This document shows positions 1-64,000 of a DNA stretch of 64,000 nucleotides, piece by piece. Below the pieces are notes generated by a model. That model saw only the letters and a list, made by a program, of their open reading frames with translations, did not search any database and was not told the origin of the DNA. Both the position numbers and the translations under genes were made by a program. The stretch is from positions 434,001 through 498,000 of the forward strand of contig AP018533.1 in the NCBI GenBank assembly GCA_003573975.1, read 5' to 3'. Every line of letters starts with the position of its first letter. Within the stretch, counting starts at the first letter, position 1. The DNA is from Clostridiales bacterium CCNA10. GTDB taxonomy: Bacteria > Bacillota > Clostridia > Oscillospirales > Oscillospiraceae.

Positions 1-28
1 TGCGCCGGACCTCCGGGGCCCGGCGCAC
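1..28 (-). terminator. Probable terminator of the DUF819 gene
   Basis: An 8-bp perfect inverted repeat (arms 1-8 and 21-28, TGCGCCGG/CCGGCGCA) with a 12-nt loop lies 10 bp past the stop codon of the minus-strand DUF819 gene. A following T-tract would lie outside the window, so it cannot be checked. Confidence 0.5.
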
Positions 29-38
29 CGGTGTCGCA

Positions 39-1232
39 TCAGACGAACATATGAAGGATGGCGCCCATACCCAAACCGAGTAGGTTGCCGATGGCCGCGC
101 CCAGCACGCCCATCAGAACGCCGATGCCGGCGAAGGACGCGTCATAAGCGGTAGCCACAATGGGGGCCGATGCACTGCCGCCGATGTTAGCCAGGGAGGC
201 AGTGGAGACCATGCACAGATCCCAGTGGAAGATCTTGGACAGGATGAACATGACAACCACGTGCAGCACCAGAACCAGCATGCCGTAAACGACCCACATG
301 GGGGCGGACAGCAGATCGGTGACGGAGGCGGTGGAGGCCAGCAGGGAGACAACAGCGTACAGATAGATGTTGGACATCTCCTCCACGGCGGGCAGCTTGC
401 CCAGAGGAGTCATGGCGCAGATCAGGCCCAGTACAGTGACAAACACGGTGGTGCAGGTGCCCTTGTCGAACATATCCAGACCCACGTTGGCCAGACCAGC
501 GTTCATGGCGGCGCCCACAGACTGGGAGATAGCGGAGACCAGCAGGGACAGACCGATCAGGAAGATCCAGTCGCCGGAGGTAGCCTTGCGGGCCTTATCC
601 TTCTCCACCTCAGCGTTGGCGGCGGCGGCGATGGCGTCCAGGCCGGAGGTATTGGCCTTGGTGGCCTTGTTCCACTTGTTGGCATAGCGGACGGCCAGCA
701 GCAGCAGGGCGATCCACACGGAGTAGCACACGGTGTCCAGAGCCAGGGCGCAGCTGTAAGCGCCGCTGTCCACGGGCAGGGCATCCTGCATAGCGGCCAT
801 GTTGGCGGAGCCGCCGACCCAGGAGGCGTACAGAGCGGCCACGGCGGCCCAGGTCTTCTCACCGCCGCCCAGGGGGCCCATAAAGACAGGATAGAACACC
901 AGGAAGCCAAGGCCAAGGGTTAGGGAGCAGCCCAGGAAGATGGCAATCATCCGGCCGCCCAGCTTGGCCAGCTTGCGGAAGTCGCACCGCAGCAGCATGA
1001 CGAAAATCATGGCGTACAGCAGGTTGTTCTTCAAGGCGGAGTAGACCGCGGAGCAGGCGTCCGAGGCGTACAGGCCCATGGTGCAGAAGATCATGTTCAG
1101 CACATAGATCCACACCAGGGGGGGGACCACATTAAAGACCTTCCACTTAGTGTACTTCTCCAGAGCCAGCAGACCGCCGGCCAGGAACATCAGAAATGCG
1201 ATGTAAGTAAAGCCGTTTGTGATGGTAAACAT
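39..1232 (-). CDS. DUF819 family integral membrane protein
   Basis: A 397-residue, almost entirely hydrophobic protein with roughly ten membrane segments. The pattern, including a GGSANMAA stretch near residue 140 and NIGGSASAP near residue 345 in two glycine-rich halves, is that of the DUF819 (YjcL-like) family. No substrate is established for this family; the repeated Gly-rich half-sites are reminiscent of secondary transporters. The ATG start is supported by AGGGAGG eight to nine bases upstream. It stands alone on the minus strand, with its own promoter and an unusually long 5' leader. Identification rests on remembered family sequence, so the family call is fairly sure and the function unknown. 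Confidence 0.85.
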   Translation of the reverse strand: MFTITNGFTYIAFLMFLAGGLLALEKYTKWKVFNVVPPLVWIYVLNMIFCTMGLYASDACSAVYSALKNNLLYAMIFVMLLRCDFRKLAKLGGRMIAIFLGCSLTLGLGFLVFYPVFMGPLGGGEKTWAAVAALYASWVGGSANMAAMQDALPVDSGAYSCALALDTVCYSVWIALLLLAVRYANKWNKATKANTSGLDAIAAAANAEVEKDKARKATSGDWIFLIGLSLLVSAISQSVGAAMNAGLANVGLDMFDKGTCTTVFVTVLGLICAMTPLGKLPAVEEMSNIYLYAVVSLLASTASVTDLLSAPMWVVYGMLVLVLHVVVMFILSKIFHWDLCMVSTASLANIGGSASAPIVATAYDASFAGIGVLMGVLGAAIGNLLGLGMGAILHMFV

Positions 1233-1507
1233 AGTTTTGTTTCCTCCCTATTTCTAGTGATTGGGGATCTGTCTCCCAGCACACGACCCGGGGGACAGTG
1301 GGAAGCGGAGCTTCCCAGTTTTGACACACCTCTCTCTCCTTGAACTTGGGGCGCTGCGCTCTGTCCTCCTTCCAGTTGGTTTTGCATACAAAAAAACCAG
1401 CAAAAACAAGAAGCACGTAAAGACGTACCCTTATTTTGGCTGGATTTTATCTGTGGTGACGGGACGGAAAGGACCCCTCAGACAGCTAAAGCAGCAATTC
1501 ACTTGAT
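1233..1507 (-). other. Long 5' leader of the DUF819 gene
   Basis: About 270 nt separate the predicted start of transcription (near 1508) from the DUF819 start codon. On the transcribed strand the leader holds a small GTACGTCTTTACGTGC hairpin (about 1411-1426) followed by a T-rich run, and a GGGAAGCTCCGCTTCCC hairpin close to the gene. I found no T-box sequence and no riboswitch consensus I recognise. A regulatory RNA is possible but not shown. Confidence 0.35.
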
Positions 1508-1514
1508 AATAGAT

Positions 1515-1542
1515 ATTATAGCAATTTCAACGAAAAAGTCAA
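1515..1542 (-). promoter_or_regulatory. Sigma-A-type promoter for the DUF819 gene
   Basis: Reading the minus strand, TTGACT (1542-1537) and TATAAT (1520-1515) are separated by 16 bp in an AT-rich stretch. It points at the DUF819 gene. Confidence 0.7.
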
Positions 1543-1735
1543 GTGACTTTTGCGCTTGGATGTGGAAAAAGATAATTGGTGATGAAAAACCCCCTTCTAT
1601 ATGGGGATTTAGGCCCTGTCATAATGAAAAAAGTGTGGTGGACAAGCCGACGGGAACCGACAGGAAGTGTGTGGAGGTGGTTTGGACTGTCAATTTGCAC
1701 AAACGATTGATAAGATGAATATTCTTTCATTCTGC

Positions 1736-1765
1736 TTGACGGGTGGACGGACCGCACCGTATAAT
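1736..1765 (+). promoter_or_regulatory. Sigma-A-type promoter for the lipoprotein gene
   Basis: TTGACG (1736-1741) and a perfect TATAAT (1760-1765) are separated by 18 bp, about 70 bp before the lipoprotein start codon. Confidence 0.7.
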
Positions 1766-1834
1766 GGAGCCCACAGAAATGGAGCGGAGCGGCCCAGCCG
1801 TGCGCTCCGAAGCAGAAGGAGGGAGGAGCAGGAT

Positions 1835-2464
1835 ATGGGACAAAAGGCGATCCTGATGGCGGGCCTGCTGACTGTGGCCCTGTCCGCCTGCGGCGGTCCG
1901 TTTTCCATGGAGGAGACTGCGGGAGGCGAGGGCGCGCTCTCCGGCTCACAGGCGTTGCAGAGTGGAGACGGCTCAGCCTGCTCCATGGAGCGGTCCTGTG
2001 CGGTGCTGTATATCGGCGTCGGGAACCAGTTTGCGGAGTATCCGGTGGAGTACACCGGCGAGTTGGATGAGAATGGACAGATCCCGCCGGAGGAGGTGGT
2101 GTCCGCCATGGCCAGCCTCACCGGCTGGAGCCTGGATCTGGCAGAGCCGATCTTTTCCGGAAAGGGCGGGATCACGGTCTCCTTCGCGGATACCTCCGCC
2201 CTGTTTGTCGGCCCTCCGGAGGAACAGAGGGAGGAGTTCCGTGTTTATGACGCCCTCCAGCTGGACCAGACGATTCTGGACAGCCTGAAGAAAACCCTCC
2301 AGTGCTGGGCGGTGGACCCGGAGCTGGGGGACCCAGACCAGGTGGACGTCTGGTTCTGCGGGGCGGAGGGCGGCGACCTGGCCCTCCCCGGCACAGGGGT
2401 GACCATCCCAGCGGCTCAGCCCTATGAGCAGTTCCCACAGCCCGGAGCTGGGGCGGCGCCGTAG
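1835..2464 (+). CDS. Small secreted lipoprotein, possibly GerMN-like
   Basis: A 209-residue protein. The ATG at 1835 follows GGGAGGAG and opens a signal peptide ending in the lipobox LSAC (Cys at about residue 18); the frame continues further upstream but without a ribosome site. The mature part has a low-complexity Gly/Ser linker and then one compact domain with a hydrophobic strand (CAVLYIGV) and a late conserved-looking ILDSLKKTL helix. The size and layout recall GerMN-type domains of spore-former lipoproteins, but I see no diagnostic motif. It has its own promoter and terminator and is monocistronic. Membrane-anchored location is well supported; the function is unknown. Confidence 0.65.
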   Translation: MGQKAILMAGLLTVALSACGGPFSMEETAGGEGALSGSQALQSGDGSACSMERSCAVLYIGVGNQFAEYPVEYTGELDENGQIPPEEVVSAMASLTGWSLDLAEPIFSGKGGITVSFADTSALFVGPPEEQREEFRVYDALQLDQTILDSLKKTLQCWAVDPELGDPDQVDVWFCGAEGGDLALPGTGVTIPAAQPYEQFPQPGAGAAP

Positions 2465-2498
2465 ACCGGCGTCGCCCCAGCTGGGATATGACAAGACG

Positions 2499-2533
2499 GC
2501 AAGAGGCCCCGGCGATCCGCCGGGGCCTCTTGC
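2499..2533 (+). terminator. Strong terminator hairpin after the lipoprotein gene
   Basis: Perfect 15-bp inverted repeat (2499-2513 and 2519-2533) with a GATCC loop, followed by CTGTGTGTGTTG. It separates the lipoprotein gene from the CDF gene. Confidence 0.75.
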
Positions 2534-2736
2534 CTGTGTGTGTTGTAAAAGGAGAGGGAGAAATGGGAGAAATTTTAAGACTTCGTGTTTACATTCATAT
2601 CCTACCCCATAATTAAGGCAAAATCGTGACGATGGTATGAACAGTTTGTAAACAGTTTCACGCAAAACCGCTGCTTTTCTCTCTAAAACATACAGAACTG
2701 ATCCAGAGAGGGCATGGAACTGCCCTGCCTTCCGTC

Positions 2737-2766
2737 TTGACGGAACAACGGGCGGCGTGAGATAAT
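2737..2766 (+). promoter_or_regulatory. Promoter of the CDF transporter gene
   Basis: TTGACG (2737-2742) and GATAAT (2761-2766) with an 18-bp spacer. Transcription would begin near 2773, after the first in-frame TTG at 2770, which supports the later start codon at 2833. Further upstream the octamer AACAGTTT is directly repeated at 2640 and 2651, an 11-bp period. Confidence 0.6.
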
Positions 2767-2832
2767 ATATTGATAAAAGACATAGATCTGCCGGGGCCTG
2801 TTGGCTCCAGCGGAGCAAGGAGGCATTTTGCA

Positions 2833-4011
2833 TTGATCAAGGCATTGACCCGGCGCTGTCTGGGCGGAGCGGACCCCACCGCTCCGGAGGTCCGGCAGCG
2901 GTGCGGAACACTGGCGGGAGGCGTGGGCATCCTGCTGAATACCCTGCTGTGTCTGGGAAAGCTGGGGGCAGGGCTGCTCACTGGCTCCATCGCCGTGGTG
3001 GCGGACGGGCTGAACAACCTGTCGGACGCCGCCTCGTCGGTGATCACGCTGATCGGCTTCCGGCTGGCCGGGCAGGCGGCGGATGAGGAGCACCCCTTCG
3101 GACACGGGCGGATCGAGTACCTCAGCGGCCTGCTGGTGGCCATGGCAATCCTGCTGATGGGCTTTGAGCTGGGGAAGAGCTCCCTGGAAAAGCTGCTCCA
3201 CCCGGAGCAGCTGTCCTTCTCCTGGCTGGCCATTGCCATCCTGGCGGTGTCCATCGGGATGAAAATTTGGATGTTCCACTTTAACCGCGTCCTGGGGGAG
3301 GCCATCTCCTCCCAGGCAATGAAGGCCACGGCGGCCGATTCTCTCTCCGACGCGGTAGCCACCGCCGTGGTGCTGGCCGCCGCCCTGGTGGACCACTTTC
3401 TGGACCTTCAGGTGGACGGCCTGGCCGGCCTGCTGGTGGCCGCGTTTATCCTTAAGACGGGCTGGGAGGCCGCTAAGGACACGCTGGACCCCCTGCTGGG
3501 CCGGGCCATGGATCCGGAGCTGGCGGCAGACATCGACAAGCTGGTGCTGTCCCACCCCAACATCCTGGGCATCCACGACCTGGTTTATCACGACTACGGA
3601 CCCGGCCGGGCCATGATGTCCTTCCACGCGGAGGTCCCGGCGGACACCGATCTGCTGGAGATGCACGACATCATCGACCACATCGAGCGGGAGCTGAAGG
3701 CCAAGCACCACATTGAGACGGTGATCCACACCGACCCAGTGGTCAATGATGAGCGCACCAACGCCCTGCGGGAGCAGGTGGAGGCGGCGGCCAAGGCGCT
3801 GGATCCGGCCCTGTCTATCCACGACCTGCGGATCACCGCCGGCCCATACCACACCAACGTGCTGTTTGATGTGATGGTACCCTACGGCTTCCGCCTGACC
3901 GACGCCCAGGTGACCCGGGAGCTGCGGCAGGCGGTGGAGGCGCTGTCGGAGAAGTATTCCGCGGTGATCCAGGTGGACCACTCCTATGTGGAGCGGCGGG
4001 AGGACGTCTGA
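2833..4011 (+). CDS. Cation diffusion facilitator (CDF) family metal exporter
   Basis: A 392-residue inner-membrane protein of the CDF/ZitB-FieF family, which exports divalent metals such as Zn2+, Fe2+, Mn2+ or Co2+ in exchange for protons. The membrane part carries the family signature with Asp/Asn ligands (ADGLNNLSD) and the HPFGHGRIEY motif of the Fe/Zn/Mn group. A second Asp pair (ATAADSLSDA) fits the transport site. The last 180 residues form a soluble ferredoxin-like domain rich in His and Asp (LEMHDIIDHIE). The start is a TTG with AAGGAGG nine bases upstream; an earlier in-frame TTG at 2770 overlaps the promoter. Which metal is carried cannot be told from the sequence. Confidence 0.9.
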   Translation: MIKALTRRCLGGADPTAPEVRQRCGTLAGGVGILLNTLLCLGKLGAGLLTGSIAVVADGLNNLSDAASSVITLIGFRLAGQAADEEHPFGHGRIEYLSGLLVAMAILLMGFELGKSSLEKLLHPEQLSFSWLAIAILAVSIGMKIWMFHFNRVLGEAISSQAMKATAADSLSDAVATAVVLAAALVDHFLDLQVDGLAGLLVAAFILKTGWEAAKDTLDPLLGRAMDPELAADIDKLVLSHPNILGIHDLVYHDYGPGRAMMSFHAEVPADTDLLEMHDIIDHIERELKAKHHIETVIHTDPVVNDERTNALREQVEAAAKALDPALSIHDLRITAGPYHTNVLFDVMVPYGFRLTDAQVTRELRQAVEALSEKYSAVIQVDHSYVERREDV

Positions 4012-4020
4012 CGGGGGATA

Positions 4021-4063
4021 TTTACAAATTATTCACCCCAAACGCGGGGATCCCGTCTATAAT
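4021..4063 (+). promoter_or_regulatory. Promoter with Pho-box-like direct repeats before the two-component system
   Basis: A perfect TATAAT (4058-4063) lacks a good -35 at normal spacing. Instead two hexamers, TTTACA (4021-4026) and TTCACC (4032-4037), lie five bases apart (11-bp period). This is the spacing of tandem sites for OmpR/PhoB-type activators (Bacillus Pho boxes are TT(A/C/T)ACA repeats spaced by five). Autoactivation by the downstream regulator is an inference. Confidence 0.5.
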
Positions 4064-4137
4064 AGAGGAGAAGATCCGGGTGGGAGGGGCAGAATGCGCC
4101 CGCCCGGGCCACCAATGAAAAAATGGAGGGTTTCACC

Positions 4138-4839
4138 ATGTCCCAGAAGGTGCTTATTGTAGAGGATGACAGTAATATCGCAGAGCTGCTCCATCTCTAT
4201 CTGGAGAAGGAGGGGTTTGAGACCAAAGTAGCCAAGGACGGCGGAAAGGGTGTGGAGTATTTCCGCTCCTTCCAGCCGAACCTGGTGCTGCTGGACATCA
4301 TGCTGCCCATTATGGATGGCTGGACCGTGCTGAAAAAGATCCGGGAGGAGTCTGCGGCCCCGGTCATCATGCTCACCGCCAAGGGGGAGACCGAAGACAA
4401 GGTGACCGGCCTGGAGGGGGGCGCGGACGACTACATTGTCAAGCCCTTCGAGATGAAGGAGGTCCTGGCCCGCATCCACGCGGTGCTCCGCCGCACCGGC
4501 CAGGAGGAGGAGCAGGGAGATCAGAAGCTGTCCTTTGATAAGCTGGTCATCAACCTGGACTCCTATGAGCTGCTGGTGGACGGCAAGCGGGTGGATACGC
4601 CCCCTAAGGAGCTGGAGCTGCTCTATCATCTGGCCTCTGCGCCCAACCGGGTGTTTACCCGGAACCAGCTGCTGGACGAGGTGTGGGGCTTCGACTACTT
4701 CGGCGACTCCCGGACGGTGGACGTCCACATCAAGCGCCTGCGGGAGAAGCTGGAGGGGGTCAGCGACCAGTGGCGGCTCAAGACCGTGTGGGGCGTGGGC
4801 TATAAATTTGAGGTGGCCCCCGCCAACGGGGCCGGCTGA
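4138..4839 (+). CDS. OmpR/PhoB-family response regulator
   Basis: A 233-residue DNA-binding response regulator. The receiver domain (about residues 1-118) has the acidic pair D10-D11, the phospho-acceptor D53 in LLDIMLP, and the KPF lysine near residue 103. A winged-helix OmpR-type effector domain follows (about 130-230, ending in the DVHIKRLREKL recognition helix and a VWGVGYKF wing). The ATG at 4138 has GGAGGG seven bases upstream; the in-frame ATG at 4123 has no ribosome site. It is followed 20 bp later by its sensor kinase and then by an HtrA-like protease. That arrangement suggests an envelope-stress or phosphate-type circuit; the signal is not known. Confidence 0.93.
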   Translation: MSQKVLIVEDDSNIAELLHLYLEKEGFETKVAKDGGKGVEYFRSFQPNLVLLDIMLPIMDGWTVLKKIREESAAPVIMLTAKGETEDKVTGLEGGADDYIVKPFEMKEVLARIHAVLRRTGQEEEQGDQKLSFDKLVINLDSYELLVDGKRVDTPPKELELLYHLASAPNRVFTRNQLLDEVWGFDYFGDSRTVDVHIKRLREKLEGVSDQWRLKTVWGVGYKFEVAPANGAG

Positions 4840-4859
4840 GAAAAAGAGGGGGGATTCCC

Positions 4860-6302
4860 TTGAAAAGCCTGTACAAGCGGGAATTGACCATGATGGTGGG
4901 CATCGTCGCCCTGTCCTTTACCCTGTTGTCCACCGCGTTCATGCTGCTGTCCTACCGGTACATCATCTCAGAGACCCGGGACCGGCTGGAGCGGAACGCG
5001 GGCTATATCGCCGCGGCCACCAGCGACTATTTGCAAAATGTGGACAGCCTCAGCCTGCTGGACGGGATCAAATGGACTTTGTACCAGAGCACCATGGAGA
5101 CGGTCTCCGCGGTCTCAGAGGCCTCGGTGATCGTTACCAACACCCAGGGGGAGATCCTGTACGCCACGGACAGCGACCTCTACCACAAGCAGATCCCGGA
5201 CCGGGTAGTCCAGCAGATCCTCCAGCAGGGGCACTACAACGGCATCACCAATCTGGGGGGGGTCTATGGGGCCAACCGCTATATCGCGGGACTGCCGGTG
5301 CAGACCAAGCTGACCCCCACGCTGGCCGCCAACCTGGGGCTGGTCCTGGTGTCGGGGGACACCAGCGGCCTTTCAGAGATGTGGCGGGCCACGGCCACCA
5401 TCTTCTTCTTTGCAGCGGTGGTGGTGCTGCTCATCGCGGTGATCGCCAGCTCCATCACTTCGGCCCACCAGACCCGCCCCCTCACCGAGATGGCGGAGGC
5501 CGCCCGGAAGTTCGGGCGGGGTGAGTTTGACGTGCGGGTCAACAGCTATAAGGACCGCTGCGACGAGATCGGGGAGCTTGCGGAGGCGTTCAACTTCATG
5601 GCCAACTCCCTGGAGAAGGTGGAGAGCCAGCGGGCTGATTTCATCGCCAACGTCTCTCACGAGCTTAAGACCCCCATGACCACCATCGCCGGCTTTGCCG
5701 AGGGCATCCTGGATGGCACGATCCCGCCGGAGAAGGAGGGGGAGGCGCTGAATGTGGTGGTGTCCGAGACCCGGCGGCTGTCCCGCCTGGTCCGGAGGAT
5801 GCTGGACCTATCCAGGCTCAACGCCCTGACGGAGACGGTCACCGCTCAGGAGCAGTTTGACATCATAGAGGTCATGTCCCGGGTGCTGGTCAGCCTGGAG
5901 GGGAGGATCACCGGCCGGGGCCTGGATGTGGACGCTCAGTTCCCGGAGGATCCGATCATGGTGTGGGGCGACCCGGACGCGGTGACCCAGGTGTGCTATA
6001 ACCTGCTGGACAATGCGGCGAAGTTTGCTGCCCAAGGGACGGACATCACAGTCCAGATCACAAAAAAGGACGGAAAGGCCCTTGTCACCGTACGCAATCT
6101 GGGGGCAACCATCCCGCCGGACGAGCTGCCACTCCTCTTTGAACGCTTCCACAAGGCGGATTACTCCCGCAGCGTGGACCGGGAGGGTGTGGGCCTGGGC
6201 CTATATATCGTCAAAACCATTTTGGGCAATTTGAAGGAAAATATCACCGCCACCAGCGAGGATGGGGTGACTCAGTTCACCTTCACCCTGACGCTGGCGT
6301 GA
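4860..6302 (+). CDS. Membrane sensor histidine kinase
   Basis: A 480-residue kinase that would phosphorylate the response regulator just upstream. Order of parts: membrane segment 8-32, an extracellular sensing domain of about 140 residues, a second membrane segment (about 180-202), HAMP linker (203-255), and the HisKA dimerisation helix with phospho-acceptor His267 in NVSHELKTP. The ATPase domain follows, with the N-box NLLDNAAKF and G-box EGVGLGLYIV. The start codon is TTG with GAGGGGGG six bases upstream. No PAS domain is evident, unlike classical PhoR. Complete. Confidence 0.93.
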   Translation: MKSLYKRELTMMVGIVALSFTLLSTAFMLLSYRYIISETRDRLERNAGYIAAATSDYLQNVDSLSLLDGIKWTLYQSTMETVSAVSEASVIVTNTQGEILYATDSDLYHKQIPDRVVQQILQQGHYNGITNLGGVYGANRYIAGLPVQTKLTPTLAANLGLVLVSGDTSGLSEMWRATATIFFFAAVVVLLIAVIASSITSAHQTRPLTEMAEAARKFGRGEFDVRVNSYKDRCDEIGELAEAFNFMANSLEKVESQRADFIANVSHELKTPMTTIAGFAEGILDGTIPPEKEGEALNVVVSETRRLSRLVRRMLDLSRLNALTETVTAQEQFDIIEVMSRVLVSLEGRITGRGLDVDAQFPEDPIMVWGDPDAVTQVCYNLLDNAAKFAAQGTDITVQITKKDGKALVTVRNLGATIPPDELPLLFERFHKADYSRSVDREGVGLGLYIVKTILGNLKENITATSEDGVTQFTFTLTLA

Positions 6303-6323
6303 CGGCCGGCTGAGACCGGAGAG

Positions 6324-7544
6324 ATGGGAAGTGCCGTTATGAAGGAACAGCCGAACGACCTCTGGAGGGGAGGCCCCTGGGAGCAGCCCTCCCCCTCCTT
6401 CCCAACCCCGCCGCCGGTGGTGGTCCCAGCCCGGCGCCCGCCGGTCCTCAGGGTCCGGCGCCGCCGCCGCACCCTGCTGCCATTTTTGGCTTTGTTCCTG
6501 CTGGTGGTGGGCCTGTCCCTGGGAACGGTGGCGGTGCGCTGGCTGCTCCCCTGGGATGATGAGCCTCTGACCCCGCATCTGTCCGAACAGGAGGAGCGGG
6601 ACCCCTTTGCCGCTCTGGAGCGGGCGGAGACGGGGACCGGCGTCCAGGTGCAGATCTCCCAGCGGGAGGGGGAGGTTATGGACGCGGTGGAGATTTATGA
6701 AAAGTGCGTCCCCTCCGTCGTCTCGATCCAAGCCGATGGGGAGGGGGAGTACAGCACCGGGACTGGTGTGGTGATGAGCGCGGACGGATACATTCTCACC
6801 AATGCCCATGTGGTGGCAGACAGCCTGCGGATGTCGGTGCTCCTGTCCGACGGGCGGGTGATGGAGGCCCGATTGGTGGGGGCGGACGCCGGGGAGGACC
6901 TGGCTGTGCTGAAGGTGGAGGCCAGTGGCCTGACGCCGGCAGAATTTGGTGACTCGGACCGGCTGCGCTGCGGTGAGATGGTGGTGGCCATCGGGGATCC
7001 TCTGGGCTACCGCACCTCTATCACTCAGGGGATCGTCTCTGCCCTCAACCGCACAGTGCCGGTGGATGGTGTGGAACTTCAGGTTATCCAGACCAGCGCG
7101 CCCATCAACTTTGGAAACTCCGGCGGGGCCCTCATCAACGACCGGGGACAGGTGGTGGGCATTACCACGCTGAAAGTGGTGGCCCAGGACAGCACCGTGG
7201 AGGGGCTGGGCTTTGCCATCCCCATGCAGAAGGTGAAGGAGGTGGCGGACTGGCTCATTGCCGGGCAGCCCGCCATGGGCTTCACGGTGGATTTCAGTGG
7301 CGGCAGCCTGCGGGTGGCCGCCTTGGAGGAGAACAGCAGCGCCGGCCGCGCCGGATTGCAGGTAGACGATGTGCTCCTGTCCCTCAATGGGGCGCCTCTG
7401 CCCGCCATCCAGGAGCTGCGCCAGGTGAAAAATACCCTGATTCCGGGGGAGACTGCTACCCTGATGGTGCGCCGGGGCGGGGAGGAGCGGAACATCACTT
7501 TCTCCGTGCAGTGTGAGGCGGATTTCCCGGACCGGACGGCATAG
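6324..7544 (+). CDS. HtrA/DegP-like membrane-anchored serine protease
   Basis: A 406-residue trypsin-like protease with a PDZ domain, of the HtrA/DegS type that degrades misfolded envelope proteins. A Pro/Arg-rich cytoplasmic tail precedes one membrane segment (about 51-74). The catalytic triad is visible: His162 in TNAHVV, Asp192 in EDLAVLKV, and Ser266 in GNSGGAL. The residue before GNSGG is Phe where most family members have Pro (INPGNSGG). The PDZ domain occupies about 310-400. It starts 21 bp after the histidine kinase, so it is probably co-transcribed with the two-component genes and may be their target. An internal ATG at 6339 is an alternative start. Confidence 0.92.
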   Translation: MGSAVMKEQPNDLWRGGPWEQPSPSFPTPPPVVVPARRPPVLRVRRRRRTLLPFLALFLLVVGLSLGTVAVRWLLPWDDEPLTPHLSEQEERDPFAALERAETGTGVQVQISQREGEVMDAVEIYEKCVPSVVSIQADGEGEYSTGTGVVMSADGYILTNAHVVADSLRMSVLLSDGRVMEARLVGADAGEDLAVLKVEASGLTPAEFGDSDRLRCGEMVVAIGDPLGYRTSITQGIVSALNRTVPVDGVELQVIQTSAPINFGNSGGALINDRGQVVGITTLKVVAQDSTVEGLGFAIPMQKVKEVADWLIAGQPAMGFTVDFSGGSLRVAALEENSSAGRAGLQVDDVLLSLNGAPLPAIQELRQVKNTLIPGETATLMVRRGGEERNITFSVQCEADFPDRTA

Positions 7545-7554
7545 CAAAGAATCG

Positions 7555-7600
7555 AAAACGCGCCGCGCCACAGAACATTTTCTGTGGCGCGGCGCGTTTT
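7555..7600. terminator. Bidirectional terminator between convergent genes
   Basis: A perfect 21-bp inverted repeat (7555-7575 and 7580-7600) with a four-base loop. It is bounded by AAAA and TTTT, so it serves as a T-tailed terminator in both directions. It lies between the protease gene and the convergent regulator gene. Confidence 0.9.
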
Positions 7601-7606
7601 GCTATA

Positions 7607-8308
7607 TCAGGGCTGGCCGCTGTTTTGCTGAAGCTTCAAAGAGAGACTGATCTTTTTTTGGGCGTTTTCCAGGTGGGAGTTCAGCAGGTGGCGGACCTGG
7701 TCCACATTACCCGCCTTCATGGACTCGTAGATTGCGCGGTGCTCCAGAATGCCGTTGATGGTCTGGATCCGCGGCTGCTTCCCAAAGAGATAGGTCGCAT
7801 AGGAATGGGAATTCAAATTTTTATAGACCCGAATCGCTGTGCGATTCCCGCTGGCGAGGATGATGAGTTCATGGAACTGCTGGTCGATCTCGTATGTTTC
7901 AAAATACTCCTCAGCAGTGCCGTAGTACTGGACCAGCTCCATATTTTTTTGGAGGTTGTCCTCAAAGCGCTTCTGGAGCTGAGGGGTGTTTTGGACTGCC
8001 ACGGTGGCTTGTGGTGCAAAGCTGACCTCCATGATCAGGCGCAGCTCAAATATCTCATCCAGCTCGGACCAGTTGAAAGGCCGTACCCGGCAGCCCTTGC
8101 GGGGGATATTCTCCACAAGCCCCTCCGCCATCAGGCGGTTGAGGGCCTGTTTGATAGGTGTGGGGCTGACCCCATAGCGGGTGCAGAGATCGCTGAGGTT
8201 GATCTTTTGCCCGGCGGGCAGATATTCCTCGATGATGTCTTTTCGGATGTTGTGATAAGCCACATCCACCAGTGTGTTGCTGGAAACGAGATGCGTACCG
8301 CTGTTCAT
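7607..8308 (-). CDS. GntR-family regulator, FadR/FCD subgroup (regulator 1)
   Basis: A 233-residue transcription factor. The N-terminal winged helix-turn-helix (about residues 10-75) contains INLSDLCTRYGVSPTPIKQ, typical of GntR proteins. The C-terminal helical FCD ligand domain (about 85-220) has the ELRLIMEV helix that starts this fold. FCD members commonly bind sugar acids or other organic acids, which fits the position at the edge of the sugar-acid locus. The ATG at 8308 has AGGGGGAAA upstream; 35 further in-frame codons extend to 8413 without a ribosome site. It has its own promoter and lies after gnd on the same strand. It is the best candidate to bind the palindromes near 10.97 and 11.5 kb. 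Confidence 0.9.
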   Translation of the reverse strand: MNSGTHLVSSNTLVDVAYHNIRKDIIEEYLPAGQKINLSDLCTRYGVSPTPIKQALNRLMAEGLVENIPRKGCRVRPFNWSELDEIFELRLIMEVSFAPQATVAVQNTPQLQKRFEDNLQKNMELVQYYGTAEEYFETYEIDQQFHELIILASGNRTAIRVYKNLNSHSYATYLFGKQPRIQTINGILEHRAIYESMKAGNVDQVRHLLNSHLENAQKKISLSLKLQQNSGQP

Positions 8309-8460
8309 GGATGATTTCCCCCTGTTAAAGTGGCTGAATCCGCTGTGACCGCCTGGGCCGGGAGACACCTTGGCCCCACACAAAATGGGGCAAGAAGGAA
8401 ATGGGTGAACCATTTGGCTGCGGTCCAGTGGGGCGGCGTAGGATGTTTTGACTTGAATCT

Positions 8461-8489
8461 ATTATAGATGGCGCCCGCCCCAAAGGCAA
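8461..8489 (-). promoter_or_regulatory. Promoter of GntR regulator 1
   Basis: On the minus strand TTGCCT (8489-8484) and a perfect TATAAT (8466-8461) with a 17-bp spacer, leaving a leader of about 150 nt before the regulator. A TTGAAT half-site lies just downstream (8452-8457 on the plus strand). Confidence 0.6.
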
Positions 8490-8496
8490 GAGGCGG

Positions 8497-9900
<1,404 letters not shown>

Positions 9901-9940
9901 AACATACACTCCCCCATTTACTTGATCCATCAGATGAGAT

Positions 9941-10894
9941 TTATACCAGGAAACGACACTCCCTGCCGAAAAGCACGTCCAGCACATTCTGGGCGGCCAG
10001 CATTCCCATATTATAACCAGCCTCATAGGTGGCGGCTCCGGCGTGGGGGGTCAGGATGCAGTTGGGCAGAGAGGCCAGGGGACTGCCGCAGGCGGGCTCC
10101 ACCACGGTGGCGTCCAGGGCGGCCGCGCCAATCTGTCCCTCCTTCAGAGCCTGATACAGGGCGTCCTCATCCACGATCCCGCCGCGGGCGGTGTTGACCA
10201 GAACGGCCCGGGGCTTCATCTCCGCCAGACGGCGGGCGTCCACCATGTTCCGGGTCTCCTCTGTAAGGGGGGCGTGGAGGGTGATAAAGTCAGACTCGCG
10301 GAACAGGGTGTCAAGATCCACATATTTGCCGTTGTGGGCCTCCACAAAGGCGGGATCGGGGTAGGCATCGTTGGCAAGGACCTTCATTTGAAAGCCGGAG
10401 GCGCGCTGAATGACGCCCTTGCCGATCCGGCCGGTGCCGACGACGCCCAGAGTCTTGTTCCACATCTCGACGCCAGTGATGGGCTTGTCGTGCCCACCGG
10501 CGCGGATGGCGGCGTCCATCGGACAAACATTTCGGGCAGCGGCGAGCATCAGGGTCATGGCCAGATCGGCCACCGAGTCACTGTTGGCCCCGGGAGTGAT
10601 AGAGACCTTGATCCCCATGGCATGAGCGGCCTCCAGGTCTACCTTATCATATCCAACACCGTAGCGGGAGATGATCTTCAAATTTTTGGCCGTCTCCAGC
10701 ATGGAGCGGGTGTAGGGCTCCAGACCAGCGATGACAGCATCGGCCTGGGGCAGCTGTTCCAGCAGCTGTGCTTGAAGATCGCCGCCGTTCATGGGAAGGC
10801 GGATCACAGTACAGCCCTGCTCCTCCAGCAGGCGAATGGGGGCATCGTCGTTCTTGGCAAAGGAACGTGGGGTGGCCAGTACGGTAAATGACAT
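9941..10894 (-). CDS. D-2-hydroxyacid dehydrogenase, 2-ketoaldonate reductase-like (copy 1)
   Basis: A 317-residue NAD(P)-dependent enzyme of the phosphoglycerate dehydrogenase/glyoxylate-ketogluconate reductase family. Visible are the substrate loop RYGVGYDKVD, the Rossmann motif GVVGTGRIGKGV (about 147-158), and the catalytic Arg in NTARGGIVDEDAL, with an acidic residue in VEP and His in LTPHAG. The ATG at 10894 has AGGAGG eight bases upstream. First gene of a minus-strand operon with gnd. In this setting, reduction of a 2-ketoaldonate (for example 2-ketogluconate) to the aldonate is the likeliest role, but phosphoglycerate dehydrogenase activity cannot be excluded. A second 317-residue paralogue lies at 25576. 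Confidence 0.85.
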   Translation of the reverse strand: MSFTVLATPRSFAKNDDAPIRLLEEQGCTVIRLPMNGGDLQAQLLEQLPQADAVIAGLEPYTRSMLETAKNLKIISRYGVGYDKVDLEAAHAMGIKVSITPGANSDSVADLAMTLMLAAARNVCPMDAAIRAGGHDKPITGVEMWNKTLGVVGTGRIGKGVIQRASGFQMKVLANDAYPDPAFVEAHNGKYVDLDTLFRESDFITLHAPLTEETRNMVDARRLAEMKPRAVLVNTARGGIVDEDALYQALKEGQIGAAALDATVVEPACGSPLASLPNCILTPHAGAATYEAGYNMGMLAAQNVLDVLFGRECRFLV

Positions 10895-10968
10895 CGTTAA
10901 AACCTCCTGATTCATTGGCCCGGCCAGAGCTGACTCAGGGCGGGCCGCAATTCAATAAAGTAAAGAAT

Positions 10969-10983
10969 TGAATTTTAAATTTT
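10969..10983. promoter_or_regulatory. Putative GntR operator, left copy
   Basis: TGAATTT-T-AAATTTT, a 15-bp near-palindrome matching the site at 11500 in all but the last bases of its right arm. It begins about 12 bp downstream of the -10 box of the minus-strand promoter, where a bound repressor would block initiation. Further GAATTG/CAATTC half-sites flank it (10949-10970). Confidence 0.5.
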
Positions 10984-10994
10984 ATTGCAAAACT

Positions 10995-11022
10995 ATTCTA
11001 TCACTGCAAAGAAGAAAGTCAA
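10995..11022 (-). promoter_or_regulatory. Promoter of the dehydrogenase-gnd operon
   Basis: On the minus strand TTGACT (11022-11017) and TAGAAT (11000-10995), 16-bp spacer, about 100 bp before the start codon at 10894. Confidence 0.65.
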
Positions 11023-11458
11023 TTCTATTTCATACAGGAAACAAAATCTTGTGGGAATAGCAAAAAGAACAGGCCCTTTTTTGGAGAAAGCGTAAAAATA
11101 TATCATTCTTACAAAGGGTGGACAAGGGAGTGGAGGGGGATCATGGCGGTGGGGAGAAAAAGGAGGTGCTGGAGTTCGTGTTGGGCGTTTTGACTAAAAA
11201 ACGCCTCTCTTTATTGGGGAATGAAACGAAAAACGCGTTTTCACAGGTTTAAAATAATTTATAAAAATATAAAATTAGAAAAAGAAGCAAAAAGAAATGT
11301 TAAAATAAAAAACTAAAAGAATAAAAATAATTAAGTAAAATATAAAGTAAAAAATCAGAACAAATATTGATAAACAATCAATAGAAGAGAAGAGCTAAGA
11401 ATGGTAAAATAAAAATTAATGTCATAAAGCGGCGTTTCGTGCAAAATTCGAGGTGGTA
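11023..11458. other. AT-rich intergenic region between divergent operons
   Basis: About 430 bp of very AT-rich sequence, poly-A/T dominated from 11220 to 11450, with no convincing protein gene. It holds a 16-codon frame at 11143-11193 preceded by GGAGGGGG. That frame's stop codon runs into a small hairpin (GGCGTTTT 11184-11191 with AAAACGCC 11198-11205), and a palindrome AAAACGCGTTTT lies near 11230. Such AT-rich tracts can be UP elements or bent DNA for the flanking promoters. Confidence 0.4.
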
Positions 11459-11487
11459 TTGACAAGGCGAAAGACTGGCTTTACAAT
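11459..11487 (+). promoter_or_regulatory. Strong promoter of the sugar-acid operon
   Basis: Consensus TTGACA (11459-11464) and TACAAT (11482-11487) with a 17-bp spacer. It is the best promoter of the window and drives the plus-strand operon starting at 11621. Confidence 0.8.
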
Positions 11488-11499
11488 ATAGCCAAGTTG

Positions 11500-11514
11500 T
11501 GAATTTAAAATTCA
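11500..11514. promoter_or_regulatory. Putative GntR operator, right copy
   Basis: TGAATTT-A-AAATTCA, a perfect 15-bp palindrome about 12 bp downstream of the -10 box of the 11459 promoter. It is the same arrangement as the left copy relative to its own promoter. GntR/FCD proteins bind short AT-rich palindromes, and regulator 1 or 2 is the obvious candidate. Confidence 0.6.
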
Positions 11515-11620
11515 AAATAAAAAATCAAATCAGACAATTAAAAAATATTTACCCCCGCCGGAGAGGTGCAAACAGAAGCAGGATCCAGGCGGAGCGACTT
11601 TGGAAAGGAGCGGATTCAAT

Positions 11621-12637
11621 ATGAAAGCTTTGATTTACGCGGGACCCAAGCAGGCGGTTTTAAAGGATGTGCCCGCACCTGCGGCCCGGGAGGGCGCGGT
11701 GAAGGTAGATGTCAGGTACTGTGGTGTGTGCGGTTCCGACATCGGGATCTATCTGGGGACCCATCCCCGCGCCAAGGCTCCTTTGGTGTTTGGCCACGAG
11801 TTTTTGGGCGTGGTGGCCGAGGACGGGAAAAAGTTCAAGAAGGGCGACCGGGTCGTAGCCTATCCACTCCTCTCCTGTGGACACTGCCGCGCCTGCCGTA
11901 CCGGCAGCGCCCATGTGTGTAATACTCTGGGCCTGATCGGCATTGATGTGGACGGTGGGATGTGTGAAGAACTGTATGTGGATGAGGACGTTCTCTTTAA
12001 AGTGCCCGACGGTGTGAGCGACCGGGCTGCGGTGGTCACGGAACCTCTGGCCGTGATCCTGCGGGCCGTCCATCAGGCGGAGTTCAAGGCACGGGATGTG
12101 GCTGTGGTCATCGGAGCCGGCCCCATCGGAATGCTCACCGGCATCGTGCTGAAGAACATTGGCGCGGCCAAGGTATTTATCTCCGATGTGGCGGAGAAGC
12201 GCCTGGCCATTGCGGAGGAGCTTGGCCTCACCCCGGTGAATGTGGCCAAGGAGAACCTGAACGAGGTAGTAAAGGCCGCCACCGGCGGTGAGGGCTGCGA
12301 TGTGCTCTTTGAGTGCAGCGGCTCTGCCCAGGGCGCCATGGACATGACGGAGATCACCCGGGTCAGCGGCACAATCTGCATGGTATCCGTTCATAAGAAG
12401 CCCCACGAGGTCAACCTCCAGCAGCTCAATTTCAAGGAGCAGTGGATGATCGGCACCCGGGTCTACACCAAGGAGGAATTTGGCCAGGCCGTGGAGTACA
12501 CCAAGGACCTTCAGGAGCAGCTGGAGAAGGTCGTGACCCACATTGTTCCCATGAAGGATGCGGAGCGTGTCTTTGACATGATCGCCGACGTGAGCGAAGG
12601 AACCGTGAAGGTGGTCGTGGACTGCAAGGATTTTTAA
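11621..12637 (+). CDS. Zinc-dependent alcohol dehydrogenase, sorbitol/threonine dehydrogenase-like
   Basis: A 338-residue medium-chain dehydrogenase. Catalytic-zinc ligands are Cys34/Cys37 region (CGVCGSD) and His59-Glu60 (GHEF). The structural-zinc lobe has all four cysteines, C86, C89, C92 and C100. A Rossmann motif VVIGAGPIGML follows near residue 165. The ATG at 11621 has AAAGGAG ten bases upstream. First gene of the large plus-strand operon. In sugar-acid loci, members of this branch oxidise L-idonate, L-galactonate, L-gulonate or polyols to keto forms; which one applies here cannot be deduced. Full length, no missing residues seen. Confidence 0.88.
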   Translation: MKALIYAGPKQAVLKDVPAPAAREGAVKVDVRYCGVCGSDIGIYLGTHPRAKAPLVFGHEFLGVVAEDGKKFKKGDRVVAYPLLSCGHCRACRTGSAHVCNTLGLIGIDVDGGMCEELYVDEDVLFKVPDGVSDRAAVVTEPLAVILRAVHQAEFKARDVAVVIGAGPIGMLTGIVLKNIGAAKVFISDVAEKRLAIAEELGLTPVNVAKENLNEVVKAATGGEGCDVLFECSGSAQGAMDMTEITRVSGTICMVSVHKKPHEVNLQQLNFKEQWMIGTRVYTKEEFGQAVEYTKDLQEQLEKVVTHIVPMKDAERVFDMIADVSEGTVKVVVDCKDF

Positions 12638-12704
12638 CAGCGTTCGCCGAAGCGGGGCCGCTTGGCGGCGCTTTGGAGAAATAAGACGTCAGGAGGCAGA
12701 AAAC

Positions 12705-14120
12705 ATGGAAATCCTGGTACTGGAAGCGAGTACCACTTCTGCGAAGGCGATGCTGTACCATACGGAGGACCGGAGCTTTGAGGTCAAGGTCCGGGCCTAT
12801 ACCGGAAACTATGAGGACGTTACCATCCACAATGCGGAGAACGTCTATTTGGACATGGTATCTGTGGGGCGGGAGCTGTTGGACGGCCGGCAGGTGGATA
12901 TGATCGCCCTGGGCGGAACCTGGCACAGTCTGGTGCTGTGCGACGGGGCGGTGAAGCCGGTCACGCCGGTCTATCCCTGGTCCTATACCGGGGCCGCGCC
13001 GGTGTGCAAGCGTCTTCGCCATGATGCGGAATACGTCAGCCGCTACTATCAAAAGACCGGCTGTATGGTCAACGCCATTTACCCCTTCTTCAAGCTGATG
13101 ATGCTGCGGGAGCAGGGGTATGACCTGAGCAAATACATCATTATGGGCCAGGGAACCTATAACAACTACCGGCTGACCGGGCAGCGGGTGATCACCCCCT
13201 GCCTGGCCTCCGGAAGCGGGCTGCTAAACACCTGGACCAAGAGTTTTGATCCGGAGCTTATGGCTGAGCTGGGGATCCGGGAGGAACAGCTGAGCCGGCT
13301 GGTGGCTTATGACCAGACCTTCCCCCTCACGGAGGAGGCCGCTCAGGCGCTGGGTGTGCAGGCTGGGGTCCCGGTGATCCCGACCAACTCCGACGGCGGC
13401 CTGAATCAGGTGGGCACCGGCGCTGTGGCAGACGGAGTGATGACCTTCTCGGTGGGGACCAGCGGAGCGATCCGGCTGACGACTAGTAAGCCGGTGCTGC
13501 CTAAGGAGCCCAGCACCTGGTGCTACATGTCTCCTAAAAACTGGATGTCCGGTGCGGCGACCAACGGCTGCTGCAACTGCCTGGATTGGTTCAAGGAACA
13601 GGTGGGTATGTCCCGGCTCTCCTATGGAGAGCTGGAGCGGGGGATCAGCGACTGGGAGAATAACCCGGTGTTCCTCCCCTTCCTGTTCGGAGAGCGCTGC
13701 CCCGGCTGGAATGATGAGCGGGAGGGGGGCTTTGTACGGATCCTGCCCCGGCATAAGCTGCCGGACCTGTACCTGGCGGTGCAGGAGGGGATCCTGTTCA
13801 ACCTGTACCACTGCTATCGGATCCTGTCCGAGGTGAACGGCTGTCCCACCCATATCCGGTTCTCCGGCGGCATCCTCCACTCCGAGCAGTGGACCCAGAT
13901 GTGTGCGGACATCTTCCAGCGGGAACTGGAGGTCAACCGGAATGAGCATGGCTCCCTTCTGGGCGGCGCAGTCCTGGCGATGGAACTGCTGGGTGTGATC
14001 GATGACGCCTGTACCTATCAGCCTGAGGTGAGCCGCATCATCCGGCCCGATCCCGCAAGGGCGGAGTTTTATCAGAGAAAATTCCAGAGGTATCTGGAGT
14101 GCTACAACAAGGGAAATTGA
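12705..14120 (+). CDS. FGGY-family sugar kinase, gluconokinase-like
   Basis: A 471-residue carbohydrate kinase that phosphorylates a sugar or aldonate with ATP. The N-terminal half starts with the phosphate-1 strand (MEILVLEASTTSAKAM) and has a substrate segment around ALGGTWHSLVL. The C-terminal half has the ATP signature TFSVGTSGAIR near 245-255 and the adenosine motif FSGGILHSEQW near 386. The gene lies in the same locus as gnd, and the WHS-type substrate segment resembles gluconokinases, so gluconate is the favoured substrate; xylulose or another polyol-acid remains possible. ATG with AGGAGGCAGAAAAC upstream. It lies 67 bp after the alcohol dehydrogenase and 18 bp before the SDR. Confidence 0.82.
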   Translation: MEILVLEASTTSAKAMLYHTEDRSFEVKVRAYTGNYEDVTIHNAENVYLDMVSVGRELLDGRQVDMIALGGTWHSLVLCDGAVKPVTPVYPWSYTGAAPVCKRLRHDAEYVSRYYQKTGCMVNAIYPFFKLMMLREQGYDLSKYIIMGQGTYNNYRLTGQRVITPCLASGSGLLNTWTKSFDPELMAELGIREEQLSRLVAYDQTFPLTEEAAQALGVQAGVPVIPTNSDGGLNQVGTGAVADGVMTFSVGTSGAIRLTTSKPVLPKEPSTWCYMSPKNWMSGAATNGCCNCLDWFKEQVGMSRLSYGELERGISDWENNPVFLPFLFGERCPGWNDEREGGFVRILPRHKLPDLYLAVQEGILFNLYHCYRILSEVNGCPTHIRFSGGILHSEQWTQMCADIFQRELEVNRNEHGSLLGGAVLAMELLGVIDDACTYQPEVSRIIRPDPARAEFYQRKFQRYLECYNKGN

Positions 14121-14138
14121 GGAAGGAGCGCAATCCCC

Positions 14139-14900
14139 ATGAAGCTGTTTGATTTGACTGGGCGGAAGGCCATTGTGACCGGCGCCACCCGCGGCTTGGG
14201 CCGCGGAATGGCCGAGGGCCTGATGGAGGCCGGCTGCGAGGTCGTAGTGGTGGGTTCCAGCGCCAGCGCCCTGAGCGTGGCGGAGGAGTTCCGGAGCAAG
14301 GGATTTGCCTGCCACGGGTTGGCGGTGGACCTGAGCGAGCGGGAGCAGAGAAGGGCGGGCTTTGCCCAGGCGGTGGAGCTGCTGGGCGGTCACCTGGACA
14401 TCCTGGTGAATGGGGCCGGCATCCAGCGCCGCCATTTCTGTGAGGAGTTCCCCATTGAGGATTGGGATGCTGTGCTGGAGGTCAACCTGACCGCCGCCTT
14501 CGACCTGTGCCAGATGGCCGGTCAGCAGTTCATCCGCCAGAACTCCAAGGGCAAGATCATCAATATTGCCTCGATGCTGAGTTTCTTCGGCGGCTATACC
14601 GTGCCCGCCTACGCAGCCAGCAAGGGCGGCGTGGCCCAGCTGACCAAGGCCCTGTCCAACGAGTGGACCGGGAAGGGAATCAATGTGAACGCCATCGCCC
14701 CCGGCTATATGGCGACTGAGATGAATACCGCGCTGCTGAACGATGAGGGGCGCAATACCGAGATCCTTGGCCGCATCCCCGCCCACCGCTGGGGCACCCC
14801 GGATGACATGAAGGGGCTGTGCATTTTCCTGGCCTCGGACGCCTCGGACTACATTGCCGGCGCGGTGATCCCCTGCGACGGAGGCTATCTCTGCAAGTGA
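14139..14900 (+). CDS. kduD: SDR oxidoreductase, 2-deoxy-D-gluconate/KDG dehydrogenase-like
   Basis: A 253-residue short-chain dehydrogenase. NAD(P)-binding TGATRGLGRG lies at 14-23. The catalytic set is Ser145 in NIASMLS, Tyr158 and Lys162 in YAASKGG. Segments such as NGAGIQRR, NIASMLSFFGG and IPAHRWGTPDD are characteristic of KduD and gluconate 5-dehydrogenase. KduD interconverts 2-keto-3-deoxygluconate and its 2,5-diketo form, while the related GntD/IdnO enzymes act on 5-ketogluconate; either suits this operon. AAGGAGCG precedes the ATG. Co-operonic with the kinase. Confidence 0.82.
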   Translation: MKLFDLTGRKAIVTGATRGLGRGMAEGLMEAGCEVVVVGSSASALSVAEEFRSKGFACHGLAVDLSEREQRRAGFAQAVELLGGHLDILVNGAGIQRRHFCEEFPIEDWDAVLEVNLTAAFDLCQMAGQQFIRQNSKGKIINIASMLSFFGGYTVPAYAASKGGVAQLTKALSNEWTGKGINVNAIAPGYMATEMNTALLNDEGRNTEILGRIPAHRWGTPDDMKGLCIFLASDASDYIAGAVIPCDGGYLCK

Positions 14901-14948
14901 TCCGCGGGCGCGCGGAGATCAACTGGTTATTGTGCGGCTCGCGCCGCA
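14901..14948 (+). other. Paired small hairpins before dctP
   Basis: Two perfect short hairpins, TCCGCG-GGCG-CGCGGA (14901-14916) and TGCGGC-TCGC-GCCGCA (14933-14948), stand between the SDR and the solute-binding-protein gene. They may stabilise the downstream message, as binding proteins are usually made in excess. No T-tract, so full termination is unlikely. Confidence 0.4.
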
Positions 14949-14979
14949 TAAATAATAAAAAACAGGAGGAAAGAATGTT

Positions 14980-16038
14980 ATGAAAAAGAGAGTTTTGGCG
15001 CTGCTGCTGGCAGGCGCCGCCGTGGCTTCCCTGGCCGCCTGCGGCTCCAGCGATTCCGGTGCGTCCGGAAGCGGTTCCGCTGCCGGAGGAGACGGCGAGG
15101 TCGTGGAGCTGGTCATGGGCAACGTGACCTCCTCCAGCGCGAAGGACGCTGTGACCGAGGTCCTGATCCCCAAGGTGGAGGAGTACTCCAACGGGACCCT
15201 CAAGATCGTCCACTTCCCCGACAACCAGCTGGGCAATGACGAGCAGTCCTTTGCCATGGCCCAGACCGGCGAGTGCGACATCGCCGTGGGCTCCACCTCT
15301 TCCGTGGCTACCACCTACAACGACCTGTATGTCTACGACGTCCCCTACCTGTTCCTGAACAAGCAGGAGGTCTATGACGTGGGCTTCAACGGCGAGACCG
15401 GCAAGGCCATCCTGGACGGCTTCTCCGAGTACGGCCTGAAGGGCCTGGCCTTCTGGGAGAACGGCTTCCGCAACATCACCACCACTGACAAGGACATCGC
15501 CACTGTGGCCGACCTGAGCGGCCTGAAGATCCGCACCATGGCCAATGAGATCCACCTGGAGGCCTGGAAGGCCATGGGCGCCAACCCCACTCCCATGGCG
15601 TTCGGCGAGCTGTTCACCGGCCTGCAGCAGGGCACGGTTGACGGCCAGGAGAACCCCCTGGGCATCATCACCGGCAACAAGTTCGAGGAGGTCCAGTCCT
15701 ACTGCACCCTGACCGAGCATGTGTACACCCCCTACTATGTGGTTATGAACCAGGCCAAGTGGGACTCCCTGACTGCCGAGCAGCAGGAGGCTCTGACCAA
15801 GGCCATCGAGGAGACCACCCAGCGCCAGTATGAGCTGTCCCAGCAGTATGAGGACGAGGCCATCGAGGTCATGGAGGGCGCCGGCTGTGCGGTCCGCACC
15901 CTGACCGACGAGGAGAAGCTGGGCTTCAAGGAGGCCGCCGACAAGGCCAACAGCCTGGAGGCCGCCAAGAAGATCATGTACAAGCCTGAGCTGGCCGATC
16001 AGATGGCCGCTGAGCTGGAAGCTTACCGCAACAAGTAA
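14980..16038 (+). CDS. dctP: TRAP transporter solute-binding lipoprotein (DctP family)
   Basis: A 352-residue extracytoplasmic binding protein. The signal peptide ends in the lipobox LAAC (Cys21), followed by a Ser/Gly linker, so it is lipid-anchored, as usual for Gram-positive TRAP receptors. The DctP fold is recognisable from LAFWENGFRNITTTDKDI, LKIRTMANEIHLEAWKAMGANPTPM (the Arg pins the substrate carboxylate) and the LQQGTVDGQENP segment. It works with DctQ and DctM just downstream. The surrounding genes predict an aldonate or uronate ligand. ATG with AGGAGGAAAG upstream. Confidence 0.95.
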   Translation: MKKRVLALLLAGAAVASLAACGSSDSGASGSGSAAGGDGEVVELVMGNVTSSSAKDAVTEVLIPKVEEYSNGTLKIVHFPDNQLGNDEQSFAMAQTGECDIAVGSTSSVATTYNDLYVYDVPYLFLNKQEVYDVGFNGETGKAILDGFSEYGLKGLAFWENGFRNITTTDKDIATVADLSGLKIRTMANEIHLEAWKAMGANPTPMAFGELFTGLQQGTVDGQENPLGIITGNKFEEVQSYCTLTEHVYTPYYVVMNQAKWDSLTAEQQEALTKAIEETTQRQYELSQQYEDEAIEVMEGAGCAVRTLTDEEKLGFKEAADKANSLEAAKKIMYKPELADQMAAELEAYRNK

Positions 16039-16057
16039 TCGGATCAAAACGAAGCAT

Positions 16058-16080
16058 GGGGTCCCCCCTCGGGGGACCCC
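16058..16080 (+). terminator. Intercistronic hairpin after dctP
   Basis: A perfect 10-bp stem (16058-16067 and 16071-16080) with a CTC loop and no T-run. It is probably a message-stabilising or partial-termination element that keeps dctP expression above dctQM. Confidence 0.6.
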
Positions 16081-16119
16081 GCCCAGAAATTACAGGAGAG
16101 AGCAGAGGAGGAAGTCGTC

Positions 16120-16617
16120 TTGAAAAAGATCCTGAAATGGCTGGATGACAATATAGAGCTCTATATTTGTGTATTCCTCATGTCCTTTATGACCCTGCTG
16201 GTGTTCGTGCAGGTGGTCATGCGCTATGTATTCAACAATTCCCTGTCCTGGTCGGAGGAGCTGGCCAGATACACCTTTATTTGGCTGATCTATATTGGCA
16301 TCAGCTACGGCTGCAAGCTGAGAAAGCACATCAAGATCGATGCGGCGCTTTACCTTTTCCCTAAAAAGGCGCGTCCCTATGTGGTCCTGTTGGGCGACAT
16401 CCTCTTCATCGCGTTTGCAGTTTATATCACCTACACGGGTTTCTTCTACTCCATGGAGCAGATCCGGTTCGATATGCGCTCCGCGGCGCTGAAGATCCCC
16501 TATCAGTACATCTATATGTCCACTGTGGTTGGCTTTGGTTTGGCGACGATCCGTGAGATCCAAACCATCATTTATCGGGTCAAGTGCCTGAAGAATGGGG
16601 AGGAGTATGACGGATGA
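16120..16617 (+). CDS. dctQ: TRAP transporter small permease (DctQ family)
   Basis: A 165-residue protein with four membrane segments. It carries the family segments RYVFNNSLSWSEELARYTFIWL and YGCKLRKHIKID in the first half, and a final transmembrane helix. DctQ pairs with DctM to form the membrane part of the TRAP transporter. The start is TTG with AGAGGAGGAAG six to eight bases upstream. Its stop overlaps the dctM start by four bases (ATGA), indicating translational coupling. Confidence 0.93.
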   Translation: MKKILKWLDDNIELYICVFLMSFMTLLVFVQVVMRYVFNNSLSWSEELARYTFIWLIYIGISYGCKLRKHIKIDAALYLFPKKARPYVVLLGDILFIAFAVYITYTGFFYSMEQIRFDMRSAALKIPYQYIYMSTVVGFGLATIREIQTIIYRVKCLKNGEEYDG

Positions 16618-17903
16618 CTGGCATTGTTTTGTTTGTGACCCTTTTGGTCTTCCTGGTGTTGAATGTTCCGGTCGGTATTGCTATCGGCCTTGCTTCCCTG
16701 GCGGCGATCACTACAAATCCCCGTATGACGGACAGCTTCATCGTCAGCCAGCTGATCAGCGGAAGCGACTCCTTCCCGCTGATGGCGATCCCTCTGTTCA
16801 TCCTGGCCGGCGAGCTGATGGCAGCCGGCGGTGTGTCCAAGCGGATCCTGAACGTCTGTAACGTGTTCCTGGGCCGTGTGACCGGTGGTTTGGCCATCGT
16901 CACTGTGGTGGTCTGTATGTTCTTTGCCGCAGTCTCCGGCTCCGGCCCAGCCACCGTGGCCGCGGTGGGCAGCATGGTGGTCCCCACCATGCTGGAAAAG
17001 GGGTACAGCAAGAGCTTCACCCTGGCCTGCGTGGCCTGCGCCGGCTGCATCGGCGTCATTATTCCGCCCAGCATCCCCATGGTCATCTATGGTACCTCCA
17101 CCGGTACCTCCGTGTCCACCATGTTCATGGCCGGCTTCCTGCCCGGCATCCTGATCGGTCTGGCGCTGTGCGCCCTGTGCTACTTCTATTGCAAGAAGAT
17201 GGGGTGGAAGGGCGATACCACCAAGTATACCGCTAAGGAGAAAATCGCCACTGTGGTGGACGCGCTCCCCGCGCTGATCGACCCCATCATCATCCTGGGC
17301 GGTATCTACGGCGGCTTCTTCACTCCCACTGAGGCGGCGGCTGTGGCTGCGGTCTATGCGCTGATCTGCGGCCTGTTCATCTACCGCGAGATCAATCTGA
17401 AGAATCTGTTCTCCACCATTGCCAATGCCTGCTCCACCAACGGAACCACCATGGTCATCATCGGCTGCGCCACCGCGTTCACCCGTATCCTGACCCTGGA
17501 GCAGATCCCCGCCCTGGTGAGCAACGCCCTGATCGGCATTTCTGACAATCCCATCGTCATCCTGCTGCTTATCAACCTGCTGTTGCTGTTTGTGGGCTGC
17601 TTCATGGATACGACTCCGGCCATGATGGTGCTATCCCCCATCCTGCTGCCTGTGGCCCTGGAGATGGGTCTGTCCGCCGTTCACTTTGGTATCATCATGG
17701 TGGTCAACCTGGCCATCGGCTTTATCACCCCGCCCCTGGGCATCAACCTGTTTGTAGCCGCCCGGGTGGGCAACACCTCCCTGGAGGTGGTGTGTAAGGG
17801 CATCGTGCGGTTCATCTTGGTGATGATCGTCTGTCTGCTGCTGATTACCTATATCCCCGCGATTTCTGAAGTTCTGCCGCGTATGACAGGTATGCTGAAA
17901 TAA
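16614..17903 (+). CDS. dctM: TRAP transporter large permease (DctM family)
   Basis: A 429-residue, very hydrophobic protein of normal length with about twelve membrane segments. It has DctM marks such as LNVPVGIAIGLAS, the SGSGPATVAAVGSMVVP stretch, PPSIPMVIYG and the late FITPPLGINLFVAARV. It is the Na+-coupled channel subunit. Translation is coupled to dctQ by a 4-bp overlap. It completes the TRAP system of the operon. Confidence 0.95.
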   Translation: MTGIVLFVTLLVFLVLNVPVGIAIGLASLAAITTNPRMTDSFIVSQLISGSDSFPLMAIPLFILAGELMAAGGVSKRILNVCNVFLGRVTGGLAIVTVVVCMFFAAVSGSGPATVAAVGSMVVPTMLEKGYSKSFTLACVACAGCIGVIIPPSIPMVIYGTSTGTSVSTMFMAGFLPGILIGLALCALCYFYCKKMGWKGDTTKYTAKEKIATVVDALPALIDPIIILGGIYGGFFTPTEAAAVAAVYALICGLFIYREINLKNLFSTIANACSTNGTTMVIIGCATAFTRILTLEQIPALVSNALIGISDNPIVILLLINLLLLFVGCFMDTTPAMMVLSPILLPVALEMGLSAVHFGIIMVVNLAIGFITPPLGINLFVAARVGNTSLEVVCKGIVRFILVMIVCLLLITYIPAISEVLPRMTGMLK

Positions 17904-17917
17904 GTGCTTCCTCTTCT

Positions 17918-17954
17918 GCCGGGCGGGCGGGCCGTTCCAGGCCCCCCGCCCGGC
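17918..17954 (+). terminator. GC-rich hairpin after dctM
   Basis: An imperfect stem of about 14 bp (17918-17933 and 17940-17954, one bulge) with a GTTCCA loop, followed by CTGTCTGTTG. It is probably a partial terminator between the TRAP genes and the rest of the locus. Confidence 0.55.
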
Positions 17955-18037
17955 CTGTCTGTTGATATGGGTGTGTTCTGAAGCGGAGAGAAGGGGTTTG
18001 GGATGGGACACCCCTTGCGTTGGAAGGAGTCCGAGCG

Positions 18038-18952
18038 ATGGTTTACACACTGTTCAGCCTGATGTTCAAGGTATTCTTTGTGGCGGCCGCGGCCTATCTT
18101 CTGCGCCGGAGGGGGGCGCTGACGGCACAGGATCAGAAGAGCGTCACCAATGTGCTGATGCGCTTTGTGGTATATTTTACGGTAATCATGTCCTCTCAGC
18201 AGGACTTTTCTCTGAAAGCGGCCAAGGCGATCCTGGTCACGGCCATCTATGCGGTCCTGTTCTTTGCGGTCTTTATCCCGGCGTCCATCTTTCTCAGCCG
18301 CCGGCTGAAGCTGGAGGAGGCGAAGCGGAGGGTTTTTGTCTGTTCCCTGGTGTTCTGCAACATCACCTTTATCGGCTATCCGATTTTACAGGAGCTGTAC
18401 GGGAATATCGGCCTGCTGTGCGCCATTGTGTTCAGCATGATCTATAACGTGGTGTTCTACTCCTGGGGGATGTTCTATTTGGGAGACCGGGGGCGCGGGA
18501 GCCTCCGCTCCATTCTGACCAACAAGATCGCCCTGGCGTCTGTGCTGGCGCTGGTCATGTACTTCCTGCAGATCAAGATCCCGGAGCCCCTGTACAGCAC
18601 CTTCAACGGGATCGGAGCGCTGACGATGCCGCTGTCCATGATCATCATAGGGTGCAGTCTGGCGGACTCCGGGATCTGTAAGATCCTGCGGGACCGGACG
18701 CTCTACCTTCCCACGGTGCTGCGGATGGCGGTCATGCCGGCTGTTGTCTGCCTGGTGATGCGGCTACTGGGGGTGGATCCGGAGATCATCCGCATCAGCA
18801 CCGTGATCGCGGCCCTGCCATCCGGGACGATGACCAGCATTGTGGCGGCGGACTACGGCTGCGCGCCGGACTACGCGGCGAATATCATGGTGCAGACCAT
18901 GCTGGCCATGCTGGCTGCCCTGCCCGCCTGGGTCTTCCTGGTGGGGATGTAG
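18038..18952 (+). CDS. AEC (auxin efflux carrier) family transporter
   Basis: A 304-residue membrane protein with about ten hydrophobic segments in two similar halves. It shows AEC features including the early LLRRRGALTAQDQKSVTNVLMR loop, FIGYPILQELYG in the middle, LTMPLSMIIIGCSLAD, and a final LPSGTMTSIVA segment. Bacterial members move malate, malonate and other carboxylates. As the second transporter of this locus it may import another sugar acid or export a product. The ATG at 18038 has AAGGAG eight bases upstream; the frame runs on to 18020 without a ribosome site. Confidence 0.85.
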   Translation: MVYTLFSLMFKVFFVAAAAYLLRRRGALTAQDQKSVTNVLMRFVVYFTVIMSSQQDFSLKAAKAILVTAIYAVLFFAVFIPASIFLSRRLKLEEAKRRVFVCSLVFCNITFIGYPILQELYGNIGLLCAIVFSMIYNVVFYSWGMFYLGDRGRGSLRSILTNKIALASVLALVMYFLQIKIPEPLYSTFNGIGALTMPLSMIIIGCSLADSGICKILRDRTLYLPTVLRMAVMPAVVCLVMRLLGVDPEIIRISTVIAALPSGTMTSIVAADYGCAPDYAANIMVQTMLAMLAALPAWVFLVGM

Positions 18953-19015
18953 GCTTGGGACACAGAGCGCAAGCTTCCACAGTTTGTTTGAAAAAATAAA
19001 GGAGGGTATCACAAC

Positions 19016-20164
19016 ATGGTGATCACAAATGTAACGACATATCTGGTCCGTCCCCGTTGGGGATTTGTCAAGATCGAGACGGACGGCGGCCTCACCGGCT
19101 GGGGCGAGGCGGTGATCGAGGGCAAGGCCGCCACCGTCCTGGCCTGTGTGGAGGAGATGAAGGACTATCTGCTGGGGGCCGACCCCATGCGGATCGAGGA
19201 CCTTTGGAATGTGCTGTACCGGGCAGGCTTCTACCGGGGCGGCCCCATTTTGATGAGCGCCATGGCCGGGATCGACCAGGCGCTCTGGGATATCAAGGGG
19301 AAGCATTTCAACGCCCCTGTCTATCAGCTGATGGGCGGTCCCTGCCGGGACCGGATGCGGGTGTACTCCTGGATCGGCGGGGACCGGCCCAGCGATGTGG
19401 CCAAGGCGGCCAAGGAAAAGCAGGAGGCCGGGTTCACCGCCATTAAGATGAACGGCACCGAGGAACTCCAGATGGTGGACAGCTATGAGAAGATCGACGC
19501 GGTGCTGGAACGGGTGGCCTCCATCCGGGAGGCGACCGGAAAATATTTCGGCATCGCAGTGGACTTTCATGGCCGGGTCCACAAGCCCATGGCCAAGATC
19601 CTGGCCAAAAAGCTGGAGGAATTCGATCCCATGTTCATTGAGGAGCCTGTCCTCTGTGAGCAGATGGAGGATTTCAAGGAGATCGCGGCGGCCTGTAATG
19701 TGCCCATCGCCACGGGGGAGCGTCTGTTTTCCCGCTATGATTTCAAGCGCCTGCTTCAGGCCGGAGGAGTGGACATCATCCAGCCAGACCTGTCCCATGC
19801 AGGCGGCATCACGGAAGTGAAAAAGATCGCCTCTATGGCGGAGGCCTATGACGTTGCGCTGGCGCCCCACTGCCCCCTGGGCCCCATTGCCTTGAGCGCC
19901 TGCCTCCAGGTAGACGCCACCTGCTATAACGCCTTCATTCAGGAGCAGAGCATGGGCATCCACTACAACGCCTATCACGAGCCGCTGGACTATATCCTCA
20001 ACAAGGAGGATCTGGCCTTCCACGATGGCCATGTGGAGCTTCCAAAGCGGCCCGGCCTGGGTGTGGAAGTCAACGAGGCGCTGGTGCTGGAAGAGGCTCA
20101 GACGCCGCACAGCTGGAAAAATCCGGTTTGGCGGCACAAAGACGGCTCAGTTGCGGAGTGGTGA
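19016..20164 (+). CDS. dgoD: D-galactonate dehydratase
   Basis: A 382-residue enolase-superfamily enzyme that dehydrates D-galactonate to 2-keto-3-deoxy-D-galactonate. It matches remembered E. coli DgoD in length and in nearly every diagnostic block: [48 protein letters not shown] and the terminal [11 protein letters not shown]. The Mg2+ ligands fall at the same numbers (Asp183, Glu209, Glu235), as do the acid/base pair His185 and His285. ATG with AAAGGAGGG upstream. Together with the aldolase (23.9 kb) and kinase (24.6 kb) it gives the whole De Ley-Doudoroff galactonate route. It is five bases from the next gene. Confidence 0.96.
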
Positions 20165-20169
20165 GTGCG

Positions 20170-21666
20170 ATGGAGCGAGACGCGATTCGGATCCATCCCC
20201 AGGACAATGTGGCGGTGGCTCTGCGGCCTTTGGCCGAGGGAGAGGCCGTGTCTGTGGATGGACAGGCTGTGCGGATCCAAGAGGAGATCCCCTTTGGCCA
20301 CAAGGTGGCTCTGACCGATCTGGCGGACGGGGCCATGGTGGTCAAGTATGGGGCCCAAATCGGCCATACCACCCAGGCTGTGCCATCGGGAGCGTGGCTG
20401 CACAGCCACAATCTCAAGACCAATCTGGAGGGACTGCTGGACTATCAGTATGCCCCGGCGGCGCCGCGGCAGCCGGAGCCTGGGAATGGAGCGGACACCT
20501 TCCTGGGCTACTGCCGTCCAGACGGCCGGGTGGGGACACGCAACGAATTGTGGATCATTCCCACGGTCTCCTGTGTAAACCGGACGGTGAGCCGCATGGC
20601 GGAGGAGGCCAGACGCCAGGGAATTCAGGCAGGGGACGGGATCTTTGCCTTTCCCCATAACGCCGGCTGTTCCCAGCTGGGGGATGACTTTGAGACGACC
20701 CAGAAGCTGCTGCGCAATTTGGTGAAGCATCCCAACGCAGGCGGTGTGCTGCTGGTGAGCCTGGGCTGTGAAAACAACGACCTGGACCACTTCCTGCCTG
20801 TGCTGGGGGACTATGACCGCCGCCGCATTCGGACCTTGGTGACCCAGGATATGGAGGGGGACGAGATCGAGGCCGGCCTGTCCCTGATGCGGGAGATCGC
20901 GGCCGTGATGGCGGAGGACCGCCGGGAGGAGTGTCCTGCCAGCCGGCTGGTGCTGGGCTTCAAGTGTGGAGGCTCTGACGCCTTCTCCGGCATCACAGCC
21001 AATCCCCTGTGCGGACGGATCGCCGAGCGGGTGACCGATCTGGGGGGGACGGCGGTGCTGACCGAGGTGCCGGAGATGTTTGGGGCAGAGACCCAGCTGA
21101 TGAACCGGGCAGATTCAGTGGATACCTTCCAAAAGATCGTCCATATGATAAACTCCTTTAAAGAATACTATATCCGCTATGACCAGCCTATCTATGAAAA
21201 TCCCTCTCCGGGTAACAAGCGGGGTGGGATCACGACGCTGGAGGAGAAATCTCTGGGGTGTATCCAAAAGGGTGGTCACGCGGTGGTGACCGACACCCTG
21301 GAGATGGGGCAGGTGTGCTGTAAGCCCGGCCTGAATCTGATGACCGGGCCGGGGAATGACAGTGTATCCATCACCAACCTGCTGGCCAGCCAGGCACAGG
21401 TGCTTCTGTTTACCACCGGGCGGGGCAACCCGCTGGGCACCGCGGTCCCGACCATCAAGATCGCCTCCAACAGCGCCCTGTTCCACCGGAAGCCGAATTG
21501 GATGGACTTCAATGCCGGGGCGGTGTTGGAGCGGGGATCGATGGACGAGCCGGCCCGGGAGCTGTGGCAGTTGGTGCTGGACGTGGCCTCCGGCCGGGTC
21601 AGCACCCGAAATGAAGAAAACAACGATCGGGAGATCATGCTGTTTAAAGACGGTGTGATCCTGTGA
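20170..21666 (+). CDS. uxaA: UxaA/GarD-family sugar-acid dehydratase (altronate dehydratase-like)
   Basis: A 498-residue protein. An N-terminal SAF domain (about 1-75, beginning IRIHPQDNVAVALRPLAEG) is joined to the large iron-dependent dehydratase domain, with GYCRPDGRVGTRNELWIIPTVSCVN near residue 110 and VLGFKCGGSDAFSGITANP near 265. UxaA converts D-altronate to 2-keto-3-deoxygluconate; GarD and related enzymes use galactarate. The true substrate here is uncertain. The start at 20170 gives the normal UxaA N-terminus, and an upstream extension would overlap dgoD. Conserved Cys and His residues for the metal site are present. Confidence 0.87.
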   Translation: MERDAIRIHPQDNVAVALRPLAEGEAVSVDGQAVRIQEEIPFGHKVALTDLADGAMVVKYGAQIGHTTQAVPSGAWLHSHNLKTNLEGLLDYQYAPAAPRQPEPGNGADTFLGYCRPDGRVGTRNELWIIPTVSCVNRTVSRMAEEARRQGIQAGDGIFAFPHNAGCSQLGDDFETTQKLLRNLVKHPNAGGVLLVSLGCENNDLDHFLPVLGDYDRRRIRTLVTQDMEGDEIEAGLSLMREIAAVMAEDRREECPASRLVLGFKCGGSDAFSGITANPLCGRIAERVTDLGGTAVLTEVPEMFGAETQLMNRADSVDTFQKIVHMINSFKEYYIRYDQPIYENPSPGNKRGGITTLEEKSLGCIQKGGHAVVTDTLEMGQVCCKPGLNLMTGPGNDSVSITNLLASQAQVLLFTTGRGNPLGTAVPTIKIASNSALFHRKPNWMDFNAGAVLERGSMDEPARELWQLVLDVASGRVSTRNEENNDREIMLFKDGVIL

Positions 21667-21680
21667 TGAGGTGAAGCAAT

Positions 21681-22973
21681 ATGGCGCTGAGTACGAACAA
21701 AGAGGGAAATGTTGTGACCAAGCTGGCCTCCGCGACGGAGCTGCCCAGAATGGTGAAGGTCCGCCAGAAGCTGGACCACAGCCACATTGAGCCGGAGGAG
21801 ATCCCGGCTCTGGTACAGCGGGAGCTGGAGCCGATGCGGTCCCGGATCCGAGCGGGGATGCGGGTGGCCATTACCTGCGGGAGCCGGGGGGTGGCCAATA
21901 TCGCCATCATTACCCGGGCTATCGTGGATTTTGTGAAGTCCTGTGGGGGAGAGCCCTTTGTGTTCCCGGCCATGGGTAGCCACGGGGGAGCCACCGCGGA
22001 GGGCCAGCTGGAGATCCTCTGCGGCTATGGGGTGACAGAGGAGTTTCTGGGCTGTCCCATCCTCTCCTCCATGGAGGTGGTCCAGGTGGGCGAGACCGAG
22101 GAGGGGATGCCCGTCTTTGTGGACCAGTATGCATACGAGGCGGATGGGGTCATCCTGTGCGGCCGTGTGAAGGCCCATACCGCCTTCCGGGGCCCCTATG
22201 AGAGTGGGATCCTGAAAATGGCGGTCATCGGAATGGGTAAGCAGCACGGGGCAGAGCACGTCCATCAGGACGGCTTCTCCGACCTGGGCCGGCTGCTGCC
22301 CATGATCGCCCGGGTGATCTTTGACAAGGTGAATATCCTGGGGGCGGTGGCCGTGGCGGAGAACGCCTTTGACCAGACCTGTATCCTGGAGGGCCTTTTG
22401 AAGGAGGAGATCTTTGAGAATGAGCCTGATATTCTGCGCCGCTCCAAGGAGCGGCTGGGCAAGATCTTCTTCAACGACATCGATGTGCTGGTGGTGGACC
22501 GGCTGGGCAAGGACATCAGCGGCGACGGCATGGACCCCAATATCACCGGCCGCTATGCGGTGCCCTATATGAAAAGCGATAAAAAGATCCAGCACATCGC
22601 GGTACTGGATCTGACAGAGGAGACCCACGGGAACTGCAACGGGCTGGGTCTGGCCGATGTGACCACGCGCCGGGTGGTGGAGAAGATCGACGTGGACTGC
22701 ACCTATCCCAATGTGGTGACCTCCACAGTGCTGTGCACCCCCAAGATCCCCCTGTTTACCCACACAGACCGGGCGTGCATCCAGATCGCGCTGAAAACCT
22801 GTAACTACATCGACCGGGCGAATCCGCGGATCGTCCACATCCGGGATACCATGCGTCTGGAGGAGATCGAGATCTCTGAGGGGATGCTGGAGGAGGCCCG
22901 GGCCAATCCCATGATCGAGATCCTGGACGAGCCCCGGGAGTGGCCCTTTGATGCGGAAGGGAATCTCTGGTAA
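21681..22973 (+). CDS. LarA-like nickel-pincer racemase/epimerase (DUF2088)
   Basis: A 430-residue member of the lactate-racemase superfamily, whose proteins use a nickel-pincer nucleotide to move a hydride at C2 of 2-hydroxy acids. The DUF2088 domain shows GSHGGAT (His101), RVKAHT (Lys164, His166) and ESGILKMAVIGMGK (Lys179). Lys179 and His195 are 16 residues apart, the spacing of the cofactor lysine and nickel histidine of Lactobacillus LarA (Lys184, His200). It sits between the UxaA-type dehydratase and regulator 2, so the substrate is probably an aldonate rather than lactate, making this a possible C2 epimerase. The cofactor-building genes larB, larC and larE are not in the window. ATG with GAGGTGAAG upstream. 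Confidence 0.8.
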   Translation: MALSTNKEGNVVTKLASATELPRMVKVRQKLDHSHIEPEEIPALVQRELEPMRSRIRAGMRVAITCGSRGVANIAIITRAIVDFVKSCGGEPFVFPAMGSHGGATAEGQLEILCGYGVTEEFLGCPILSSMEVVQVGETEEGMPVFVDQYAYEADGVILCGRVKAHTAFRGPYESGILKMAVIGMGKQHGAEHVHQDGFSDLGRLLPMIARVIFDKVNILGAVAVAENAFDQTCILEGLLKEEIFENEPDILRRSKERLGKIFFNDIDVLVVDRLGKDISGDGMDPNITGRYAVPYMKSDKKIQHIAVLDLTEETHGNCNGLGLADVTTRRVVEKIDVDCTYPNVVTSTVLCTPKIPLFTHTDRACIQIALKTCNYIDRANPRIVHIRDTMRLEEIEISEGMLEEARANPMIEILDEPREWPFDAEGNLW

Positions 22974-22985
22974 CGGGCAGGAAGA

Positions 22986-23018
22986 AGCAGGTCCGAAGCC
23001 GGCGGCTTCGGACCTGCT
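22986..23018. terminator. Terminator between convergent genes
   Basis: A perfect 15-bp inverted repeat (22986-23000 and 23004-23018) with a three-base loop, between the LarA-like gene and convergent regulator 2. No strong T-run, but its position and strength support termination in both directions. Confidence 0.7.
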
Positions 23019-23041
23019 CGCGTTGGAGGATCTGGATCCTA

Positions 23042-23737
23042 TCACAAAATGCTGTCGATTTTGAGAATGGAAATGATGACGCGCTTGGAATTGGCCAGGT
23101 GGGTGGTCAGGGACTGACGGGCCCCCTCCTCGTTCCCGTTGAGCAGATGCTCCATGATCTCCTGGTGCTCCTGGATCCCGGTGAGCAGCCGCTCTTTGGA
23201 CTGCTTGTTATAGACATAATTGATATAGAGAAATGGGTTGAGGAACTGATAGAGGTCCATCAGCAGCTTGTTCCCGGAGCACTTGATGAGCAGATGGTGA
23301 AAGCCGATGTCGTACTCATAGTTGACCAGATAGTCATCAAGAGGGGAATCCGGGGTCAGCCGGTGCACGATCTCCAGGTTGTCCTCCACATTGCGGCGCA
23401 GCGCCAGGCGCATGGCCTCGTTGGTGTTCAGAGTCATAATGACATTGGAGATATAATAGCTCTCCAGCATGAGCCGCAGGTCGAAGGTCTCCTCGCACAG
23501 GTTGATATTCAGCGATTTGACCCGCATTCCCTGGCGGGGGAAATGCTCGATGATATTCTCAGAGGCCAGGCGGTTGAGCGCCAGTCGGATGGGCGTCTCG
23601 CTGGCTTCGTATCGGGTGGACAGCTCCCGAATGTTGATTTTTTCTCCCGGCTTGAGCTGGTTGGTGATGATGTCCCGGCGGATGCGCTCATAGACGCTTT
23701 CTGCCAGCGTGATTTTGGATGTGGATCGTTCCATCAT
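23042..23737 (-). CDS. GntR-family regulator, FadR/FCD subgroup (regulator 2)
   Basis: A 231-residue transcription factor with an N-terminal winged helix (INIRELSTRYEASETPIRLALNRL, in about residues 34-57) and a C-terminal helical FCD domain (from FDLRLMLES near 88). Its layout is close to regulator 1, and the two probably arose from one ancestor. It is divergently placed before the aldolase-kinase-dehydrogenase operon, so it is the natural repressor of that operon and of itself. AGGAGG lies five bases before the first ATG and eight before the second (23734); the second may be the true start. Confidence 0.9.
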   Translation of the reverse strand: MMERSTSKITLAESVYERIRRDIITNQLKPGEKINIRELSTRYEASETPIRLALNRLASENIIEHFPRQGMRVKSLNINLCEETFDLRLMLESYYISNVIMTLNTNEAMRLALRRNVEDNLEIVHRLTPDSPLDDYLVNYEYDIGFHHLLIKCSGNKLLMDLYQFLNPFLYINYVYNKQSKERLLTGIQEHQEIMEHLLNGNEEGARQSLTTHLANSKRVIISILKIDSIL

Positions 23738-23773
23738 ACAGGCCTCCTGGTTTTATATTTTTTTGATGCCACA

Positions 23774-23802
23774 AGCATAGCAGAAAAAAGGGGATACGAC
23801 AA
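23774..23802 (-). promoter_or_regulatory. Promoter of GntR regulator 2
   Basis: On the minus strand TTGTCG (23802-23797) and TATGCT (23779-23774) with a 17-bp spacer, just upstream of the regulator's ribosome site. Confidence 0.6.
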
Positions 23803-23829
23803 GTAAATGAAGAAAAAATATTTTTTTGA

Positions 23830-23858
23830 TTGACAATTTAATTTTTTAGATGTAAATT
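23830..23858 (+). promoter_or_regulatory. Promoter of the aldolase-kinase operon
   Basis: Consensus TTGACA (23830-23835) and TAAATT (23853-23858) with a 17-bp spacer in an AT-rich divergent region. Downstream AAATTCAATCGAAAAATTTT (about 23877-23896) shares the AAATTC half-site of the operators at 10.97 and 11.5 kb. Confidence 0.6.
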
Positions 23859-23913
23859 AAAATAAAGATAGGGCATAAATTCAATCGAAAAATTTTGGAA
23901 AGAAGGATGAATG

Positions 23914-24564
23914 ATGTCTCAGGCGGTATTGGAGAAGATTTTGGAAGGCAAGATCATTGCAATTGTGCGCGGGATCCCCAGCACAAAGATCGTGGGTCTG
24001 GCTCAGGCGCTGGAAAAGGGCGGCGTCAACTGTATCGAGGTGACCTTTGACCAGAGCAGTGAGGAGAAGGCGAAGGATACCCTGGCGGCCATCCGGGCGA
24101 TCAAGGACGCGCTGGGGGACAAGGTCTGTGTGGGCGCCGGGACCGTGATGAGCGTGGATCAGGTGCATCAGGCCGTGGAGGCCGGCGCGGAGTATATGAT
24201 CTCTCCCAACGTGAACGAGGCGGTCATCCGCGAGACCAAGAAGCTGGACAAGGTCTCCATCCCCGGCGCTATGACGCCCACAGAGGCGGCCTTTGCCTAT
24301 GAGTGCGGGGCGGACATTGTGAAGCTGTTCCCCGCCGGGCTGCTGGGTGCGGCCTACATCAAGGCGGTGAAGGCCCCCCTGAAGCACATTCCGGTGACCG
24401 CGGTGGGCAATGTCAATGTGGAAAACTGTGCGGAGTTCCTGAAGGCCGGCGCCGTGGGCGTGGGCGTGGGCGGAAGCCTGGTCAGCGCCAAGCTGGTGGA
24501 CGAGGGCCGCTTTGACGAGATCACCGCAACCGCCAAGGCGTATGTGGAAGCTCTGGCCCGCTGA
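23914..24564 (+). CDS. dgoA: 2-keto-3-deoxy-6-phosphogalactonate/gluconate aldolase
   Basis: A 216-residue class I aldolase of the Eda/DgoA family. It cleaves 2-keto-3-deoxy-6-phospho sugar acids into pyruvate and glyceraldehyde-3-phosphate. The Schiff-base Lys137 sits in DIVKLFPAG, the general acid/base Glu42 in CIEVTFD, and the phosphate/carboxylate Arg19 in IVRG. The second ATG (23914) is seven bases from AGAAGG; the one at 23911 is only four away. It is followed directly by the 2-keto-3-deoxygalactonokinase gene, which favours the galactonate isomer, but such aldolases may take both epimers. Normal length. Confidence 0.92.
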   Translation: MSQAVLEKILEGKIIAIVRGIPSTKIVGLAQALEKGGVNCIEVTFDQSSEEKAKDTLAAIRAIKDALGDKVCVGAGTVMSVDQVHQAVEAGAEYMISPNVNEAVIRETKKLDKVSIPGAMTPTEAAFAYECGADIVKLFPAGLLGAAYIKAVKAPLKHIPVTAVGNVNVENCAEFLKAGAVGVGVGGSLVSAKLVDEGRFDEITATAKAYVEALAR

Positions 24565-24584
24565 ACGGACTGGGAGTGTGGGAA

Positions 24585-25583
24585 GTGAAGAAGGAATATA
24601 TTCTGTATTTTGACTCCGGCACCTCCAATACCCGGGCCTACTTGCTGGACCGTGAGTTCCGGATCTGTGATTCGGCCAAGCGGGCGGTGGGCTCAAAGGA
24701 CTCCGCCATTGCGGGGACCAACCGTGTGCTCATCGAGGGGATGAAGGCCCTCTATGACCAGGTGCTGGCGGCCAACTCTCTCACCGACGGGGATGTGGAG
24801 GCCATCTATGCCTCCGGCATGGTGACCTCTCCATATGGACTGAAGGAGGTCCCCCATTTGGTTCTGCCCATGACCGTGCGGGATTTCGCGGACAGCCTGT
24901 ATCCCTTCCACGAGGACACCTGCTTCCACCGGGATATTTTCCTGGTGCCCGGCTTAAAGACCCTCAGCGACGACTTCTCCTTTGTGAACAATCTGCGGGG
25001 TGAGGAGATCGAGATCATCGGCGCGCTGGAGGAGCTGAAGGCGGAGCGGGATGTAGAAAATGTCGTGATGCTCATGCCCGGCTCCCATACCCACGGGATC
25101 TACATTCAGGGAGATCAGATCACGGGGATCATCTCGAATTTTACGGGGGAGCTGTTTTACGCGCTGAAGCAGGATACCATCCTCTCGCCGGTGCTCACCT
25201 CAGACAGCCTGGAGCTGGATGAGGCGATGGTGCGCAAGGGGATCGAAAATCTGGAGCGCTTCGGCTTCAACCGGGCCCTCTACATCTGCCACGCCATGCG
25301 GATCTTTGAACAGGGAACTCCTCAGCAGCGTCTCTCCTATGGAGAGAGCGTCATCATGGGCGGGGTGCGCCAGTCTCTGGAGTACTACTGTGAGCACTTC
25401 TGGAAGGAGTGCCGGACGGTGGCCCTGGTGTCCGATGAGTTTATGTACCGCCTGTTCTCCATGATCCTGGAGGGCAGCCGGTATATCGACCGGATCATCT
25501 GGATGCCTATTTCGGACGGAAAGAGCTATGGGGTCAGTGGACTGAAAAAAATCGTGAGCTTAAAAGGAGAACGCCATGAGTAA
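24585..25583 (+). CDS. dgoK: 2-keto-3-deoxygalactonate kinase
   Basis: A 332-residue kinase of the DgoK family. It phosphorylates 2-keto-3-deoxygalactonate at O6 before aldolase cleavage. The N-terminal FDSGTSNTRAYLLD is the phosphate loop of the ASKHA fold. FVPGLKTLSDD-like segment near 125, VMLMPGSHTHG near 165 and FTGELFYALK near 185 are typical of the family. GTG at 24585 is eight bases from GGGAG; an upstream GTG at 24576 is an alternative. Its end overlaps the following dehydrogenase by eight bases. Confidence 0.9.
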   Translation: MKKEYILYFDSGTSNTRAYLLDREFRICDSAKRAVGSKDSAIAGTNRVLIEGMKALYDQVLAANSLTDGDVEAIYASGMVTSPYGLKEVPHLVLPMTVRDFADSLYPFHEDTCFHRDIFLVPGLKTLSDDFSFVNNLRGEEIEIIGALEELKAERDVENVVMLMPGSHTHGIYIQGDQITGIISNFTGELFYALKQDTILSPVLTSDSLELDEAMVRKGIENLERFGFNRALYICHAMRIFEQGTPQQRLSYGESVIMGGVRQSLEYYCEHFWKECRTVALVSDEFMYRLFSMILEGSRYIDRIIWMPISDGKSYGVSGLKKIVSLKGERHE

Positions 25584-26529
25584 GAAAGTTTTGATTACCT
25601 CCCGGTCCTTTGGCAAGATCAGCAATGAGCCGCTGGACATCCTCACCGGGGCCGGATTTGAAGTTACCATGAAGGGCAAGGACTTTGACCAGGCGGAGTT
25701 TGAGGCCATGATCCCCGACTACGACGCCCTCATCATCGGCGCGCATGAGTTTCCGGAGGCGGTCATGGAGCGCTGTCCCAAGTTGAAGATCATCTGCAAG
25801 CACGGAGCGGGCCTGGATAATATCCATCTGGAGAAGGCCAAGGAATTGGGGATCGCCGTGTGCAACGTCCCGGGGACCAACTCCAATGCGGTGGCGGACC
25901 TGACCTTCGGTCTGATGCTGGCGGTGGCCCGGAACATCGTCAGCACCAACCGCTGGGTCCATGAGGGCCGCTGGCAGGCCGCCATCGGTGTGGATGTGTG
26001 CGGGAAGACCCTGGGCCTGATGGGCTTTGGGGCCATCGCCAAGAATGTGGCCCGCCGTGCCAGCGGCTTTGGCATGAAGGTGCTGGCCTATGATCCCTAT
26101 GTGAAAGAGCTGCCGGAGGAATTTCAGAGCTATGTCACCCTGTGCGGTGAGAACGAGGTCATCAGCGGCTGTGATTTCCTGTCCCTGCACCTTCCTTTGA
26201 ATGATGAGACCCGGAATATGATCTCCGCGCCCCAGCTGGCCAGCATGAAGGCGGGCGCCTATGTGATCAACGCAGCCCGGGGCGGGATCGTCAATGAGAA
26301 GGACCTGTATGAGGCCCTGGTCTCCGGCCATATTGCCGGCGCGGCTATGGATGTGTCTGAGGTGGAGCCCATGGCGGAGGAAAATCCTCTGCGGACCCTG
26401 GACAATGTGATCATTACGCCGCACATTGGGATGTATTCCAAGGAGGCCATCGGCGCGGTGAGCCTGATCTGTGCCCAGAACGTCGCCGCCTGTGCGGCGG
26501 GGGCGGAGCTGAAGTTCCAGGTGGTATGA
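25576..26529 (+). CDS. D-2-hydroxyacid dehydrogenase, 2-ketoaldonate reductase-like (copy 2)
   Basis: A 317-residue NAD(P)-dependent dehydrogenase, paralogous to the gene at 9941. It shows the substrate loop KHGAGLDNIHLEKA, a nucleotide loop variant GLMGFGAIAKNV (Gly-rich, about 148-159), catalytic Arg in NAARGGIVNEKDL, Glu in EVEP and His in ITPHIG. ATG with AAAAGGAGAACGCC upstream, overlapping dgoK by eight bases, so the two are translationally coupled. It probably reduces a 2-keto sugar acid or its precursor; the two copies may serve different substrates. Confidence 0.85.
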   Translation: MSKKVLITSRSFGKISNEPLDILTGAGFEVTMKGKDFDQAEFEAMIPDYDALIIGAHEFPEAVMERCPKLKIICKHGAGLDNIHLEKAKELGIAVCNVPGTNSNAVADLTFGLMLAVARNIVSTNRWVHEGRWQAAIGVDVCGKTLGLMGFGAIAKNVARRASGFGMKVLAYDPYVKELPEEFQSYVTLCGENEVISGCDFLSLHLPLNDETRNMISAPQLASMKAGAYVINAARGGIVNEKDLYEALVSGHIAGAAMDVSEVEPMAEENPLRTLDNVIITPHIGMYSKEAIGAVSLICAQNVAACAAGAELKFQVV

Positions 26530-26562
26530 TCCGGACAAAAGTACCTGTGATTTTATGACTGT

Positions 26563-26606
26563 AAAATGTCCTCGGGCGGTCGATTTGGGCCGTCCGAGGA
26601 CATTTT
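26563..26606 (+). terminator. Terminator of the aldolase-kinase-dehydrogenase operon
   Basis: A 17-bp stem with one G-T pair (26563-26579 and 26590-26606), bounded by AAAA and TTTT. It ends the sugar-acid locus. Confidence 0.85.
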
Positions 26607-26643
26607 GGTAAAAATAGACGGAGCGGGAGGGAGACAGACCCTC

Positions 26644-26672
26644 TGGTTTTTTCTCCGCTGATACGGTATAAT
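26644..26672 (+). promoter_or_regulatory. Weak promoter candidate for the NTP-transferase gene
   Basis: A perfect TATAAT (26667-26672), but the matching -35 position (26644-26649, TGGTTT) is poor. It lies about 110 bp before the ATG. Confidence 0.4.
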
Positions 26673-26783
26673 GGCCTCAAGATGCCCTAGCTGCCGCTTT
26701 ACTGAGGCAGACAGCGGCATGGATATGCGCCAGGACGCGTCCCGGCGGAACTTTAAGGGAACATTTTGAGAAAGGCAGAGAAC

Positions 26784-27362
26784 ATGATCGATCTGATTTT
26801 ATTGGCGGCGGGCCCCGCCCGCCGGTTTGGACAGGAGCAGCTGCTGGGAGATGCAGGCGGTGCGCCCCTGTACCGCCGCGCCTTTGAGGCGGCCCGCCAG
26901 GCGGCGGATGCCATGATGGGCCTGCGGGTGCTGGTGGTGACGGCGAAGGGGGTGCTGGACGCCCCGATCCGGGAGTTCGGCTTCAACAAGGTGGTGGTGC
27001 CGGAAAACCGCCCCCTCAGCGCCTCGGTGGCGGCGGGCGCCCGGGCAGCCCGGTCCGGGGCAAGCCGGTGCTTTCTGCCCTGCGACCACGCAGGCTTCAA
27101 CGGGGAACTGCTCACCGGCTTTTTGCAGGGGTACATCCTCAGCGGCCGTACCCTGGGGCGGGCCCGCTGCGGCGGACAGGAGGGGCAGCCCACCGTGTTC
27201 GCCCCCTTCCTGCTGCCCGGGCTGCTGGCCCTGGAGGGGGAGGCGGACGGCTCCGCCCTGTTCCAGGGGCGGGAGAACCTGACCTTCTACTATGACGTCC
27301 CCGCCGAGGCTCTTCGGGAGGGTTTTGCCGGGCAGGGGGAGGCATCCGGTGAAGATCATTGA
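26784..27362 (+). CDS. MobA-like nucleotidyltransferase
   Basis: A 192-residue protein with the MobA/MocA-like NTP_transf_3 fold. It starts LILLAAGPARRFGQEQLLG, the nucleotide loop of enzymes such as molybdenum-cofactor cytidylyltransferase and CTP:sugar-phosphate transferases. The usual loop lysine (GxxK) is Gln here (GQEQLL), so activity may be altered. An acidic PCDHAGF segment near residue 100 could hold the metal ion. It overlaps the next gene by 14 bp. No xanthine dehydrogenase or molybdopterin genes are nearby, so the substrate is open. The ATG start is preferred over an upstream TTG at 26766. Confidence 0.7.
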   Translation: MIDLILLAAGPARRFGQEQLLGDAGGAPLYRRAFEAARQAADAMMGLRVLVVTAKGVLDAPIREFGFNKVVVPENRPLSASVAAGARAARSGASRCFLPCDHAGFNGELLTGFLQGYILSGRTLGRARCGGQEGQPTVFAPFLLPGLLALEGEADGSALFQGRENLTFYYDVPAEALREGFAGQGEASGEDH

Positions 27363-28170
27363 CGCCCACCTGCACCTCTTTCCGCCGGAGCCCCGCACCG
27401 ACGCCATGGCGGAGGCGGTGGGGCACCAAAACTCCACGGAGCATCTGCGGAAGGTCTACGGAGAACTGGGGATGGTCCACGGGGTGGTCATGGGCAACCG
27501 CACTTTGGAGACGGGGCGGCACTGCTATCCGGAGGATCTGTTCCACTATTGCGTGGGCCTGGACAGCCTGGTGCTGGACCGGGGACGTTCCATCCCGGAG
27601 GACCTGCCCGACCAGGTGGAGGAGCACCTGAAGCGGCCCTCCTGCTGTGGGGTGAAGCTGTATCCGGGGTACAACCGCCTGTGGCTGACCGACCCGGTGT
27701 ACGACCCCATCTACCGCCTGGCGGAGCGCTATGACAAGCCTGTGGCCATCCACACCGGCCTGACGGCCTATGCCCGGGCCCATTTGAAGTACAGCCACCC
27801 CCTGGCTCTGGATGAGGCGGCGGCGGACCACCCCCGCACCCGGTTCGTCATGTGCCACTTCGGGAACCCCTTCCTCCAGGAGGCCGCCGCCGTTCTGGGG
27901 AAGAACCCCAACGTCTGCGCGGACCTGTCCGGCCTGCTGGAGGGCCGGGTGGAGCTGGACCGCTATTTTGAGGAGCAGGCGGGCTACGCCGGACTGCTGA
28001 AAAGCTGGCTGGCCAGCACCTGCGCCTGGGACCGGATCCTGTACGGGACGGACTGGCCCATCGTCAATCTGGGGGAGTACATCGGCTTCATTCAGCGCCT
28101 GGCGCCGGAGCGGCACTGGGAGGCGGTGTTCTTTGAAAACGCGAACCGGGTCTACGGCCTGGGACTGTGA
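27349..28170 (+). CDS. Amidohydrolase-2 family metal-dependent hydrolase
   Basis: A 273-residue TIM-barrel protein of the Amidohydrolase_2 group (hydrolases and decarboxylases). It begins VKIIDAHLHLF, supplying the HxH metal pair, and has a mid barrel His in VAIHTGLTAY, FVMCHFGNP with a further His, and the late Asp in LYGTDWPIV. The GTG start has GGGGGAGG six bases before it and lies inside the end of the nucleotidyltransferase gene, so the two are coupled. The longer frame to 27292 is unlikely. Substrate unknown; lactone or carboxylic-acid decarboxylation are known in the family. Confidence 0.85.
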   Translation: MKIIDAHLHLFPPEPRTDAMAEAVGHQNSTEHLRKVYGELGMVHGVVMGNRTLETGRHCYPEDLFHYCVGLDSLVLDRGRSIPEDLPDQVEEHLKRPSCCGVKLYPGYNRLWLTDPVYDPIYRLAERYDKPVAIHTGLTAYARAHLKYSHPLALDEAAADHPRTRFVMCHFGNPFLQEAAAVLGKNPNVCADLSGLLEGRVELDRYFEEQAGYAGLLKSWLASTCAWDRILYGTDWPIVNLGEYIGFIQRLAPERHWEAVFFENANRVYGLGL

Positions 28171-28172
28171 CC

Positions 28173-28240
28173 GGAGGAAGGGAAGAATGTGCGGCCCAGG
28201 GCCTCTGTGCTCCCGCTGAGTGGTGTGAATGGGAAGCTGC
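28173..28240. repeat. Direct repeat copy A flanking an AT-rich segment
   Basis: A 68-bp sequence nearly identical to 29614-29679. The 56-bp core (28185-28240) differs from copy B by one inserted G and two substitutions. It includes a ribosome-site-like GGAGGAAGGGAAG and an ATG at 28187. In copy A the extra G gives only a 10-codon frame (28187-28219, beginning MCG). The DNA abruptly becomes AT-rich after it. Confidence 0.8.
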
Positions 28241-28304
28241 CTGGGAGTTTGCCCGTATTTCCATACAAAATTTAATTCAGAGCAGCAAAGATCAGTTTTG
28301 ACTG

Positions 28305-28583
28305 TCAGACATTGAACCAGTTTAGAATTAGTATCTCAAGCAGCCAAATGACAATGCAAAGAAAATCATACTGTGTCCGTCTCGTTTTCTCCTCTGCCGC
28401 GCGGAGCCCAAAAAATATTAGTCCCACAACGGGGAACGCAAAACTCCAGGTTCCATCTAAAGAGGGAAAGAATGGGGTTAGAATCAGGAGCAGTATGAGA
28501 GCCAGCGAGCTTTGAACAAGGTAGGATTTATCCGTATTTAGGAAAGATCGCCATTTTAGATAATACTGTTTGATTTGTTCCAT
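28305..28583 (-). CDS. Small membrane protein, unknown function
   Basis: A 92-residue protein with two or three hydrophobic segments (about 25-45, 46-62 and 72-90) around a charged loop EEKTRRTQYD. I recognise no family. Last gene of a run of three tiny membrane proteins on the minus strand, starting ten bases after the stop of the preceding one. Its base composition is markedly more AT-rich than the flanking chromosome, suggesting acquisition. Confidence 0.55.
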   Translation of the reverse strand: MEQIKQYYLKWRSFLNTDKSYLVQSSLALILLLILTPFFPSLDGTWSFAFPVVGLIFFGLRAAEEKTRRTQYDFLCIVIWLLEILILNWFNV

Positions 28584-28593
28584 AAGTCTTTAG

Positions 28594-28914
28594 TCAACCT
28601 TTCTCCCGCTTTTTATCTGATACCTGTTGATGGATCCTAAGCCCTATTCCCCCCGCAAAAGCGCCCAATGGAAATCCCGTTGCAAAGTATGCAATCGTAC
28701 CTGGTAATTCACTGCCGTGCTGACTCAAGTAGAAAGCAACAAACCATATGATTACCACAACAGCAGAACTTGCGACGGTTATTTTCCAAGGTGATGTTCT
28801 GTTCTTTTCTTCAATCCGAAAAAACAGTCCCGCACAAAACATTGGAAACAACACAGGCAAAGAATATCCTATGTCAGCAAGCAGCCAATTCACAAAAACA
28901 TCCTGTATAGTCAT
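28594..28914 (-). CDS. Small membrane protein, unknown function
   Basis: A 106-residue protein with three predicted membrane segments (about 15-32, 44-63 and 72-92) and a basic C-terminus (VSDKKREKG). Segments such as FPMFCAGLFFRIEEKNRTSPWKI look like a genuine coding sequence, but I recognise no family. It is AT-rich like its neighbours. No strong ribosome site is visible before the ATG. Confidence 0.5.
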   Translation of the reverse strand: MTIQDVFVNWLLADIGYSLPVLFPMFCAGLFFRIEEKNRTSPWKITVASSAVVVIIWFVAFYLSQHGSELPGTIAYFATGFPLGAFAGGIGLRIHQQVSDKKREKG

Positions 28915-29036
28915 ACGAAGTATAAACGACGATCAGAATGAGAAATAGGTCGGTTATTCAATACGGCCATGATGGAAGAACTGATCTGCTGGAATTTTCT
29001 GCATTATACAATGCTTCCAATTATTTGTAGAAAATA
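28915..29036. other. AT-rich spacer between small membrane-protein genes
   Basis: About 120 bp without a supported gene. A plus-strand frame crossing it (28969-29205) has atypical composition and overlaps a better minus-strand gene. Confidence 0.4.
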
Positions 29037-29216
29037 TTATGTATTAGGAAGAAACGCCATAATTATAAATATTATTACCCCACAACATATACTTGACATC
29101 ACAATATATTTTTGCTCCCCACCATTTTCTTTCAAGATTTCTCTGATTGCCTTTGTTAAAAAAACAGGGAACATGAACCCTAAAAAAGACGCTAATAATT
29201 TATAAAAAGCAATCAT
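29037..29216 (-). CDS. Tiny membrane protein (59 residues), unknown function
   Basis: A 59-residue frame with a textbook ribosome site, AGGAGG eight bases before the ATG. It has a hydrophobic N-terminus with FLGFMFPVFL, a charged middle (TKAIREILKENGGEQK) and a second hydrophobic segment ending at FLPNT. That makes two membrane passes. It is the first of three small membrane-protein genes on this strand. Too short for many gene finders, but the ribosome site and hydrophobic pattern support it. Function unknown. Confidence 0.55.
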   Translation of the reverse strand: MIAFYKLLASFLGFMFPVFLTKAIREILKENGGEQKYIVMSSICCGVIIFIIMAFLPNT

Positions 29217-29251
29217 GTTCGTTTCCTCCTATAAAACGGGCGGTTAAAGCA

Positions 29252-29290
29252 GTGGATCACGCCGAAAGGATCGGAGTGATCCACCTTTTT
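29252..29290 (+). terminator. Terminator-like hairpin
   Basis: A 9-bp stem GTGGATCAC/GTGATCCAC (29252-29260 and 29276-29284) with an inner GCC/GGA region, followed on the plus strand by CTTTTTT. It lies between the fragment at 29290 and the small membrane-protein genes. The orientation with a T-tail is plus, although the known genes here read minus. Confidence 0.5.
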
Positions 29291-29601
29291 TACGCCGTCC
29301 AGGTATAGCGATCGTAGTAATGGAACGTATGATTTCCTTCTGCCATCATTTCTTGTGATACATCAGGGCTTAATGAAAAAGAAATTGATGAATCGGCAAT
29401 GTCTACTCCAAGGGAAATATCCCACGAAATATCAACTGTCATCGTTGTATGTGCATAAGCCACAAACACCTGAATAGTGTCCATATTATAGGAATCGGAC
29501 TGTGTGCTTACCTCAGTAATTCCACTGATATGTTTTCCATAATTATAATCATGCATTAAATCTGGGTTTCCAACAACAGCTCTATTGCTAAAAGTATCCA
29601 T
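29290..29601 (-). pseudogene. C-terminal fragment of an unknown, probably secreted protein
   Basis: A 103-residue frame without a convincing ribosome site before its first ATG. The same frame stays open upstream straight through repeat copy B, so the natural N-terminus appears to have been lost at the repeat junction. The sequence is polar and strand-rich (GITEVSTQSDSYNMDTIQVF, TVDISWDISLGVDI), as in a secreted beta-sheet domain. No family recognised. Probably a remnant. Confidence 0.45.
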
Positions 29602-29613
29602 ATCAACATCTTT

Positions 29614-29679
29614 GAGGAGGGAACGAATGTGCGCCCAGGGCCGCTGTGCTCCCGCTGAGTGGTATGAATGGGAAGCTGC
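29614..29679. repeat. Direct repeat copy B
   Basis: Second copy of the 28173 repeat, same orientation, about 1.44 kb away. It opens with GAGGAGGGAACGA and an ATG at 29627. The AT-rich DNA between the copies carries the three small membrane genes and the truncated fragment. Confidence 0.8.
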
Positions 29680-29758
29680 GGGACGGCCGCGGCGGGCTGG
29701 AAGAGCTGTGCGCCGTTCTGATCCATATCTCTGTTCTATGCTGATTTGGAGGGTTTGA
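29627..29758 (+). pseudogene. Mini-ORF resembling a shrunken SRAP (YedK/HMCES) gene
   Basis: A 43-codon frame with GAGGAGG six bases upstream. It begins Met-Cys and then reads GRCAPAEWYEWE, which resembles the RCLxPAxxYYEW motif of SRAP proteins. In those, the catalytic Cys2 and this motif are normally separated by about 80 or more residues. The intervening part would be missing. Copy A carries a frameshifted version. This is pattern recognition from memory; chance is possible. Confidence 0.35.
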
Positions 29759-29785
29759 TATATTTTAAAATAACACTGAATAACG

Positions 29786-29820
29786 GTTTACCCGTTTATG
29801 CATAGTGTAACGGGTAAACT
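29786..29820. terminator. Inverted repeat near the DUF1906 remnant
   Basis: GTTTACCCGTT and AACGGGTAAAC arms around a 12-base loop (about 29786-29820). It adjoins the terminator of the minus-strand genes. Confidence 0.5.
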
Positions 29821-29826
29821 GTAAAA

Positions 29827-29865
29827 AACGGGGAAAGACATTTATTATACCTCTCCCCGTTTACT
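29827..29865 (-). terminator. Terminator of the XRE-lipoprotein-DUF1906 gene set
   Basis: On the minus strand AACGGGGA and TCCCCGTT arms are followed by TTTTTAC, a typical stem with T-tail about 30 bp after the stop codon at 29892. Confidence 0.65.
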
Positions 29866-29891
29866 TATAGACTCACATCTCTAATTTTTTC

Positions 29892-30510
29892 TTAACGTCT
29901 CCAACCACCCGTTCCCGAAGACGAGGACTCGCAAGGATCCACATCAATCCCACCGACAGAAATAGGTAGCTTCTGCTTAATGTTCCATTGAGTATAAGAA
30001 CTAGATCCCTGCCAAGCAGTTGCATTAGCTAGCATTGTATACACGGAAGATTTATTTTTTTCAACGCTAGAGCAAACAAGGCCAGATCCATAAACTCCCA
30101 TCCTATATCCTTCTGGATTTCCTTCTTTATCAATAATAGCCTGATAAACAGCATCGAAATAAGGGAGAATATTACTTCTCACAACACTTTCCAATGGATC
30201 AAAGTCTACACAAAAGTAGATTGCAGTATTTTTAGGCTGTCTCAAATATCGCGCAAGTTCCAATGCCTCAATTACATCGCTTTTCCCTTGTGAGGCAGAA
30301 TAGTGGGTACTCGAATTCATCCCTTTTGGCTGATAAAGTGAGACGATTTCAAGTCCAGCATTACAAATAAGCCACTTCCTTTTCCGTTAAATCATTATGA
30401 GCGCCTTTCAGGTAATCAATGTATCTTCCAACAAAAGAATACCCTTTTCCCACAAGAGCATCAACCCTTGAATCTGTTAAATAAGCCGCAGTGTCACAGC
30501 CTTTTGCCAT
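29892..30510 (-). pseudogene. Frameshifted DUF1906 (glycoside-hydrolase-like, Rv2525c-type) gene
   Basis: Two frames together encode one DUF1906 domain. The first (30510-30361, ATG with AGAAGG upstream) starts MAKGCDTAAYLTD and stops after LTEKEVAYL. The second carries on immediately in another frame with NAGLEIVSLYQPKG, then IYFCVDFDP and the terminal WQGSSSYTQWNIKQ. A change of two missing (or one extra) bases in TTGTAATGC restores the whole. DUF1906 proteins resemble lysozyme-like TIM barrels thought to act on cell walls or other glycans. Either the gene is inactivated or the read has an indel. No signal peptide is visible. Confidence 0.7.
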
Positions 30511-30569
30511 ATAAATCCTTCTTTCTCTATACGATTTATGGTATGCTTTTTTTCTGATTTTCTATTGTA

Positions 30570-31292
30570 TTAAAAGTAGAGAGTATCGCTTGACCAATTC
30601 CATTCTTTGAAGTCGGTGCTACTCATATATAACTGGTAATGATTTTCTTCTTCTCCAATGAGACAAATTGGAAAACAAACGCTTTTAGAGGTAATAATGG
30701 GTGACATTGCTGTAACTGTAATTGGAGTTCCATATTCTTCTGGTACACAAACCTCTAACCGTTTCCATGACACACCTCCGTCCTTTGTTTCATAGATTTC
30801 AGGGCCTTGGCAGATAGTTTGACGAAAACAAATAAATCCGTGTTCCGAAGAAATAAACCCCACGCCAGTTATAGCAAAAGAAGGTAATCCTTTTTCGCAC
30901 ACATTTGAGCTGATTACAACCGGAGTCCATGTGCGTCCTTTATCAGATGATAAAAACACATTATATGGCGTCCAGTTAGCAGAAGATCTGCCGCAAATAA
31001 TAACCCATTGTACGCCTTTGCTTGACCATCCATAAAATGCTGATACTTCATCCGTCACCTTGATCTCATTCTCTACAGCAGGAAATCCTTGTAAAGCCAT
31101 GTCAATTGGAAGTTTGACTGCAAGTTCTCCTGAAGGATATTGTAATATGAGATCTTCTCTGTTTGAATAAGTCTGAAGTTGTACTGTGGTCGAAAAGGGG
31201 ACATTACCCATATTCAAACTACTACAAGATAGACAACACAACGAAATCAATACTGTATAAAAAATAACTATTACTTTTTTCAATGTTTCCAC
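30570..31292 (-). CDS. BNR/Asp-box repeat lipoprotein
   Basis: A 240-residue lipoprotein: signal peptide with lipobox LSCS (Cys about 23). The mature protein carries two clear Asp-box motifs, LSSDKGRTWTPV and ETKDGGVSWKRL, the hairpin turns of beta-propellers found in sialidases, YCF48-like and photosystem-assembly-type proteins. With so few blades it may be a partial or small propeller. No sialidase catalytic arginines can be assigned. It begins five bases after the stop of the secreted protein upstream, so it is in one operon with it. Function unknown. Confidence 0.7.
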   Translation of the reverse strand: METLKKVIVIFYTVLISLCCLSCSSLNMGNVPFSTTVQLQTYSNREDLILQYPSGELAVKLPIDMALQGFPAVENEIKVTDEVSAFYGWSSKGVQWVIICGRSSANWTPYNVFLSSDKGRTWTPVVISSNVCEKGLPSFAITGVGFISSEHGFICFRQTICQGPEIYETKDGGVSWKRLEVCVPEEYGTPITVTAMSPIITSKSVCFPICLIGEEENHYQLYMSSTDFKEWNWSSDTLYF

Positions 31293-31297
31293 CTTAT

Positions 31298-31708
31298 TTA
31301 GTAATTTACATACCCAGAAACAGAAATGACCGAAGACGAATTGTTTCTCACCGCCAGATAGTAATGACCTCTTTGTGTGACCTCGATAGACCGGTCAAAA
31401 CTCCCTGTTGTCGTATTCAGGCCGTAGAACAGGCCGTCTGGCGCGATCAGCCCAAAGTCTACACTTGCGGAAAACGGAGAGTACGTTGCCTTGATCGTTA
31501 CGACCTCACCAACCTCCAGGGGGAAGCTGCTGCCGGCCTTTACGGTACGATTGGCTCGCACTTCCATATCAAACTTGCCCGTTGCGCGCACCACAGAAAT
31601 GGTCTCCTCCGCGCCCAGACATTCTTCTGCGGCAGATACATTTACTCCAAAACAGGACAGCATCATGACCAGTGCCAGTATGACAGTCAAGCATTGGTTC
31701 TTCTTCAT
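31298..31708 (-). CDS. Small secreted protein, unknown family
   Basis: A 136-residue protein with a clean signal peptide (MKKNQCLTVILALVMMLSCF... cut after NVSA). The mature domain of about 110 residues is Ser/Thr/Val-rich, strand-forming and without cysteines in its second half (for example VGEVVTIKATYSPFSASVDF). It looks like a single beta-sandwich. The ATG at 31708 follows GGAAGGGGG; the frame runs on to 31750 without a ribosome site. It lies just after the XRE-type regulator gene and is probably controlled by it. Confidence 0.7.
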   Translation of the reverse strand: MKKNQCLTVILALVMMLSCFGVNVSAAEECLGAEETISVVRATGKFDMEVRANRTVKAGSSFPLEVGEVVTIKATYSPFSASVDFGLIAPDGLFYGLNTTTGSFDRSIEVTQRGHYYLAVRNNSSSVISVSGYVNY

Positions 31709-31733
31709 CTTTTTCACCCCCTTCCGTTTGCGG

Positions 31734-32150
31734 CTACCATTCCAGGTCAAATGCTTCTTCGACTTCTACCTCACTCCCCTCTATGTTATTCATTGAAACA
31801 GGATTCTCGTTCCTGTCCTGAAAAAACGTGGAACAGAGGATTACTGCCATGATCCCGATCCCGACCAGCATCAGTGCGAACCATTTTGGCTTTTTGTGAT
31901 GCCCCACTTCTGTATTTTCCCCGGTTCTCCGTTCCACATGGGCGGGTCCTGGATCGTCCTCATTCAGCAAGTATTCCAGAGGAACATCGTATAGGGCCGC
32001 TAAAGTTTTCAAATTTTCCGTGGACGGTTTTGAGGCGCCCGCTTCCCACTTGGAAACCGCCTGCCGGGAGACTCCCAATTGTTCCGCCAGATTGAATTGG
32101 GACAGCCCATTTGCTTTCCGCAGGGAGATCAGCTTTTCTTCCAATTTCAT
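31734..32150 (-). CDS. XRE-family regulator with a C-terminal membrane anchor
   Basis: A 138-residue protein. The N-terminal Cro/C1 helix-turn-helix (residues about 5-60) contains GLSQFNLAEQLGVSRQAVSKWE. A short linker is followed by one membrane segment (about 91-110, WFALMLVGIGIMAVILCS) and an acidic extracellular tail. Such membrane-tethered XRE proteins may sense envelope conditions. First gene of the minus-strand set, with an operator-overlapped promoter just upstream, so autoregulation is likely. ATG with a weak AGAAG ribosome site. Confidence 0.82.
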   Translation of the reverse strand: MKLEEKLISLRKANGLSQFNLAEQLGVSRQAVSKWEAGASKPSTENLKTLAALYDVPLEYLLNEDDPGPAHVERRTGENTEVGHHKKPKWFALMLVGIGIMAVILCSTFFQDRNENPVSMNNIEGSEVEVEEAFDLEW

Positions 32151-32163
32151 CTTCTACACCCCT

Positions 32164-32207
32164 AACATACAAAAAGATTTGACAAAAGTAAACCAACTTG
32201 GGTTTAC
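32164..32207 (-). promoter_or_regulatory. Promoter and operator of the XRE regulator operon
   Basis: On the minus strand TTTACT (32192-32187) and TATGTT (32169-32164), 17-bp spacer. The -35 box lies inside a perfect inverted repeat GTAAACC-N6-GGTTTAC (32188-32194 and 32201-32207), a size and position typical of an XRE repressor site. Confidence 0.65.
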
Positions 32208-32577
32208 ATTTTAGGCAACTGCTGGTTGCATTTCGTGTTTTTCATATTTTTTCTGAAACCTGCGGCCCTGTTCCCGGGTGGTCTGGCCGCCCGCTGTCTC
32301 TGTTGTAATTTTCTGTATTGTATAATACGGCCAGTTGTTTAGCAAGTACTTCCGCTTGTTTTTGTGATAGTGGTACAAAAGAGCGGGAAAACAGCCCGCC
32401 GAAAAGCCGGACTGGGATCGGGCTTTTTCGGCGGGCTTCCGGCGGTTTGTGCTCAGCCGGGCGGCCGACAGATGGGGGTCCGTCGCCGTCATGGCAGTCT
32501 GACAGAACTGTGCTGCCACGGCGGAGAAATTTCACACGGACGGAGCCGGAAAAAAGCGTGGAGTTGCCTGCCGCCTA
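32208..32577. other. Intergenic region without a supported gene
   Basis: About 370 bp at the edge of the AT-rich island. Several overlapping frames are present on both strands, but none has a ribosome site or a recognisable product. It holds a terminator-like hairpin (see 32393). Confidence 0.45.
32393..32437. terminator. Hairpin with AAAA/TTTTT inside the stem
   Basis: AGCCCGCCGAAAAGCC (32393-32408) pairs with GGCTTTTTCGGCGGGCT (32421-32437) with one extra T. Probably an old terminator, since no gene ends close by. Confidence 0.45.
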
Positions 32578-32606
32578 TTGCTTTTTTGCCGCCCCCCCAC
32601 TATAAT
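32578..32606 (+). promoter_or_regulatory. Promoter candidate for the 32724 gene
   Basis: TTGCTT (32578-32583) and a perfect TATAAT (32601-32606), 17-bp spacer. A second TATAAT follows at 32613-32618. Confidence 0.55.
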
Positions 32607-32723
32607 AGCCAGTATAATCAGAGCAGTGCGCCCAAGAGCGCATTTGCGTCCCTTCGGCGGTCCGGCCAGAGGGAAGGACGGGCTTCCCGGCCCGATCTGA
32701 ATGGATAGGGAGGGATCTCTGAC

Positions 32724-33383
32724 GTGCGCCGAGCCGTGTTTCCCCTGCTTCTTTTTTTGTTTGGCTTTATTTTGGGACTGCTGTGTCTGTTTCCCATCCA
32801 CACAGTGTCGCCTAAGATGGATGCGGCTCCGCTGACCGCCAGCCGCGCGGGGGAGGAGCCTGCGTCCACTTCAGAGGCGTCCACCAGCGGCCTGCTGCGG
32901 GCCGCGGCCCGCGCGGCGGAGGCGCTGAAGGCAGAGGATTATGGGACCCTGGGAGATCTGGTCCACCCGGAGCGGGGGCTGACCTTTACCGCCTGCTCCA
33001 CCGTGGACCTGAGCACTGACCGGAACTTTACCGCTGACGAGATCCGCGGCCTGACCGAGAACCCCAGGCAGTATCTGTGGGGATATGAGGACGGCCGGGG
33101 CAGTCCCATCCTTTTGACGATGGAAGAATTTGTGCGGCAGTATATCTTTGCTGTGGACTATACCCAGGCCCCCAAGGTGGGGGTGGACCAGGTGGTGCTC
33201 AGCGGGAACGCTCTGGAGAACGTGGCCCAGGCCTATCCGGACTGCCGCTTTGTGGACCTGTGCTATCCGGAGCTGGACCCGGACTTCGGGGGGCTGGACT
33301 GGTGTTCCCTCAAGCTGGTGTTTACCCCTCTGGAGGGACAATGGCGGCTGGTGGGTCTGATCCACAGCCAGTGGACCATCTGA
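32724..33383 (+). CDS. Membrane-anchored or secreted protein of unknown function
   Basis: A 219-residue protein with one N-terminal hydrophobic segment (about 5-25) and a Ser/Ala-rich linker. The extracellular domain from about 60 includes LVHPERGLTFTACSTVDL, a pattern I recall from uncharacterised lipoproteins with an HPxxGxxF motif. No cysteine at a lipobox. The GTG start has AGGGAGGG nine bases upstream. It lies 51 bp before trkA and may be co-transcribed with the potassium genes, but no functional link is visible. Confidence 0.7.
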   Translation: MRRAVFPLLLFLFGFILGLLCLFPIHTVSPKMDAAPLTASRAGEEPASTSEASTSGLLRAAARAAEALKAEDYGTLGDLVHPERGLTFTACSTVDLSTDRNFTADEIRGLTENPRQYLWGYEDGRGSPILLTMEEFVRQYIFAVDYTQAPKVGVDQVVLSGNALENVAQAYPDCRFVDLCYPELDPDFGGLDWCSLKLVFTPLEGQWRLVGLIHSQWTI

Positions 33384-33434
33384 CCGGCGGACGGTCCGGC
33401 GAAGGATAAGAGAAATGAAGAGAGGTCGCTTGCC

Positions 33435-34838
33435 TTGAAAATCGTGATCGTAGGAAACGGCAAGGTCGGTTTTTCCCTGGCGGAACAGCTGGTCCGGGAA
33501 AAGTATGACGTTGTCATTGTGGATCTGCGGGAGGACACCCTCCGCCGGGCCGCGGATGCCCTGGATATTATGAGCGTGAAGGGAAACGGGATCTCCGCCG
33601 CCACCCTGATTGAGGCGGGGGCGCCGGACGCAGATCTGCTGGTGGCCGCCACCAACTCGGACGAGATCAATATGGTGTGCTGCCTGACTGCCAAGCATTT
33701 GGGAGCCAAGTATGCTATCGCCCGCATCCGCAACCCGGAGTATAACACGGGGCTGAGTGACTTGAAGCGGAACATGGGCATCGATATGGTCATCAATCCG
33801 GAGAACGCCACGGCGGTGGAGATTTCCCGCCTGCTCCGCTTTCCTCCTGCTGCCAATATCGAGACCTTCTGCCGCGGCCGGGTGGAGCTGATCGGGTTCC
33901 GCCTTTTGGAGGAGGACTTTCTGGTCAACCGCCCCCTCCACGCCCTGTCGGACCAGGTCAAGCAGCTCTCGCTGCTGTTCTGCGCCGTGGAGCGGCCTGG
34001 GGGCGAGGTGGTTATCCCAAATGGCTCCTTTGTGCCCCAGGCGGGAGATAAACTCTATCTCATCGGGCGTCCCTCCAGCCTGGACCAGTTTTTCCGCCTT
34101 CTGGGGCGGTACAGCCCAAAAGTGAAGAGCGTCTTTATCGTCGGCGGCGGAAAGATCTCCTTGTATCTGTCGGCCGTGCTGGAGAAGATGAAGATGCGGG
34201 TCAAGATCGTGGAGATCCAGAAGGACCGCTGCCGCTTCATCAGCGAGCGGCTCCCCCACACCACGGTGATCTGCGGCGACGGCACCGACCAGGAGCTGCT
34301 GGAGTCGGAGCGGATGACCGCCTCGGACGCCTTTGTGGCCCTCACGGACCGGGACGAGGACAACCTGATCCTCTCCCTGTACGCCATGCAGAAGGGGGTC
34401 CAGAAGGTCGTTACCAAATCCAACCGGCAGAACTATGCCGGCATCGCCCAGACCATCGGCCTGGACAGCGTGATCTCCCCTAAGCTGATCACTGCGGCCC
34501 AGATCCTTCAGGTGGTTCGGGGGATGCAGAACTCCCAGGGCAGCGTGATGAACACCCTGTACCGGATCGCTGACGGCTCCGCCGAAGCCATGGAGTTCAC
34601 AGCCAGCGCCAATACCCGCCACCTGGGGGTTCCCCTGAAGGACCTCCAGCTGAGGAAGGGGATCCTGATCGCCGTGCTGGCCCGGGGAGGGGACATCATC
34701 ATTCCGGAGGGCTCCTCCAGCATCCGGGAGGGAGATTCAGTGATCCTGATCTCCCGGGATCTGCGTATCCTGGACTTGAACGACATCTATGAGGATGAGG
34801 GCGCCTTCCCTGTCCCGGGAGGAAGCAATGAACATTAA
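33435..34838 (+). CDS. trkA: Trk potassium uptake protein TrkA
   Basis: A 467-residue peripheral protein made of two RCK units, each with an NAD-binding Rossmann half (VIVGNGKVGFSLAEQL at the N-terminus, VFIVGGGKISLYL near residue 234) and a small TrkA-C lobe. It gates the TrkH channel in response to nucleotides. The start is TTG after GAGAGG. It overlaps trkH by 11 bp, so the two subunits are coupled. Full length. Confidence 0.95.
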   Translation: MKIVIVGNGKVGFSLAEQLVREKYDVVIVDLREDTLRRAADALDIMSVKGNGISAATLIEAGAPDADLLVAATNSDEINMVCCLTAKHLGAKYAIARIRNPEYNTGLSDLKRNMGIDMVINPENATAVEISRLLRFPPAANIETFCRGRVELIGFRLLEEDFLVNRPLHALSDQVKQLSLLFCAVERPGGEVVIPNGSFVPQAGDKLYLIGRPSSLDQFFRLLGRYSPKVKSVFIVGGGKISLYLSAVLEKMKMRVKIVEIQKDRCRFISERLPHTTVICGDGTDQELLESERMTASDAFVALTDRDEDNLILSLYAMQKGVQKVVTKSNRQNYAGIAQTIGLDSVISPKLITAAQILQVVRGMQNSQGSVMNTLYRIADGSAEAMEFTASANTRHLGVPLKDLQLRKGILIAVLARGGDIIIPEGSSSIREGDSVILISRDLRILDLNDIYEDEGAFPVPGGSNEH

Positions 34839-36264
34839 GCTTGTCCTGAGACTGGTGGGGCGGGTAATGGCGGCGGAGTCCTTTGCCCTGTTCTTCCCGA
34901 TGGCGGTCGCCCTGCTGTACCGGGAGAGCCCTGTGCCCTTCCTGTTGAGCATCCTGATCATCCTGGCCATCAGCCTGCCCCTGGCCTCCATGCGCACAGA
35001 AAAGCACTTTTTCCTTCGTGAGGGCTTTGTCTCTGTGGGGCTGATCTGGCTGGTCACCGGTGTGGTGGGCGGGCTGCCCTTCTACTTCTCCGGATATTTT
35101 GAGTCCTTTGTGGACTGTATCTTTGAGACCTGCTCCGGCTTTACCACAACAGGGGCCACCATCCTGGTGGACATCGAGGCGCTGCCCCGTGGGATCCTGT
35201 TCTGGCGCTCCTTCACCCACTGGCTGGGCGGCATGGGTGTGCTGGTGCTGGCCACGGCGATCCTCCCCTCTCTGGGGGTGCCATCCCACTATCTGACCCA
35301 GGCGGAGAGCCCTGGGCCGGTCTTTTCCAAGCTGGTCCCCAAGCAGTCTCAGACCTCCAAGATCCTGTATACCATTTACTTCGCCATGACCTCTCTGGAG
35401 GTGGTCCTCCTCAAGCTGGCGGGGATGCCCCTGTACGACGCATTTATCCACGCCTTTTCCACCGCGGGGACCGGCGGCTTCTCAAACCGGAACGCCAGCG
35501 TGGGAGCGTACGGCAGTCCGGTGATCGATATGATCATCGCGGTGTTTGCCCTGCTGTTCTCCGTCAATTTCAGCGTGTATTTTCTGGTGCTCCACCGCCG
35601 CTTGAAGGAGGCGCTGAAGAGCGATGAGCTGCGCTTCTTCCTGGGGGTGGTTGCAGCGGCTACTGTGGTGATCACGCTGGACCTGCTTCCCATATACCAG
35701 AACACCCTGGAGAGCCTGCGCTATGCCTTTTTCCAGGTGGCCTCTATCATTTCTACCACCGGTTTTGCCACGGCGGACTATGTCCTGTGGCCCCAGCTGT
35801 CCCGGCTGGTGCTGGTCCTGCTGATGTTCTGCGGCGCCTGCGCCGGCTCCACCGGCGGCGGCATCAAATGCTCCCGGGTGCTGATGCTGCTGCGGGCCAT
35901 CCGCCGGGAGATCCACCAGATCGCCCATCCCCGGTCGGTGGAGGTGGTCAAGCTGGACGGCAAGGTGGCGGAGGAGTCCACCGTCCACTCCGTTCTGGTC
36001 TTTGTGGGGTGCTACGGCCTGATCCTGCTGGGGGCTGCCCTGGTGGTATCGCTGGACAAGATGCCATTTGACGTGTCCTTCTCTGCCGCGCTCACCTGCC
36101 TGAGCAATGTGGGCCCGGGCCTGGCAGCTATCGGCCCCACCGGGAACTTTTCCGGGTTCTCGGATCTGTCTAAGCTGGCGCTGTCCCTGTGTATGATCGT
36201 GGGACGGCTGGAGATCTTCCCCATCCTGGTCATGTTCAGCGCCCGTACCTGGCGGCGGGACTGA
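34828..36264 (+). CDS. trkH: Trk potassium uptake channel TrkH
   Basis: A 478-residue membrane protein of the TrkH/KtrB superfamily with four P-loop repeats. Filter-type glycines are visible in TCSGFTTTGATI, HAFSTAGTGGFSN, ASIISTTGFATADY and LTCLSNVGPGLAAIGPTG. It mediates cation-coupled K+ uptake together with TrkA. The ATG at 34828 has GGGAGG five bases before it, inside the trkA end; the longer frame to 34789 is not needed. Normal length. Confidence 0.95.
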   Translation: MNIKLVLRLVGRVMAAESFALFFPMAVALLYRESPVPFLLSILIILAISLPLASMRTEKHFFLREGFVSVGLIWLVTGVVGGLPFYFSGYFESFVDCIFETCSGFTTTGATILVDIEALPRGILFWRSFTHWLGGMGVLVLATAILPSLGVPSHYLTQAESPGPVFSKLVPKQSQTSKILYTIYFAMTSLEVVLLKLAGMPLYDAFIHAFSTAGTGGFSNRNASVGAYGSPVIDMIIAVFALLFSVNFSVYFLVLHRRLKEALKSDELRFFLGVVAAATVVITLDLLPIYQNTLESLRYAFFQVASIISTTGFATADYVLWPQLSRLVLVLLMFCGACAGSTGGGIKCSRVLMLLRAIRREIHQIAHPRSVEVVKLDGKVAEESTVHSVLVFVGCYGLILLGAALVVSLDKMPFDVSFSAALTCLSNVGPGLAAIGPTGNFSGFSDLSKLALSLCMIVGRLEIFPILVMFSARTWRRD

Positions 36265-36271
36265 ATTATAC

Positions 36272-36319
36272 AGAAAAGCCTGTCAAAATGTCTGAACTGG
36301 CATTTTGACAGGCTTTTCT
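36272..36319 (+). terminator. Terminator of the trkAH operon
   Basis: A perfect 19-bp inverted repeat (36272-36290 and 36301-36319) with TTTTCT at the end, directly after trkH. Confidence 0.85.
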
Positions 36320-36441
36320 GCGTCTTAAACGGACTTGAACTTGTGCCGCTTGGTTGAATAGTGATGATGTCTATACAAATTTTAGATTGGAATTATACCT
36401 TAAAAATTTAGATTAAGAGAACAATAAAATGAAATTCTCTG

Positions 36442-36469
36442 TTGCGATTCCTGCAAAATGTGATAGAAT
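36442..36469 (+). promoter_or_regulatory. Promoter of the pyrophosphatase gene
   Basis: TTGCGA (36442-36447) and TAGAAT (36464-36469), 16-bp spacer, in an AT-rich gap. The leader is about 80 nt. Confidence 0.55.
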
Positions 36470-36555
36470 AGAAATAAGAACGGAGCTATATGATTAAAGT
36501 TGTGCGTTACATCAAACTAATGTAATAGATCCGGAAAGAAGGAGCGTGGATTGAT

Positions 36556-38634
36556 TTGGAGAACTTATATTGGATCGGTTTCCTGGGCGCGGCCGCGGCG
36601 ATCCTGTTTGCGTGGCTGCAAAGCAGGCGGGTGCTGGCTTTTTCAGAGGGCAGCGACGCCATGAAAAAGATCGCCTCCGCCATCCGCTCGGGGGCAAACG
36701 CGTACCTGTCCCACCAGTATGCCACCGTGGCGAAGGTCTTTGTGGTGGTATTCATTCTGCTGCTGGTCATGGCCTTCGGCACAGGGGGAGCCATGCTCTC
36801 CAAGTTTACCCCCTTCGCCTTCCTGACCGGCGGGATCTGGTCCATGCTGGCCGGTCTGGTGGGGATGAAGATCGCCACCAACTCCAATGCCCGCACCGCT
36901 CAGGCCGCCAGTGAGAGCTTGAACAAGGGCCTGCGGGTGGCGTTCTCCTCCGGCTCGGTCATGGGCTTCACCGTGGTCGGACTGGGGATGCTGGACATCT
37001 CCATCTGGGTTGTGATCCTCCGTCTGGGGGCCGGGATCGACGATCCGGTGACCCTGGGCAACATTATGGTGATGAACGGCATGGGGGCCTCCTTCATGGC
37101 CCTGTTTGCCCGGGTGGGCGGCGGCATCTATACCAAGGCCGCCGACGTGGGCGCTGACCTGGTGGGCAAGGTGGAGGCCGGTATCCCCGAGGATGACCCC
37201 CGCAACCCCGCCACCATCGCGGACAATGTGGGGGACAACGTGGGCGACGTGGCCGGCATGGGCGCCGACCTGTATGAGTCCTATGTGGGCTCCATCCTGG
37301 CGACCTTCTCTCTGGGGGCCTGCGCCGGATATGGCTGGAAGGGCATGATTCTGCCCATCCTGCTGGCAGTGTGCGGCATCCTCTGTTCCATCGTGGGCAC
37401 CTTCTTCGTCAAGACAGAGGAGAACGCCACCCAGAAGTCCCTGCTGCGCTCCCTGCGTACCGGGACCTATCTGGCGGCCGCCTTGTCCGCCCTGGCCGCC
37501 GCGCCGCTGACCTGGTTCGTCCTGGGCGACTGGGGCGTCTACGCCGCCATCCTCTGCGGGCTGGCGGGGGGCTGTGCCATTGGCTACTTCACGGAGTACT
37601 ACACCTCGGACACCTATAAGCCCACCCAGAAGCTGGCCGCCGCCTCTGAGACCGGTTCGGCCACCGTCATCATCGGCGGGCTCTCCCTGGGCATGATGTC
37701 CACCATCGCCTCCATCCTCATCGTGGCCGCCGCCATCCTCATCAGCTTCTATGCAGCTGGCGGCGGGGCTTCCTTTGACCGGGGGCTCTACGGCATCGGC
37801 ATCGCAGCCGTGGGGATGCTGTCCACCCTGGGCATCACCCTGGCTACCGACGCCTATGGACCTGTGGCGGACAACGCCGGCGGCATCGCTGAGATGTCCG
37901 GTCTGCCGGAGTCTGTTCGGGAGCGCACCGACGCCTTGGACTCTCTGGGCAACACCACCGCCGCCACCGGAAAGGGCTTCGCCATTGGCTCGGCCTCCCT
38001 CACCGCCCTGGCCCTGTTGGTCTCCTATGTGAATATCGTGGCGGAGAAGTCGGAGACGGCCCTGGACCTGTCCCTCACCAACCCCCTGATGCTGGTTGGA
38101 CTATTCCTGGGCGCTATGCTCACCTTTGTGTTCTCCGCCCTGACCATGAGCGCCGTCCAGACTGCGGCCCAGTCCATCGTGGTGGAGGTCCGCCGCCAGT
38201 TCCGGGAGATCGCCGGCATCATGGAGTATCAGATGGATCCGGATTACGCCTCCTGTGTGGCCCTGTGCACCAAGGGCGCTCTGCGGGAGATGGTGGCCCC
38301 GGCGCTGCTGGCCATTATCGTCCCCATCCTCACCGGCCTGCTCCTGGGCCCGGAGGGTGTGGTGGGCCTGTTGGGCGGTGTGTCCGTCACCGGCTTTGCC
38401 ATGGCGGTATTCATGTCCAACGCCGGCGGAGCCTGGGACAACGCCAAAAAGTACATCGAGGCTGGGCACCACGGAGGGAAGGGCTCCGACTGCCACAAGG
38501 CCGCCGTGGTGGGCGACACGGTGGGCGACCCCTTCAAGGACACCTCCGGCCCCTCTCTGAATATCCTAATCAAGCTGGTGTCCACCGTCTCCATCGTGTT
38601 CTCCGGCCTGATTGTCGCGTTTCATATTTTGTAA
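36556..38634 (+). CDS. hppA: Membrane-bound ion-pumping pyrophosphatase
   Basis: A 692-residue protein with about sixteen membrane segments. It hydrolyses pyrophosphate to pump H+ and/or Na+ out of the cell. The substrate signature is complete: [22 protein letters not shown] and [19 protein letters not shown] around residues 195-240. The motif [10 protein letters not shown] near 475 has Ala at the position that is Lys in K+-independent enzymes, so this is the K+-dependent class (known family rule). Start TTG with AAGGAG eleven bases upstream. It follows the trkAH operon, which would supply intracellular K+. Confidence 0.95.
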
Positions 38635-38679
38635 AATTCAGCCTGTGACTTAAAACGAGGTCCAGGCAGACACACAGTG

Positions 38680-38714
38680 CGCCCCGCGTCTCTCCAAACA
38701 GGAGGCGCGGGGCG
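38680..38714 (+). terminator. Terminator after hppA
   Basis: CGCCCCGCG (38680-38688) pairs with CGCGGGGCG (38706-38714) around an inner CTC...GAG pair, followed by GCTTCTGTTTGG. It ends the pyrophosphatase transcript. Confidence 0.6.
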
Positions 38715-39014
38715 GCTTCTGTTTGGCACGCCGTCAATAAAATCGAACAAACAGGACAAAATATTAACGACATCCGGTCTGAGTGGGCGGCATCCGTCCT
38801 TCAGTTTGAAAAAACTTCAGAATTTCCGATTTTTTTCCGGTGAGATCCTGGCCTTCCGCAGTTCGGAAGGGTTTCCAAAGTCTCACATGGAAACGGCGGG
38901 AGACTTCCCCTGGTTTGCCTCCGGCAGAGGCGGTCCATACTGGGAAAAGGCGGCCGGTGCTGGCCGCCGGAAACAGGATGGCCGCGGCAGTCCGCCTGGC
39001 CATCCGGGGGAGGG
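38715..39014. other. Gap before spoIVB
   Basis: About 300 bp without a supported gene. Overlapping frames in the GC-rich part look like shadows. A sigma-G or sigma-F promoter would be expected for spoIVB, but I could not identify one with confidence. Confidence 0.4.
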
Positions 39015-40127
39015 ATGAGATTGGAACAGGAGAAAAAACAACGGCGGCGGCCCGGATGGGCGGCGGCAGGGGCGGCGGCCTTGGGTCTGCTGCTGGCCTG
39101 CCTTCTGCCTGGAAGGCCCGTCTGGGCCGCGCCGGCCAGACCGGACGCGGTGGCGGCAGCCGCGGTGGCAGGCGCCGGCGGGGAGGTGATCCCGCTGGGC
39201 CGTGCGGTGGGCATCAAGCTGTTCTCGGACGGTGTGCTGGTGGTGGGACTGTCCTCCATTGACACGGCGGAGGGCCCGGCCGCGCCAGGACGGACCAGCG
39301 GCCTGAAGGCGGGAGATGTGATCACCCACATCGACCAGACTGAGGTGAACACGATTGAGGAGGTCCAAAAGCTGGTGACGCAGAAGCGGGACGCACCCAT
39401 GACGCTTCAGGTCCGGCGGGAGGGCTCGGCCCTCCAGCTGACGGCCCAGGCCGCCCGCTCCGAAGCGGGGGCATACCAGCTGGGCGTATGGCTTCGGGAC
39501 TCTATGGCGGGGATCGGGACCATGACCTTCTACGATCCTCAAAGCGGCGTGTTCGCCGCCCTGGGTCACGGGATCAATGATGTGGACACGGCCAAGCTGA
39601 TGCCTCTGGAGACGGGGAGCATTATGGAGGCCTCCGTGTCTGACGTGAAGCGGGGCCGGGCGGGGGAGCCTGGTGAGCTCCACGGAGAGTTCAACCTCAC
39701 CGAGGATCTGGGGGAGCTGTATGCCAACACCGACCGGGGGATCTTCGGGCGTCTGGACGGGAAGCAGCTGACCCAGGGCCTGGAGCCGGTGGCAGTGGCC
39801 TCCCGGGAACAGGTGCATGAGGGGAAAGCTGTCATCCGCTCTAATATCTCCGGCGAGCGGGTAGAGGAGTACAGCATTGAGATCACCCGTCTCTACCCGG
39901 AGACGGAGGGGGAGACCCGAAACATGATGATCCGGGTAACTGACCAGCGTCTGCTGGACGCGACCGGCGGGATCGTGCAGGGGATGAGCGGCAGCCCCAT
40001 CCTTCAGGACGGACGCCTGGTGGGCGCTGTCACCCACGTCCTGGTGAATGATGCCACCCGGGGGTACGGCATCCTGGCGGAGAATATGCTCCAAGCGGCG
40101 CAGGGCTTCCAGAGCAGCGCCGCGTAG
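39015..40127 (+). CDS. spoIVB: SpoIVB sporulation serine protease (peptidase S55)
   Basis: A 370-residue protein: basic N-terminus, membrane/signal segment (about 16-38), PDZ domain (about 65-140) and S55 protease domain (160-365). Diagnostic blocks are GIGTMTFYDP, ALGHGIND with the catalytic His185, and GGIVQGMSGSPILQDGRLVGAVTHVLVNDATRGYG with the catalytic serine near 325 and an Asp after it. In spore formers it is secreted from the forespore and triggers SpoIVFB and thus sigma-K. GGGGGAGGG abuts the ATG at 39015, so the TTG at 39021 (six-base spacing) may be the real start. It identifies the host as an endospore former. Confidence 0.95.
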   Translation: MRLEQEKKQRRRPGWAAAGAAALGLLLACLLPGRPVWAAPARPDAVAAAAVAGAGGEVIPLGRAVGIKLFSDGVLVVGLSSIDTAEGPAAPGRTSGLKAGDVITHIDQTEVNTIEEVQKLVTQKRDAPMTLQVRREGSALQLTAQAARSEAGAYQLGVWLRDSMAGIGTMTFYDPQSGVFAALGHGINDVDTAKLMPLETGSIMEASVSDVKRGRAGEPGELHGEFNLTEDLGELYANTDRGIFGRLDGKQLTQGLEPVAVASREQVHEGKAVIRSNISGERVEEYSIEITRLYPETEGETRNMMIRVTDQRLLDATGGIVQGMSGSPILQDGRLVGAVTHVLVNDATRGYGILAENMLQAAQGFQSSAA

Positions 40128-40149
40128 CGGGCAGAAAACACAGAAATGC

Positions 40150-40173
40150 AGGGCGGGGCTTTGGCCCCGCCCT
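40150..40173 (+). terminator. Terminator after spoIVB
   Basis: Perfect 10-bp stem AGGGCGGGGC/GCCCCGCCCT with a TTTG loop (40150-40173), 22 bp past the stop codon. Confidence 0.65.
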
Positions 40174-40265
40174 CGGCCTGTCAAAAACTCCGTACATAGT
40201 TTTGCATGGGCAACACCTTCGGTGACAACCATCTATTTTATATATGGGTTCATTCACTTTTTGAA

Positions 40266-40294
40266 TTGGACTTTTTGTGTAGTATTTGTATAAT
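40266..40294 (+). promoter_or_regulatory. Promoter of the secreted hydrolase gene
   Basis: TTGGAC (40266-40271) and a perfect TATAAT (40289-40294), 17-bp spacer, in a strongly AT-rich stretch. About 70 nt of leader. Confidence 0.75.
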
Positions 40295-40368
40295 TATTTT
40301 ATTCAATGCGATTTGTTTTGTTTGTTTTATACATTTTTGTATGATGCATGAAGGGAAGGTAGACACAC

Positions 40369-42903
40369 ATGAAATTTCACCGCCAGCTTCTCGCGCTGTC
40401 CCTCTCCGCTGCCCTGACTGCCGGGATGACCATCACAGCCTCCGCCCAGGGAACGGTGACCGTCTCCGTCAACGGGACAAAATCCAATGTCTCCGCATTC
40501 ACCAACGCTGACTGGCGCACCATGGTGCCCGCAGAGATCGCGGATTCCTTGGGTCTGAGCTATACCGCCCAAGACAGCAGTGTCACGTTCACCGGAAACG
40601 GCATCTCCCAGACCTACACCGCCGGAGTTCCTGTGGGCGACACGACCCCCGCTATGGTGGCCGGGAAGCTGTATGTACCTTTCTACCATCTGGCCCAGAC
40701 CTTCGGCTTTGAGGTCAGCTGGGACGGGGCCGCCAGAAATGCGGATGCCGCAGCCGGAAAAGCGGACACGGATTCCGTGGCACCCATCGATTTAAACGCC
40801 TATCTGCTGGATCATACTGAAAAAACAAATGACACGACGCGTGCGCTTCCCATTGACCGTACGGAGGTCAATGAACATCCCCTGACGGGATATTACGGCT
40901 ATACCCTGAGCAATGGCCGTACAATCAAGCTGTATATGCCAGAACACGCCGCCCTGCGCAGCTATATTACCGTAATCGCCATTCCGAATGGAGTCACAGA
41001 TACCTACGCTTTTTTGGAAGAACAGGGATGGATTGAGCAGGCCGATCAATATGGCGAGCTGCTCTTTGTTCTGGAACCTGCGAATGGCACCTGGGGTTCC
41101 GTCGAAGCCGAGCGTGATTATCTGAACATCTGTATCGGTGAGACCGTGGGCAATACGGCCTTTGATACCCGTTCTACCTCCAACAGCCTCCTCCAGTCCG
41201 GAACGGTTTCCCTCTCCGATGGGACTTCCTGCCCCGTTTTTACCGGACATTCCTGTAACTACTACGTGGGCTATGACGAGGGCTGCGCTGTTCTGGAATC
41301 CTGGACCTCCAACAACCCAATGTATGTAGCCGCACAGGCTCTGATCGCTGGGAAAAGTGCAGGCTCTGAGGTCCTGGATCACTCTGCCGCCCGCACATAT
41401 AACGGCATCAATACTGGTTCCTACTATCCCGGCATTGATGATACTGCCTTTGCGGAGCAGCTGGGAAAAATGGCCGCTGAAAAGGCTGCCCCCAGCGCAC
41501 AGTTCATTAAAAACTCAGATATTCCCGTTCCCACACTCCTGGCCGGATACAGCGAGCAGGACGAAAGTGTGGCTTATTGGAAGTCCGTCAACGACGCTGT
41601 GTCTACCAGTGAGGAAGGCGTTTACCGCCAGTCTCTCAACTCTGACGCCTGGCAGACTGCTTACGCCAACGACATTGCCAAACGCTGGGGCGCACAGTAC
41701 GGGATCTCTCAGGTCAAGGTGACGCAGGAAACCTCCCTGTCCGCTGCGGAGGTTCATGACTTCATGGATGGCTACACCCGCTATACCAATCCGTTTGCAT
41801 ACAGCAATGCGCTGGGTGTACGCACCGACTATTATCAGACAACGAAGGCGGCCCGGGAGGCGGCTGAAAATGGAAAGGTCCTCTCTTCCTACGCCTTTGA
41901 AGCTGTGGACGGGCAGGAGAAAACCGTTGAGCTCAGAGCGCTGAAGTCCACCCGGCTTACCAACCCCGGCGGCAGCGCAGTTTCCGGTACCCTGTATTCC
42001 TGTATTTCCGCCTTTCACGACTATGATGGAAATGGCGTGATGGACCCCCGCGAGACCATTATGTATATTCCAGACACGGCCAAAAAATACGGCGAGGACG
42101 GGGCGCCCGTGGTCGTGGTGTTCCCCGGCAACACCCAAGCTGCGGCAACCTTCTTTGACTGCTCCATGTGGTGGTCCATCGCCAATGATGAGGGCTGTGC
42201 CGTCATCATCATCGGCGAATACTGCAAGAACAGCGCCGCCGGATTGACCTATGAAGACGAGGCCGACAACGCGGACTTCTCCCGCTCCGCATTGCAGCTG
42301 ATGGACCGTGTGGTCAGTCAGGACGCTGGAGTAAAGATCAACATGGAGCGTGTATACGGCAGCGGCCACTCCCTTGGCTGCCGCACGGTCCAGACCTTGA
42401 CCCACAATAGCGAGGCTGGCAGCTACGCCGCCGTGGGCGCGACCTCCTTCCCCAACGCACAGTTCACCGCCGACGACCGTATGCCCTCCTATCTTCTGGT
42501 CGGTCAGGCCGACATCAGCGAGGCACTGCCTGATCCCCGTGCGAATGACCTGGTCAAAGATCCGTGGACAGTCACCGCAGACAGTGCGATTTATAACTGG
42601 GTCCGCGGCGCTTGCCAGATGAACGGTCTGGACTTCAGCTTTACCCCCAATGACCACAACAGCTTCCTGTCCACCTGTTCGGAGTATGTCGAAGCTGGTC
42701 GCTATTATACCTATACTTGGGCCGATGAAGCTCAGATCCCCTTGGTTCAGTTTACCCGCACACTGGCCCGGGAACATAACTGTTACCCCGAGGAATTCCG
42801 GCTGGCCAGGGACTTCCTGGAGCATTACAGCCTTTCTGAAGACGGGACTCGCTATTACAGCCCCTCTGCCTTTGAGAAAGATGACGCAGTGGCCATTTCC
42901 TGA
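40369..42903 (+). CDS. Large secreted alpha/beta-hydrolase with N-terminal copper-amine-oxidase-like domain
   Basis: An 844-residue secreted protein. Signal peptide 1-26 (cut after TASA). A copper-amine-oxidase N1-like (stalk) domain follows (about 28-125), with VPAEIADSLGLSYT and LYVPFYHLAQTFGFEVSW. A long middle region of unclear fold runs to about 570. Then comes an esterase-type hydrolase with VVVVFPGNTQAAATFFDC (oxyanion strand) and GSGHSLGCR, where Ser668 is the nucleophile; NDHNS near 762 may supply the His. It resembles PHB-depolymerase-like esterases. The stalk domain commonly binds the cell wall. Substrate unknown. AT-richer, Phe/Tyr-rich codon use differs from its neighbours. Confidence 0.78.
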   Translation: MKFHRQLLALSLSAALTAGMTITASAQGTVTVSVNGTKSNVSAFTNADWRTMVPAEIADSLGLSYTAQDSSVTFTGNGISQTYTAGVPVGDTTPAMVAGKLYVPFYHLAQTFGFEVSWDGAARNADAAAGKADTDSVAPIDLNAYLLDHTEKTNDTTRALPIDRTEVNEHPLTGYYGYTLSNGRTIKLYMPEHAALRSYITVIAIPNGVTDTYAFLEEQGWIEQADQYGELLFVLEPANGTWGSVEAERDYLNICIGETVGNTAFDTRSTSNSLLQSGTVSLSDGTSCPVFTGHSCNYYVGYDEGCAVLESWTSNNPMYVAAQALIAGKSAGSEVLDHSAARTYNGINTGSYYPGIDDTAFAEQLGKMAAEKAAPSAQFIKNSDIPVPTLLAGYSEQDESVAYWKSVNDAVSTSEEGVYRQSLNSDAWQTAYANDIAKRWGAQYGISQVKVTQETSLSAAEVHDFMDGYTRYTNPFAYSNALGVRTDYYQTTKAAREAAENGKVLSSYAFEAVDGQEKTVELRALKSTRLTNPGGSAVSGTLYSCISAFHDYDGNGVMDPRETIMYIPDTAKKYGEDGAPVVVVFPGNTQAAATFFDCSMWWSIANDEGCAVIIIGEYCKNSAAGLTYEDEADNADFSRSALQLMDRVVSQDAGVKINMERVYGSGHSLGCRTVQTLTHNSEAGSYAAVGATSFPNAQFTADDRMPSYLLVGQADISEALPDPRANDLVKDPWTVTADSAIYNWVRGACQMNGLDFSFTPNDHNSFLSTCSEYVEAGRYYTYTWADEAQIPLVQFTRTLAREHNCYPEEFRLARDFLEHYSLSEDGTRYYSPSAFEKDDAVAIS

Positions 42904-42938
42904 CTTTTGCCCATCTCTGCCTTCCAATCATACAAGCG

Positions 42939-42967
42939 GCCGTCCTCAGTTTGGGGGCGGCTGCTTG
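42939..42967 (+). terminator. Hairpin after the secreted hydrolase gene
   Basis: CAAGCGGCCG pairs with CGGCTGCTTG (G-T pairs) around TCCTCAGTTTGGGGG; then TGTGCTTGTCAAAAA. Stem strength is moderate. Confidence 0.5.
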
Positions 42968-43009
42968 TGCTTGTCAAAAAAATTCAATGAAAACTGGACT
43001 TTTCCGACG

Positions 43010-43043
43010 CTCACCGGGCGGGGCCGAAGCCCCGCCTGGTGAG
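43010..43043 (+). other. Strong hairpin upstream of the Rrf2 gene
   Basis: A 15-bp stem with one mismatch (43010-43024 and 43029-43043), CGAA tetraloop. It lies just before the Rrf2 promoter; it may end read-through from the hydrolase gene. Confidence 0.6.
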
Positions 43044-43057
43044 CTGCTGGGAAACCC

Positions 43058-43086
43058 TTGAAATTCGGTCCGCGCTATGGCATAAT
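43058..43086 (+). promoter_or_regulatory. Promoter of the Rrf2 regulator
   Basis: TTGAAA (43058-43063) and CATAAT (43081-43086), 17-bp spacer, about 50 bp before the start codon. Confidence 0.65.
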
Positions 43087-43134
43087 AAGAGCAGTAAAAC
43101 AGACACTTGGCTCCGTAAGGGAGGGACAGACGCA

Positions 43135-43578
43135 ATGATGGTTTCAACGAAAGGCCGCTATGCCCTGCGGGTGATGATTGATCTGGCGGAACATGATGAT
43201 GGCCGATTTATCCCATTGAAAGAGATCGCGGCCCGTCAGGGAATTTCGGAAAAATATCTGGAGAGCATCGTCAAGCTGTTGGCCCGCAGCGGCGATCTGT
43301 TCGGGATGCGGGGCAAGGGGGGCGGCTACCGACTGACCCGCGCTCCAGAGGAGTACACCGTGGGCAGCATCCTCCGCCTGACGGAGGGGGGACTGGTCCC
43401 GGTAAACTGCCAGGGCCTGTCTGAGGAGGGACAGTGCGGCCGCTCCGCCGACTGTCCCACCTTCCCACTGTGGAAGGGGCTGGAGGATGTGATCAACCAG
43501 TATCTGGACAGCATCACTCTGGCGGAGCTGCTTCCGCCGGAGGAAAAAGCGCCGTGCCAGTGTACGGATAAGGACTGA
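43135..43578 (+). CDS. Rrf2/IscR-type transcriptional regulator
   Basis: A 147-residue Rrf2-family protein. The N-terminal winged helix has STKGRYALRVMIDLA and the wing GMRGKGGGYRLTR. The C-terminal part holds three cysteines (C92, C101, C107; spacing C-x8-C-x5-C) as in IscR-type Fe-S or redox sensors, where the spacing is C-x5-C-x5-C. This suggests a cluster-binding sensor of iron-sulphur status or oxygen/NO. GGGAGGG lies nine bases before the ATG; the frame upstream to 43039 crosses the promoter and is not translated. It is monocistronic; targets unknown, with no isc/suf genes in view. Confidence 0.88.
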   Translation: MMVSTKGRYALRVMIDLAEHDDGRFIPLKEIAARQGISEKYLESIVKLLARSGDLFGMRGKGGGYRLTRAPEEYTVGSILRLTEGGLVPVNCQGLSEEGQCGRSADCPTFPLWKGLEDVINQYLDSITLAELLPPEEKAPCQCTDKD

Positions 43579-43591
43579 GGCACTCAAATCA

Positions 43592-43638
43592 GAACAGCGC
43601 GCGGCGCGGAAGCATGGCTTCTGCGCCGCGCGCTGTTC
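43592..43638. terminator. Bidirectional terminator, Rrf2 and SLH genes
   Basis: A 22-bp stem with one mismatch (43592-43613 and 43617-43638) and an ATG loop between the convergent Rrf2 and S-layer genes. Confidence 0.8.
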
Positions 43639-43651
43639 GTCAGGGGAGGAG

Positions 43652-45511
43652 TCACTGGGCCACGATGACCCGGATGCGGCCGCCCTGGTTCTCCGCCCGG
43701 TCATACCAGCCGGTGAGGGACAGGCCCAGCTCCTGGACCCGGTCCAGGGTGGACAGGAAGTAGTCCCGGTCCCGCCGCTCATAGACGATGACCTCGTCGG
43801 CCAGACGGTACTGACGGCTGTCGGACACCAGCTTGCCGCCGCTGATCTTGTCGGCCTTGACGGAGGTGAGGGAGAGAATGCGGTCGGGGTCAGCGGGTTC
43901 GCCGTCCACCAGGATGGGCCCGGCCTGCACCGGATAGCGGGTGCTGGTGGAGGGGATGGAGTAGGAGGTGCCGCCCACGTCGTATTCATAGGAGTAGCTG
44001 GCATAGAGGCCCTCCCCCAAGGATTCCATGTGGGTGAGCACGCCGTAGCGGTAGGCGTCGCCGGTGGCGTTGTTGAGCACCATGCGGTCGATCTCCCCGC
44101 TGCCGTTGAGGGAGTAGTAGGCCACCTTGCCGCTGGTCAGCTCCATCCCGGCCAGGCGGCTGGGGAAGATCTTGACTGCGTTCCCTCCGGCAGCGTCCAG
44201 GATCTCTGCATCGGGGGCGATGGTATGGGTCCCGAGCTTCAGTCCGTCGGCGGACACCTTACCGGACAGAGCGGGGGAGCTGAGGCGCTTCAGGGTGACC
44301 TTGCCGTCAGAGCCGATGTTGATGCCCACCGGGTCGCCTGCCTCCAGATAGTTGGCGGTCCAGGGATAGCTGTATGTGCTGCCGTCGGTGGACAGGATGG
44401 TGACGGTGTCCGCGGTATAGGAGCCGCCGTGCCCATCGTCATAGGAGCCGCGCTCCGTCCGGACCACCACGCCGCAGCGCTCGGTCTGGGCGGCGCTGGG
44501 GGCGGTCACAGCGGCCACTCCGCCGGTGCGGCCCAGCAGCAGGGTGACAGTGTCCCCTACTCCGTACTGTCCCAGGTCGGACAGGGCGTAGGCGGCGGAG
44601 GCGCTCTCGATGGGATAGGTCCGTCCGGCGATCTGCACCGACTCCGGAGAGGCGGCGGAGGGCGTCAGGGCCTGGATCACACCCACCGCCCGGTCAGAGG
44701 AGACCCACAGGGCCCGCATGGTCTGATTCCAGTAGATCACATCGTTGGTCTGGATGGCGGCGAGGGTGGACGCCTTCCCGTCCCGGGTCACCGTGACGCC
44801 GGAGAGGGGGAAGGGGATGGCGCTGTGCCAGTCGCCGGAGGCCACCAGGGGGCCGTTCATCTCCCCATTCACCAGGGCCACCAGGTCTACCTCTCCGGCG
44901 GCGTTGAGGGAGTAGCCCAGCGTGGTGAGATAGGGCTGGCCCTCCTTGTTTTTGGCGGACAGGAGGTTATAGAACAGATACATGGCGTCATGCCGGGTGA
45001 GGGGGGCGGAGGCGGCTTGGGCGGTGAGGCCTTTGTCCAGACTCAGGCTGTGGTACAGGGCCATCTGAGGACTGGGATAGGCGCCGGAGTAGTCCTCGGC
45101 GGAGTAGCCCAGAAGCCCCAGGGCGATAGTCGCCCCCTCCGCTAGGGTGATGGAGCTGGCAGGGCGGAAGGTGCCGTCGGAGTAGCCGGAGATCAGCCCG
45201 GCGGCCACACCGGCCTCCACAAAGCCTGCGGCCCAGTGGGTATAGGGTACGTCGGGATAGGGGGAGGTGGATGCCTCGCCCACCTGGTCGCCCTTGGGAC
45301 TTGCCTTCACGGCCATGGTGATGAATTCGGCCCGGGTGACGGTCCGGGACAGGCGGAGATCGCCGCCGGCGTCGCCGGCCATGATGCCCAGGGCGGTGAT
45401 GACCTGGGCGACCTCCTCCTGGGCGGGGATGCTCCCCGCGGCAAAGCCGGGCAGGGCCAGGCTCAGGGAGAGGTAGCAGGCCAGCAGGCCGGTCATGATA
45501 CGTTTTTTCAT
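43652..45511 (-). CDS. S-layer-homology (SLH) domain protein
   Basis: A 619-residue exported protein. Signal peptide of about 24 residues (LPGFAAG region), then three SLH domains in about residues 25-200 (for example HWAAGFVEAGVAAGLISGYSDGTFRPASSITLAEG in the second). These bind the cell wall. The rest (about 200-619) is a strand-rich region of unknown fold with many Ser/Thr and Tyr. It carries no catalytic motif I can name. The ATG at 45511 has AAAGGAG ten bases upstream; a longer frame to 45610 reaches into the next gene. It lies behind the efflux genes on the same strand and may be co-expressed. Confidence 0.85.
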   Translation of the reverse strand: MKKRIMTGLLACYLSLSLALPGFAAGSIPAQEEVAQVITALGIMAGDAGGDLRLSRTVTRAEFITMAVKASPKGDQVGEASTSPYPDVPYTHWAAGFVEAGVAAGLISGYSDGTFRPASSITLAEGATIALGLLGYSAEDYSGAYPSPQMALYHSLSLDKGLTAQAASAPLTRHDAMYLFYNLLSAKNKEGQPYLTTLGYSLNAAGEVDLVALVNGEMNGPLVASGDWHSAIPFPLSGVTVTRDGKASTLAAIQTNDVIYWNQTMRALWVSSDRAVGVIQALTPSAASPESVQIAGRTYPIESASAAYALSDLGQYGVGDTVTLLLGRTGGVAAVTAPSAAQTERCGVVVRTERGSYDDGHGGSYTADTVTILSTDGSTYSYPWTANYLEAGDPVGINIGSDGKVTLKRLSSPALSGKVSADGLKLGTHTIAPDAEILDAAGGNAVKIFPSRLAGMELTSGKVAYYSLNGSGEIDRMVLNNATGDAYRYGVLTHMESLGEGLYASYSYEYDVGGTSYSIPSTSTRYPVQAGPILVDGEPADPDRILSLTSVKADKISGGKLVSDSRQYRLADEVIVYERRDRDYFLSTLDRVQELGLSLTGWYDRAENQGGRIRVIVAQ

Positions 45512-45609
45512 AGGCCAAAAACTCCTTTTGAATGAGGAATGAGGAATTAGGATGTGCGCCGAAGGGGAGGACTGTCCGCCGCCAGAGCGGTCCTGATTTC
45601 TGATTTGCA
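45512..45609. repeat. Short dispersed-repeat-like sequence
   Basis: The 98-bp gap contains AATGAGGAATGAGGAATTAGGA at one end. At the other end an imperfect complement (AATGCAAATCAGAAATCAGGA read on the minus strand) could pair with it, like the ends of a small non-autonomous element. Similar AATGAGGAAT strings are common in this group from memory. Confidence 0.35.
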
Positions 45610-46857
45610 TTAGTCGTACCGCAGTGCGTCGATGGGATTCAGCTTCGCCGCTTTGTTGGCGGGCAGATAGCCGAACAGCACGCCGATGCCCACGGAGACG
45701 CCGAAGCTGATGGCCACGGAGCCGAAGGTGGGCGCGGCGGAGAAGGAAGCCCCTCCACCCATCTGAGCGGCCAGCATCCCGCCCAGCAGAGCGCCCACGC
45801 CGGTGGCCAGCAGATAGCCCAGAGCGATGCCCAGCAGCCCGCCGATGGCGGAGGTGGTCCCCGCCTCGATGACGAACTGGCGGCGGATGTCCTTCCGCTT
45901 GGCCCCCAGGGATTTGCGGATGCCGATCTCCCGGGTGCGCTCGGTGACGGAGACCAGCATGATGTTCATAATGCCGATGCCGCCCACCAGCAGGGAGATG
46001 GCGGCGATGGCCACCAGCACGCCGATGGCCACGCCCATCATGGCGTTGATGAGGTTGGCCTGCTCCTCCATGGTCTGGGTGAAATAGGCGTCCGTGTCCC
46101 CCTGGAAGCGGTCATAGAGCATACTGTCGATGACCTCCTTGGCCTGGGCGGCGGTCTCGCCGGAGGTGCTGGTGAAGATGTACAGGGTCACATACCGGGC
46201 TCCCATGAGTTCCAGGGCGTTTTCATAGGGGATGTAGATCTGGTCATCTGGTCCGCCCTTCAGCATCTCGCCGGTGCTCAGCTGATCCAGCACGCCGATG
46301 ACGGTGTAGGACGCGCCGTTGATGGACAGAGTCTGTCCCAGGGCGTCCCCCTGAAAGGCCTCCTGGGCCAGATAGGCCCCAATGACGCACACGTTGCTCC
46401 GCCGCTCCACATCCAGGAAGGAGAGGAAACGCCCGGCGGTCAGCTTCTGTCCCCCGTCCATGGTGGCCTGGGTCTCATTTTTGAACATGACCTCGCTGAC
46501 GCCGTACAGCTGGGTCTTGTCGAATTTCTCGTCCCCCCGGCGCAGGGTGGCCTGGAAGGAGACGTATGGGGAGACGCCGGTGAGGACCTCGGGGTGCTCC
46601 TCCACCAGCTGGTACATATCGTCCGGGTCCAGATCCATGGTGGAGCCGTCGCCCCGGCCCCACACATAGGTCTGCATCATGTTGACCCCCAGCTTCTCCA
46701 CCTGTTCGTCCACCATCCCCTGCACTCCGTTGCCCAGAGCCAGGATGACGATGACCGAGGCCACGCCGATGATGATGCCCAGCATGGTCAGCAGGGAACG
46801 CATTTTGCTGGTGGTCAGGGACTTCAGCGCCAGGCGGAAGGACTGTCCAAAGTTCAT
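45610..46857 (-). CDS. MacB-like ABC transporter permease
   Basis: A 415-residue permease of the MacB/FtsX type. One N-terminal membrane helix (about 20-45, SLLTMLGIIIGVASVIVILALG) is followed by a periplasmic-type MacB_PCD domain (about 50-240), and then three membrane helices in the FtsX domain (about 280-410). The GIRKSLGAKRKDIRRQF coupling helix faces the ATPase. The start ATG overlaps the ATPase stop codon by four bases. With the ATPase and adaptor upstream it forms a tripartite peptide or antibiotic efflux pump; substrate unknown. Confidence 0.93.
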   Translation of the reverse strand: MNFGQSFRLALKSLTTSKMRSLLTMLGIIIGVASVIVILALGNGVQGMVDEQVEKLGVNMMQTYVWGRGDGSTMDLDPDDMYQLVEEHPEVLTGVSPYVSFQATLRRGDEKFDKTQLYGVSEVMFKNETQATMDGGQKLTAGRFLSFLDVERRSNVCVIGAYLAQEAFQGDALGQTLSINGASYTVIGVLDQLSTGEMLKGGPDDQIYIPYENALELMGARYVTLYIFTSTSGETAAQAKEVIDSMLYDRFQGDTDAYFTQTMEEQANLINAMMGVAIGVLVAIAAISLLVGGIGIMNIMLVSVTERTREIGIRKSLGAKRKDIRRQFVIEAGTTSAIGGLLGIALGYLLATGVGALLGGMLAAQMGGGASFSAAPTFGSVAISFGVSVGIGVLFGYLPANKAAKLNPIDALRYD

Positions 46858-47609
46858 ACCGCTCCCTCCTGTTCTGCTATGTCCGCCTCCGGCGGCTCAT
46901 CGGGCTGGACCACCGCCCGGGGGTCGTGGGCGTCCCCGTCATAGATGATCCTGCCGTCCTGAAGGCGGATGATCCGGTCGGCCCGGACGGCGATGGAGTT
47001 GTCGTGGGTGATGAGTACCACAGTGTCCCCCTCCCGGTTCAGCTGCTTCAAAAAGCTCAGCACCTCCCGGCCGGTGCGGGAGTCCAGCGCGCCGGTGGGC
47101 TCGTCGGCCAGGATCACCGAGGGGCTGCCCGCCAGGGCGCGGGCGATGGAGACGCGCTGCTGCTGGCCGCCGGAGAGCTGGGAGGGCAGATGCTTCCACT
47201 TGTCTGCCAGTCCCACCCGCTCCAGAGAGCGGATGGCCCGATCCCGGCGCTCCTCCGCCGGGACCCCGGCGTACAGCAGGGGCAGCTCCACGTTTTCCAG
47301 CACGGACAGCTTGGGGATCAGGTTGTACTGCTGGAAGATAAAGCCCAGCATTTTGTTTCGGATCTCCGCCTGCTGGTCGTCGTCCATGGTGGACACGTCC
47401 ACGCCCCCCAGGTGGTAGGAGCCGGAGGTGGGCACGTCCAGGCAGCCGATGATGTTCATGGCGGTGGACTTGCCTGAGCCGGAGGAGCCAACGATGGCCA
47501 CGAACTCCCCCTGGTCGATGGAGAGGCTGACGCCGTCCAGGGCGTGGACCGTCTCGTCCCCCATGGGGTAGATCTTATAGACATCTTTCAGTTCGATCAG
47601 ATGTGTCAC
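46854..47609 (-). CDS. MacB-type ABC transporter ATP-binding protein
   Basis: A 251-residue ATPase. Walker [11 protein letters not shown]-loop [10 protein letters not shown], signature [15 protein letters not shown], Walker [13 protein letters not shown] and H-loop LITHDN are all intact; this is the LolD/MacB branch. A C-terminal extension of about 25 residues beyond the core is acidic and low in structure. It powers the permease overlapped downstream. It starts five bases after the adaptor stop, so the three are one operon. Confidence 0.95.
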
Positions 47610-47614
47610 GAAGC

Positions 47615-49255
47615 TCAGCCTCCCGAAGCCATCACGGCGGTGGAGCCGGCGGAGCCGTCAGTTGACTGGATGGGGACCAGCACGGTCTCGCCCTCCTCCA
47701 GACCGGAGAGGATCTCCACATAGTCCTGGCTGCTGCGGCCCAGCTCCACCTGGCGCGTCTCCAGCTTGGCGGGGTCGAGCACGGAGCCGTTCTCCCCCAG
47801 GGCCCCATCCGGGGCCACCAGGACCGTGTTGCCGCCGGAGACGGCAGGGGTTGGGATGCAGAGCGCCTGCTGTGCCTGCTCCACGATGATGTCGGCGGAC
47901 ACGTTCATGCCGGGGTTGAGGGCGCCGTACTCGGAGAGCAGAATGGTGACCGGATAGGTGGTGAAGCCGTCTGTGGTGGTCCCGTTGATGTTCACCTTCT
48001 CCACGGTGCCCAGGAAGGTCTCGCCGGGAAGAGCCTCAGCGGTGATCTCCACGCTCTGGCCGGGCCGGATCTTGCCGATGTCCAGCTCGCTGACGTTCAT
48101 TTTCAGTTCCAGCTGCTCCAGGTCGTAGATCACGGCCAGAGCCCCGGACTCACTGCCGTCCAGCTGATCCCCGGCTTTCAGGTTCTTTTCGATGACTGTG
48201 CCGGAGATGGGGGAGGTGATGGTGTAGTTCTCCAGGACCTCCTGGGCGCTCTGGAGGGAGAGCTGCGCGTTCTGGAGGGAGAGGGCGGCGTTTTGCAGGG
48301 CGGTCTCTGCGGCGGAGCCGCCCAGCGTGGCCAGCGGCTCCCCGCTGGAGATCCGGCTGCCCACCGAGACGTTCAGAGCGGTGACCTCGCCCCCGGCCTG
48401 GGCGGTGATGGTCTGGCTCAGGCGGGCCTCAAAGGTACCGCCCGCGGCACAGGAGACGGTTCCCACTTTGGCGGTGGCACTGGTGGACTCGGTGAGTGCA
48501 CCTGGATTATTGACCCGGATTTTTACCTGCCGGATCAGGGCGCCGCCGATGCCCACCTGATCGGCCCCGGCCACATACTCCACAGTGCCGGGCAGGATCT
48601 CCATAGTACCTGCCAGAGTGACCTGGGCGCTCTGCCCCACAGAGATCCGGGCTGCGTCAGCCGACTGGAAGGGGAGGGTGAGGGTCATGGAGGAGGTGTC
48701 GGAGATGTCCGCGATGGGGGCGCCGGTGGAGACCAGGTCCCCCTTCTTCACATACAGCTTCTGCACCACACCGGAGCCGGCGGCCCGGGGCCGCAGGCCG
48801 TCCGCGGTGCTGTCATAGGTCAGCTGAGCCTGCTGAACGGCCAGCTGGGCCTGTTCCAGGGCGGTGGTGGCGCTGCCCGGATCGATGCGGTAGAGCAGCT
48901 GTCCCTTTTCCACCCGGTCGCCGTCCTGGAAGGGGGCCTCCAGGATCTCGCCGGAGACCAGCGCCCCCACCTGATAGGACTCGATGGGGGTCATGGTGCC
49001 GGAGCCGTCCACCGAGACGGTCAGGTCCTGCCGCTGGACGGCGGCGGGCTGGTACTGCCCGGAGGAGGCTGCCGGACTGCCAAAGAGCAGAGGGCGCAGG
49101 AGCAGAAAGAGGATCCCCGCCGCGGCGAGGATCAGGACCAGCCGCTTGAGCCATTTTCTGCGCTTTTTGGGGAGCTGGAAGCGGGGAGCGGCAGAGCGAC
49201 GCTCCGGGGTCTCCGGCTGTACCGGCGCTTCCGGGGTGAGTTGTGTGGTTTCCAT
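47615..49255 (-). CDS. MacA-like membrane-fusion (HlyD/RND adaptor) protein
   Basis: A 546-residue adaptor. A Pro-rich cytoplasmic tail precedes one membrane helix (about 38-58). Then come the split biotinyl-lipoyl domain (YRIDPGSATTALEQAQLAVQQAQLTYDS, and the later strand after the helices), a coiled hairpin (AAETALQNAALSLQNAQLSLQSAQEVL) and beta-barrel segments (VKINGTTTDGF-like). In Gram-positives such proteins couple MacB pumps to the cell wall space. ATG with AAGGAG eight bases upstream. First gene of the efflux operon. No missing parts noticed. Confidence 0.92.
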   Translation of the reverse strand: METTQLTPEAPVQPETPERRSAAPRFQLPKKRRKWLKRLVLILAAAGILFLLLRPLLFGSPAASSGQYQPAAVQRQDLTVSVDGSGTMTPIESYQVGALVSGEILEAPFQDGDRVEKGQLLYRIDPGSATTALEQAQLAVQQAQLTYDSTADGLRPRAAGSGVVQKLYVKKGDLVSTGAPIADISDTSSMTLTLPFQSADAARISVGQSAQVTLAGTMEILPGTVEYVAGADQVGIGGALIRQVKIRVNNPGALTESTSATAKVGTVSCAAGGTFEARLSQTITAQAGGEVTALNVSVGSRISSGEPLATLGGSAAETALQNAALSLQNAQLSLQSAQEVLENYTITSPISGTVIEKNLKAGDQLDGSESGALAVIYDLEQLELKMNVSELDIGKIRPGQSVEITAEALPGETFLGTVEKVNINGTTTDGFTTYPVTILLSEYGALNPGMNVSADIIVEQAQQALCIPTPAVSGGNTVLVAPDGALGENGSVLDPAKLETRQVELGRSSQDYVEILSGLEEGETVLVPIQSTDGSAGSTAVMASGG

Positions 49256-49472
49256 GGCATTGACTCCTTACTATGTACAGTTGTGCAGAGCGCTGGGCGC
49301 GGGCGCGGATCGGGGCAGCGCGCCCCAAGAGGCGCCTCTATCTTACTGCGGGGGGATTAGCTTTCCCGAAAGAAAGGCTTAAATTTTCATTAAATTTTGC
49401 CCGGCGGCTTTACGGTACACCTTCCACCTGGGGGAAGGTCAAGGGGAAAATGGCGGAGCGGGTCGTTTCCGC
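49256..49472. other. Gap before the efflux operon
   Basis: About 215 bp. It holds AT-rich DNA at 49376-49400 and a 7-bp hairpin ACCTTCC/GGAAGGT (49419-49425 and 49433-49439) of the kind that recurs in this bacterial group. A minus-strand promoter for the efflux operon is expected here, but I see no consensus pair. Confidence 0.4.
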
Positions 49473-49480
49473 GGGCAAAA

Positions 49481-49516
49481 AAGCCCCGAGGCATCCGGAT
49501 GGACGTCCCGGGGCTT
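49481..49516 (-). terminator. Terminator of the HAD gene
   Basis: On the minus strand AAGCCCCG (49516-49509) pairs with CGGGGCTT (49488-49481), followed by TTTTGCC. It begins 8 bp after the ancestral stop codon at 49525-49527. Confidence 0.75.
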
Positions 49517-49524
49517 GGAGAGGC

Positions 49525-50328
49525 TTATTCCAGGCAGGAGAGAATGGCCTGGGCCGCGCCGTCATGGCTGTTGTCCGCCACAGTGCGGGCGGCCGCCGCC
49601 TGCACCTGGGGGGCGGCGTTCCCCATGGCGATGGGACAGCCTACCGCCTGGAGCATCTCCAGGTCGTTGGCGCTGTCCCCCACGGCGGCGCAGCGCTCCA
49701 GGGGGATGCCCTACATCAGGGCGAGGAGGGCCAGGGCGCGGCCCTTGTTCACCCCTGCGGGGACCAGCTCGAAGTCGTGGTCGTTGGAGGCGGTGAGGGA
49801 CACGCCGGGCAGGGCGGCCAGTTCTTCCAGGGGGTAGCCCCCCGGCTTCTGATCTCCGTGGAGCTTGGTCAGGGGCAGGCCGTGCTCTGCCAGGTAGGCC
49901 AGGGGATCCGGAGTGTCAACGGCGCGGCTGTGAAAGACAGAGAAGGGGTAGGTGCGCTGGAGGGAGCGGCGGGAGAAGGGGTCCAGGAGGATCTTTTCCC
50001 CGGCGAAGATCATCAGCTCGATGTCCCGGCCCAGGCACAGCTCCAGGGCACGCCGCCCGGTCTCCTCCGGCAGGTCCCAACGGCGCAGGTGTCTGCCGGT
50101 GCGGGCGTCGCACAGGGCTGCGCCCCCCAGGCAGACAGCCAGACTGTCGCACCCCGCCAGCTTAGAGAAGTGCGCCGCCTCCCAGCCGGAGCGGCCGGTG
50201 GACAGCACCACCTTGACTCCGGCGGCCCGGGCGGCCTGCACGGCCTCCAGAGAGGCGGGGGAGATCTCACCCGCCGGATCCAGGAACGTGCCGTCCAGAT
50301 CCAGGGCGATCAGATCGATTTTTCCCAT
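49525..50328 (-). pseudogene. Cof-type HAD phosphatase interrupted by an in-frame TAG
   Basis: A continuous reading frame of 267 codons encodes a complete Cof/YbjI-type HAD phosphatase, except for one amber codon at 49711-49713. Before it stand ALDLDGTFLD (motif I nucleophile Asp), STGRSGWEA and the cap domain. After it come GIPLERCAAVGDSANDLEMLQAV (motif IV GDSxxD) and IAMGNAAPQV. The protein made would lack motif IV and be inactive unless the TAG is read through. The upstream codons are ALLALM-stop-GIPLER, where an ordinary residue would be expected. Recent nonsense mutation, sequencing error or read-through are all possible. Confidence 0.85.
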
Positions 50329-50345
50329 GAAACACCATACCTTTC

Positions 50346-50382
50346 AGCCCGCCGGAGCAGGCAGGAACGGCTCCGGCGGGCT
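50346..50382 (-). terminator. Terminator of feoAB
   Basis: A perfect 13-bp stem (50346-50358 and 50370-50382), AGCCCGCCGGAGC with its complement, about 37 bp past the feoAB stop codon. Confidence 0.7.
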
Positions 50383-50419
50383 ATGTCAGAAATTGCGGGA
50401 GGGTCAGCAGAGCTCCGGC

Positions 50420-52831
50420 TCACACAAAGCCCAGCAGCAGGCCGACCGTGTGGACCAGGAACGCGGCGATGTACGCCATACCAAGCTGCCAGGCAATGGA
50501 GAACAGGGTCCATTTGACGCTGTTCATCTCCCGGGCCAGGGTGGACACCGCCGCCACGCAGGGGACATACAGCAGGATGAACACCAGCATGGAGAGGGCG
50601 GACAGGGGGGTGAAGCCGGTCATGGCGGCGGCCACCTGGGCGCTGGTGGCGGTGAGGGCGAAGCCGTAGAACATGGACAGGGAGGAGACCACCATCTCCT
50701 TGGCGATGAGCCCGGTAAGCAGGGCCACCGCCGCCTGCCAGAAGCCAAAGCCCAGGGGGGCGAAGATGGGGGCGATCCAGCTGCCCAGGGTGCCCAGCAT
50801 GGACTGGGCCGCGTCGTCCACCATGTGCAGGGAGAAGTCGAAGGACTGGAGCAGCCACAGGACCATGGACATCAGCAGGATCAGGGTGCCTGCCTTGATG
50901 AGGAAGCCCTTCACCTTCTGCCAGACGTGGGTGGCGATGTTTTCAAAGGAGGGCAGGCGGTAGGGGGGCAGCTCCAGCACAAAGGGGGCTGGCTCTCCGG
51001 CGAAGAGGGTGCGCTTGAAGAGGATGCCGGACAGGATACCCACCAGCATCCCGAGCACATACAGGCCAAAGATCACCAGACCGGCCCAGGGGCCGAAGAA
51101 GGCCCCGGCGATCATGCCATAGACGGGCAGCTTGGCCGAGCAGGACATGAAGGGGACCAGGAGAATGGTCATCCGCCGGTCCTTCTCATTCTCCATGGTG
51201 CGGGCCCCCATGATGGCGGGGACCGAGCAGCCAAAGCCCATGAGCATGGGGATGAAGGCCTTTCCACTCAGGCCAAAGCGCCGCAGCAGCCGGTCCATGA
51301 TGAAGGCGGCCCTGGACATATAGCCCGAGTCCTCCAGGAAGGACAGGAAGAAGAACAGCAGGGCGATCTGGGGCAGGAAGGAGAGCACGCCGCCCACGCC
51401 GGCGATGATGCCGTCGCACACCAGGCTGATGAGCACGGGGGAGACGCCGGCGGCGGTCAGGGTCCCGTCCAGCCAGCCGGAAAACAGGTCGATCAGAGCG
51501 CTGACGCCGTTTTGCAGCCAGGAGCCGAAGGGGCCGAAGGTGATGACGAACATGGCCAGCATGGCGCACAGGAACAGGGGGAGGGCTGTGTACTTGCCGG
51601 TGACCACCCGGTCGATCCGCTCGCTGAGGGTGGGGCCGGAGTCGGCGTGTCCTTTGACCACCGAGGCCTCGACCACCCGCTCGATGTACTGATAGCGGCT
51701 GTCGGCGATCAGGGTCTCCCGGTCGCCCAGGTCGCTGGAGCCCTCATACTCGGCGATGATGCCTTGCAGCTCCTCCTGCACCTCCCGGGGCAGGTGCAGG
51801 GCCTCCTCCACCAGCTTGTCCCCCTCCAGCAGCTTGATGGCCGCCCAGTGGGCGGGGAGGTGGGCGGCATAGGCGTAGTCGTGGAGCAGCTCGCCCATGC
51901 GGTGGTGGATGTCGTGGGTGAAGCTGTCATAAAGGTCGTCAGGCTCAAAGGTATAGCCCAGGTGCATCTGCCGGTGGGCCACCTGGAGCAGCTCATCCAG
52001 CCCCTGGCCGGTCTTGGCGGTGATGGGGACCACGGGGACGCCCAGCTGCCGGGAGAGGTGCTCCACATCGATGGAGTCCCCCCGGGCCTCCACCTCGTCC
52101 ATAAAATTCAGGGCCAGCACCAGGGGGCGCTCCAGCTCCAGCAGCTGGACGGTGAGGTAGAGGTTGCGTTCCAGGTTGGTGGCGTCCACGATGTTCAAAA
52201 TGGCGTCCGGACCTTCACCGATGATGAAGTCCCGGGCCACGATCTCCTCCATGGAGTAGGGGGACAGAGAGTAGATCCCCGGCAGATCCACCACCGTCAG
52301 TTCCCGGTCGCCCAGGCGGGCGGTGCCCTCCTTTTTTTCCACGGTCACCCCGGGCCAGTTGCCCACATATTGATTGGAGCCCGTGAGGGCATTGAACAGG
52401 GTGGTCTTGCCGCAGTTGGGGTTGCCCGCCAGGGCAATGCGCATGGGGCGGCTGTCGTGGGCGCTGTGGTCATAGGGGCGCTCGTGCTGCTCCAGCTCGT
52501 GGACGTGGTCCTGAAGCTGCTTGCGGGTCCGCTCCGGATCGGTGCGGTGGGCGGCGGCCTCCCGGGCGGCGGGACGGCGGGGCGCGCCAATGCGGATCTG
52601 GGCGGCGTCATCCTTTCGCAGAGACAGCTCATAGCCCCGGAGGGAGACCTCCAGGGGGTCGCCCAGGGGGGCCACCTTGGTCACCTTCACCGTGGTCCCC
52701 GGGGTCAGACCCATATCCACCAGCCGGCGCTTGACCGCCCCCGACTGGTTGCCCACAGACAGGATCATGCCGCTCTGTCCGGGAACAAGATCCTGAAGGG
52801 TGCGGGGGGAATAGGACTGTTGTTGTTCCAT
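50420..52831 (-). CDS. feoB: FeoA-FeoB fusion ferrous iron transporter
   Basis: An 803-residue protein. An N-terminal FeoA (SH3-like) domain occupies about 10-85 (LVPGQSGMILSV, RLVDMGLTPGTTVKV), then a basic linker. The FeoB G domain (from about 130: GNPNCGKTTLFNALTG, VVDLPGIYSLSPYS, ALNFMDEVEARG) and the gate/core membrane domain with about eleven segments follow. The Gate motifs FLPQIALLFFFLSFLEDSGYM and GFGCSVPAIMGART are complete. It imports Fe2+ under anaerobic conditions. The ATG at 52831 is used; the longer frame to 52975 overlaps the promoter. Confidence 0.96.
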   Translation of the reverse strand: MEQQQSYSPRTLQDLVPGQSGMILSVGNQSGAVKRRLVDMGLTPGTTVKVTKVAPLGDPLEVSLRGYELSLRKDDAAQIRIGAPRRPAAREAAAHRTDPERTRKQLQDHVHELEQHERPYDHSAHDSRPMRIALAGNPNCGKTTLFNALTGSNQYVGNWPGVTVEKKEGTARLGDRELTVVDLPGIYSLSPYSMEEIVARDFIIGEGPDAILNIVDATNLERNLYLTVQLLELERPLVLALNFMDEVEARGDSIDVEHLSRQLGVPVVPITAKTGQGLDELLQVAHRQMHLGYTFEPDDLYDSFTHDIHHRMGELLHDYAYAAHLPAHWAAIKLLEGDKLVEEALHLPREVQEELQGIIAEYEGSSDLGDRETLIADSRYQYIERVVEASVVKGHADSGPTLSERIDRVVTGKYTALPLFLCAMLAMFVITFGPFGSWLQNGVSALIDLFSGWLDGTLTAAGVSPVLISLVCDGIIAGVGGVLSFLPQIALLFFFLSFLEDSGYMSRAAFIMDRLLRRFGLSGKAFIPMLMGFGCSVPAIMGARTMENEKDRRMTILLVPFMSCSAKLPVYGMIAGAFFGPWAGLVIFGLYVLGMLVGILSGILFKRTLFAGEPAPFVLELPPYRLPSFENIATHVWQKVKGFLIKAGTLILLMSMVLWLLQSFDFSLHMVDDAAQSMLGTLGSWIAPIFAPLGFGFWQAAVALLTGLIAKEMVVSSLSMFYGFALTATSAQVAAAMTGFTPLSALSMLVFILLYVPCVAAVSTLAREMNSVKWTLFSIAWQLGMAYIAAFLVHTVGLLLGFV

Positions 52832-52882
52832 GATGCTCCTTCTTTCCGGTCCCGAGGTTAGTCCTGGGATCGATTCGGCTTT

Positions 52883-52911
52883 ATTGTAACGAAAAGGGCG
52901 GGAATTTTCAA
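52883..52911 (-). promoter_or_regulatory. Promoter of feoAB
   Basis: On the minus strand TTGAAA (52911-52906) and TACAAT (52888-52883), 17-bp spacer, about 50 bp before the start codon. Confidence 0.7.
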
Positions 52912-52958
52912 GACAGCGGAAAAACTTTGGCGGAGGTGGAAAAAAGACAGGGCCGGAC

Positions 52959-52987
52959 TGGCGCGCCAGGAGCAAATATGGTACAAT
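52959..52987 (+). promoter_or_regulatory. Extended -10 promoter of the importer-cobalamin operon
   Basis: TACAAT (52982-52987) preceded by TGG (an extended -10), with a weak -35 (52959-52964). Only about 45 nt of leader, too short for a cobalamin riboswitch. Confidence 0.5.
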
Positions 52988-53036
52988 AACGGGTAAACTT
53001 TTCTACCTAGATCACAATGCGAAAGGAAGATCGACG

Positions 53037-54014
53037 ATGCGACGACTGTTTACGGTCCTGGCGGCGGCCGTGCTGCTGCTGACCGCCTGCGCCCCCGGAG
53101 AGGGAGACGCCTCCGCCTCTGCCCCCACATCCTCTGCCGGTGTGGAGCAGAGCGCCCAGGGGACCTGTATCTTTACCGACAGCCTGGGGAATACCGTGGA
53201 GCTGGAGCAGCCCCCCAAGCGGGTAGCCGCCCTGCTGGGCAGCTATGCCGAGACCTGGCTGCTGGCCGGAGGAGAGGTGGCGGCGGTCACCCAGGACGCC
53301 TATGACGAGCGGGGCCTGGAGCTTCCGGAGGACACCGTGAATCTGGGCGCCAACCAGCAGCCCGACCTGGAGGCCCTGCTTGCCGCCGAGCCGGACCTGG
53401 TGCTGCTCACCCCGGACCTGGACGGACAGATGGGGCTGAAGGACAGCCTGGCGGCCGCCGGGATCCCCGCCGCCTGGTTCAAGGTGGAGACCTTTGACGA
53501 TTATTTGAATATGTTGAAAATCTGCACTGATTTGACAGGCCGGTCCGATTTGTACCAGAAAAACGGGTTGGACATCCAGAGCGGCATTGACGCGGCCATC
53601 GCCTCCGTGCCGGAGGGGGAGGACCCCACTGTGCTGCTGCTGCGGGCCTATTCCAGCGGGGTGCGGGCCAAAAACAGCGACAACATTGCCGGGGCCATGC
53701 TGAAGGACCTGGGGGCGGTGAACATCGCCGACAGCAACAGCGGCCTGCTGGAGGACCTCCAGATGGAATCCATCCTGGCCGCCGACCCAGAGTTCATCTT
53801 TGTCACCACCATGGGGGCCAGTCAGGAGGCCGCCCTCAAGAGCCTGGACGAGCTGCTCCACAGCGACCCGGCCTGGCAGACCCTCACCGCAGTGAAGGAG
53901 GGCCGGGTGGAGGTGCTGCCAAAGGACCTGTTCCACTATAAGCCCAACGCCCGCTGGGGCGAGAGCTATCAGATGCTGGCGGAGCTGATGTATGGAAGCG
54001 GCGAGACGGCATAA
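53037..54014 (+). CDS. BtuF/FecB-like ABC transporter binding lipoprotein
   Basis: A 325-residue lipoprotein. Signal peptide with lipobox LTAC (Cys18), an Ala/Ser-rich linker, then a BtuF/FhuD-type two-lobed domain with PPKRVAALLGSYAETWLLAGG, PDLEALLAAEPDLVLLT and VEVLPKDLFHYKPN at the end. It captures a metal-chelate such as a corrinoid or siderophore for the permease downstream. The position upstream of cobalamin synthesis genes favours corrinoid or cobalt uptake but iron chelates are possible, given feoAB next door. ATG with AAAGGAAG upstream. The end overlaps the permease gene by 23 bp. Confidence 0.87.
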   Translation: MRRLFTVLAAAVLLLTACAPGEGDASASAPTSSAGVEQSAQGTCIFTDSLGNTVELEQPPKRVAALLGSYAETWLLAGGEVAAVTQDAYDERGLELPEDTVNLGANQQPDLEALLAAEPDLVLLTPDLDGQMGLKDSLAAAGIPAAWFKVETFDDYLNMLKICTDLTGRSDLYQKNGLDIQSGIDAAIASVPEGEDPTVLLLRAYSSGVRAKNSDNIAGAMLKDLGAVNIADSNSGLLEDLQMESILAADPEFIFVTTMGASQEAALKSLDELLHSDPAWQTLTAVKEGRVEVLPKDLFHYKPNARWGESYQMLAELMYGSGETA

Positions 54015-54990
54015 GGGCCTTCTGATGCTGGCGCTGCTGGCCGGGACCGCCGCCGCCGCCCTGCTGAGTCTGTGCGTAGGCTCGGTCAGCCTCTCGCTGG
54101 GAGAGGTAGCCGCCGCCCTGCTGGGCCGGGGCCAGGGAGTGAGCGGCTCCATCGTACTGTATGCCCGCCTGCCCCGGATGCTGGCCGCCCTGGTGTGCGG
54201 CTGTGCCCTGGCGGTGGGGGGCGTCATCATCCAGGGGGTGCTGGGCAATCCTCTGGCAGGGCCCAACATCATCGGGGTCAACGCCGGGGCGGGGCTGGGA
54301 GCCATTTTGTGCTCCGCCCTGCTGCCCGCCTCCATGACGGCGGTGCCTGCGGCGGCCTTCGCGGGGGCGCTGTGCGCCTGTGTGCTGGTGTACACCCTGG
54401 CCCGCCGGACGGGGGCCAGCCGGATCACCCTGGTGCTGGCCGGTGTGGCCATCAGCAGCATCCTGTCCGCCGCCATTGACGCAGTCTCCATCCTCTTTCC
54501 AGAGGCCGCCCTGGGGGCCAACGCCTTTATGGTGGGGCGTCTGGCGGGGGTGACGCTGGAGATGCTGAGGCTGCCCGCCCTGCTCACCGTTCTGGCGTCC
54601 GGCGCGGCCCTGGCCCTGAGCTATGAGCTGGACTTGCTCTCCCTGGGGGACGAGGTGGCCCAGTCGGTGGGCCTGTCCACCCGCCTGGCCCGGAGCGCCC
54701 TGCTCACCCTGGCGGCGGTGCTGTGCGGCGCGGCGGTGAGCTTTGCCGGGCTGGTTGGCTTTGTGGGCCTGCTGGTCCCCCACGCCGCCCGGTTCCTGGT
54801 GGGGACCCGGCACCAGGATCTGCTTTTGGCATCCATGCTGCTGGGGGCGCTGCTGGTGACCGTGTGCGACCTGCTGGGCCGGGTGCTCTTCGCCCCCTTT
54901 GAGCTCCCGGTGGGCATCCTGCTGTCCCTGCTGGGCGGGCCCTTCTTCCTGTGGCTCCTGTTTCGCCAGAGAGGGGGGCGGCGGCTGTGA
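53992..54990 (+). CDS. FecCD/BtuC-family ABC permease
   Basis: A 332-residue permease with about ten membrane segments. The first half carries RLPRMLAALVCGCALAVGGVIIQGVLGNPLAGPNIIGVNAGA, a family signature. The second has SFAGLVGFVGLLVPHAARFLVG and PFELPVGILLSLLGGPFFLWLL. ATG with GGAG seven bases upstream, inside the end of the binding-protein gene. The stop TGA shares a base with the ATPase ATG. It transports corrinoids or iron chelates together with its neighbours. Confidence 0.93.
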   Translation: MEAARRHKGLLMLALLAGTAAAALLSLCVGSVSLSLGEVAAALLGRGQGVSGSIVLYARLPRMLAALVCGCALAVGGVIIQGVLGNPLAGPNIIGVNAGAGLGAILCSALLPASMTAVPAAAFAGALCACVLVYTLARRTGASRITLVLAGVAISSILSAAIDAVSILFPEAALGANAFMVGRLAGVTLEMLRLPALLTVLASGAALALSYELDLLSLGDEVAQSVGLSTRLARSALLTLAAVLCGAAVSFAGLVGFVGLLVPHAARFLVGTRHQDLLLASMLLGALLVTVCDLLGRVLFAPFELPVGILLSLLGGPFFLWLLFRQRGGRRL

Positions 54991-55757
54991 TGGAATTGAG
55001 AGAGGTGACCGCAGGCTACGGCGGCGCCGATGTGGTAAAGGGGATCTCCCTGCGCTTTCAGCCCGGGGAGGTCACCGTGCTGGCGGGGCCCAACGGCTGC
55101 GGCAAGTCCACACTGCTCCGGGCTGCGGCCCGGCTGCTCCCTCTGAGCGGGGGACAGGTCCTGGTGGACGGGGCGGACACCGCCGGCTGGAGCAGCCGGA
55201 CGTTTGCACGGCAGGCGGCCCTGCTGCCCCAGTCCCGGCCGATGCCGGAGATCACCGTGGAGGCCCTGGTGCTCCACGGGCGCTTCCCCTATCTGGGCTA
55301 TCCCCGGCGATATGGCCCGGCGGACCGGGCTGCGGCCCGGTCTGCCATGGAGCGGGCGGGGGTGCTGGAGCTGGCGGAGCGGAATGTGGCCCGCCTGTCC
55401 GGCGGCCAGAGACAGAAGGTCTATCTGGCCATGGCCCTGGCCCAGGACACCCCGGTGCTCCTGCTGGATGAGCCCACCACCTTCCTGGACATCGGCTGTC
55501 AGCTGGAGCTGGCCCGCCTGATGCGGGAGACGGCGGCGGAGGGCAAGGCGGTGGTCATGGTGCTCCATGACCTGAACCTGGCGCTGGGCTGCGCCCACCG
55601 GGTGGCGGTGATGGAAGAGGGGCGGCTCCGGGCCTGGGGGACCCCGGCGGAGATCTATGCCGGCGGAGCGCTGGAACAGGTCTTTGGCGTGAAGGTCCAC
55701 CGCACAGAGTTGGAGGACGGGACGGAGCAGTATCTGTTCACCCGCAGAGGGCCCTGA
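54990..55757 (+). CDS. BtuD/FecE-family ABC ATP-binding protein
   Basis: A 255-residue ATPase: Walker A GPNGCGKST, Q-loop LLPQSRP, signature LSGGQRQKVYLAMAL, Walker B VLLLDEPTTFLD and H-loop VLHDLN. The last 60 residues fit the FecE/BtuD branch (AWGTPAEIYAGGALEQVFGV). It begins with ATG overlapping the permease TGA by one base (TGATG), so the two are coupled. About 40 bp separate it from cbiK. Confidence 0.94.
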   Translation: MELREVTAGYGGADVVKGISLRFQPGEVTVLAGPNGCGKSTLLRAAARLLPLSGGQVLVDGADTAGWSSRTFARQAALLPQSRPMPEITVEALVLHGRFPYLGYPRRYGPADRAAARSAMERAGVLELAERNVARLSGGQRQKVYLAMALAQDTPVLLLDEPTTFLDIGCQLELARLMRETAAEGKAVVMVLHDLNLALGCAHRVAVMEEGRLRAWGTPAEIYAGGALEQVFGVKVHRTELEDGTEQYLFTRRGP

Positions 55758-55797
55758 GCCCGGAAGAGCGCCGCAACCAGCGGCAGGAGGATGAGAG

Positions 55798-56589
55798 ATG
55801 AGACAAGTGCTGCTGGCAGTCAGCTTTGGGACCTCTGTGGAGGAGGCCCGGGCCCTGGATCTGGCCGGGGTGGAGCGGGCCCTGCGCCGTGCTGCCCCGG
55901 AGCTCCCGTTTGACCGGGCCTATACCAGCCCAACGGTGCGGCGGATCCTGGCGCGGCGGGGAGAGCGGGTCCCGGGCCTGGAGGAGGCGCTGGAGTCCCA
56001 GGCGGCCGCTGGCACAGAGGAGCTGTATGTGGTCCCAACCCATGTGCTCCCTGGCGCGGAGTACGACCGGGTGGCGGAGACTGCGGCCCGGTTCCGCCCC
56101 CGCTTTTCTGCGCTGCACCTGGGCCGGCCCCTGCTGTGGGATACGGCGGGGGTGCGGGCCCTGGCCCAGGTGCTGGACAGCCTCTGGCCTGCGGTCCCGG
56201 GAACGGCGGCGGTCCTGGTGGGCCACGGGAGCGGCCATCCGGGCAGTATGGCGTATCCCGCCCTTCAGGGGGTGCTGGAGCTGATGGGCCGCTCCGATCT
56301 GGTGGTGGGCACGGTGGAGGGCAGGCCCGACCAGGCGGCGGTGCTGAAGCGGCTGGAGGCCCTGGAAGTGGAGCGGGTCATCCTTCTGCCCCTGCTGCTG
56401 GCGGCGGGAGTCCACGCCCGGGAGGATATAGCTGGCCCCCAGCCGGACAGCTGGATCAGCACCCTGAAGGCCGCCGGATTTCAGACCTGGGCGCGGCTGG
56501 AGGGCATGGGGCGTCTGCCCCAGATCCAGGCCCTGTATCAGGCGGGGCTGGAGCGGCTGCGGGAGGGGGCGGCGGACCGTGCCCTTTGA
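55798..56589 (+). CDS. cbiK: Sirohydrochlorin cobaltochelatase
   Basis: A 263-residue class II chelatase of the CbiK type. It inserts Co2+ into sirohydrochlorin, the first committed step of the anaerobic cobalamin route. It begins QVLLAVSFGTSVEEAR, and the metal-handling histidines fall in LVGHGSGHPG and AAGVHAREDIAG. AGGAGG is eight bases from the ATG. It heads the cbi block; its stop overlaps the cbiD start by 11 bp. It lacks a signal peptide, so it acts in the cytoplasm. Confidence 0.93.
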   Translation: MRQVLLAVSFGTSVEEARALDLAGVERALRRAAPELPFDRAYTSPTVRRILARRGERVPGLEEALESQAAAGTEELYVVPTHVLPGAEYDRVAETAARFRPRFSALHLGRPLLWDTAGVRALAQVLDSLWPAVPGTAAVLVGHGSGHPGSMAYPALQGVLELMGRSDLVVGTVEGRPDQAAVLKRLEALEVERVILLPLLLAAGVHAREDIAGPQPDSWISTLKAAGFQTWARLEGMGRLPQIQALYQAGLERLREGAADRAL

Positions 56590-57721
56590 GCACTATGTGA
56601 CCGCCGGAGGAAAGCGGCTGCGCTGCGGCTATACCACCGGCACCTGCGCCGCCCTGGCGGCTGCTGCGGCCGCCCGGCTGCTGCTCACCGGACGCGCCCC
56701 GGAGACGGTGTCCCTGCGCACCCCCAAGGGATGGGTCGTGGAGGTCCCGGTGGAGGCGCCCCGTCTGGAGGCGGGGGCGGCCTGCTGCTGTGTGACCAAG
56801 GACGGCGGCGACGATGTGGACGCCACCCATGGTCTGCCCGTCTGCGCCCGGGTGGAGGCGGCGGCAGGGGAAGCGGTCCTTCTCCAGGGCGGCCCCGGGG
56901 TGGGCCGGGTCACCCGCCCCGGCCTGGACCAGCCGATGGGGGAGTGGGCCATCAACCGCGTGCCCCGACAGATAATCCGGGAGGCGGTGGACGCCGTCCG
57001 GCGGGAACTGGACGAGCCCGGCGGGCTGCGGGTCACCATCTCCGTCCCGGGAGGTGAGGCGGCTGCCCGCAGGACCTTCAACCCCCGCCTGGGGGTGGAG
57101 GGCGGGATCTCCATTCTGGGTACCTCCGGCATTGTGGAGCCCATGAGCGTCCAGGCCATTGTGGAGACCACGGCCCTGGAGCTGCGGCAGGCCGCCGCCG
57201 GCGGGGCCAGGCAGCTGGTGCTCACCCCCGGGAATTACGGCATGGAGTTCCTGGCCCGGGGCGGTGTGGCCCTGCCTGCTGAGGTCCCGGTGGTCCGCTG
57301 TTCCAACTTTATCGGGGAGGCCCTGGACGGGGCCGGAGCGGAGGGCTTCTCTGCGGTCCTGCTGGTGGGCCACATCGGCAAGCTGGTGAAGCTGGCCGGG
57401 GGCATTATGAACACCCACTCCCGCTGGGCGGACGGACGGGCGGAGTTGTTCTGCGCCCACGCCGCCCTGTGCGGGGCGGACCGGGACACCGCTCAGGCGC
57501 TGATGGACAGCGCCACCGCCGACCAGTGCCTTTCGGTGCTGGAGCGGGCGGGACTTCGGGAGCCGGTGATGGATTCCCTGCTGGAGGCGGTCCAGCGCCA
57601 TTTGGAACGGCGGGCGGCGGAGCAGTTCTCTGTGGGTGCGGTGCTGTTCAGCAATCAATACGGCCTTTTGGGGATGACCCGGGGCGCAAAGGAGATCTTG
57701 GAAGCATGGCAGACAAGCTAG
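56579..57721 (+). CDS. cbiD: Cobalt-precorrin-5B C1-methyltransferase
   Basis: A 380-residue protein of the CbiD family, which transfers methyl to C1 of cobalt-precorrin-5B. Signature GYTTGTCAALAAAAA near the N-terminus, and blocks INRVPRQIIREAVD, LGVEGGISILGTSGIVEPMS and FIGEALDGAG are typical. GTG start inside the cbiK end. It overlaps cbiL by 16 bp. CbiD is characteristic of the anaerobic pathway, lacking in the aerobic one. Confidence 0.95.
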   Translation: MPFEHYVTAGGKRLRCGYTTGTCAALAAAAAARLLLTGRAPETVSLRTPKGWVVEVPVEAPRLEAGAACCCVTKDGGDDVDATHGLPVCARVEAAAGEAVLLQGGPGVGRVTRPGLDQPMGEWAINRVPRQIIREAVDAVRRELDEPGGLRVTISVPGGEAAARRTFNPRLGVEGGISILGTSGIVEPMSVQAIVETTALELRQAAAGGARQLVLTPGNYGMEFLARGGVALPAEVPVVRCSNFIGEALDGAGAEGFSAVLLVGHIGKLVKLAGGIMNTHSRWADGRAELFCAHAALCGADRDTAQALMDSATADQCLSVLERAGLREPVMDSLLEAVQRHLERRAAEQFSVGAVLFSNQYGLLGMTRGAKEILEAWQTS

Positions 57722-58398
57722 GAACCTTTTACGGTGTGGGGGTGGGCCCCGGGGACCCGGAGCTGCTGACCCTGAAGGCGGTGCGGGTGCTGGAGTCCTG
57801 TCCGGTGCTGGCCGCGCCCCAGATGGCCTCCGGGGAGATGACCGCCCTGAGCATCGCCCGGCAGGCGGCCCGGCTGGAGGGCAAGACCCTGCTGCCCCTG
57901 CGCTTTACCATGTCCCGGGACCGGGCGGAGCAGGCGGAGGGACACCGGCGGGCGGCGGACGCGGTGCGCCCCTATCTGGAGGCCGGCCAGGATGTGGCCA
58001 TGGCGATCCTGGGAGATGTGTCCATCTACTCCACCTACTGCTATATGATGGAGCTGCTGAAGGCGGAGGGTTTTCCCTGTGTGATGGTGCCCGGTGTGCC
58101 CAGCTTCTGCGCAGTGGCCGCCCGGCTGGGCCGGAGCCTGACAGAGCCGGACCAGCCTCTCCACATCATCCCCGGCGGCGGCCCGGGGCTGGGCGAGGCG
58201 CTGGACCTGCCGGGGAGCAAGGTGCTGATGAAGGCGGGCAGGAACCACCAGAAGCTGCTGGAGGAGCTGGAGGCCCGGAAGCTGCTGGACCGGGCGGCTA
58301 TGGTGGAGAACTGCGGCCTGCCGGAGGAGCGGCCTTTTGCGGATCTCACGGGGAAACCTGATTCCAATGGGTACTTTACCACGGTCATAATACCATAA
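57706..58398 (+). CDS. cbiL: Cobalt-factor II C20-methyltransferase
   Basis: A 230-residue SAM-dependent methyltransferase of the CobI/CbiL family. It begins YGVGVGPGDPELLTLKA and continues with GDVSIYSTYCYMMELL and MVPGVPSFCAVAARLGRSL. The ATG at 57706 follows AAAGGAG by 11 bases; a long upstream frame is a shadow of cbiD. In the pathway it adds the C20 methyl that is later lost on ring contraction. Confidence 0.95.
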   Translation: MADKLGTFYGVGVGPGDPELLTLKAVRVLESCPVLAAPQMASGEMTALSIARQAARLEGKTLLPLRFTMSRDRAEQAEGHRRAADAVRPYLEAGQDVAMAILGDVSIYSTYCYMMELLKAEGFPCVMVPGVPSFCAVAARLGRSLTEPDQPLHIIPGGGPGLGEALDLPGSKVLMKAGRNHQKLLEELEARKLLDRAAMVENCGLPEERPFADLTGKPDSNGYFTTVIIP

Positions 58399-58487
58399 GA
58401 TATGAAATCCGGTGGCGCTTCGCCGGGACTTCCACGTTGGGCGGGTGTACCGGAGCGACCCGGACTGAGGAGATAAGGAGAACGGAT

Positions 58488-59264
58488 ATGGTGCATTTTG
58501 TGGGGGCAGGGCCTGGAGGGCCCGATCTGATCACCCTTCGGGGGGCGGAGCTGCTGGGCCGGGCAGACTGTGTGGTGTATGCCGGGAGCCTGGTGAATCC
58601 GGCCCTGCTGGGTCTGGTCCGGGAGGGCGTCCCGGTGTACAACAGCGCCCAGATGACCCTGGAGCAGGTGCTGGAGGTGCTGGAGGAGACCCACCGCCGG
58701 GGGGGAGATACCGTCCGCCTCCACACCGGGGATCCCTGCCTCTATGGGGCCATCCGGGAGCAGATGGACGCCCTGGACGCCCGGGACATTCCCTGGGATG
58801 TGACGCCGGGGGTGTCCTCCTTCTGTGGGGCGGCCGCCGCGGCGGGGGAGGAGTACACCCTGCCGGGGGTGAGCCAGTCGGTCATCATTACCCGGATGGC
58901 GGGGCGCACCCCGGTGCCTGAGGGGGAGGACATCGCCTCCCTGGCCGCCCATGGGGCCACCATGGTGATCTTCCTGTCCGCCGGGATGCTGGAGGCATTG
59001 TCGGAGGAGCTGCAAAAGGGAGCCTATACGGCGGATACCCCCGCGGCGCTGGTGTATAAGGCCACCTGGCCGGAGGAGAAGGTGGTCCGCTGTACCGTGG
59101 GCGCCCTGGCCCAGGCGGGCCGGGAGCACCGGATCTCCAAGACCGCCCTGGTGCTGGTGGGGGACTTCCTGGCCCACAGCTACCGGCGCAGCCTGCTGTA
59201 TCACCCGGGCTTCTCCACAGAGTACCGCCAGGGGGACGGCTCAGCAGAGGCGGACCGGCCATGA
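58488..59264 (+). CDS. cbiF: Cobalt-precorrin-4 C11-methyltransferase
   Basis: A 258-residue SAM-dependent methyltransferase with HFVGAGPGGPDLITLRGA, the VVYAGSLVNPALL motif, HTGDPCLYGAIREQMD and TPGVSSFCGAAAAAG. These are hallmarks of CbiF/CobM. AAGGAG is seven bases from the ATG. The preceding 89-bp gap after cbiL holds only small hairpins, so this may begin a new translational block. It ends with ATGA overlap onto cbiG. Confidence 0.95.
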   Translation: MVHFVGAGPGGPDLITLRGAELLGRADCVVYAGSLVNPALLGLVREGVPVYNSAQMTLEQVLEVLEETHRRGGDTVRLHTGDPCLYGAIREQMDALDARDIPWDVTPGVSSFCGAAAAAGEEYTLPGVSQSVIITRMAGRTPVPEGEDIASLAAHGATMVIFLSAGMLEALSEELQKGAYTADTPAALVYKATWPEEKVVRCTVGALAQAGREHRISKTALVLVGDFLAHSYRRSLLYHPGFSTEYRQGDGSAEADRP

Positions 59265-60259
59265 GGGTAGAGCTCATCGCCTTCACTGCCCGAGGGAACG
59301 CCCTGGCGGAGCGGCTGGCGGCGGAGCTGACCGGCGCGGGCTGTCCGGCCGCCTGCACCCGGGGGGGCCTCCGGGTGGAAGAGTGGGCGGCCCGGGCCTT
59401 CGGGCGGTCGGAGGCCCTGGTCTTTGTGGGGGCGGCGGGCATTGCTGTCCGGGCCATAGCCCCCTGCCTGCGTCACAAGAGCACCGATCCGGCGGTGGTG
59501 GTGGTGGACGAGGCCGGGCGGTACGCGGTGCCCATCCTGTCCGGCCACCTGGGCGGGGCCAACGACCTGGCCCGCCGGATCGCCGCCCTGACCGGGGCGG
59601 AGGCGGTGCTCACCACCGCCACTGATGTCAACGGGGTCTTTGCGGCAGACCAGTGGGCGCGGCGGCAGGGGCTGCTGGTCCCCTGGCCGGAGCGGATCCT
59701 GGGGGTGTCCTCCCGCCTGCTGGCGGGGGAGACGGTGTCCTTCTGGTCCCGGTGGCCGGTGGCCGGGCCCTGTCCCGCCGGACTGAACTGGGGGGAGCGG
59801 GACCGGGCGGACATCGTGGTGGACTGGACGCCGCCACGCCCGGAGGCCCTGTGGCTGTGCCCCCGGACCCTACGCGTGGGCGTAGGGTGCAGGCGGGGGA
59901 CCTCAGAGGAGGCCATCCGCGCCCTGTTTGACCGGACATTGGACGGCCTGGGCCTCCCGGCCCGGGCGGTGGGGGCGGTGTGCTCCATCGACCTGAAGGC
60001 GGAGGAGCCGGGGCTGCGGGCCTTTGCCGGGGCACTGGGGCTGCCTCTGACGGTCTATTCCGCCGGGCGGCTGGCCCGGGTGGAGGGGAGTGTGTCCCCA
60101 TCCCCCTTTGTGGCCCGGATCACCGGAGTGGACAATGTGTGCGAGCGTGCCGCCCTAGCGGAGGGCGGCGTGCTGCTGAAGCGGAAGACCGCCCTGGACG
60201 GGGTGACCCTGGCCCTGGCGGGCACGGAACCGGATTTGGATTGGAGGGAGCAGGCATGA
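59261..60259 (+). CDS. cbiG: Cobalt-precorrin-5A hydrolase
   Basis: A 332-residue CbiG protein. It opens the delta-lactone of cobalt-precorrin-5A, releasing the C20 carbon as acetaldehyde. It has the N-terminal half (IAFTARGNALAERLA, VFVGAAGIAVRAIAP, VLSGHLGGANDLAR-like segment) and the C-terminal domain (LRVGVGCRRGTSEEAIRALF; SIDLKAEEPGLRAFA). Joined to cbiF and cbiH by ATGA overlaps on both sides. Normal length. Confidence 0.94.
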   Translation: MRVELIAFTARGNALAERLAAELTGAGCPAACTRGGLRVEEWAARAFGRSEALVFVGAAGIAVRAIAPCLRHKSTDPAVVVVDEAGRYAVPILSGHLGGANDLARRIAALTGAEAVLTTATDVNGVFAADQWARRQGLLVPWPERILGVSSRLLAGETVSFWSRWPVAGPCPAGLNWGERDRADIVVDWTPPRPEALWLCPRTLRVGVGCRRGTSEEAIRALFDRTLDGLGLPARAVGAVCSIDLKAEEPGLRAFAGALGLPLTVYSAGRLARVEGSVSPSPFVARITGVDNVCERAALAEGGVLLKRKTALDGVTLALAGTEPDLDWREQA

Positions 60260-60990
60260 AGCGGCTCTATGTGATCGGAATGGGCCCCGGCGGGGCGGAA
60301 CAGCTGACTCCCCAGGCGCTGCGGGCCCTGGAGGACAGTCAGGTGGTGTGCGGCTATACCACCTATATGGATCTGGCACGGGAGTTTTTGGAGGGTAAGG
60401 AGCTGGTGACCACCCTCATGACCCGGGAGCTGGAGCGCTGCCGCATTGCCCTGGAGCGGGCGGAGGCGGGAGAGACCACCGCCATGATCTGTAGCGGGGA
60501 CGCCGGGGTGTATGGCATGGCCGGACCCATCCTCCAGATGGCGGAGGAGTTCCCGGAGGTGGAGATCGAGGTGGTCCCGGGGATCACGGCGGCCCTGTCC
60601 GGAGCGGCTGTGCTGGGAGCGCCGCTGATGCACGACTTTGCGGTGATCTCCCTGTCCGACCTGCTCACCCCTTGGGAGGTGATCGAAAAGCGGCTGGACT
60701 GCGCCGGGGCGGGGGACTTTGTGGTCTGTCTCTATAACCCCATGAGCCGCCGCCGCCGGGACCATCTGGCCCGGGCCTGTGCCATCCTGCGGAGGCACCG
60801 GCCGGGGACGACGGTGTGCGGCTGGGTGAAGAACATCGGACGGGCGGGGGAGGAGCGCCGTCTGCTGACCTTGGAGGAGCTGGAGGGGGAGCAGGTGGAT
60901 ATGTTCACCACCGTGTTCATTGGATCGTCCTCCACCCAGCAGCTTTCCGGACGGATGGTCACCCCCAGGGGATACGAGGCCAAGGCATGA
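60256..60990 (+). CDS. cbiH: Cobalt-precorrin-3 C17-methyltransferase
   Basis: A 244-residue SAM methyltransferase of the CbiH/CobJ family. It performs C17 methylation with ring contraction. Motifs: YVIGMGPGGAEQLTPQAL, VCGYTTYMDLA, ICSGDAGVYGMAGPIL, VVPGITAALSGAAVLGAPL and VCLYNPMSRRRRDHL. The ATG at 60256 overlaps the cbiG stop by four bases; the longer upstream frame is a shadow. ATGA overlap to cbiJ at its end. Confidence 0.95.
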   Translation: MKRLYVIGMGPGGAEQLTPQALRALEDSQVVCGYTTYMDLAREFLEGKELVTTLMTRELERCRIALERAEAGETTAMICSGDAGVYGMAGPILQMAEEFPEVEIEVVPGITAALSGAAVLGAPLMHDFAVISLSDLLTPWEVIEKRLDCAGAGDFVVCLYNPMSRRRRDHLARACAILRRHRPGTTVCGWVKNIGRAGEERRLLTLEELEGEQVDMFTTVFIGSSSTQQLSGRMVTPRGYEAKA

Positions 60991-61733
60991 GCATCCTGAT
61001 CTTCGGCGGCACCACCGAGGGCCGCCTGCTGGCCCGGGAGCTGTCCCGGCGCGGCCTCCCCGCCTGGGTCAGCGTGGCCACCCCCCTGGGAGCGGAGGAG
61101 CTGTCCGGCCTGCCGGGGATCACCCCTCTGGTGGGGCGGAAAACGGAGGGGGAGATGGCAGCTTTGCTCCGGGGCTTCTCCCGGTGCGTGGACGCCACGC
61201 ACCCCTACGCGGCAGAGGTCTCTGCCAATATCCGGGCCGCCTGCGCCGAAGCCGGGGTGCCCCTGCGCCGGCTGCTGCGGGCTCCGGGGGACAGCTTTAT
61301 GGGGATCCGGGTGGATGCTCCGGAGGAAGCGGCCTCCCTTTTGGCGGAACAGGAGGGCAATATCCTGCTGGCCATCGGGGCCAAGGGGCTGCCCGCCTTT
61401 GCCGGGCTGGACCCCGCGCGCCTCTATCCCAGGGTGCTGCCGGTGGAGGAGAGCCTGGCGGCCTGCCGCCGGGCGGGAATCCCAACCCGGAACATCATCG
61501 CCATGCACGGCCCCTTCTCCCGGGCGCTGAACGCGGCCATCCTGGAGCAGTACCGCATCCGGTGGATGGTCACCAAGGACGGCGGCGCGGCGGGGGGCTT
61601 TGGGGAGAAGCTGGACGCCGCCCGGGACGCGGGGGCGGAGCTGGTGGTCATCGGCCGCCCGGAGGAGACGGGGGACGGCCTGGAGGCTGTACTGGCCTGG
61701 CTGTTGGAAACCGGGCCTCAAAAGGAGGAATGA
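60987..61733 (+). CDS. cbiJ: Cobalt-precorrin-6A reductase
   Basis: A 248-residue reductase of the CbiJ/CobK family. It reduces cobalt-precorrin-6A with a pyridine nucleotide. It begins ILIFGGTTEGRLLARELS. A CVDATHPYAAEVSANI block near residue 68 and WMVTKDGGAAGGFGEKLDAA near 194 are standard. It starts within the cbiH stop (ATGA). Its stop lies just before the cbiET start. Confidence 0.94.
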   Translation: MSILIFGGTTEGRLLARELSRRGLPAWVSVATPLGAEELSGLPGITPLVGRKTEGEMAALLRGFSRCVDATHPYAAEVSANIRAACAEAGVPLRRLLRAPGDSFMGIRVDAPEEAASLLAEQEGNILLAIGAKGLPAFAGLDPARLYPRVLPVEESLAACRRAGIPTRNIIAMHGPFSRALNAAILEQYRIRWMVTKDGGAAGGFGEKLDAARDAGAELVVIGRPEETGDGLEAVLAWLLETGPQKEE

Positions 61734-61735
61734 GC

Positions 61736-62953
61736 ATGGAAGTGACCCTCATCGGCATGGGGCCGGGGGACCCCTCTGCCCTGACCGGCGGCGCGCTGAC
61801 CGCACTGGAGCGGGCGGACGTCCTCATCGGCTCCCGCCGTCTGGTGGAGGGCTGCACCCTGGCGCCGGAGGCCCAGCGGTTTTGTTCCACAAAATCCGCT
61901 GAGATTGTGGAAATTCTGGCCGAAGGCCGGTGGGAGCGCCCCTGTGTGCTGTACAGCGGGGATACGGGGTTCCACTCCGGGACCCGGACGCTGCTCCCCC
62001 AGCTGGCGGAGCGTGGGATCAGCTGGCGGGTGCTCCCCGGTGTGTCCAGTATGCAGTATTTTGCCGCGCGGCTGGACCGTCCCTGGCAGGAGTGGCGGGT
62101 GGTCTCCGCCCACGGGCTGGCCTGCGACCCAGTGGGGGAGGTGCTGGCCGCCAGGGGACGGCCTGTGTTCTTCCTCACCGGCGGAGCCGGCGGGGCGGCA
62201 GCCCTGTGCCGCCGCCTGGCCCGGGCCGGACTGGGCAGCTTGACTGCCGCAGTGGGGGAGGCGCTGTCCTACCCGGAGGAGCGGATCGTGGAGGCCCAGG
62301 TCTGGGAGCTGGCGGAGCAGGAGTTTTCCACATTATCCGTCCTGCTTGTGGACGGAGCGGCCCCTGTCTGGCCGGTGCGCTCCCAGGGGATCGACGACGG
62401 GGCCTTCCTGCGGGGAGAGGTCCCCATGACCAAGCAGGAGGTGCGGGCTGCCGCCCTGGCCAAGCTGGAGGTGCGGGACGGGGCGGTCTACTGGGATGTG
62501 GGAGCTGGGACGGGCTCGGTGTCTGTGGAGCTGGCCCTGCTGGCCCCCAGAAGCCAGGTATACGCCGTGGAGTACAAGGGGGAGGCCTGCGCCCTGATCC
62601 GGGCTAACCGGGAGCGGTTCGGGGCGTATAACCTGGAGGTGGCGGAGGGCCGCGCGCCGGCGGCCTTGGCGGAGCTCCCCGCCCCGGACGGGGTGTTCAT
62701 CGGGGGCTCTGAGGGGGAGCTGATCCCCATTCTGGAGGCGGCCCTGAGCCGGAATCCGGCGGCCCGGTTCTGTGTCACCGCCATCGCGGTGGAGACTCTG
62801 GGGGTGGCAGTGGCCGCCTTTACCCAGCTGGAGATGAGTCCCCAGATCACCCAGATCACCGTGGCCCGCAGCCGCCGGGCGGGGGAGCGGAACCTGATGC
62901 TGGGTCAGAATCCGGTGTGGATCGTGACGGGACAGAAGGAGGCGCTACTGTGA
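61736..62953 (+). CDS. cbiET: CbiE-CbiT fusion: cobalt-precorrin-7 C5- and 6B C15-methyltransferase
   Basis: A 405-residue bifunctional enzyme. Residues about 1-200 form CbiE (TLIGMGPGDPSALTGGAL, YSGDTGFHSGTRTL, VLPGVSSMQYFAARL). Residues about 205-400 form CbiT, beginning with MTKQEVRAAALAKLEV and a class I SAM site DVGAGTGSVSVELA. It corresponds to CobL of the aerobic pathway: C5 and C15 methylations with decarboxylation. The ATG at 61736 is seven bases from AGGAGG; an ATG at 61730 overlaps the cbiJ stop, but is one base from the site. GTGA overlap to cbiC. Confidence 0.95.
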   Translation: MEVTLIGMGPGDPSALTGGALTALERADVLIGSRRLVEGCTLAPEAQRFCSTKSAEIVEILAEGRWERPCVLYSGDTGFHSGTRTLLPQLAERGISWRVLPGVSSMQYFAARLDRPWQEWRVVSAHGLACDPVGEVLAARGRPVFFLTGGAGGAAALCRRLARAGLGSLTAAVGEALSYPEERIVEAQVWELAEQEFSTLSVLLVDGAAPVWPVRSQGIDDGAFLRGEVPMTKQEVRAAALAKLEVRDGAVYWDVGAGTGSVSVELALLAPRSQVYAVEYKGEACALIRANRERFGAYNLEVAEGRAPAALAELPAPDGVFIGGSEGELIPILEAALSRNPAARFCVTAIAVETLGVAVAAFTQLEMSPQITQITVARSRRAGERNLMLGQNPVWIVTGQKEALL

Positions 62954-63600
62954 AGCTGGAGCACGGGACCCCCAGGGAGATCGAGGGGGAGAGTATGCGG
63001 ATCATCGGCTGGGAGTTGGAGGCCATGGGGATCGTCCTCCCCGCCGGCTGTGAGGCGGTGGTGAAGCGGGCCATTCACACCACGGCGGACTTTGACTACG
63101 CCCGGAACCTGCGCTTCACCCCTGGGGCGGTGGAGGCGGGAGTGGCAGCCCTCCGGGCCGGGACTGCCCTGGTGACCGATACCAATATGGCTCTGTCCGG
63201 GGTGAACCGGGGGGCCTGCGAGCAGCTGGGGGTGGGGCGCTTCTGCTATATGGCGGATCCCCAGGTAGCGGAGCGGGCCCGGACGGAGCGCACCACCCGG
63301 GCGGCGGCGGCTGTGGACTGCTGGGCGTCAGAGCATCCCGCCGGGATCTTTGCTGTGGGCAACGCACCCACCGCTCTGCTGCGTCTGGCGGAATGTATGG
63401 AGGCGGGAACGCTGCGTCCCGCCCTGGTCATCGGGGCCCCGGTGGGCTTTGTCAATGTGGTGGAGAGCAAGGAGCGGATTTGGTCCGTGTGCCAGGACCT
63501 GGATGTCCCGGCCATTGTGGCTATGGGCCGCAAGGGGGGCTCCACAGTGGCGGCGGCGGTGTGCAACGCGCTGCTGTATCAGGCTGCGGGCCTGCGATAG
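62950..63600 (+). CDS. cbiC: Cobalt-precorrin-8 methylmutase
   Basis: A 216-residue CbiC/CobH mutase that moves the methyl from C11 to C12 to give cobyrinic acid. The catalytic histidine lies in VVKRAIHTTADFDYA, and the later VTDTNMALSG, ERTTRAAAAVD and GAPVGFVNVVESK blocks are typical. GTG start with AAGGAGG seven bases upstream, overlapping cbiET by four. Last gene of the operon in this window; cbiA, cbiP, cbiB and cobU-type genes are not visible. Confidence 0.95.
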   Translation: MKLEHGTPREIEGESMRIIGWELEAMGIVLPAGCEAVVKRAIHTTADFDYARNLRFTPGAVEAGVAALRAGTALVTDTNMALSGVNRGACEQLGVGRFCYMADPQVAERARTERTTRAAAAVDCWASEHPAGIFAVGNAPTALLRLAECMEAGTLRPALVIGAPVGFVNVVESKERIWSVCQDLDVPAIVAMGRKGGSTVAAAVCNALLYQAAGLR

Positions 63601-63607
63601 AAAAAAT

Positions 63608-63646
63608 CAGCGCCTGAGTCTGCAAGCGATGCAGGCTCAGGCGCTG
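63608..63646. terminator. Terminator after cbiC
   Basis: A 16-bp stem with one mismatch (63608-63623 and 63631-63646), flanked by AAAAAAT and TCGTTTCTGCTTT. It separates the cbi operon from the convergent LysO-like gene. Confidence 0.8.
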
Positions 63647-63657
63647 TCGTTTCTGCT

Positions 63658-63996
63658 TTAGAAGGGGAGTGCGATGATGGCGGGCACCAGAAAGGGGACA
63701 GACAGGGAGAGGACCGCCCCGGAGGTGAAGGAGTAGATGGCCATGCGGTCACTGGTGGCGCTGACCACTACGGGAAGGACGGTGTCCATGGCGGTGGCTC
63801 CCGGGAGGGCCACCGCTTCGATGTATCCGATGCGCTGAGCCACCATCGGGACCGCCACGATGGAGAAAAGCTCATGCATGATGTTGGAGAGAAAGGCGGT
63901 GGCGGAGACGCTCAGGGAGTAGGGGGCCAGCAGAGTGGGGGCCAGGGAGTACCAGCCAAATCCGGCTGCTGCTGCGGCGCAGTCCTTGACACCCAT
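63658..63996 (-). CDS. LysO-like (YbjE, DUF340) lysine exporter, 3' part only
   Basis: The last 112 or so codons of a membrane protein that continues beyond the right edge of the window; the ATG at 63996 is probably internal. GFGWYSLAPTLL, ATAFLSNIMHELFSI, GATAMDTVLPVV and the final transmembrane helices match the C-terminal domain of the LysO/YbjE lysine exporter family. It is convergent with cbiC. Only the C-terminal half can be judged. Confidence 0.75.
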   Translation of the reverse strand: MGVKDCAAAAAGFGWYSLAPTLLAPYSLSVSATAFLSNIMHELFSIVAVPMVAQRIGYIEAVALPGATAMDTVLPVVVSATSDRMAIYSFTSGAVLSLSVPFLVPAIIALPF

Positions 63997-64000
63997 GGGG

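Follow-up and report, generated by a model that had tools for sequence, protein, structure and literature searches.

Among described members of the LarA family, the systems closest to the protein considered here are LarA of Lactiplantibacillus plantarum (structures 5huq and 6c1w), the D-gluconate 2-epimerase GntE of Corynebacterium glutamicum and Thermotoga maritima (LarA groups 19/20), and the single-histidine LarA-like enzymes of Blautia wexlerae and Streptococcus plurextorum (9q3j, 9q3k), in which an asparagine replaces the second catalytic histidine and which, according to the available part of PMC12611868, also lie near carbohydrate genes. The key LarA residues are named R75, H108, H174, K184 and H200 in PMC11770544, whose available text lists R75, K184 and H200, with Asp72 not among them, as important for cofactor binding, and gives E, V, A and H as the GntE residues at four substrate positions of LarA. 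For the assayed LarA enzymes covered by the accessible portion of PMC7583248, gene context was not always predictive of activity. Group 22, an already known and named family, does not appear in Table 1 of that paper, and neither that table nor the available results of PMC11770544 reports an assayed member.

Family assignment, active-site residues and predicted fold

The window is a 64,000-nucleotide stretch of the genome of Clostridiales bacterium CCNA10, and the gene studied here is an intact open reading frame within it, starting with ATG and encoding 430 amino acids (Table 1). An earlier note, made from the letters alone, had described the product as a DUF2088 protein of the LarA family with Lys179 and His195 in the LarA spacing; both residues are confirmed, 16 apart, and membership of the LarA superfamily is supported by sequence, residues and fold. 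The protein matches the NCBIfam model NF052515, 'nickel pincer isomerase, group 22', over its full length with 533.6 bits (cut-off 400). Its score against Pfam Lar_N also exceeds the cut-off (33.5 versus 23.3 bits) and is modest, so we regard it as a far branch.

A single-sequence search of the PDB returned LarA-like entries at E values of 0.054–0.062 only, and the only PDB sequence hit of a group-22 profile was a repeat protein matched by chance. The earlier note had proposed structure prediction as a check. For an AlphaFold model built from a 30-row alignment (mean pLDDT 92.6), the top 12 PDB entries all belong to the LarA family, with Z scores of 19.3–21.4 over 297–327 residues, the next entry, which is unrelated, falls to Z 6.6, and rows 1–18 of the Foldseek list are all LarA-family chains. 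As modelled, the protein has the LarA two-domain fold, matching the single-histidine enzymes at Z 21.1–21.2, LarA of L. plantarum at Z 19.6–19.8 (12–13% identity) and 4nar, the T. maritima protein Q9WYS3, which we take to be GntE, at Z 19.8 with only 12% identity.

A profile alignment of group 22 against five fetched LarAs identifies Arg69, His101, His166, Lys179 and His195 as the equivalents of the key LarA residues (Table 1), and all of them are invariant in the 68 group-22 proteins compared. These 68 are drawn from 74 distinct over-cut-off places, the window included; five places (G442, G432, G476, G506:C1 and G472:C5) were not fetched, the group-22 gene L087 (genome G062), which is interrupted by a stop codon, was excluded from the alignment, tree and residue counts, and one of the 68 proteins, L121, is truncated at the edge of its contig. 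The LarA motif was present in five of nine loci scanned, where the lysine-histidine spacing is also 16 and where K179 and H195, in the numbering of their own alignment, are invariant. Through this alignment to other LarAs, the tether lysine, the nickel histidine and the two catalytic histidines of L. plantarum LarA all find equivalents in the window protein, which, in contrast to the single-histidine enzymes, keeps the second catalytic histidine. The earlier note had not mentioned His101 and His166, and the two strengthen the LarA case.

The protein also departs from its described relatives. Its loop between His166 and Lys179 is three residues longer than that of LarA, an insertion that the alignment of His166 spans, and the sequence after His166 reads Thr-Ala-Phe, so that the E and V of GntE are absent at the two loop positions compared, out of four. 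Asp72 of LarA, a ribose contact, aligns to a gap, and group 22 has no conserved aspartate there; since Asp72 is not among the cofactor-binding residues given in the available text of PMC11770544, we do not count it as defining.

Gene neighbourhood and candidate substrates

The sugar-acid setting and adjoining dehydratase described in the earlier note are real, as judged by Pfam and NCBIfam matches (Table 1), and they contrast with the lactate context of L. plantarum LarA. The gene order is tight: the ATG of the group-22 gene lies 14 bases past the stop of the fused dehydratase gene, which in turn starts 5 bases past the stop of the galactonate dehydratase gene, taking ATG 20170 as its start (TTG 20128 is an alternative, and family searches began at 20173). 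Against TIGR03248 the fused dehydratase scores 289.2 bits, under the cut-off of 730.85. Between the end of the gene run and the convergent gntR gene, the 61 bases at 22970–23030 fold with −33.8 kcal/mol (z −4.03; none of 200 shuffled sequences reached that stability), and the hairpin within them is a probable terminator shared by the run and gntR. No operator-like word common to the gntR/aldolase intergenic stretch and eight other stretches was found beyond A/T-rich matches. Downstream of the sugar-acid genes lie a small frame that by eye looks nucleotidyltransferase-like (26766–27362) and an amidohydrolase-2 protein (27292–28170).

Table 1. Features of the window around the group-22 gene, with the active-site codons.
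Feature	Position	Strand	Evidence
Zinc alcohol/sugar dehydrogenase	11600–12637	+	
FGGY sugar kinase	12705–14120	+	no NCBIfam equivalog over its cut-off
Short-chain dehydrogenase, KduD-like	14139–14900	+	297 bits, under cut-off 338.85
TRAP transporter DctP, solute-binding	14980–16038	+	
TRAP transporter DctQ	16120–16617	+	
TRAP transporter DctM	16614–17903	+	
Membrane transport protein, Mem_trans family	18020–18952	+	
Galactonate dehydratase DgoD, enolase superfamily	19016–20164	+	NF010624 670 bits, cut-off 311; also in L133
Fused galactarate/altronate-type dehydratase, SAF + GD_AH	20170–21666	+	GD_AH_C 314.8 bits; adjoins group-22 gene upstream
Group-22 LarA homologue, nickel-pincer isomerase family	21681–22973	+	NF052515 533.6 bits; model pLDDT 92.6, Z 19.3–21.4
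Codon Arg69 = LarA Arg75 equivalent (cofactor contact)	21885–21887	+	profile alignment; invariant 68/68; codon checked
Codon His101 = catalytic LarA His108 equivalent	21981–21983	+	profile alignment; invariant 68/68; codon checked
Codon His166 = catalytic LarA His174 equivalent	22176–22178	+	profile alignment; invariant 68/68; codon checked
Codon Lys179 = LarA Lys184 equivalent (covalent cofactor tether)	22215–22217	+	profile alignment; invariant 68/68; codon checked
Codon His195 = LarA His200 equivalent (nickel ligand)	22263–22265	+	profile alignment; invariant 68/68; codon checked
Strong hairpin, end of gene run versus convergent gntR	22986–23018	.	fold of surrounding 61 bases
GntR/FCD regulator	23042–23737	-	convergent with gene run
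KDPG/KHG-type aldolase	23911–24564	+	
2-keto-3-deoxygalactonokinase family kinase	24576–25583	+	Pfam DGOK 120.9 bits; no NCBIfam match
D-isomer-specific 2-hydroxyacid dehydrogenase	25576–26529	+	

In the four nearest fetched relatives, L133, L138, L098 and L134 (76%, 71%, 70% and 61% identity to the window protein), an orthologue of the fused dehydratase (53–68% identity) adjoins the group-22 gene, and enzyme and dehydratase thus form a conserved pair in the window's branch; L133 also carries the galactonate dehydratase and a TRAP permease. Across group 22 the surroundings are varied. No Pfam family exceeds 5 of 86 immediate neighbours, which were picked by a simple open-frame rule and may include some false frames, and GD_AH lies within 3 kb in 10 of 67 sampled loci and in 11 of 80 named loci, the latter being the best 80 of at least 583 relatives, with Bacilli over-represented. 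The two sets are not fully separate, as L135, L143 and L195 are the same DNA as the sampled L095, L068 and L099; the first of these pairs ties family genome G455 to a record of Pseudoflavonifractor sp. MSJ-37 (Oscillospiraceae, Clostridia). With neighbours so varied and GD_AH so seldom near, one substrate for the whole of group 22 is unlikely, and different branches probably serve different sugar acids.

In an annotated Sporomusa record, group 22 is followed by two UxaA genes. At L216, L141, L148, L165 and L178 it stands beside genes for PdxA and a four-carbon acid-sugar kinase (DUF1537), neighbours that suggest C4 sugar acids as the substrates of that branch. The partners in Bacilli include a glucuronate isomerase at L208 (647 bits, cut-off 387), short-chain mannonate oxidoreductases at L154, L208 and L175 (265.9, 277.5 and 289 bits, of which one passes the cut-off of 281), and gluconokinase-like FGGY kinases at L154 and L175 (640 and 478 bits, neither passing the cut-off of 648.55). 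Among the named loci, again the best 80 of at least 583 relatives, 30 have a short-chain dehydrogenase (SDR) of the mannonate oxidoreductase kind no more than 3 kb away, 16 an FGGY kinase and six a glucuronate isomerase. Assembled from several loci, these partners suggest a route in Bacilli from glucuronate through fructuronate to mannonate, which the group-22 enzyme would convert to gluconate on the way to 6-phosphogluconate.

Gene context thus speaks for an aldonate C2 epimerase, as the earlier note had proposed, here one feeding dehydratases or kinases; its reaction is likely of the type that GntE, from a different group, also represents. Of the substrate pairs named in the note, gluconate/mannonate fits the Bacilli clusters and galactonate/talonate has no direct support. 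A (2S,3R) end appears to be required by the dehydratases for altronate and galactarate; talonate has no such end, and for this reason the D-galactonate/D-talonate pair is not favoured for the window. We found no literature tying lactate racemase/DUF2088 proteins to altronate dehydratase (UxaA) or gluconate operons.

Cofactor genes in the source genome and across genomes

The source genome is a single contig of 3,558,314 bases and is 99.36% complete. In it, LarC gave no match, and LarE gave three sub-cut-off matches only, which we rejected as two GMP synthases and one NAD synthetase. LarB gave a single sub-cut-off match (37.9 bits, cut-off 175), rejected as a 172-residue frame matched over positions 75–208 only; we take this frame to be PurE because of its size and because of a match in 13 of 14 control genomes. 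A second Lar_N match was rejected as another LarA, the 379-residue frame reading, by eye, as DUF362 with ferredoxin-type cysteines. Separately, L004 (1072–2385; G000:C1 near 1942599) encodes a second GMP-synthase-like protein of 438 amino acids whose glutamine-amidotransferase half is mostly missing, with 75 residues matching the N-terminal model at 52 bits; beside this protein, a normal GuaA is found in L003.

The earlier note had held that larB, larC and larE must lie elsewhere in the genome, and it had set the search for them beforehand as a refutation test. That expectation failed: searches of this one-contig, nearly complete genome turned up neither larB nor larC nor larE. We do not accept their absence outright as a refutation, because group 22 clusters with larE, larB and larC in other genomes and because genomes that lack LarC still encode proteins with the complete set of active-site residues; we read it as a cofactor-supply puzzle and not as a disproof.

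The clustering is seen most directly in annotated records, where the order is uxaC, group 22, SDR, larE, larB and larC in Paenibacillus cellulositrophicus, altronate dehydratase, group 22, one hypothetical gene, larB and larC in Loktanella, and altronate dehydratase, group 22 and larC in Sulfitobacter. Among the named loci (the best 80 of at least 583 relatives), 15 have larE on the same strand at a distance of up to 3 kb, and within 6 kb there is a larB in 15 and a LarC1 in 14; 18 of the 80 have any lar gene nearby and most have none. Nearby lar genes were seen in two of the 67 sampled loci (L086 and L074), and there were none in the stretches fetched around group 22 of Sporomusa, Rubrobacter and Haloarcula. 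Because group 22 is linked to larE, larB and larC in these other genomes, we conclude that the group as a whole is a putative nickel-pincer group.

We also compared the occurrence of group 22 and of the cofactor genes across genomes. In a class sample of 393 genomes, group 22 exceeds its cut-off in 21 and LarC in 173. Sixteen of the 21 carriers have LarB, LarC and LarE over their cut-offs and the same five are without all three, an all-or-none pattern that is a good internal check that the absences are real. LarC occurs in 16 of these 21 genomes versus 157 of the 372 others (Fisher p 0.0028, uncorrected for relatedness). In a family sample of 300 genomes, 34 hold group 22 and 156 hold LarC, and the corresponding comparison, 21 of 34 versus 135 of 266, is not significant (p 0.28); the source genome sits in both samples, and the 33 further family genomes were tested for LarC alone. 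Overall, LarC is absent from 17 of 54 group-22 genomes, three of which (G000, G468 and G681) are assembled in one or two contigs. LarA-motif proteins were also seen in two LarC-less genomes of the class, G250 and G311 (L028 and L029), which are only 90–91% complete, so that this may be a gap. In 28 class genomes every group-22 match stays below the cut-off, most of these proteins being LarA-type by length; nine of the 28 lack LarC.

Proposed reaction, alternatives and cofactor supply

Taken as a whole, we lean, with reservations, towards reading the protein as an aldonate C2-epimerase of LarA group 22 that obtains its cofactor by an undescribed route. The enzyme would convert a hexonate or a comparable aldonate into its C2 epimer and back, with material entering via the TRAP transporter, the epimer product going to the adjoining dehydratase or dehydratases, and the dehydration product passing to the 2-keto-3-deoxy kinase and the aldolase. 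By analogy with LarA, Lys179 would hold the nickel-pincer nucleotide and His195 would ligate nickel, while His101 and His166 would alternate as base and acid during transfer of a hydride from C2 to the cofactor and its return to the other face. We infer the reaction, the class of substrate and the use of the cofactor in the source organism. Since the source genome is without LarB, LarC and LarE, the cofactor would have to come by a route not yet described, either from neighbours or made by unrelated enzymes. Against this reading stand the missing larB, larC and larE, which read plainly would mean no cofactor, the non-significant tie between group 22 and LarC in the family sample, the variety of neighbours across group 22, the loss of Asp72, and the assayed LarA enzymes whose context did not predict their activity.

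The same missing genes would be explained if the enzyme worked without the nickel-pincer nucleotide, its invariant lysine and histidines performing other acid/base or metal chemistry on a sugar acid and the cofactor being used only in some members of group 22. The LarC-less share of group-22 genomes agrees with this, as does the gene tree: a quick maximum-likelihood tree built from the 68 proteins has 16 changes of LarC status, as many as shuffled labels give (mean 16.1), which means that LarC-less carriers are scattered over the tree, and there is a weak similarity to DUF362 (20.2 bits, below the cut-off of 24). However, the equivalents of the cofactor-binding LarA residues R75, K184 and H200 are invariant whether or not the genome has LarC, 18 of the 68 proteins, from 16 LarC-less genomes, keeping every key residue; the group is linked to larE, larB and larC in both Bacilli and Alphaproteobacteria; and 7 of the 17 LarC-less genomes hold another LarA-type protein (Lar_N above 100 bits), so other LarA-type proteins pose the same puzzle. 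We consider cofactor-free chemistry rather unlikely.

Alternatively, the gene could be a passenger, acquired or retained without the cofactor pathway and inactive in the source strain, as the absence of larB, larC and larE would allow and as the scattered LarC status, which fits horizontal movement, might indicate. One genome provides a direct case: in the LarC-less G062, the group-22 gene (L087, G062:C78) has an in-frame stop, which speaks for the passenger reading there. The window gene, by contrast, is intact and closely follows its conserved partner gene, and the full retention of key residues in LarC-less genomes likewise argues against disuse. dN/dS could be estimated for 12 of 14 close pairs and ranges from 0.02 to 0.37, values that are rough, the synonymous distances being high; it is 0.049 for L096/L097, a LarC-plus/LarC-minus pair of one genus, and for the window gene it is 0.15 versus L133 and 0.37 versus L098, the latter not especially low, with saturation versus L138. 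Rough as they are, these estimates give no apparent sign of free drift among group-22 pairs, and we think it unlikely that the window gene is a passenger. Lastly, a racemase acting on a 2-hydroxyacid such as lactate, malate or glycerate and having no tie to aldonates, as other LarA groups described in the available text of PMC11770544 would allow and as the nearby 2-hydroxyacid dehydrogenase gene might hint, is very improbable given the sugar-acid neighbours in the window, in its nearest relatives and in Bacilli, and the scores of only 22–27 bits against the NCBIfam malate and LarAH10 models.

In a host that lacks LarB, LarC and LarE, an epimerase of this kind might receive imported cofactor or cofactor from an unrelated synthesis, might work by cofactor-free chemistry, or might be dormant. 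The reverse case, larB, larC and larE without larA, is mentioned in the available text of PMC11796402; LarA without larB, larC and larE is not discussed in the accessible portions of PMC11796402, PMC11770544, PMC7583248 and PMC9283937, and may exist in print elsewhere. No title on nickel-pincer salvage stood among the cofactor-salvage literature matches listed. We know of no uptake route for the cofactor. As a tentative idea, which we regard as possible though doubtful, the nickel-pincer nucleotide or a late precursor may be a shared community cofactor, for example in the gut, such that non-makers retain LarA-family enzymes in fully conserved form and charge them with cofactor from neighbours via an uptake system not yet known, or from unrelated synthesis.

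The wrong claim about the cofactor genes is where the main interest lies. Group 22 occurs widely (21 of 393 class genomes and 34 of 300 family genomes), and the Bacilli clusters offer a ready substrate, mannonate to gluconate, as a step of a putative glucuronate pathway that would combine a C2-epimerase and a gluconokinase. Together, the gap in larB, larC and larE (5 of 21 class carriers) and the gap in LarC (17 of 54 genomes) make cofactor supply in non-making hosts directly testable.
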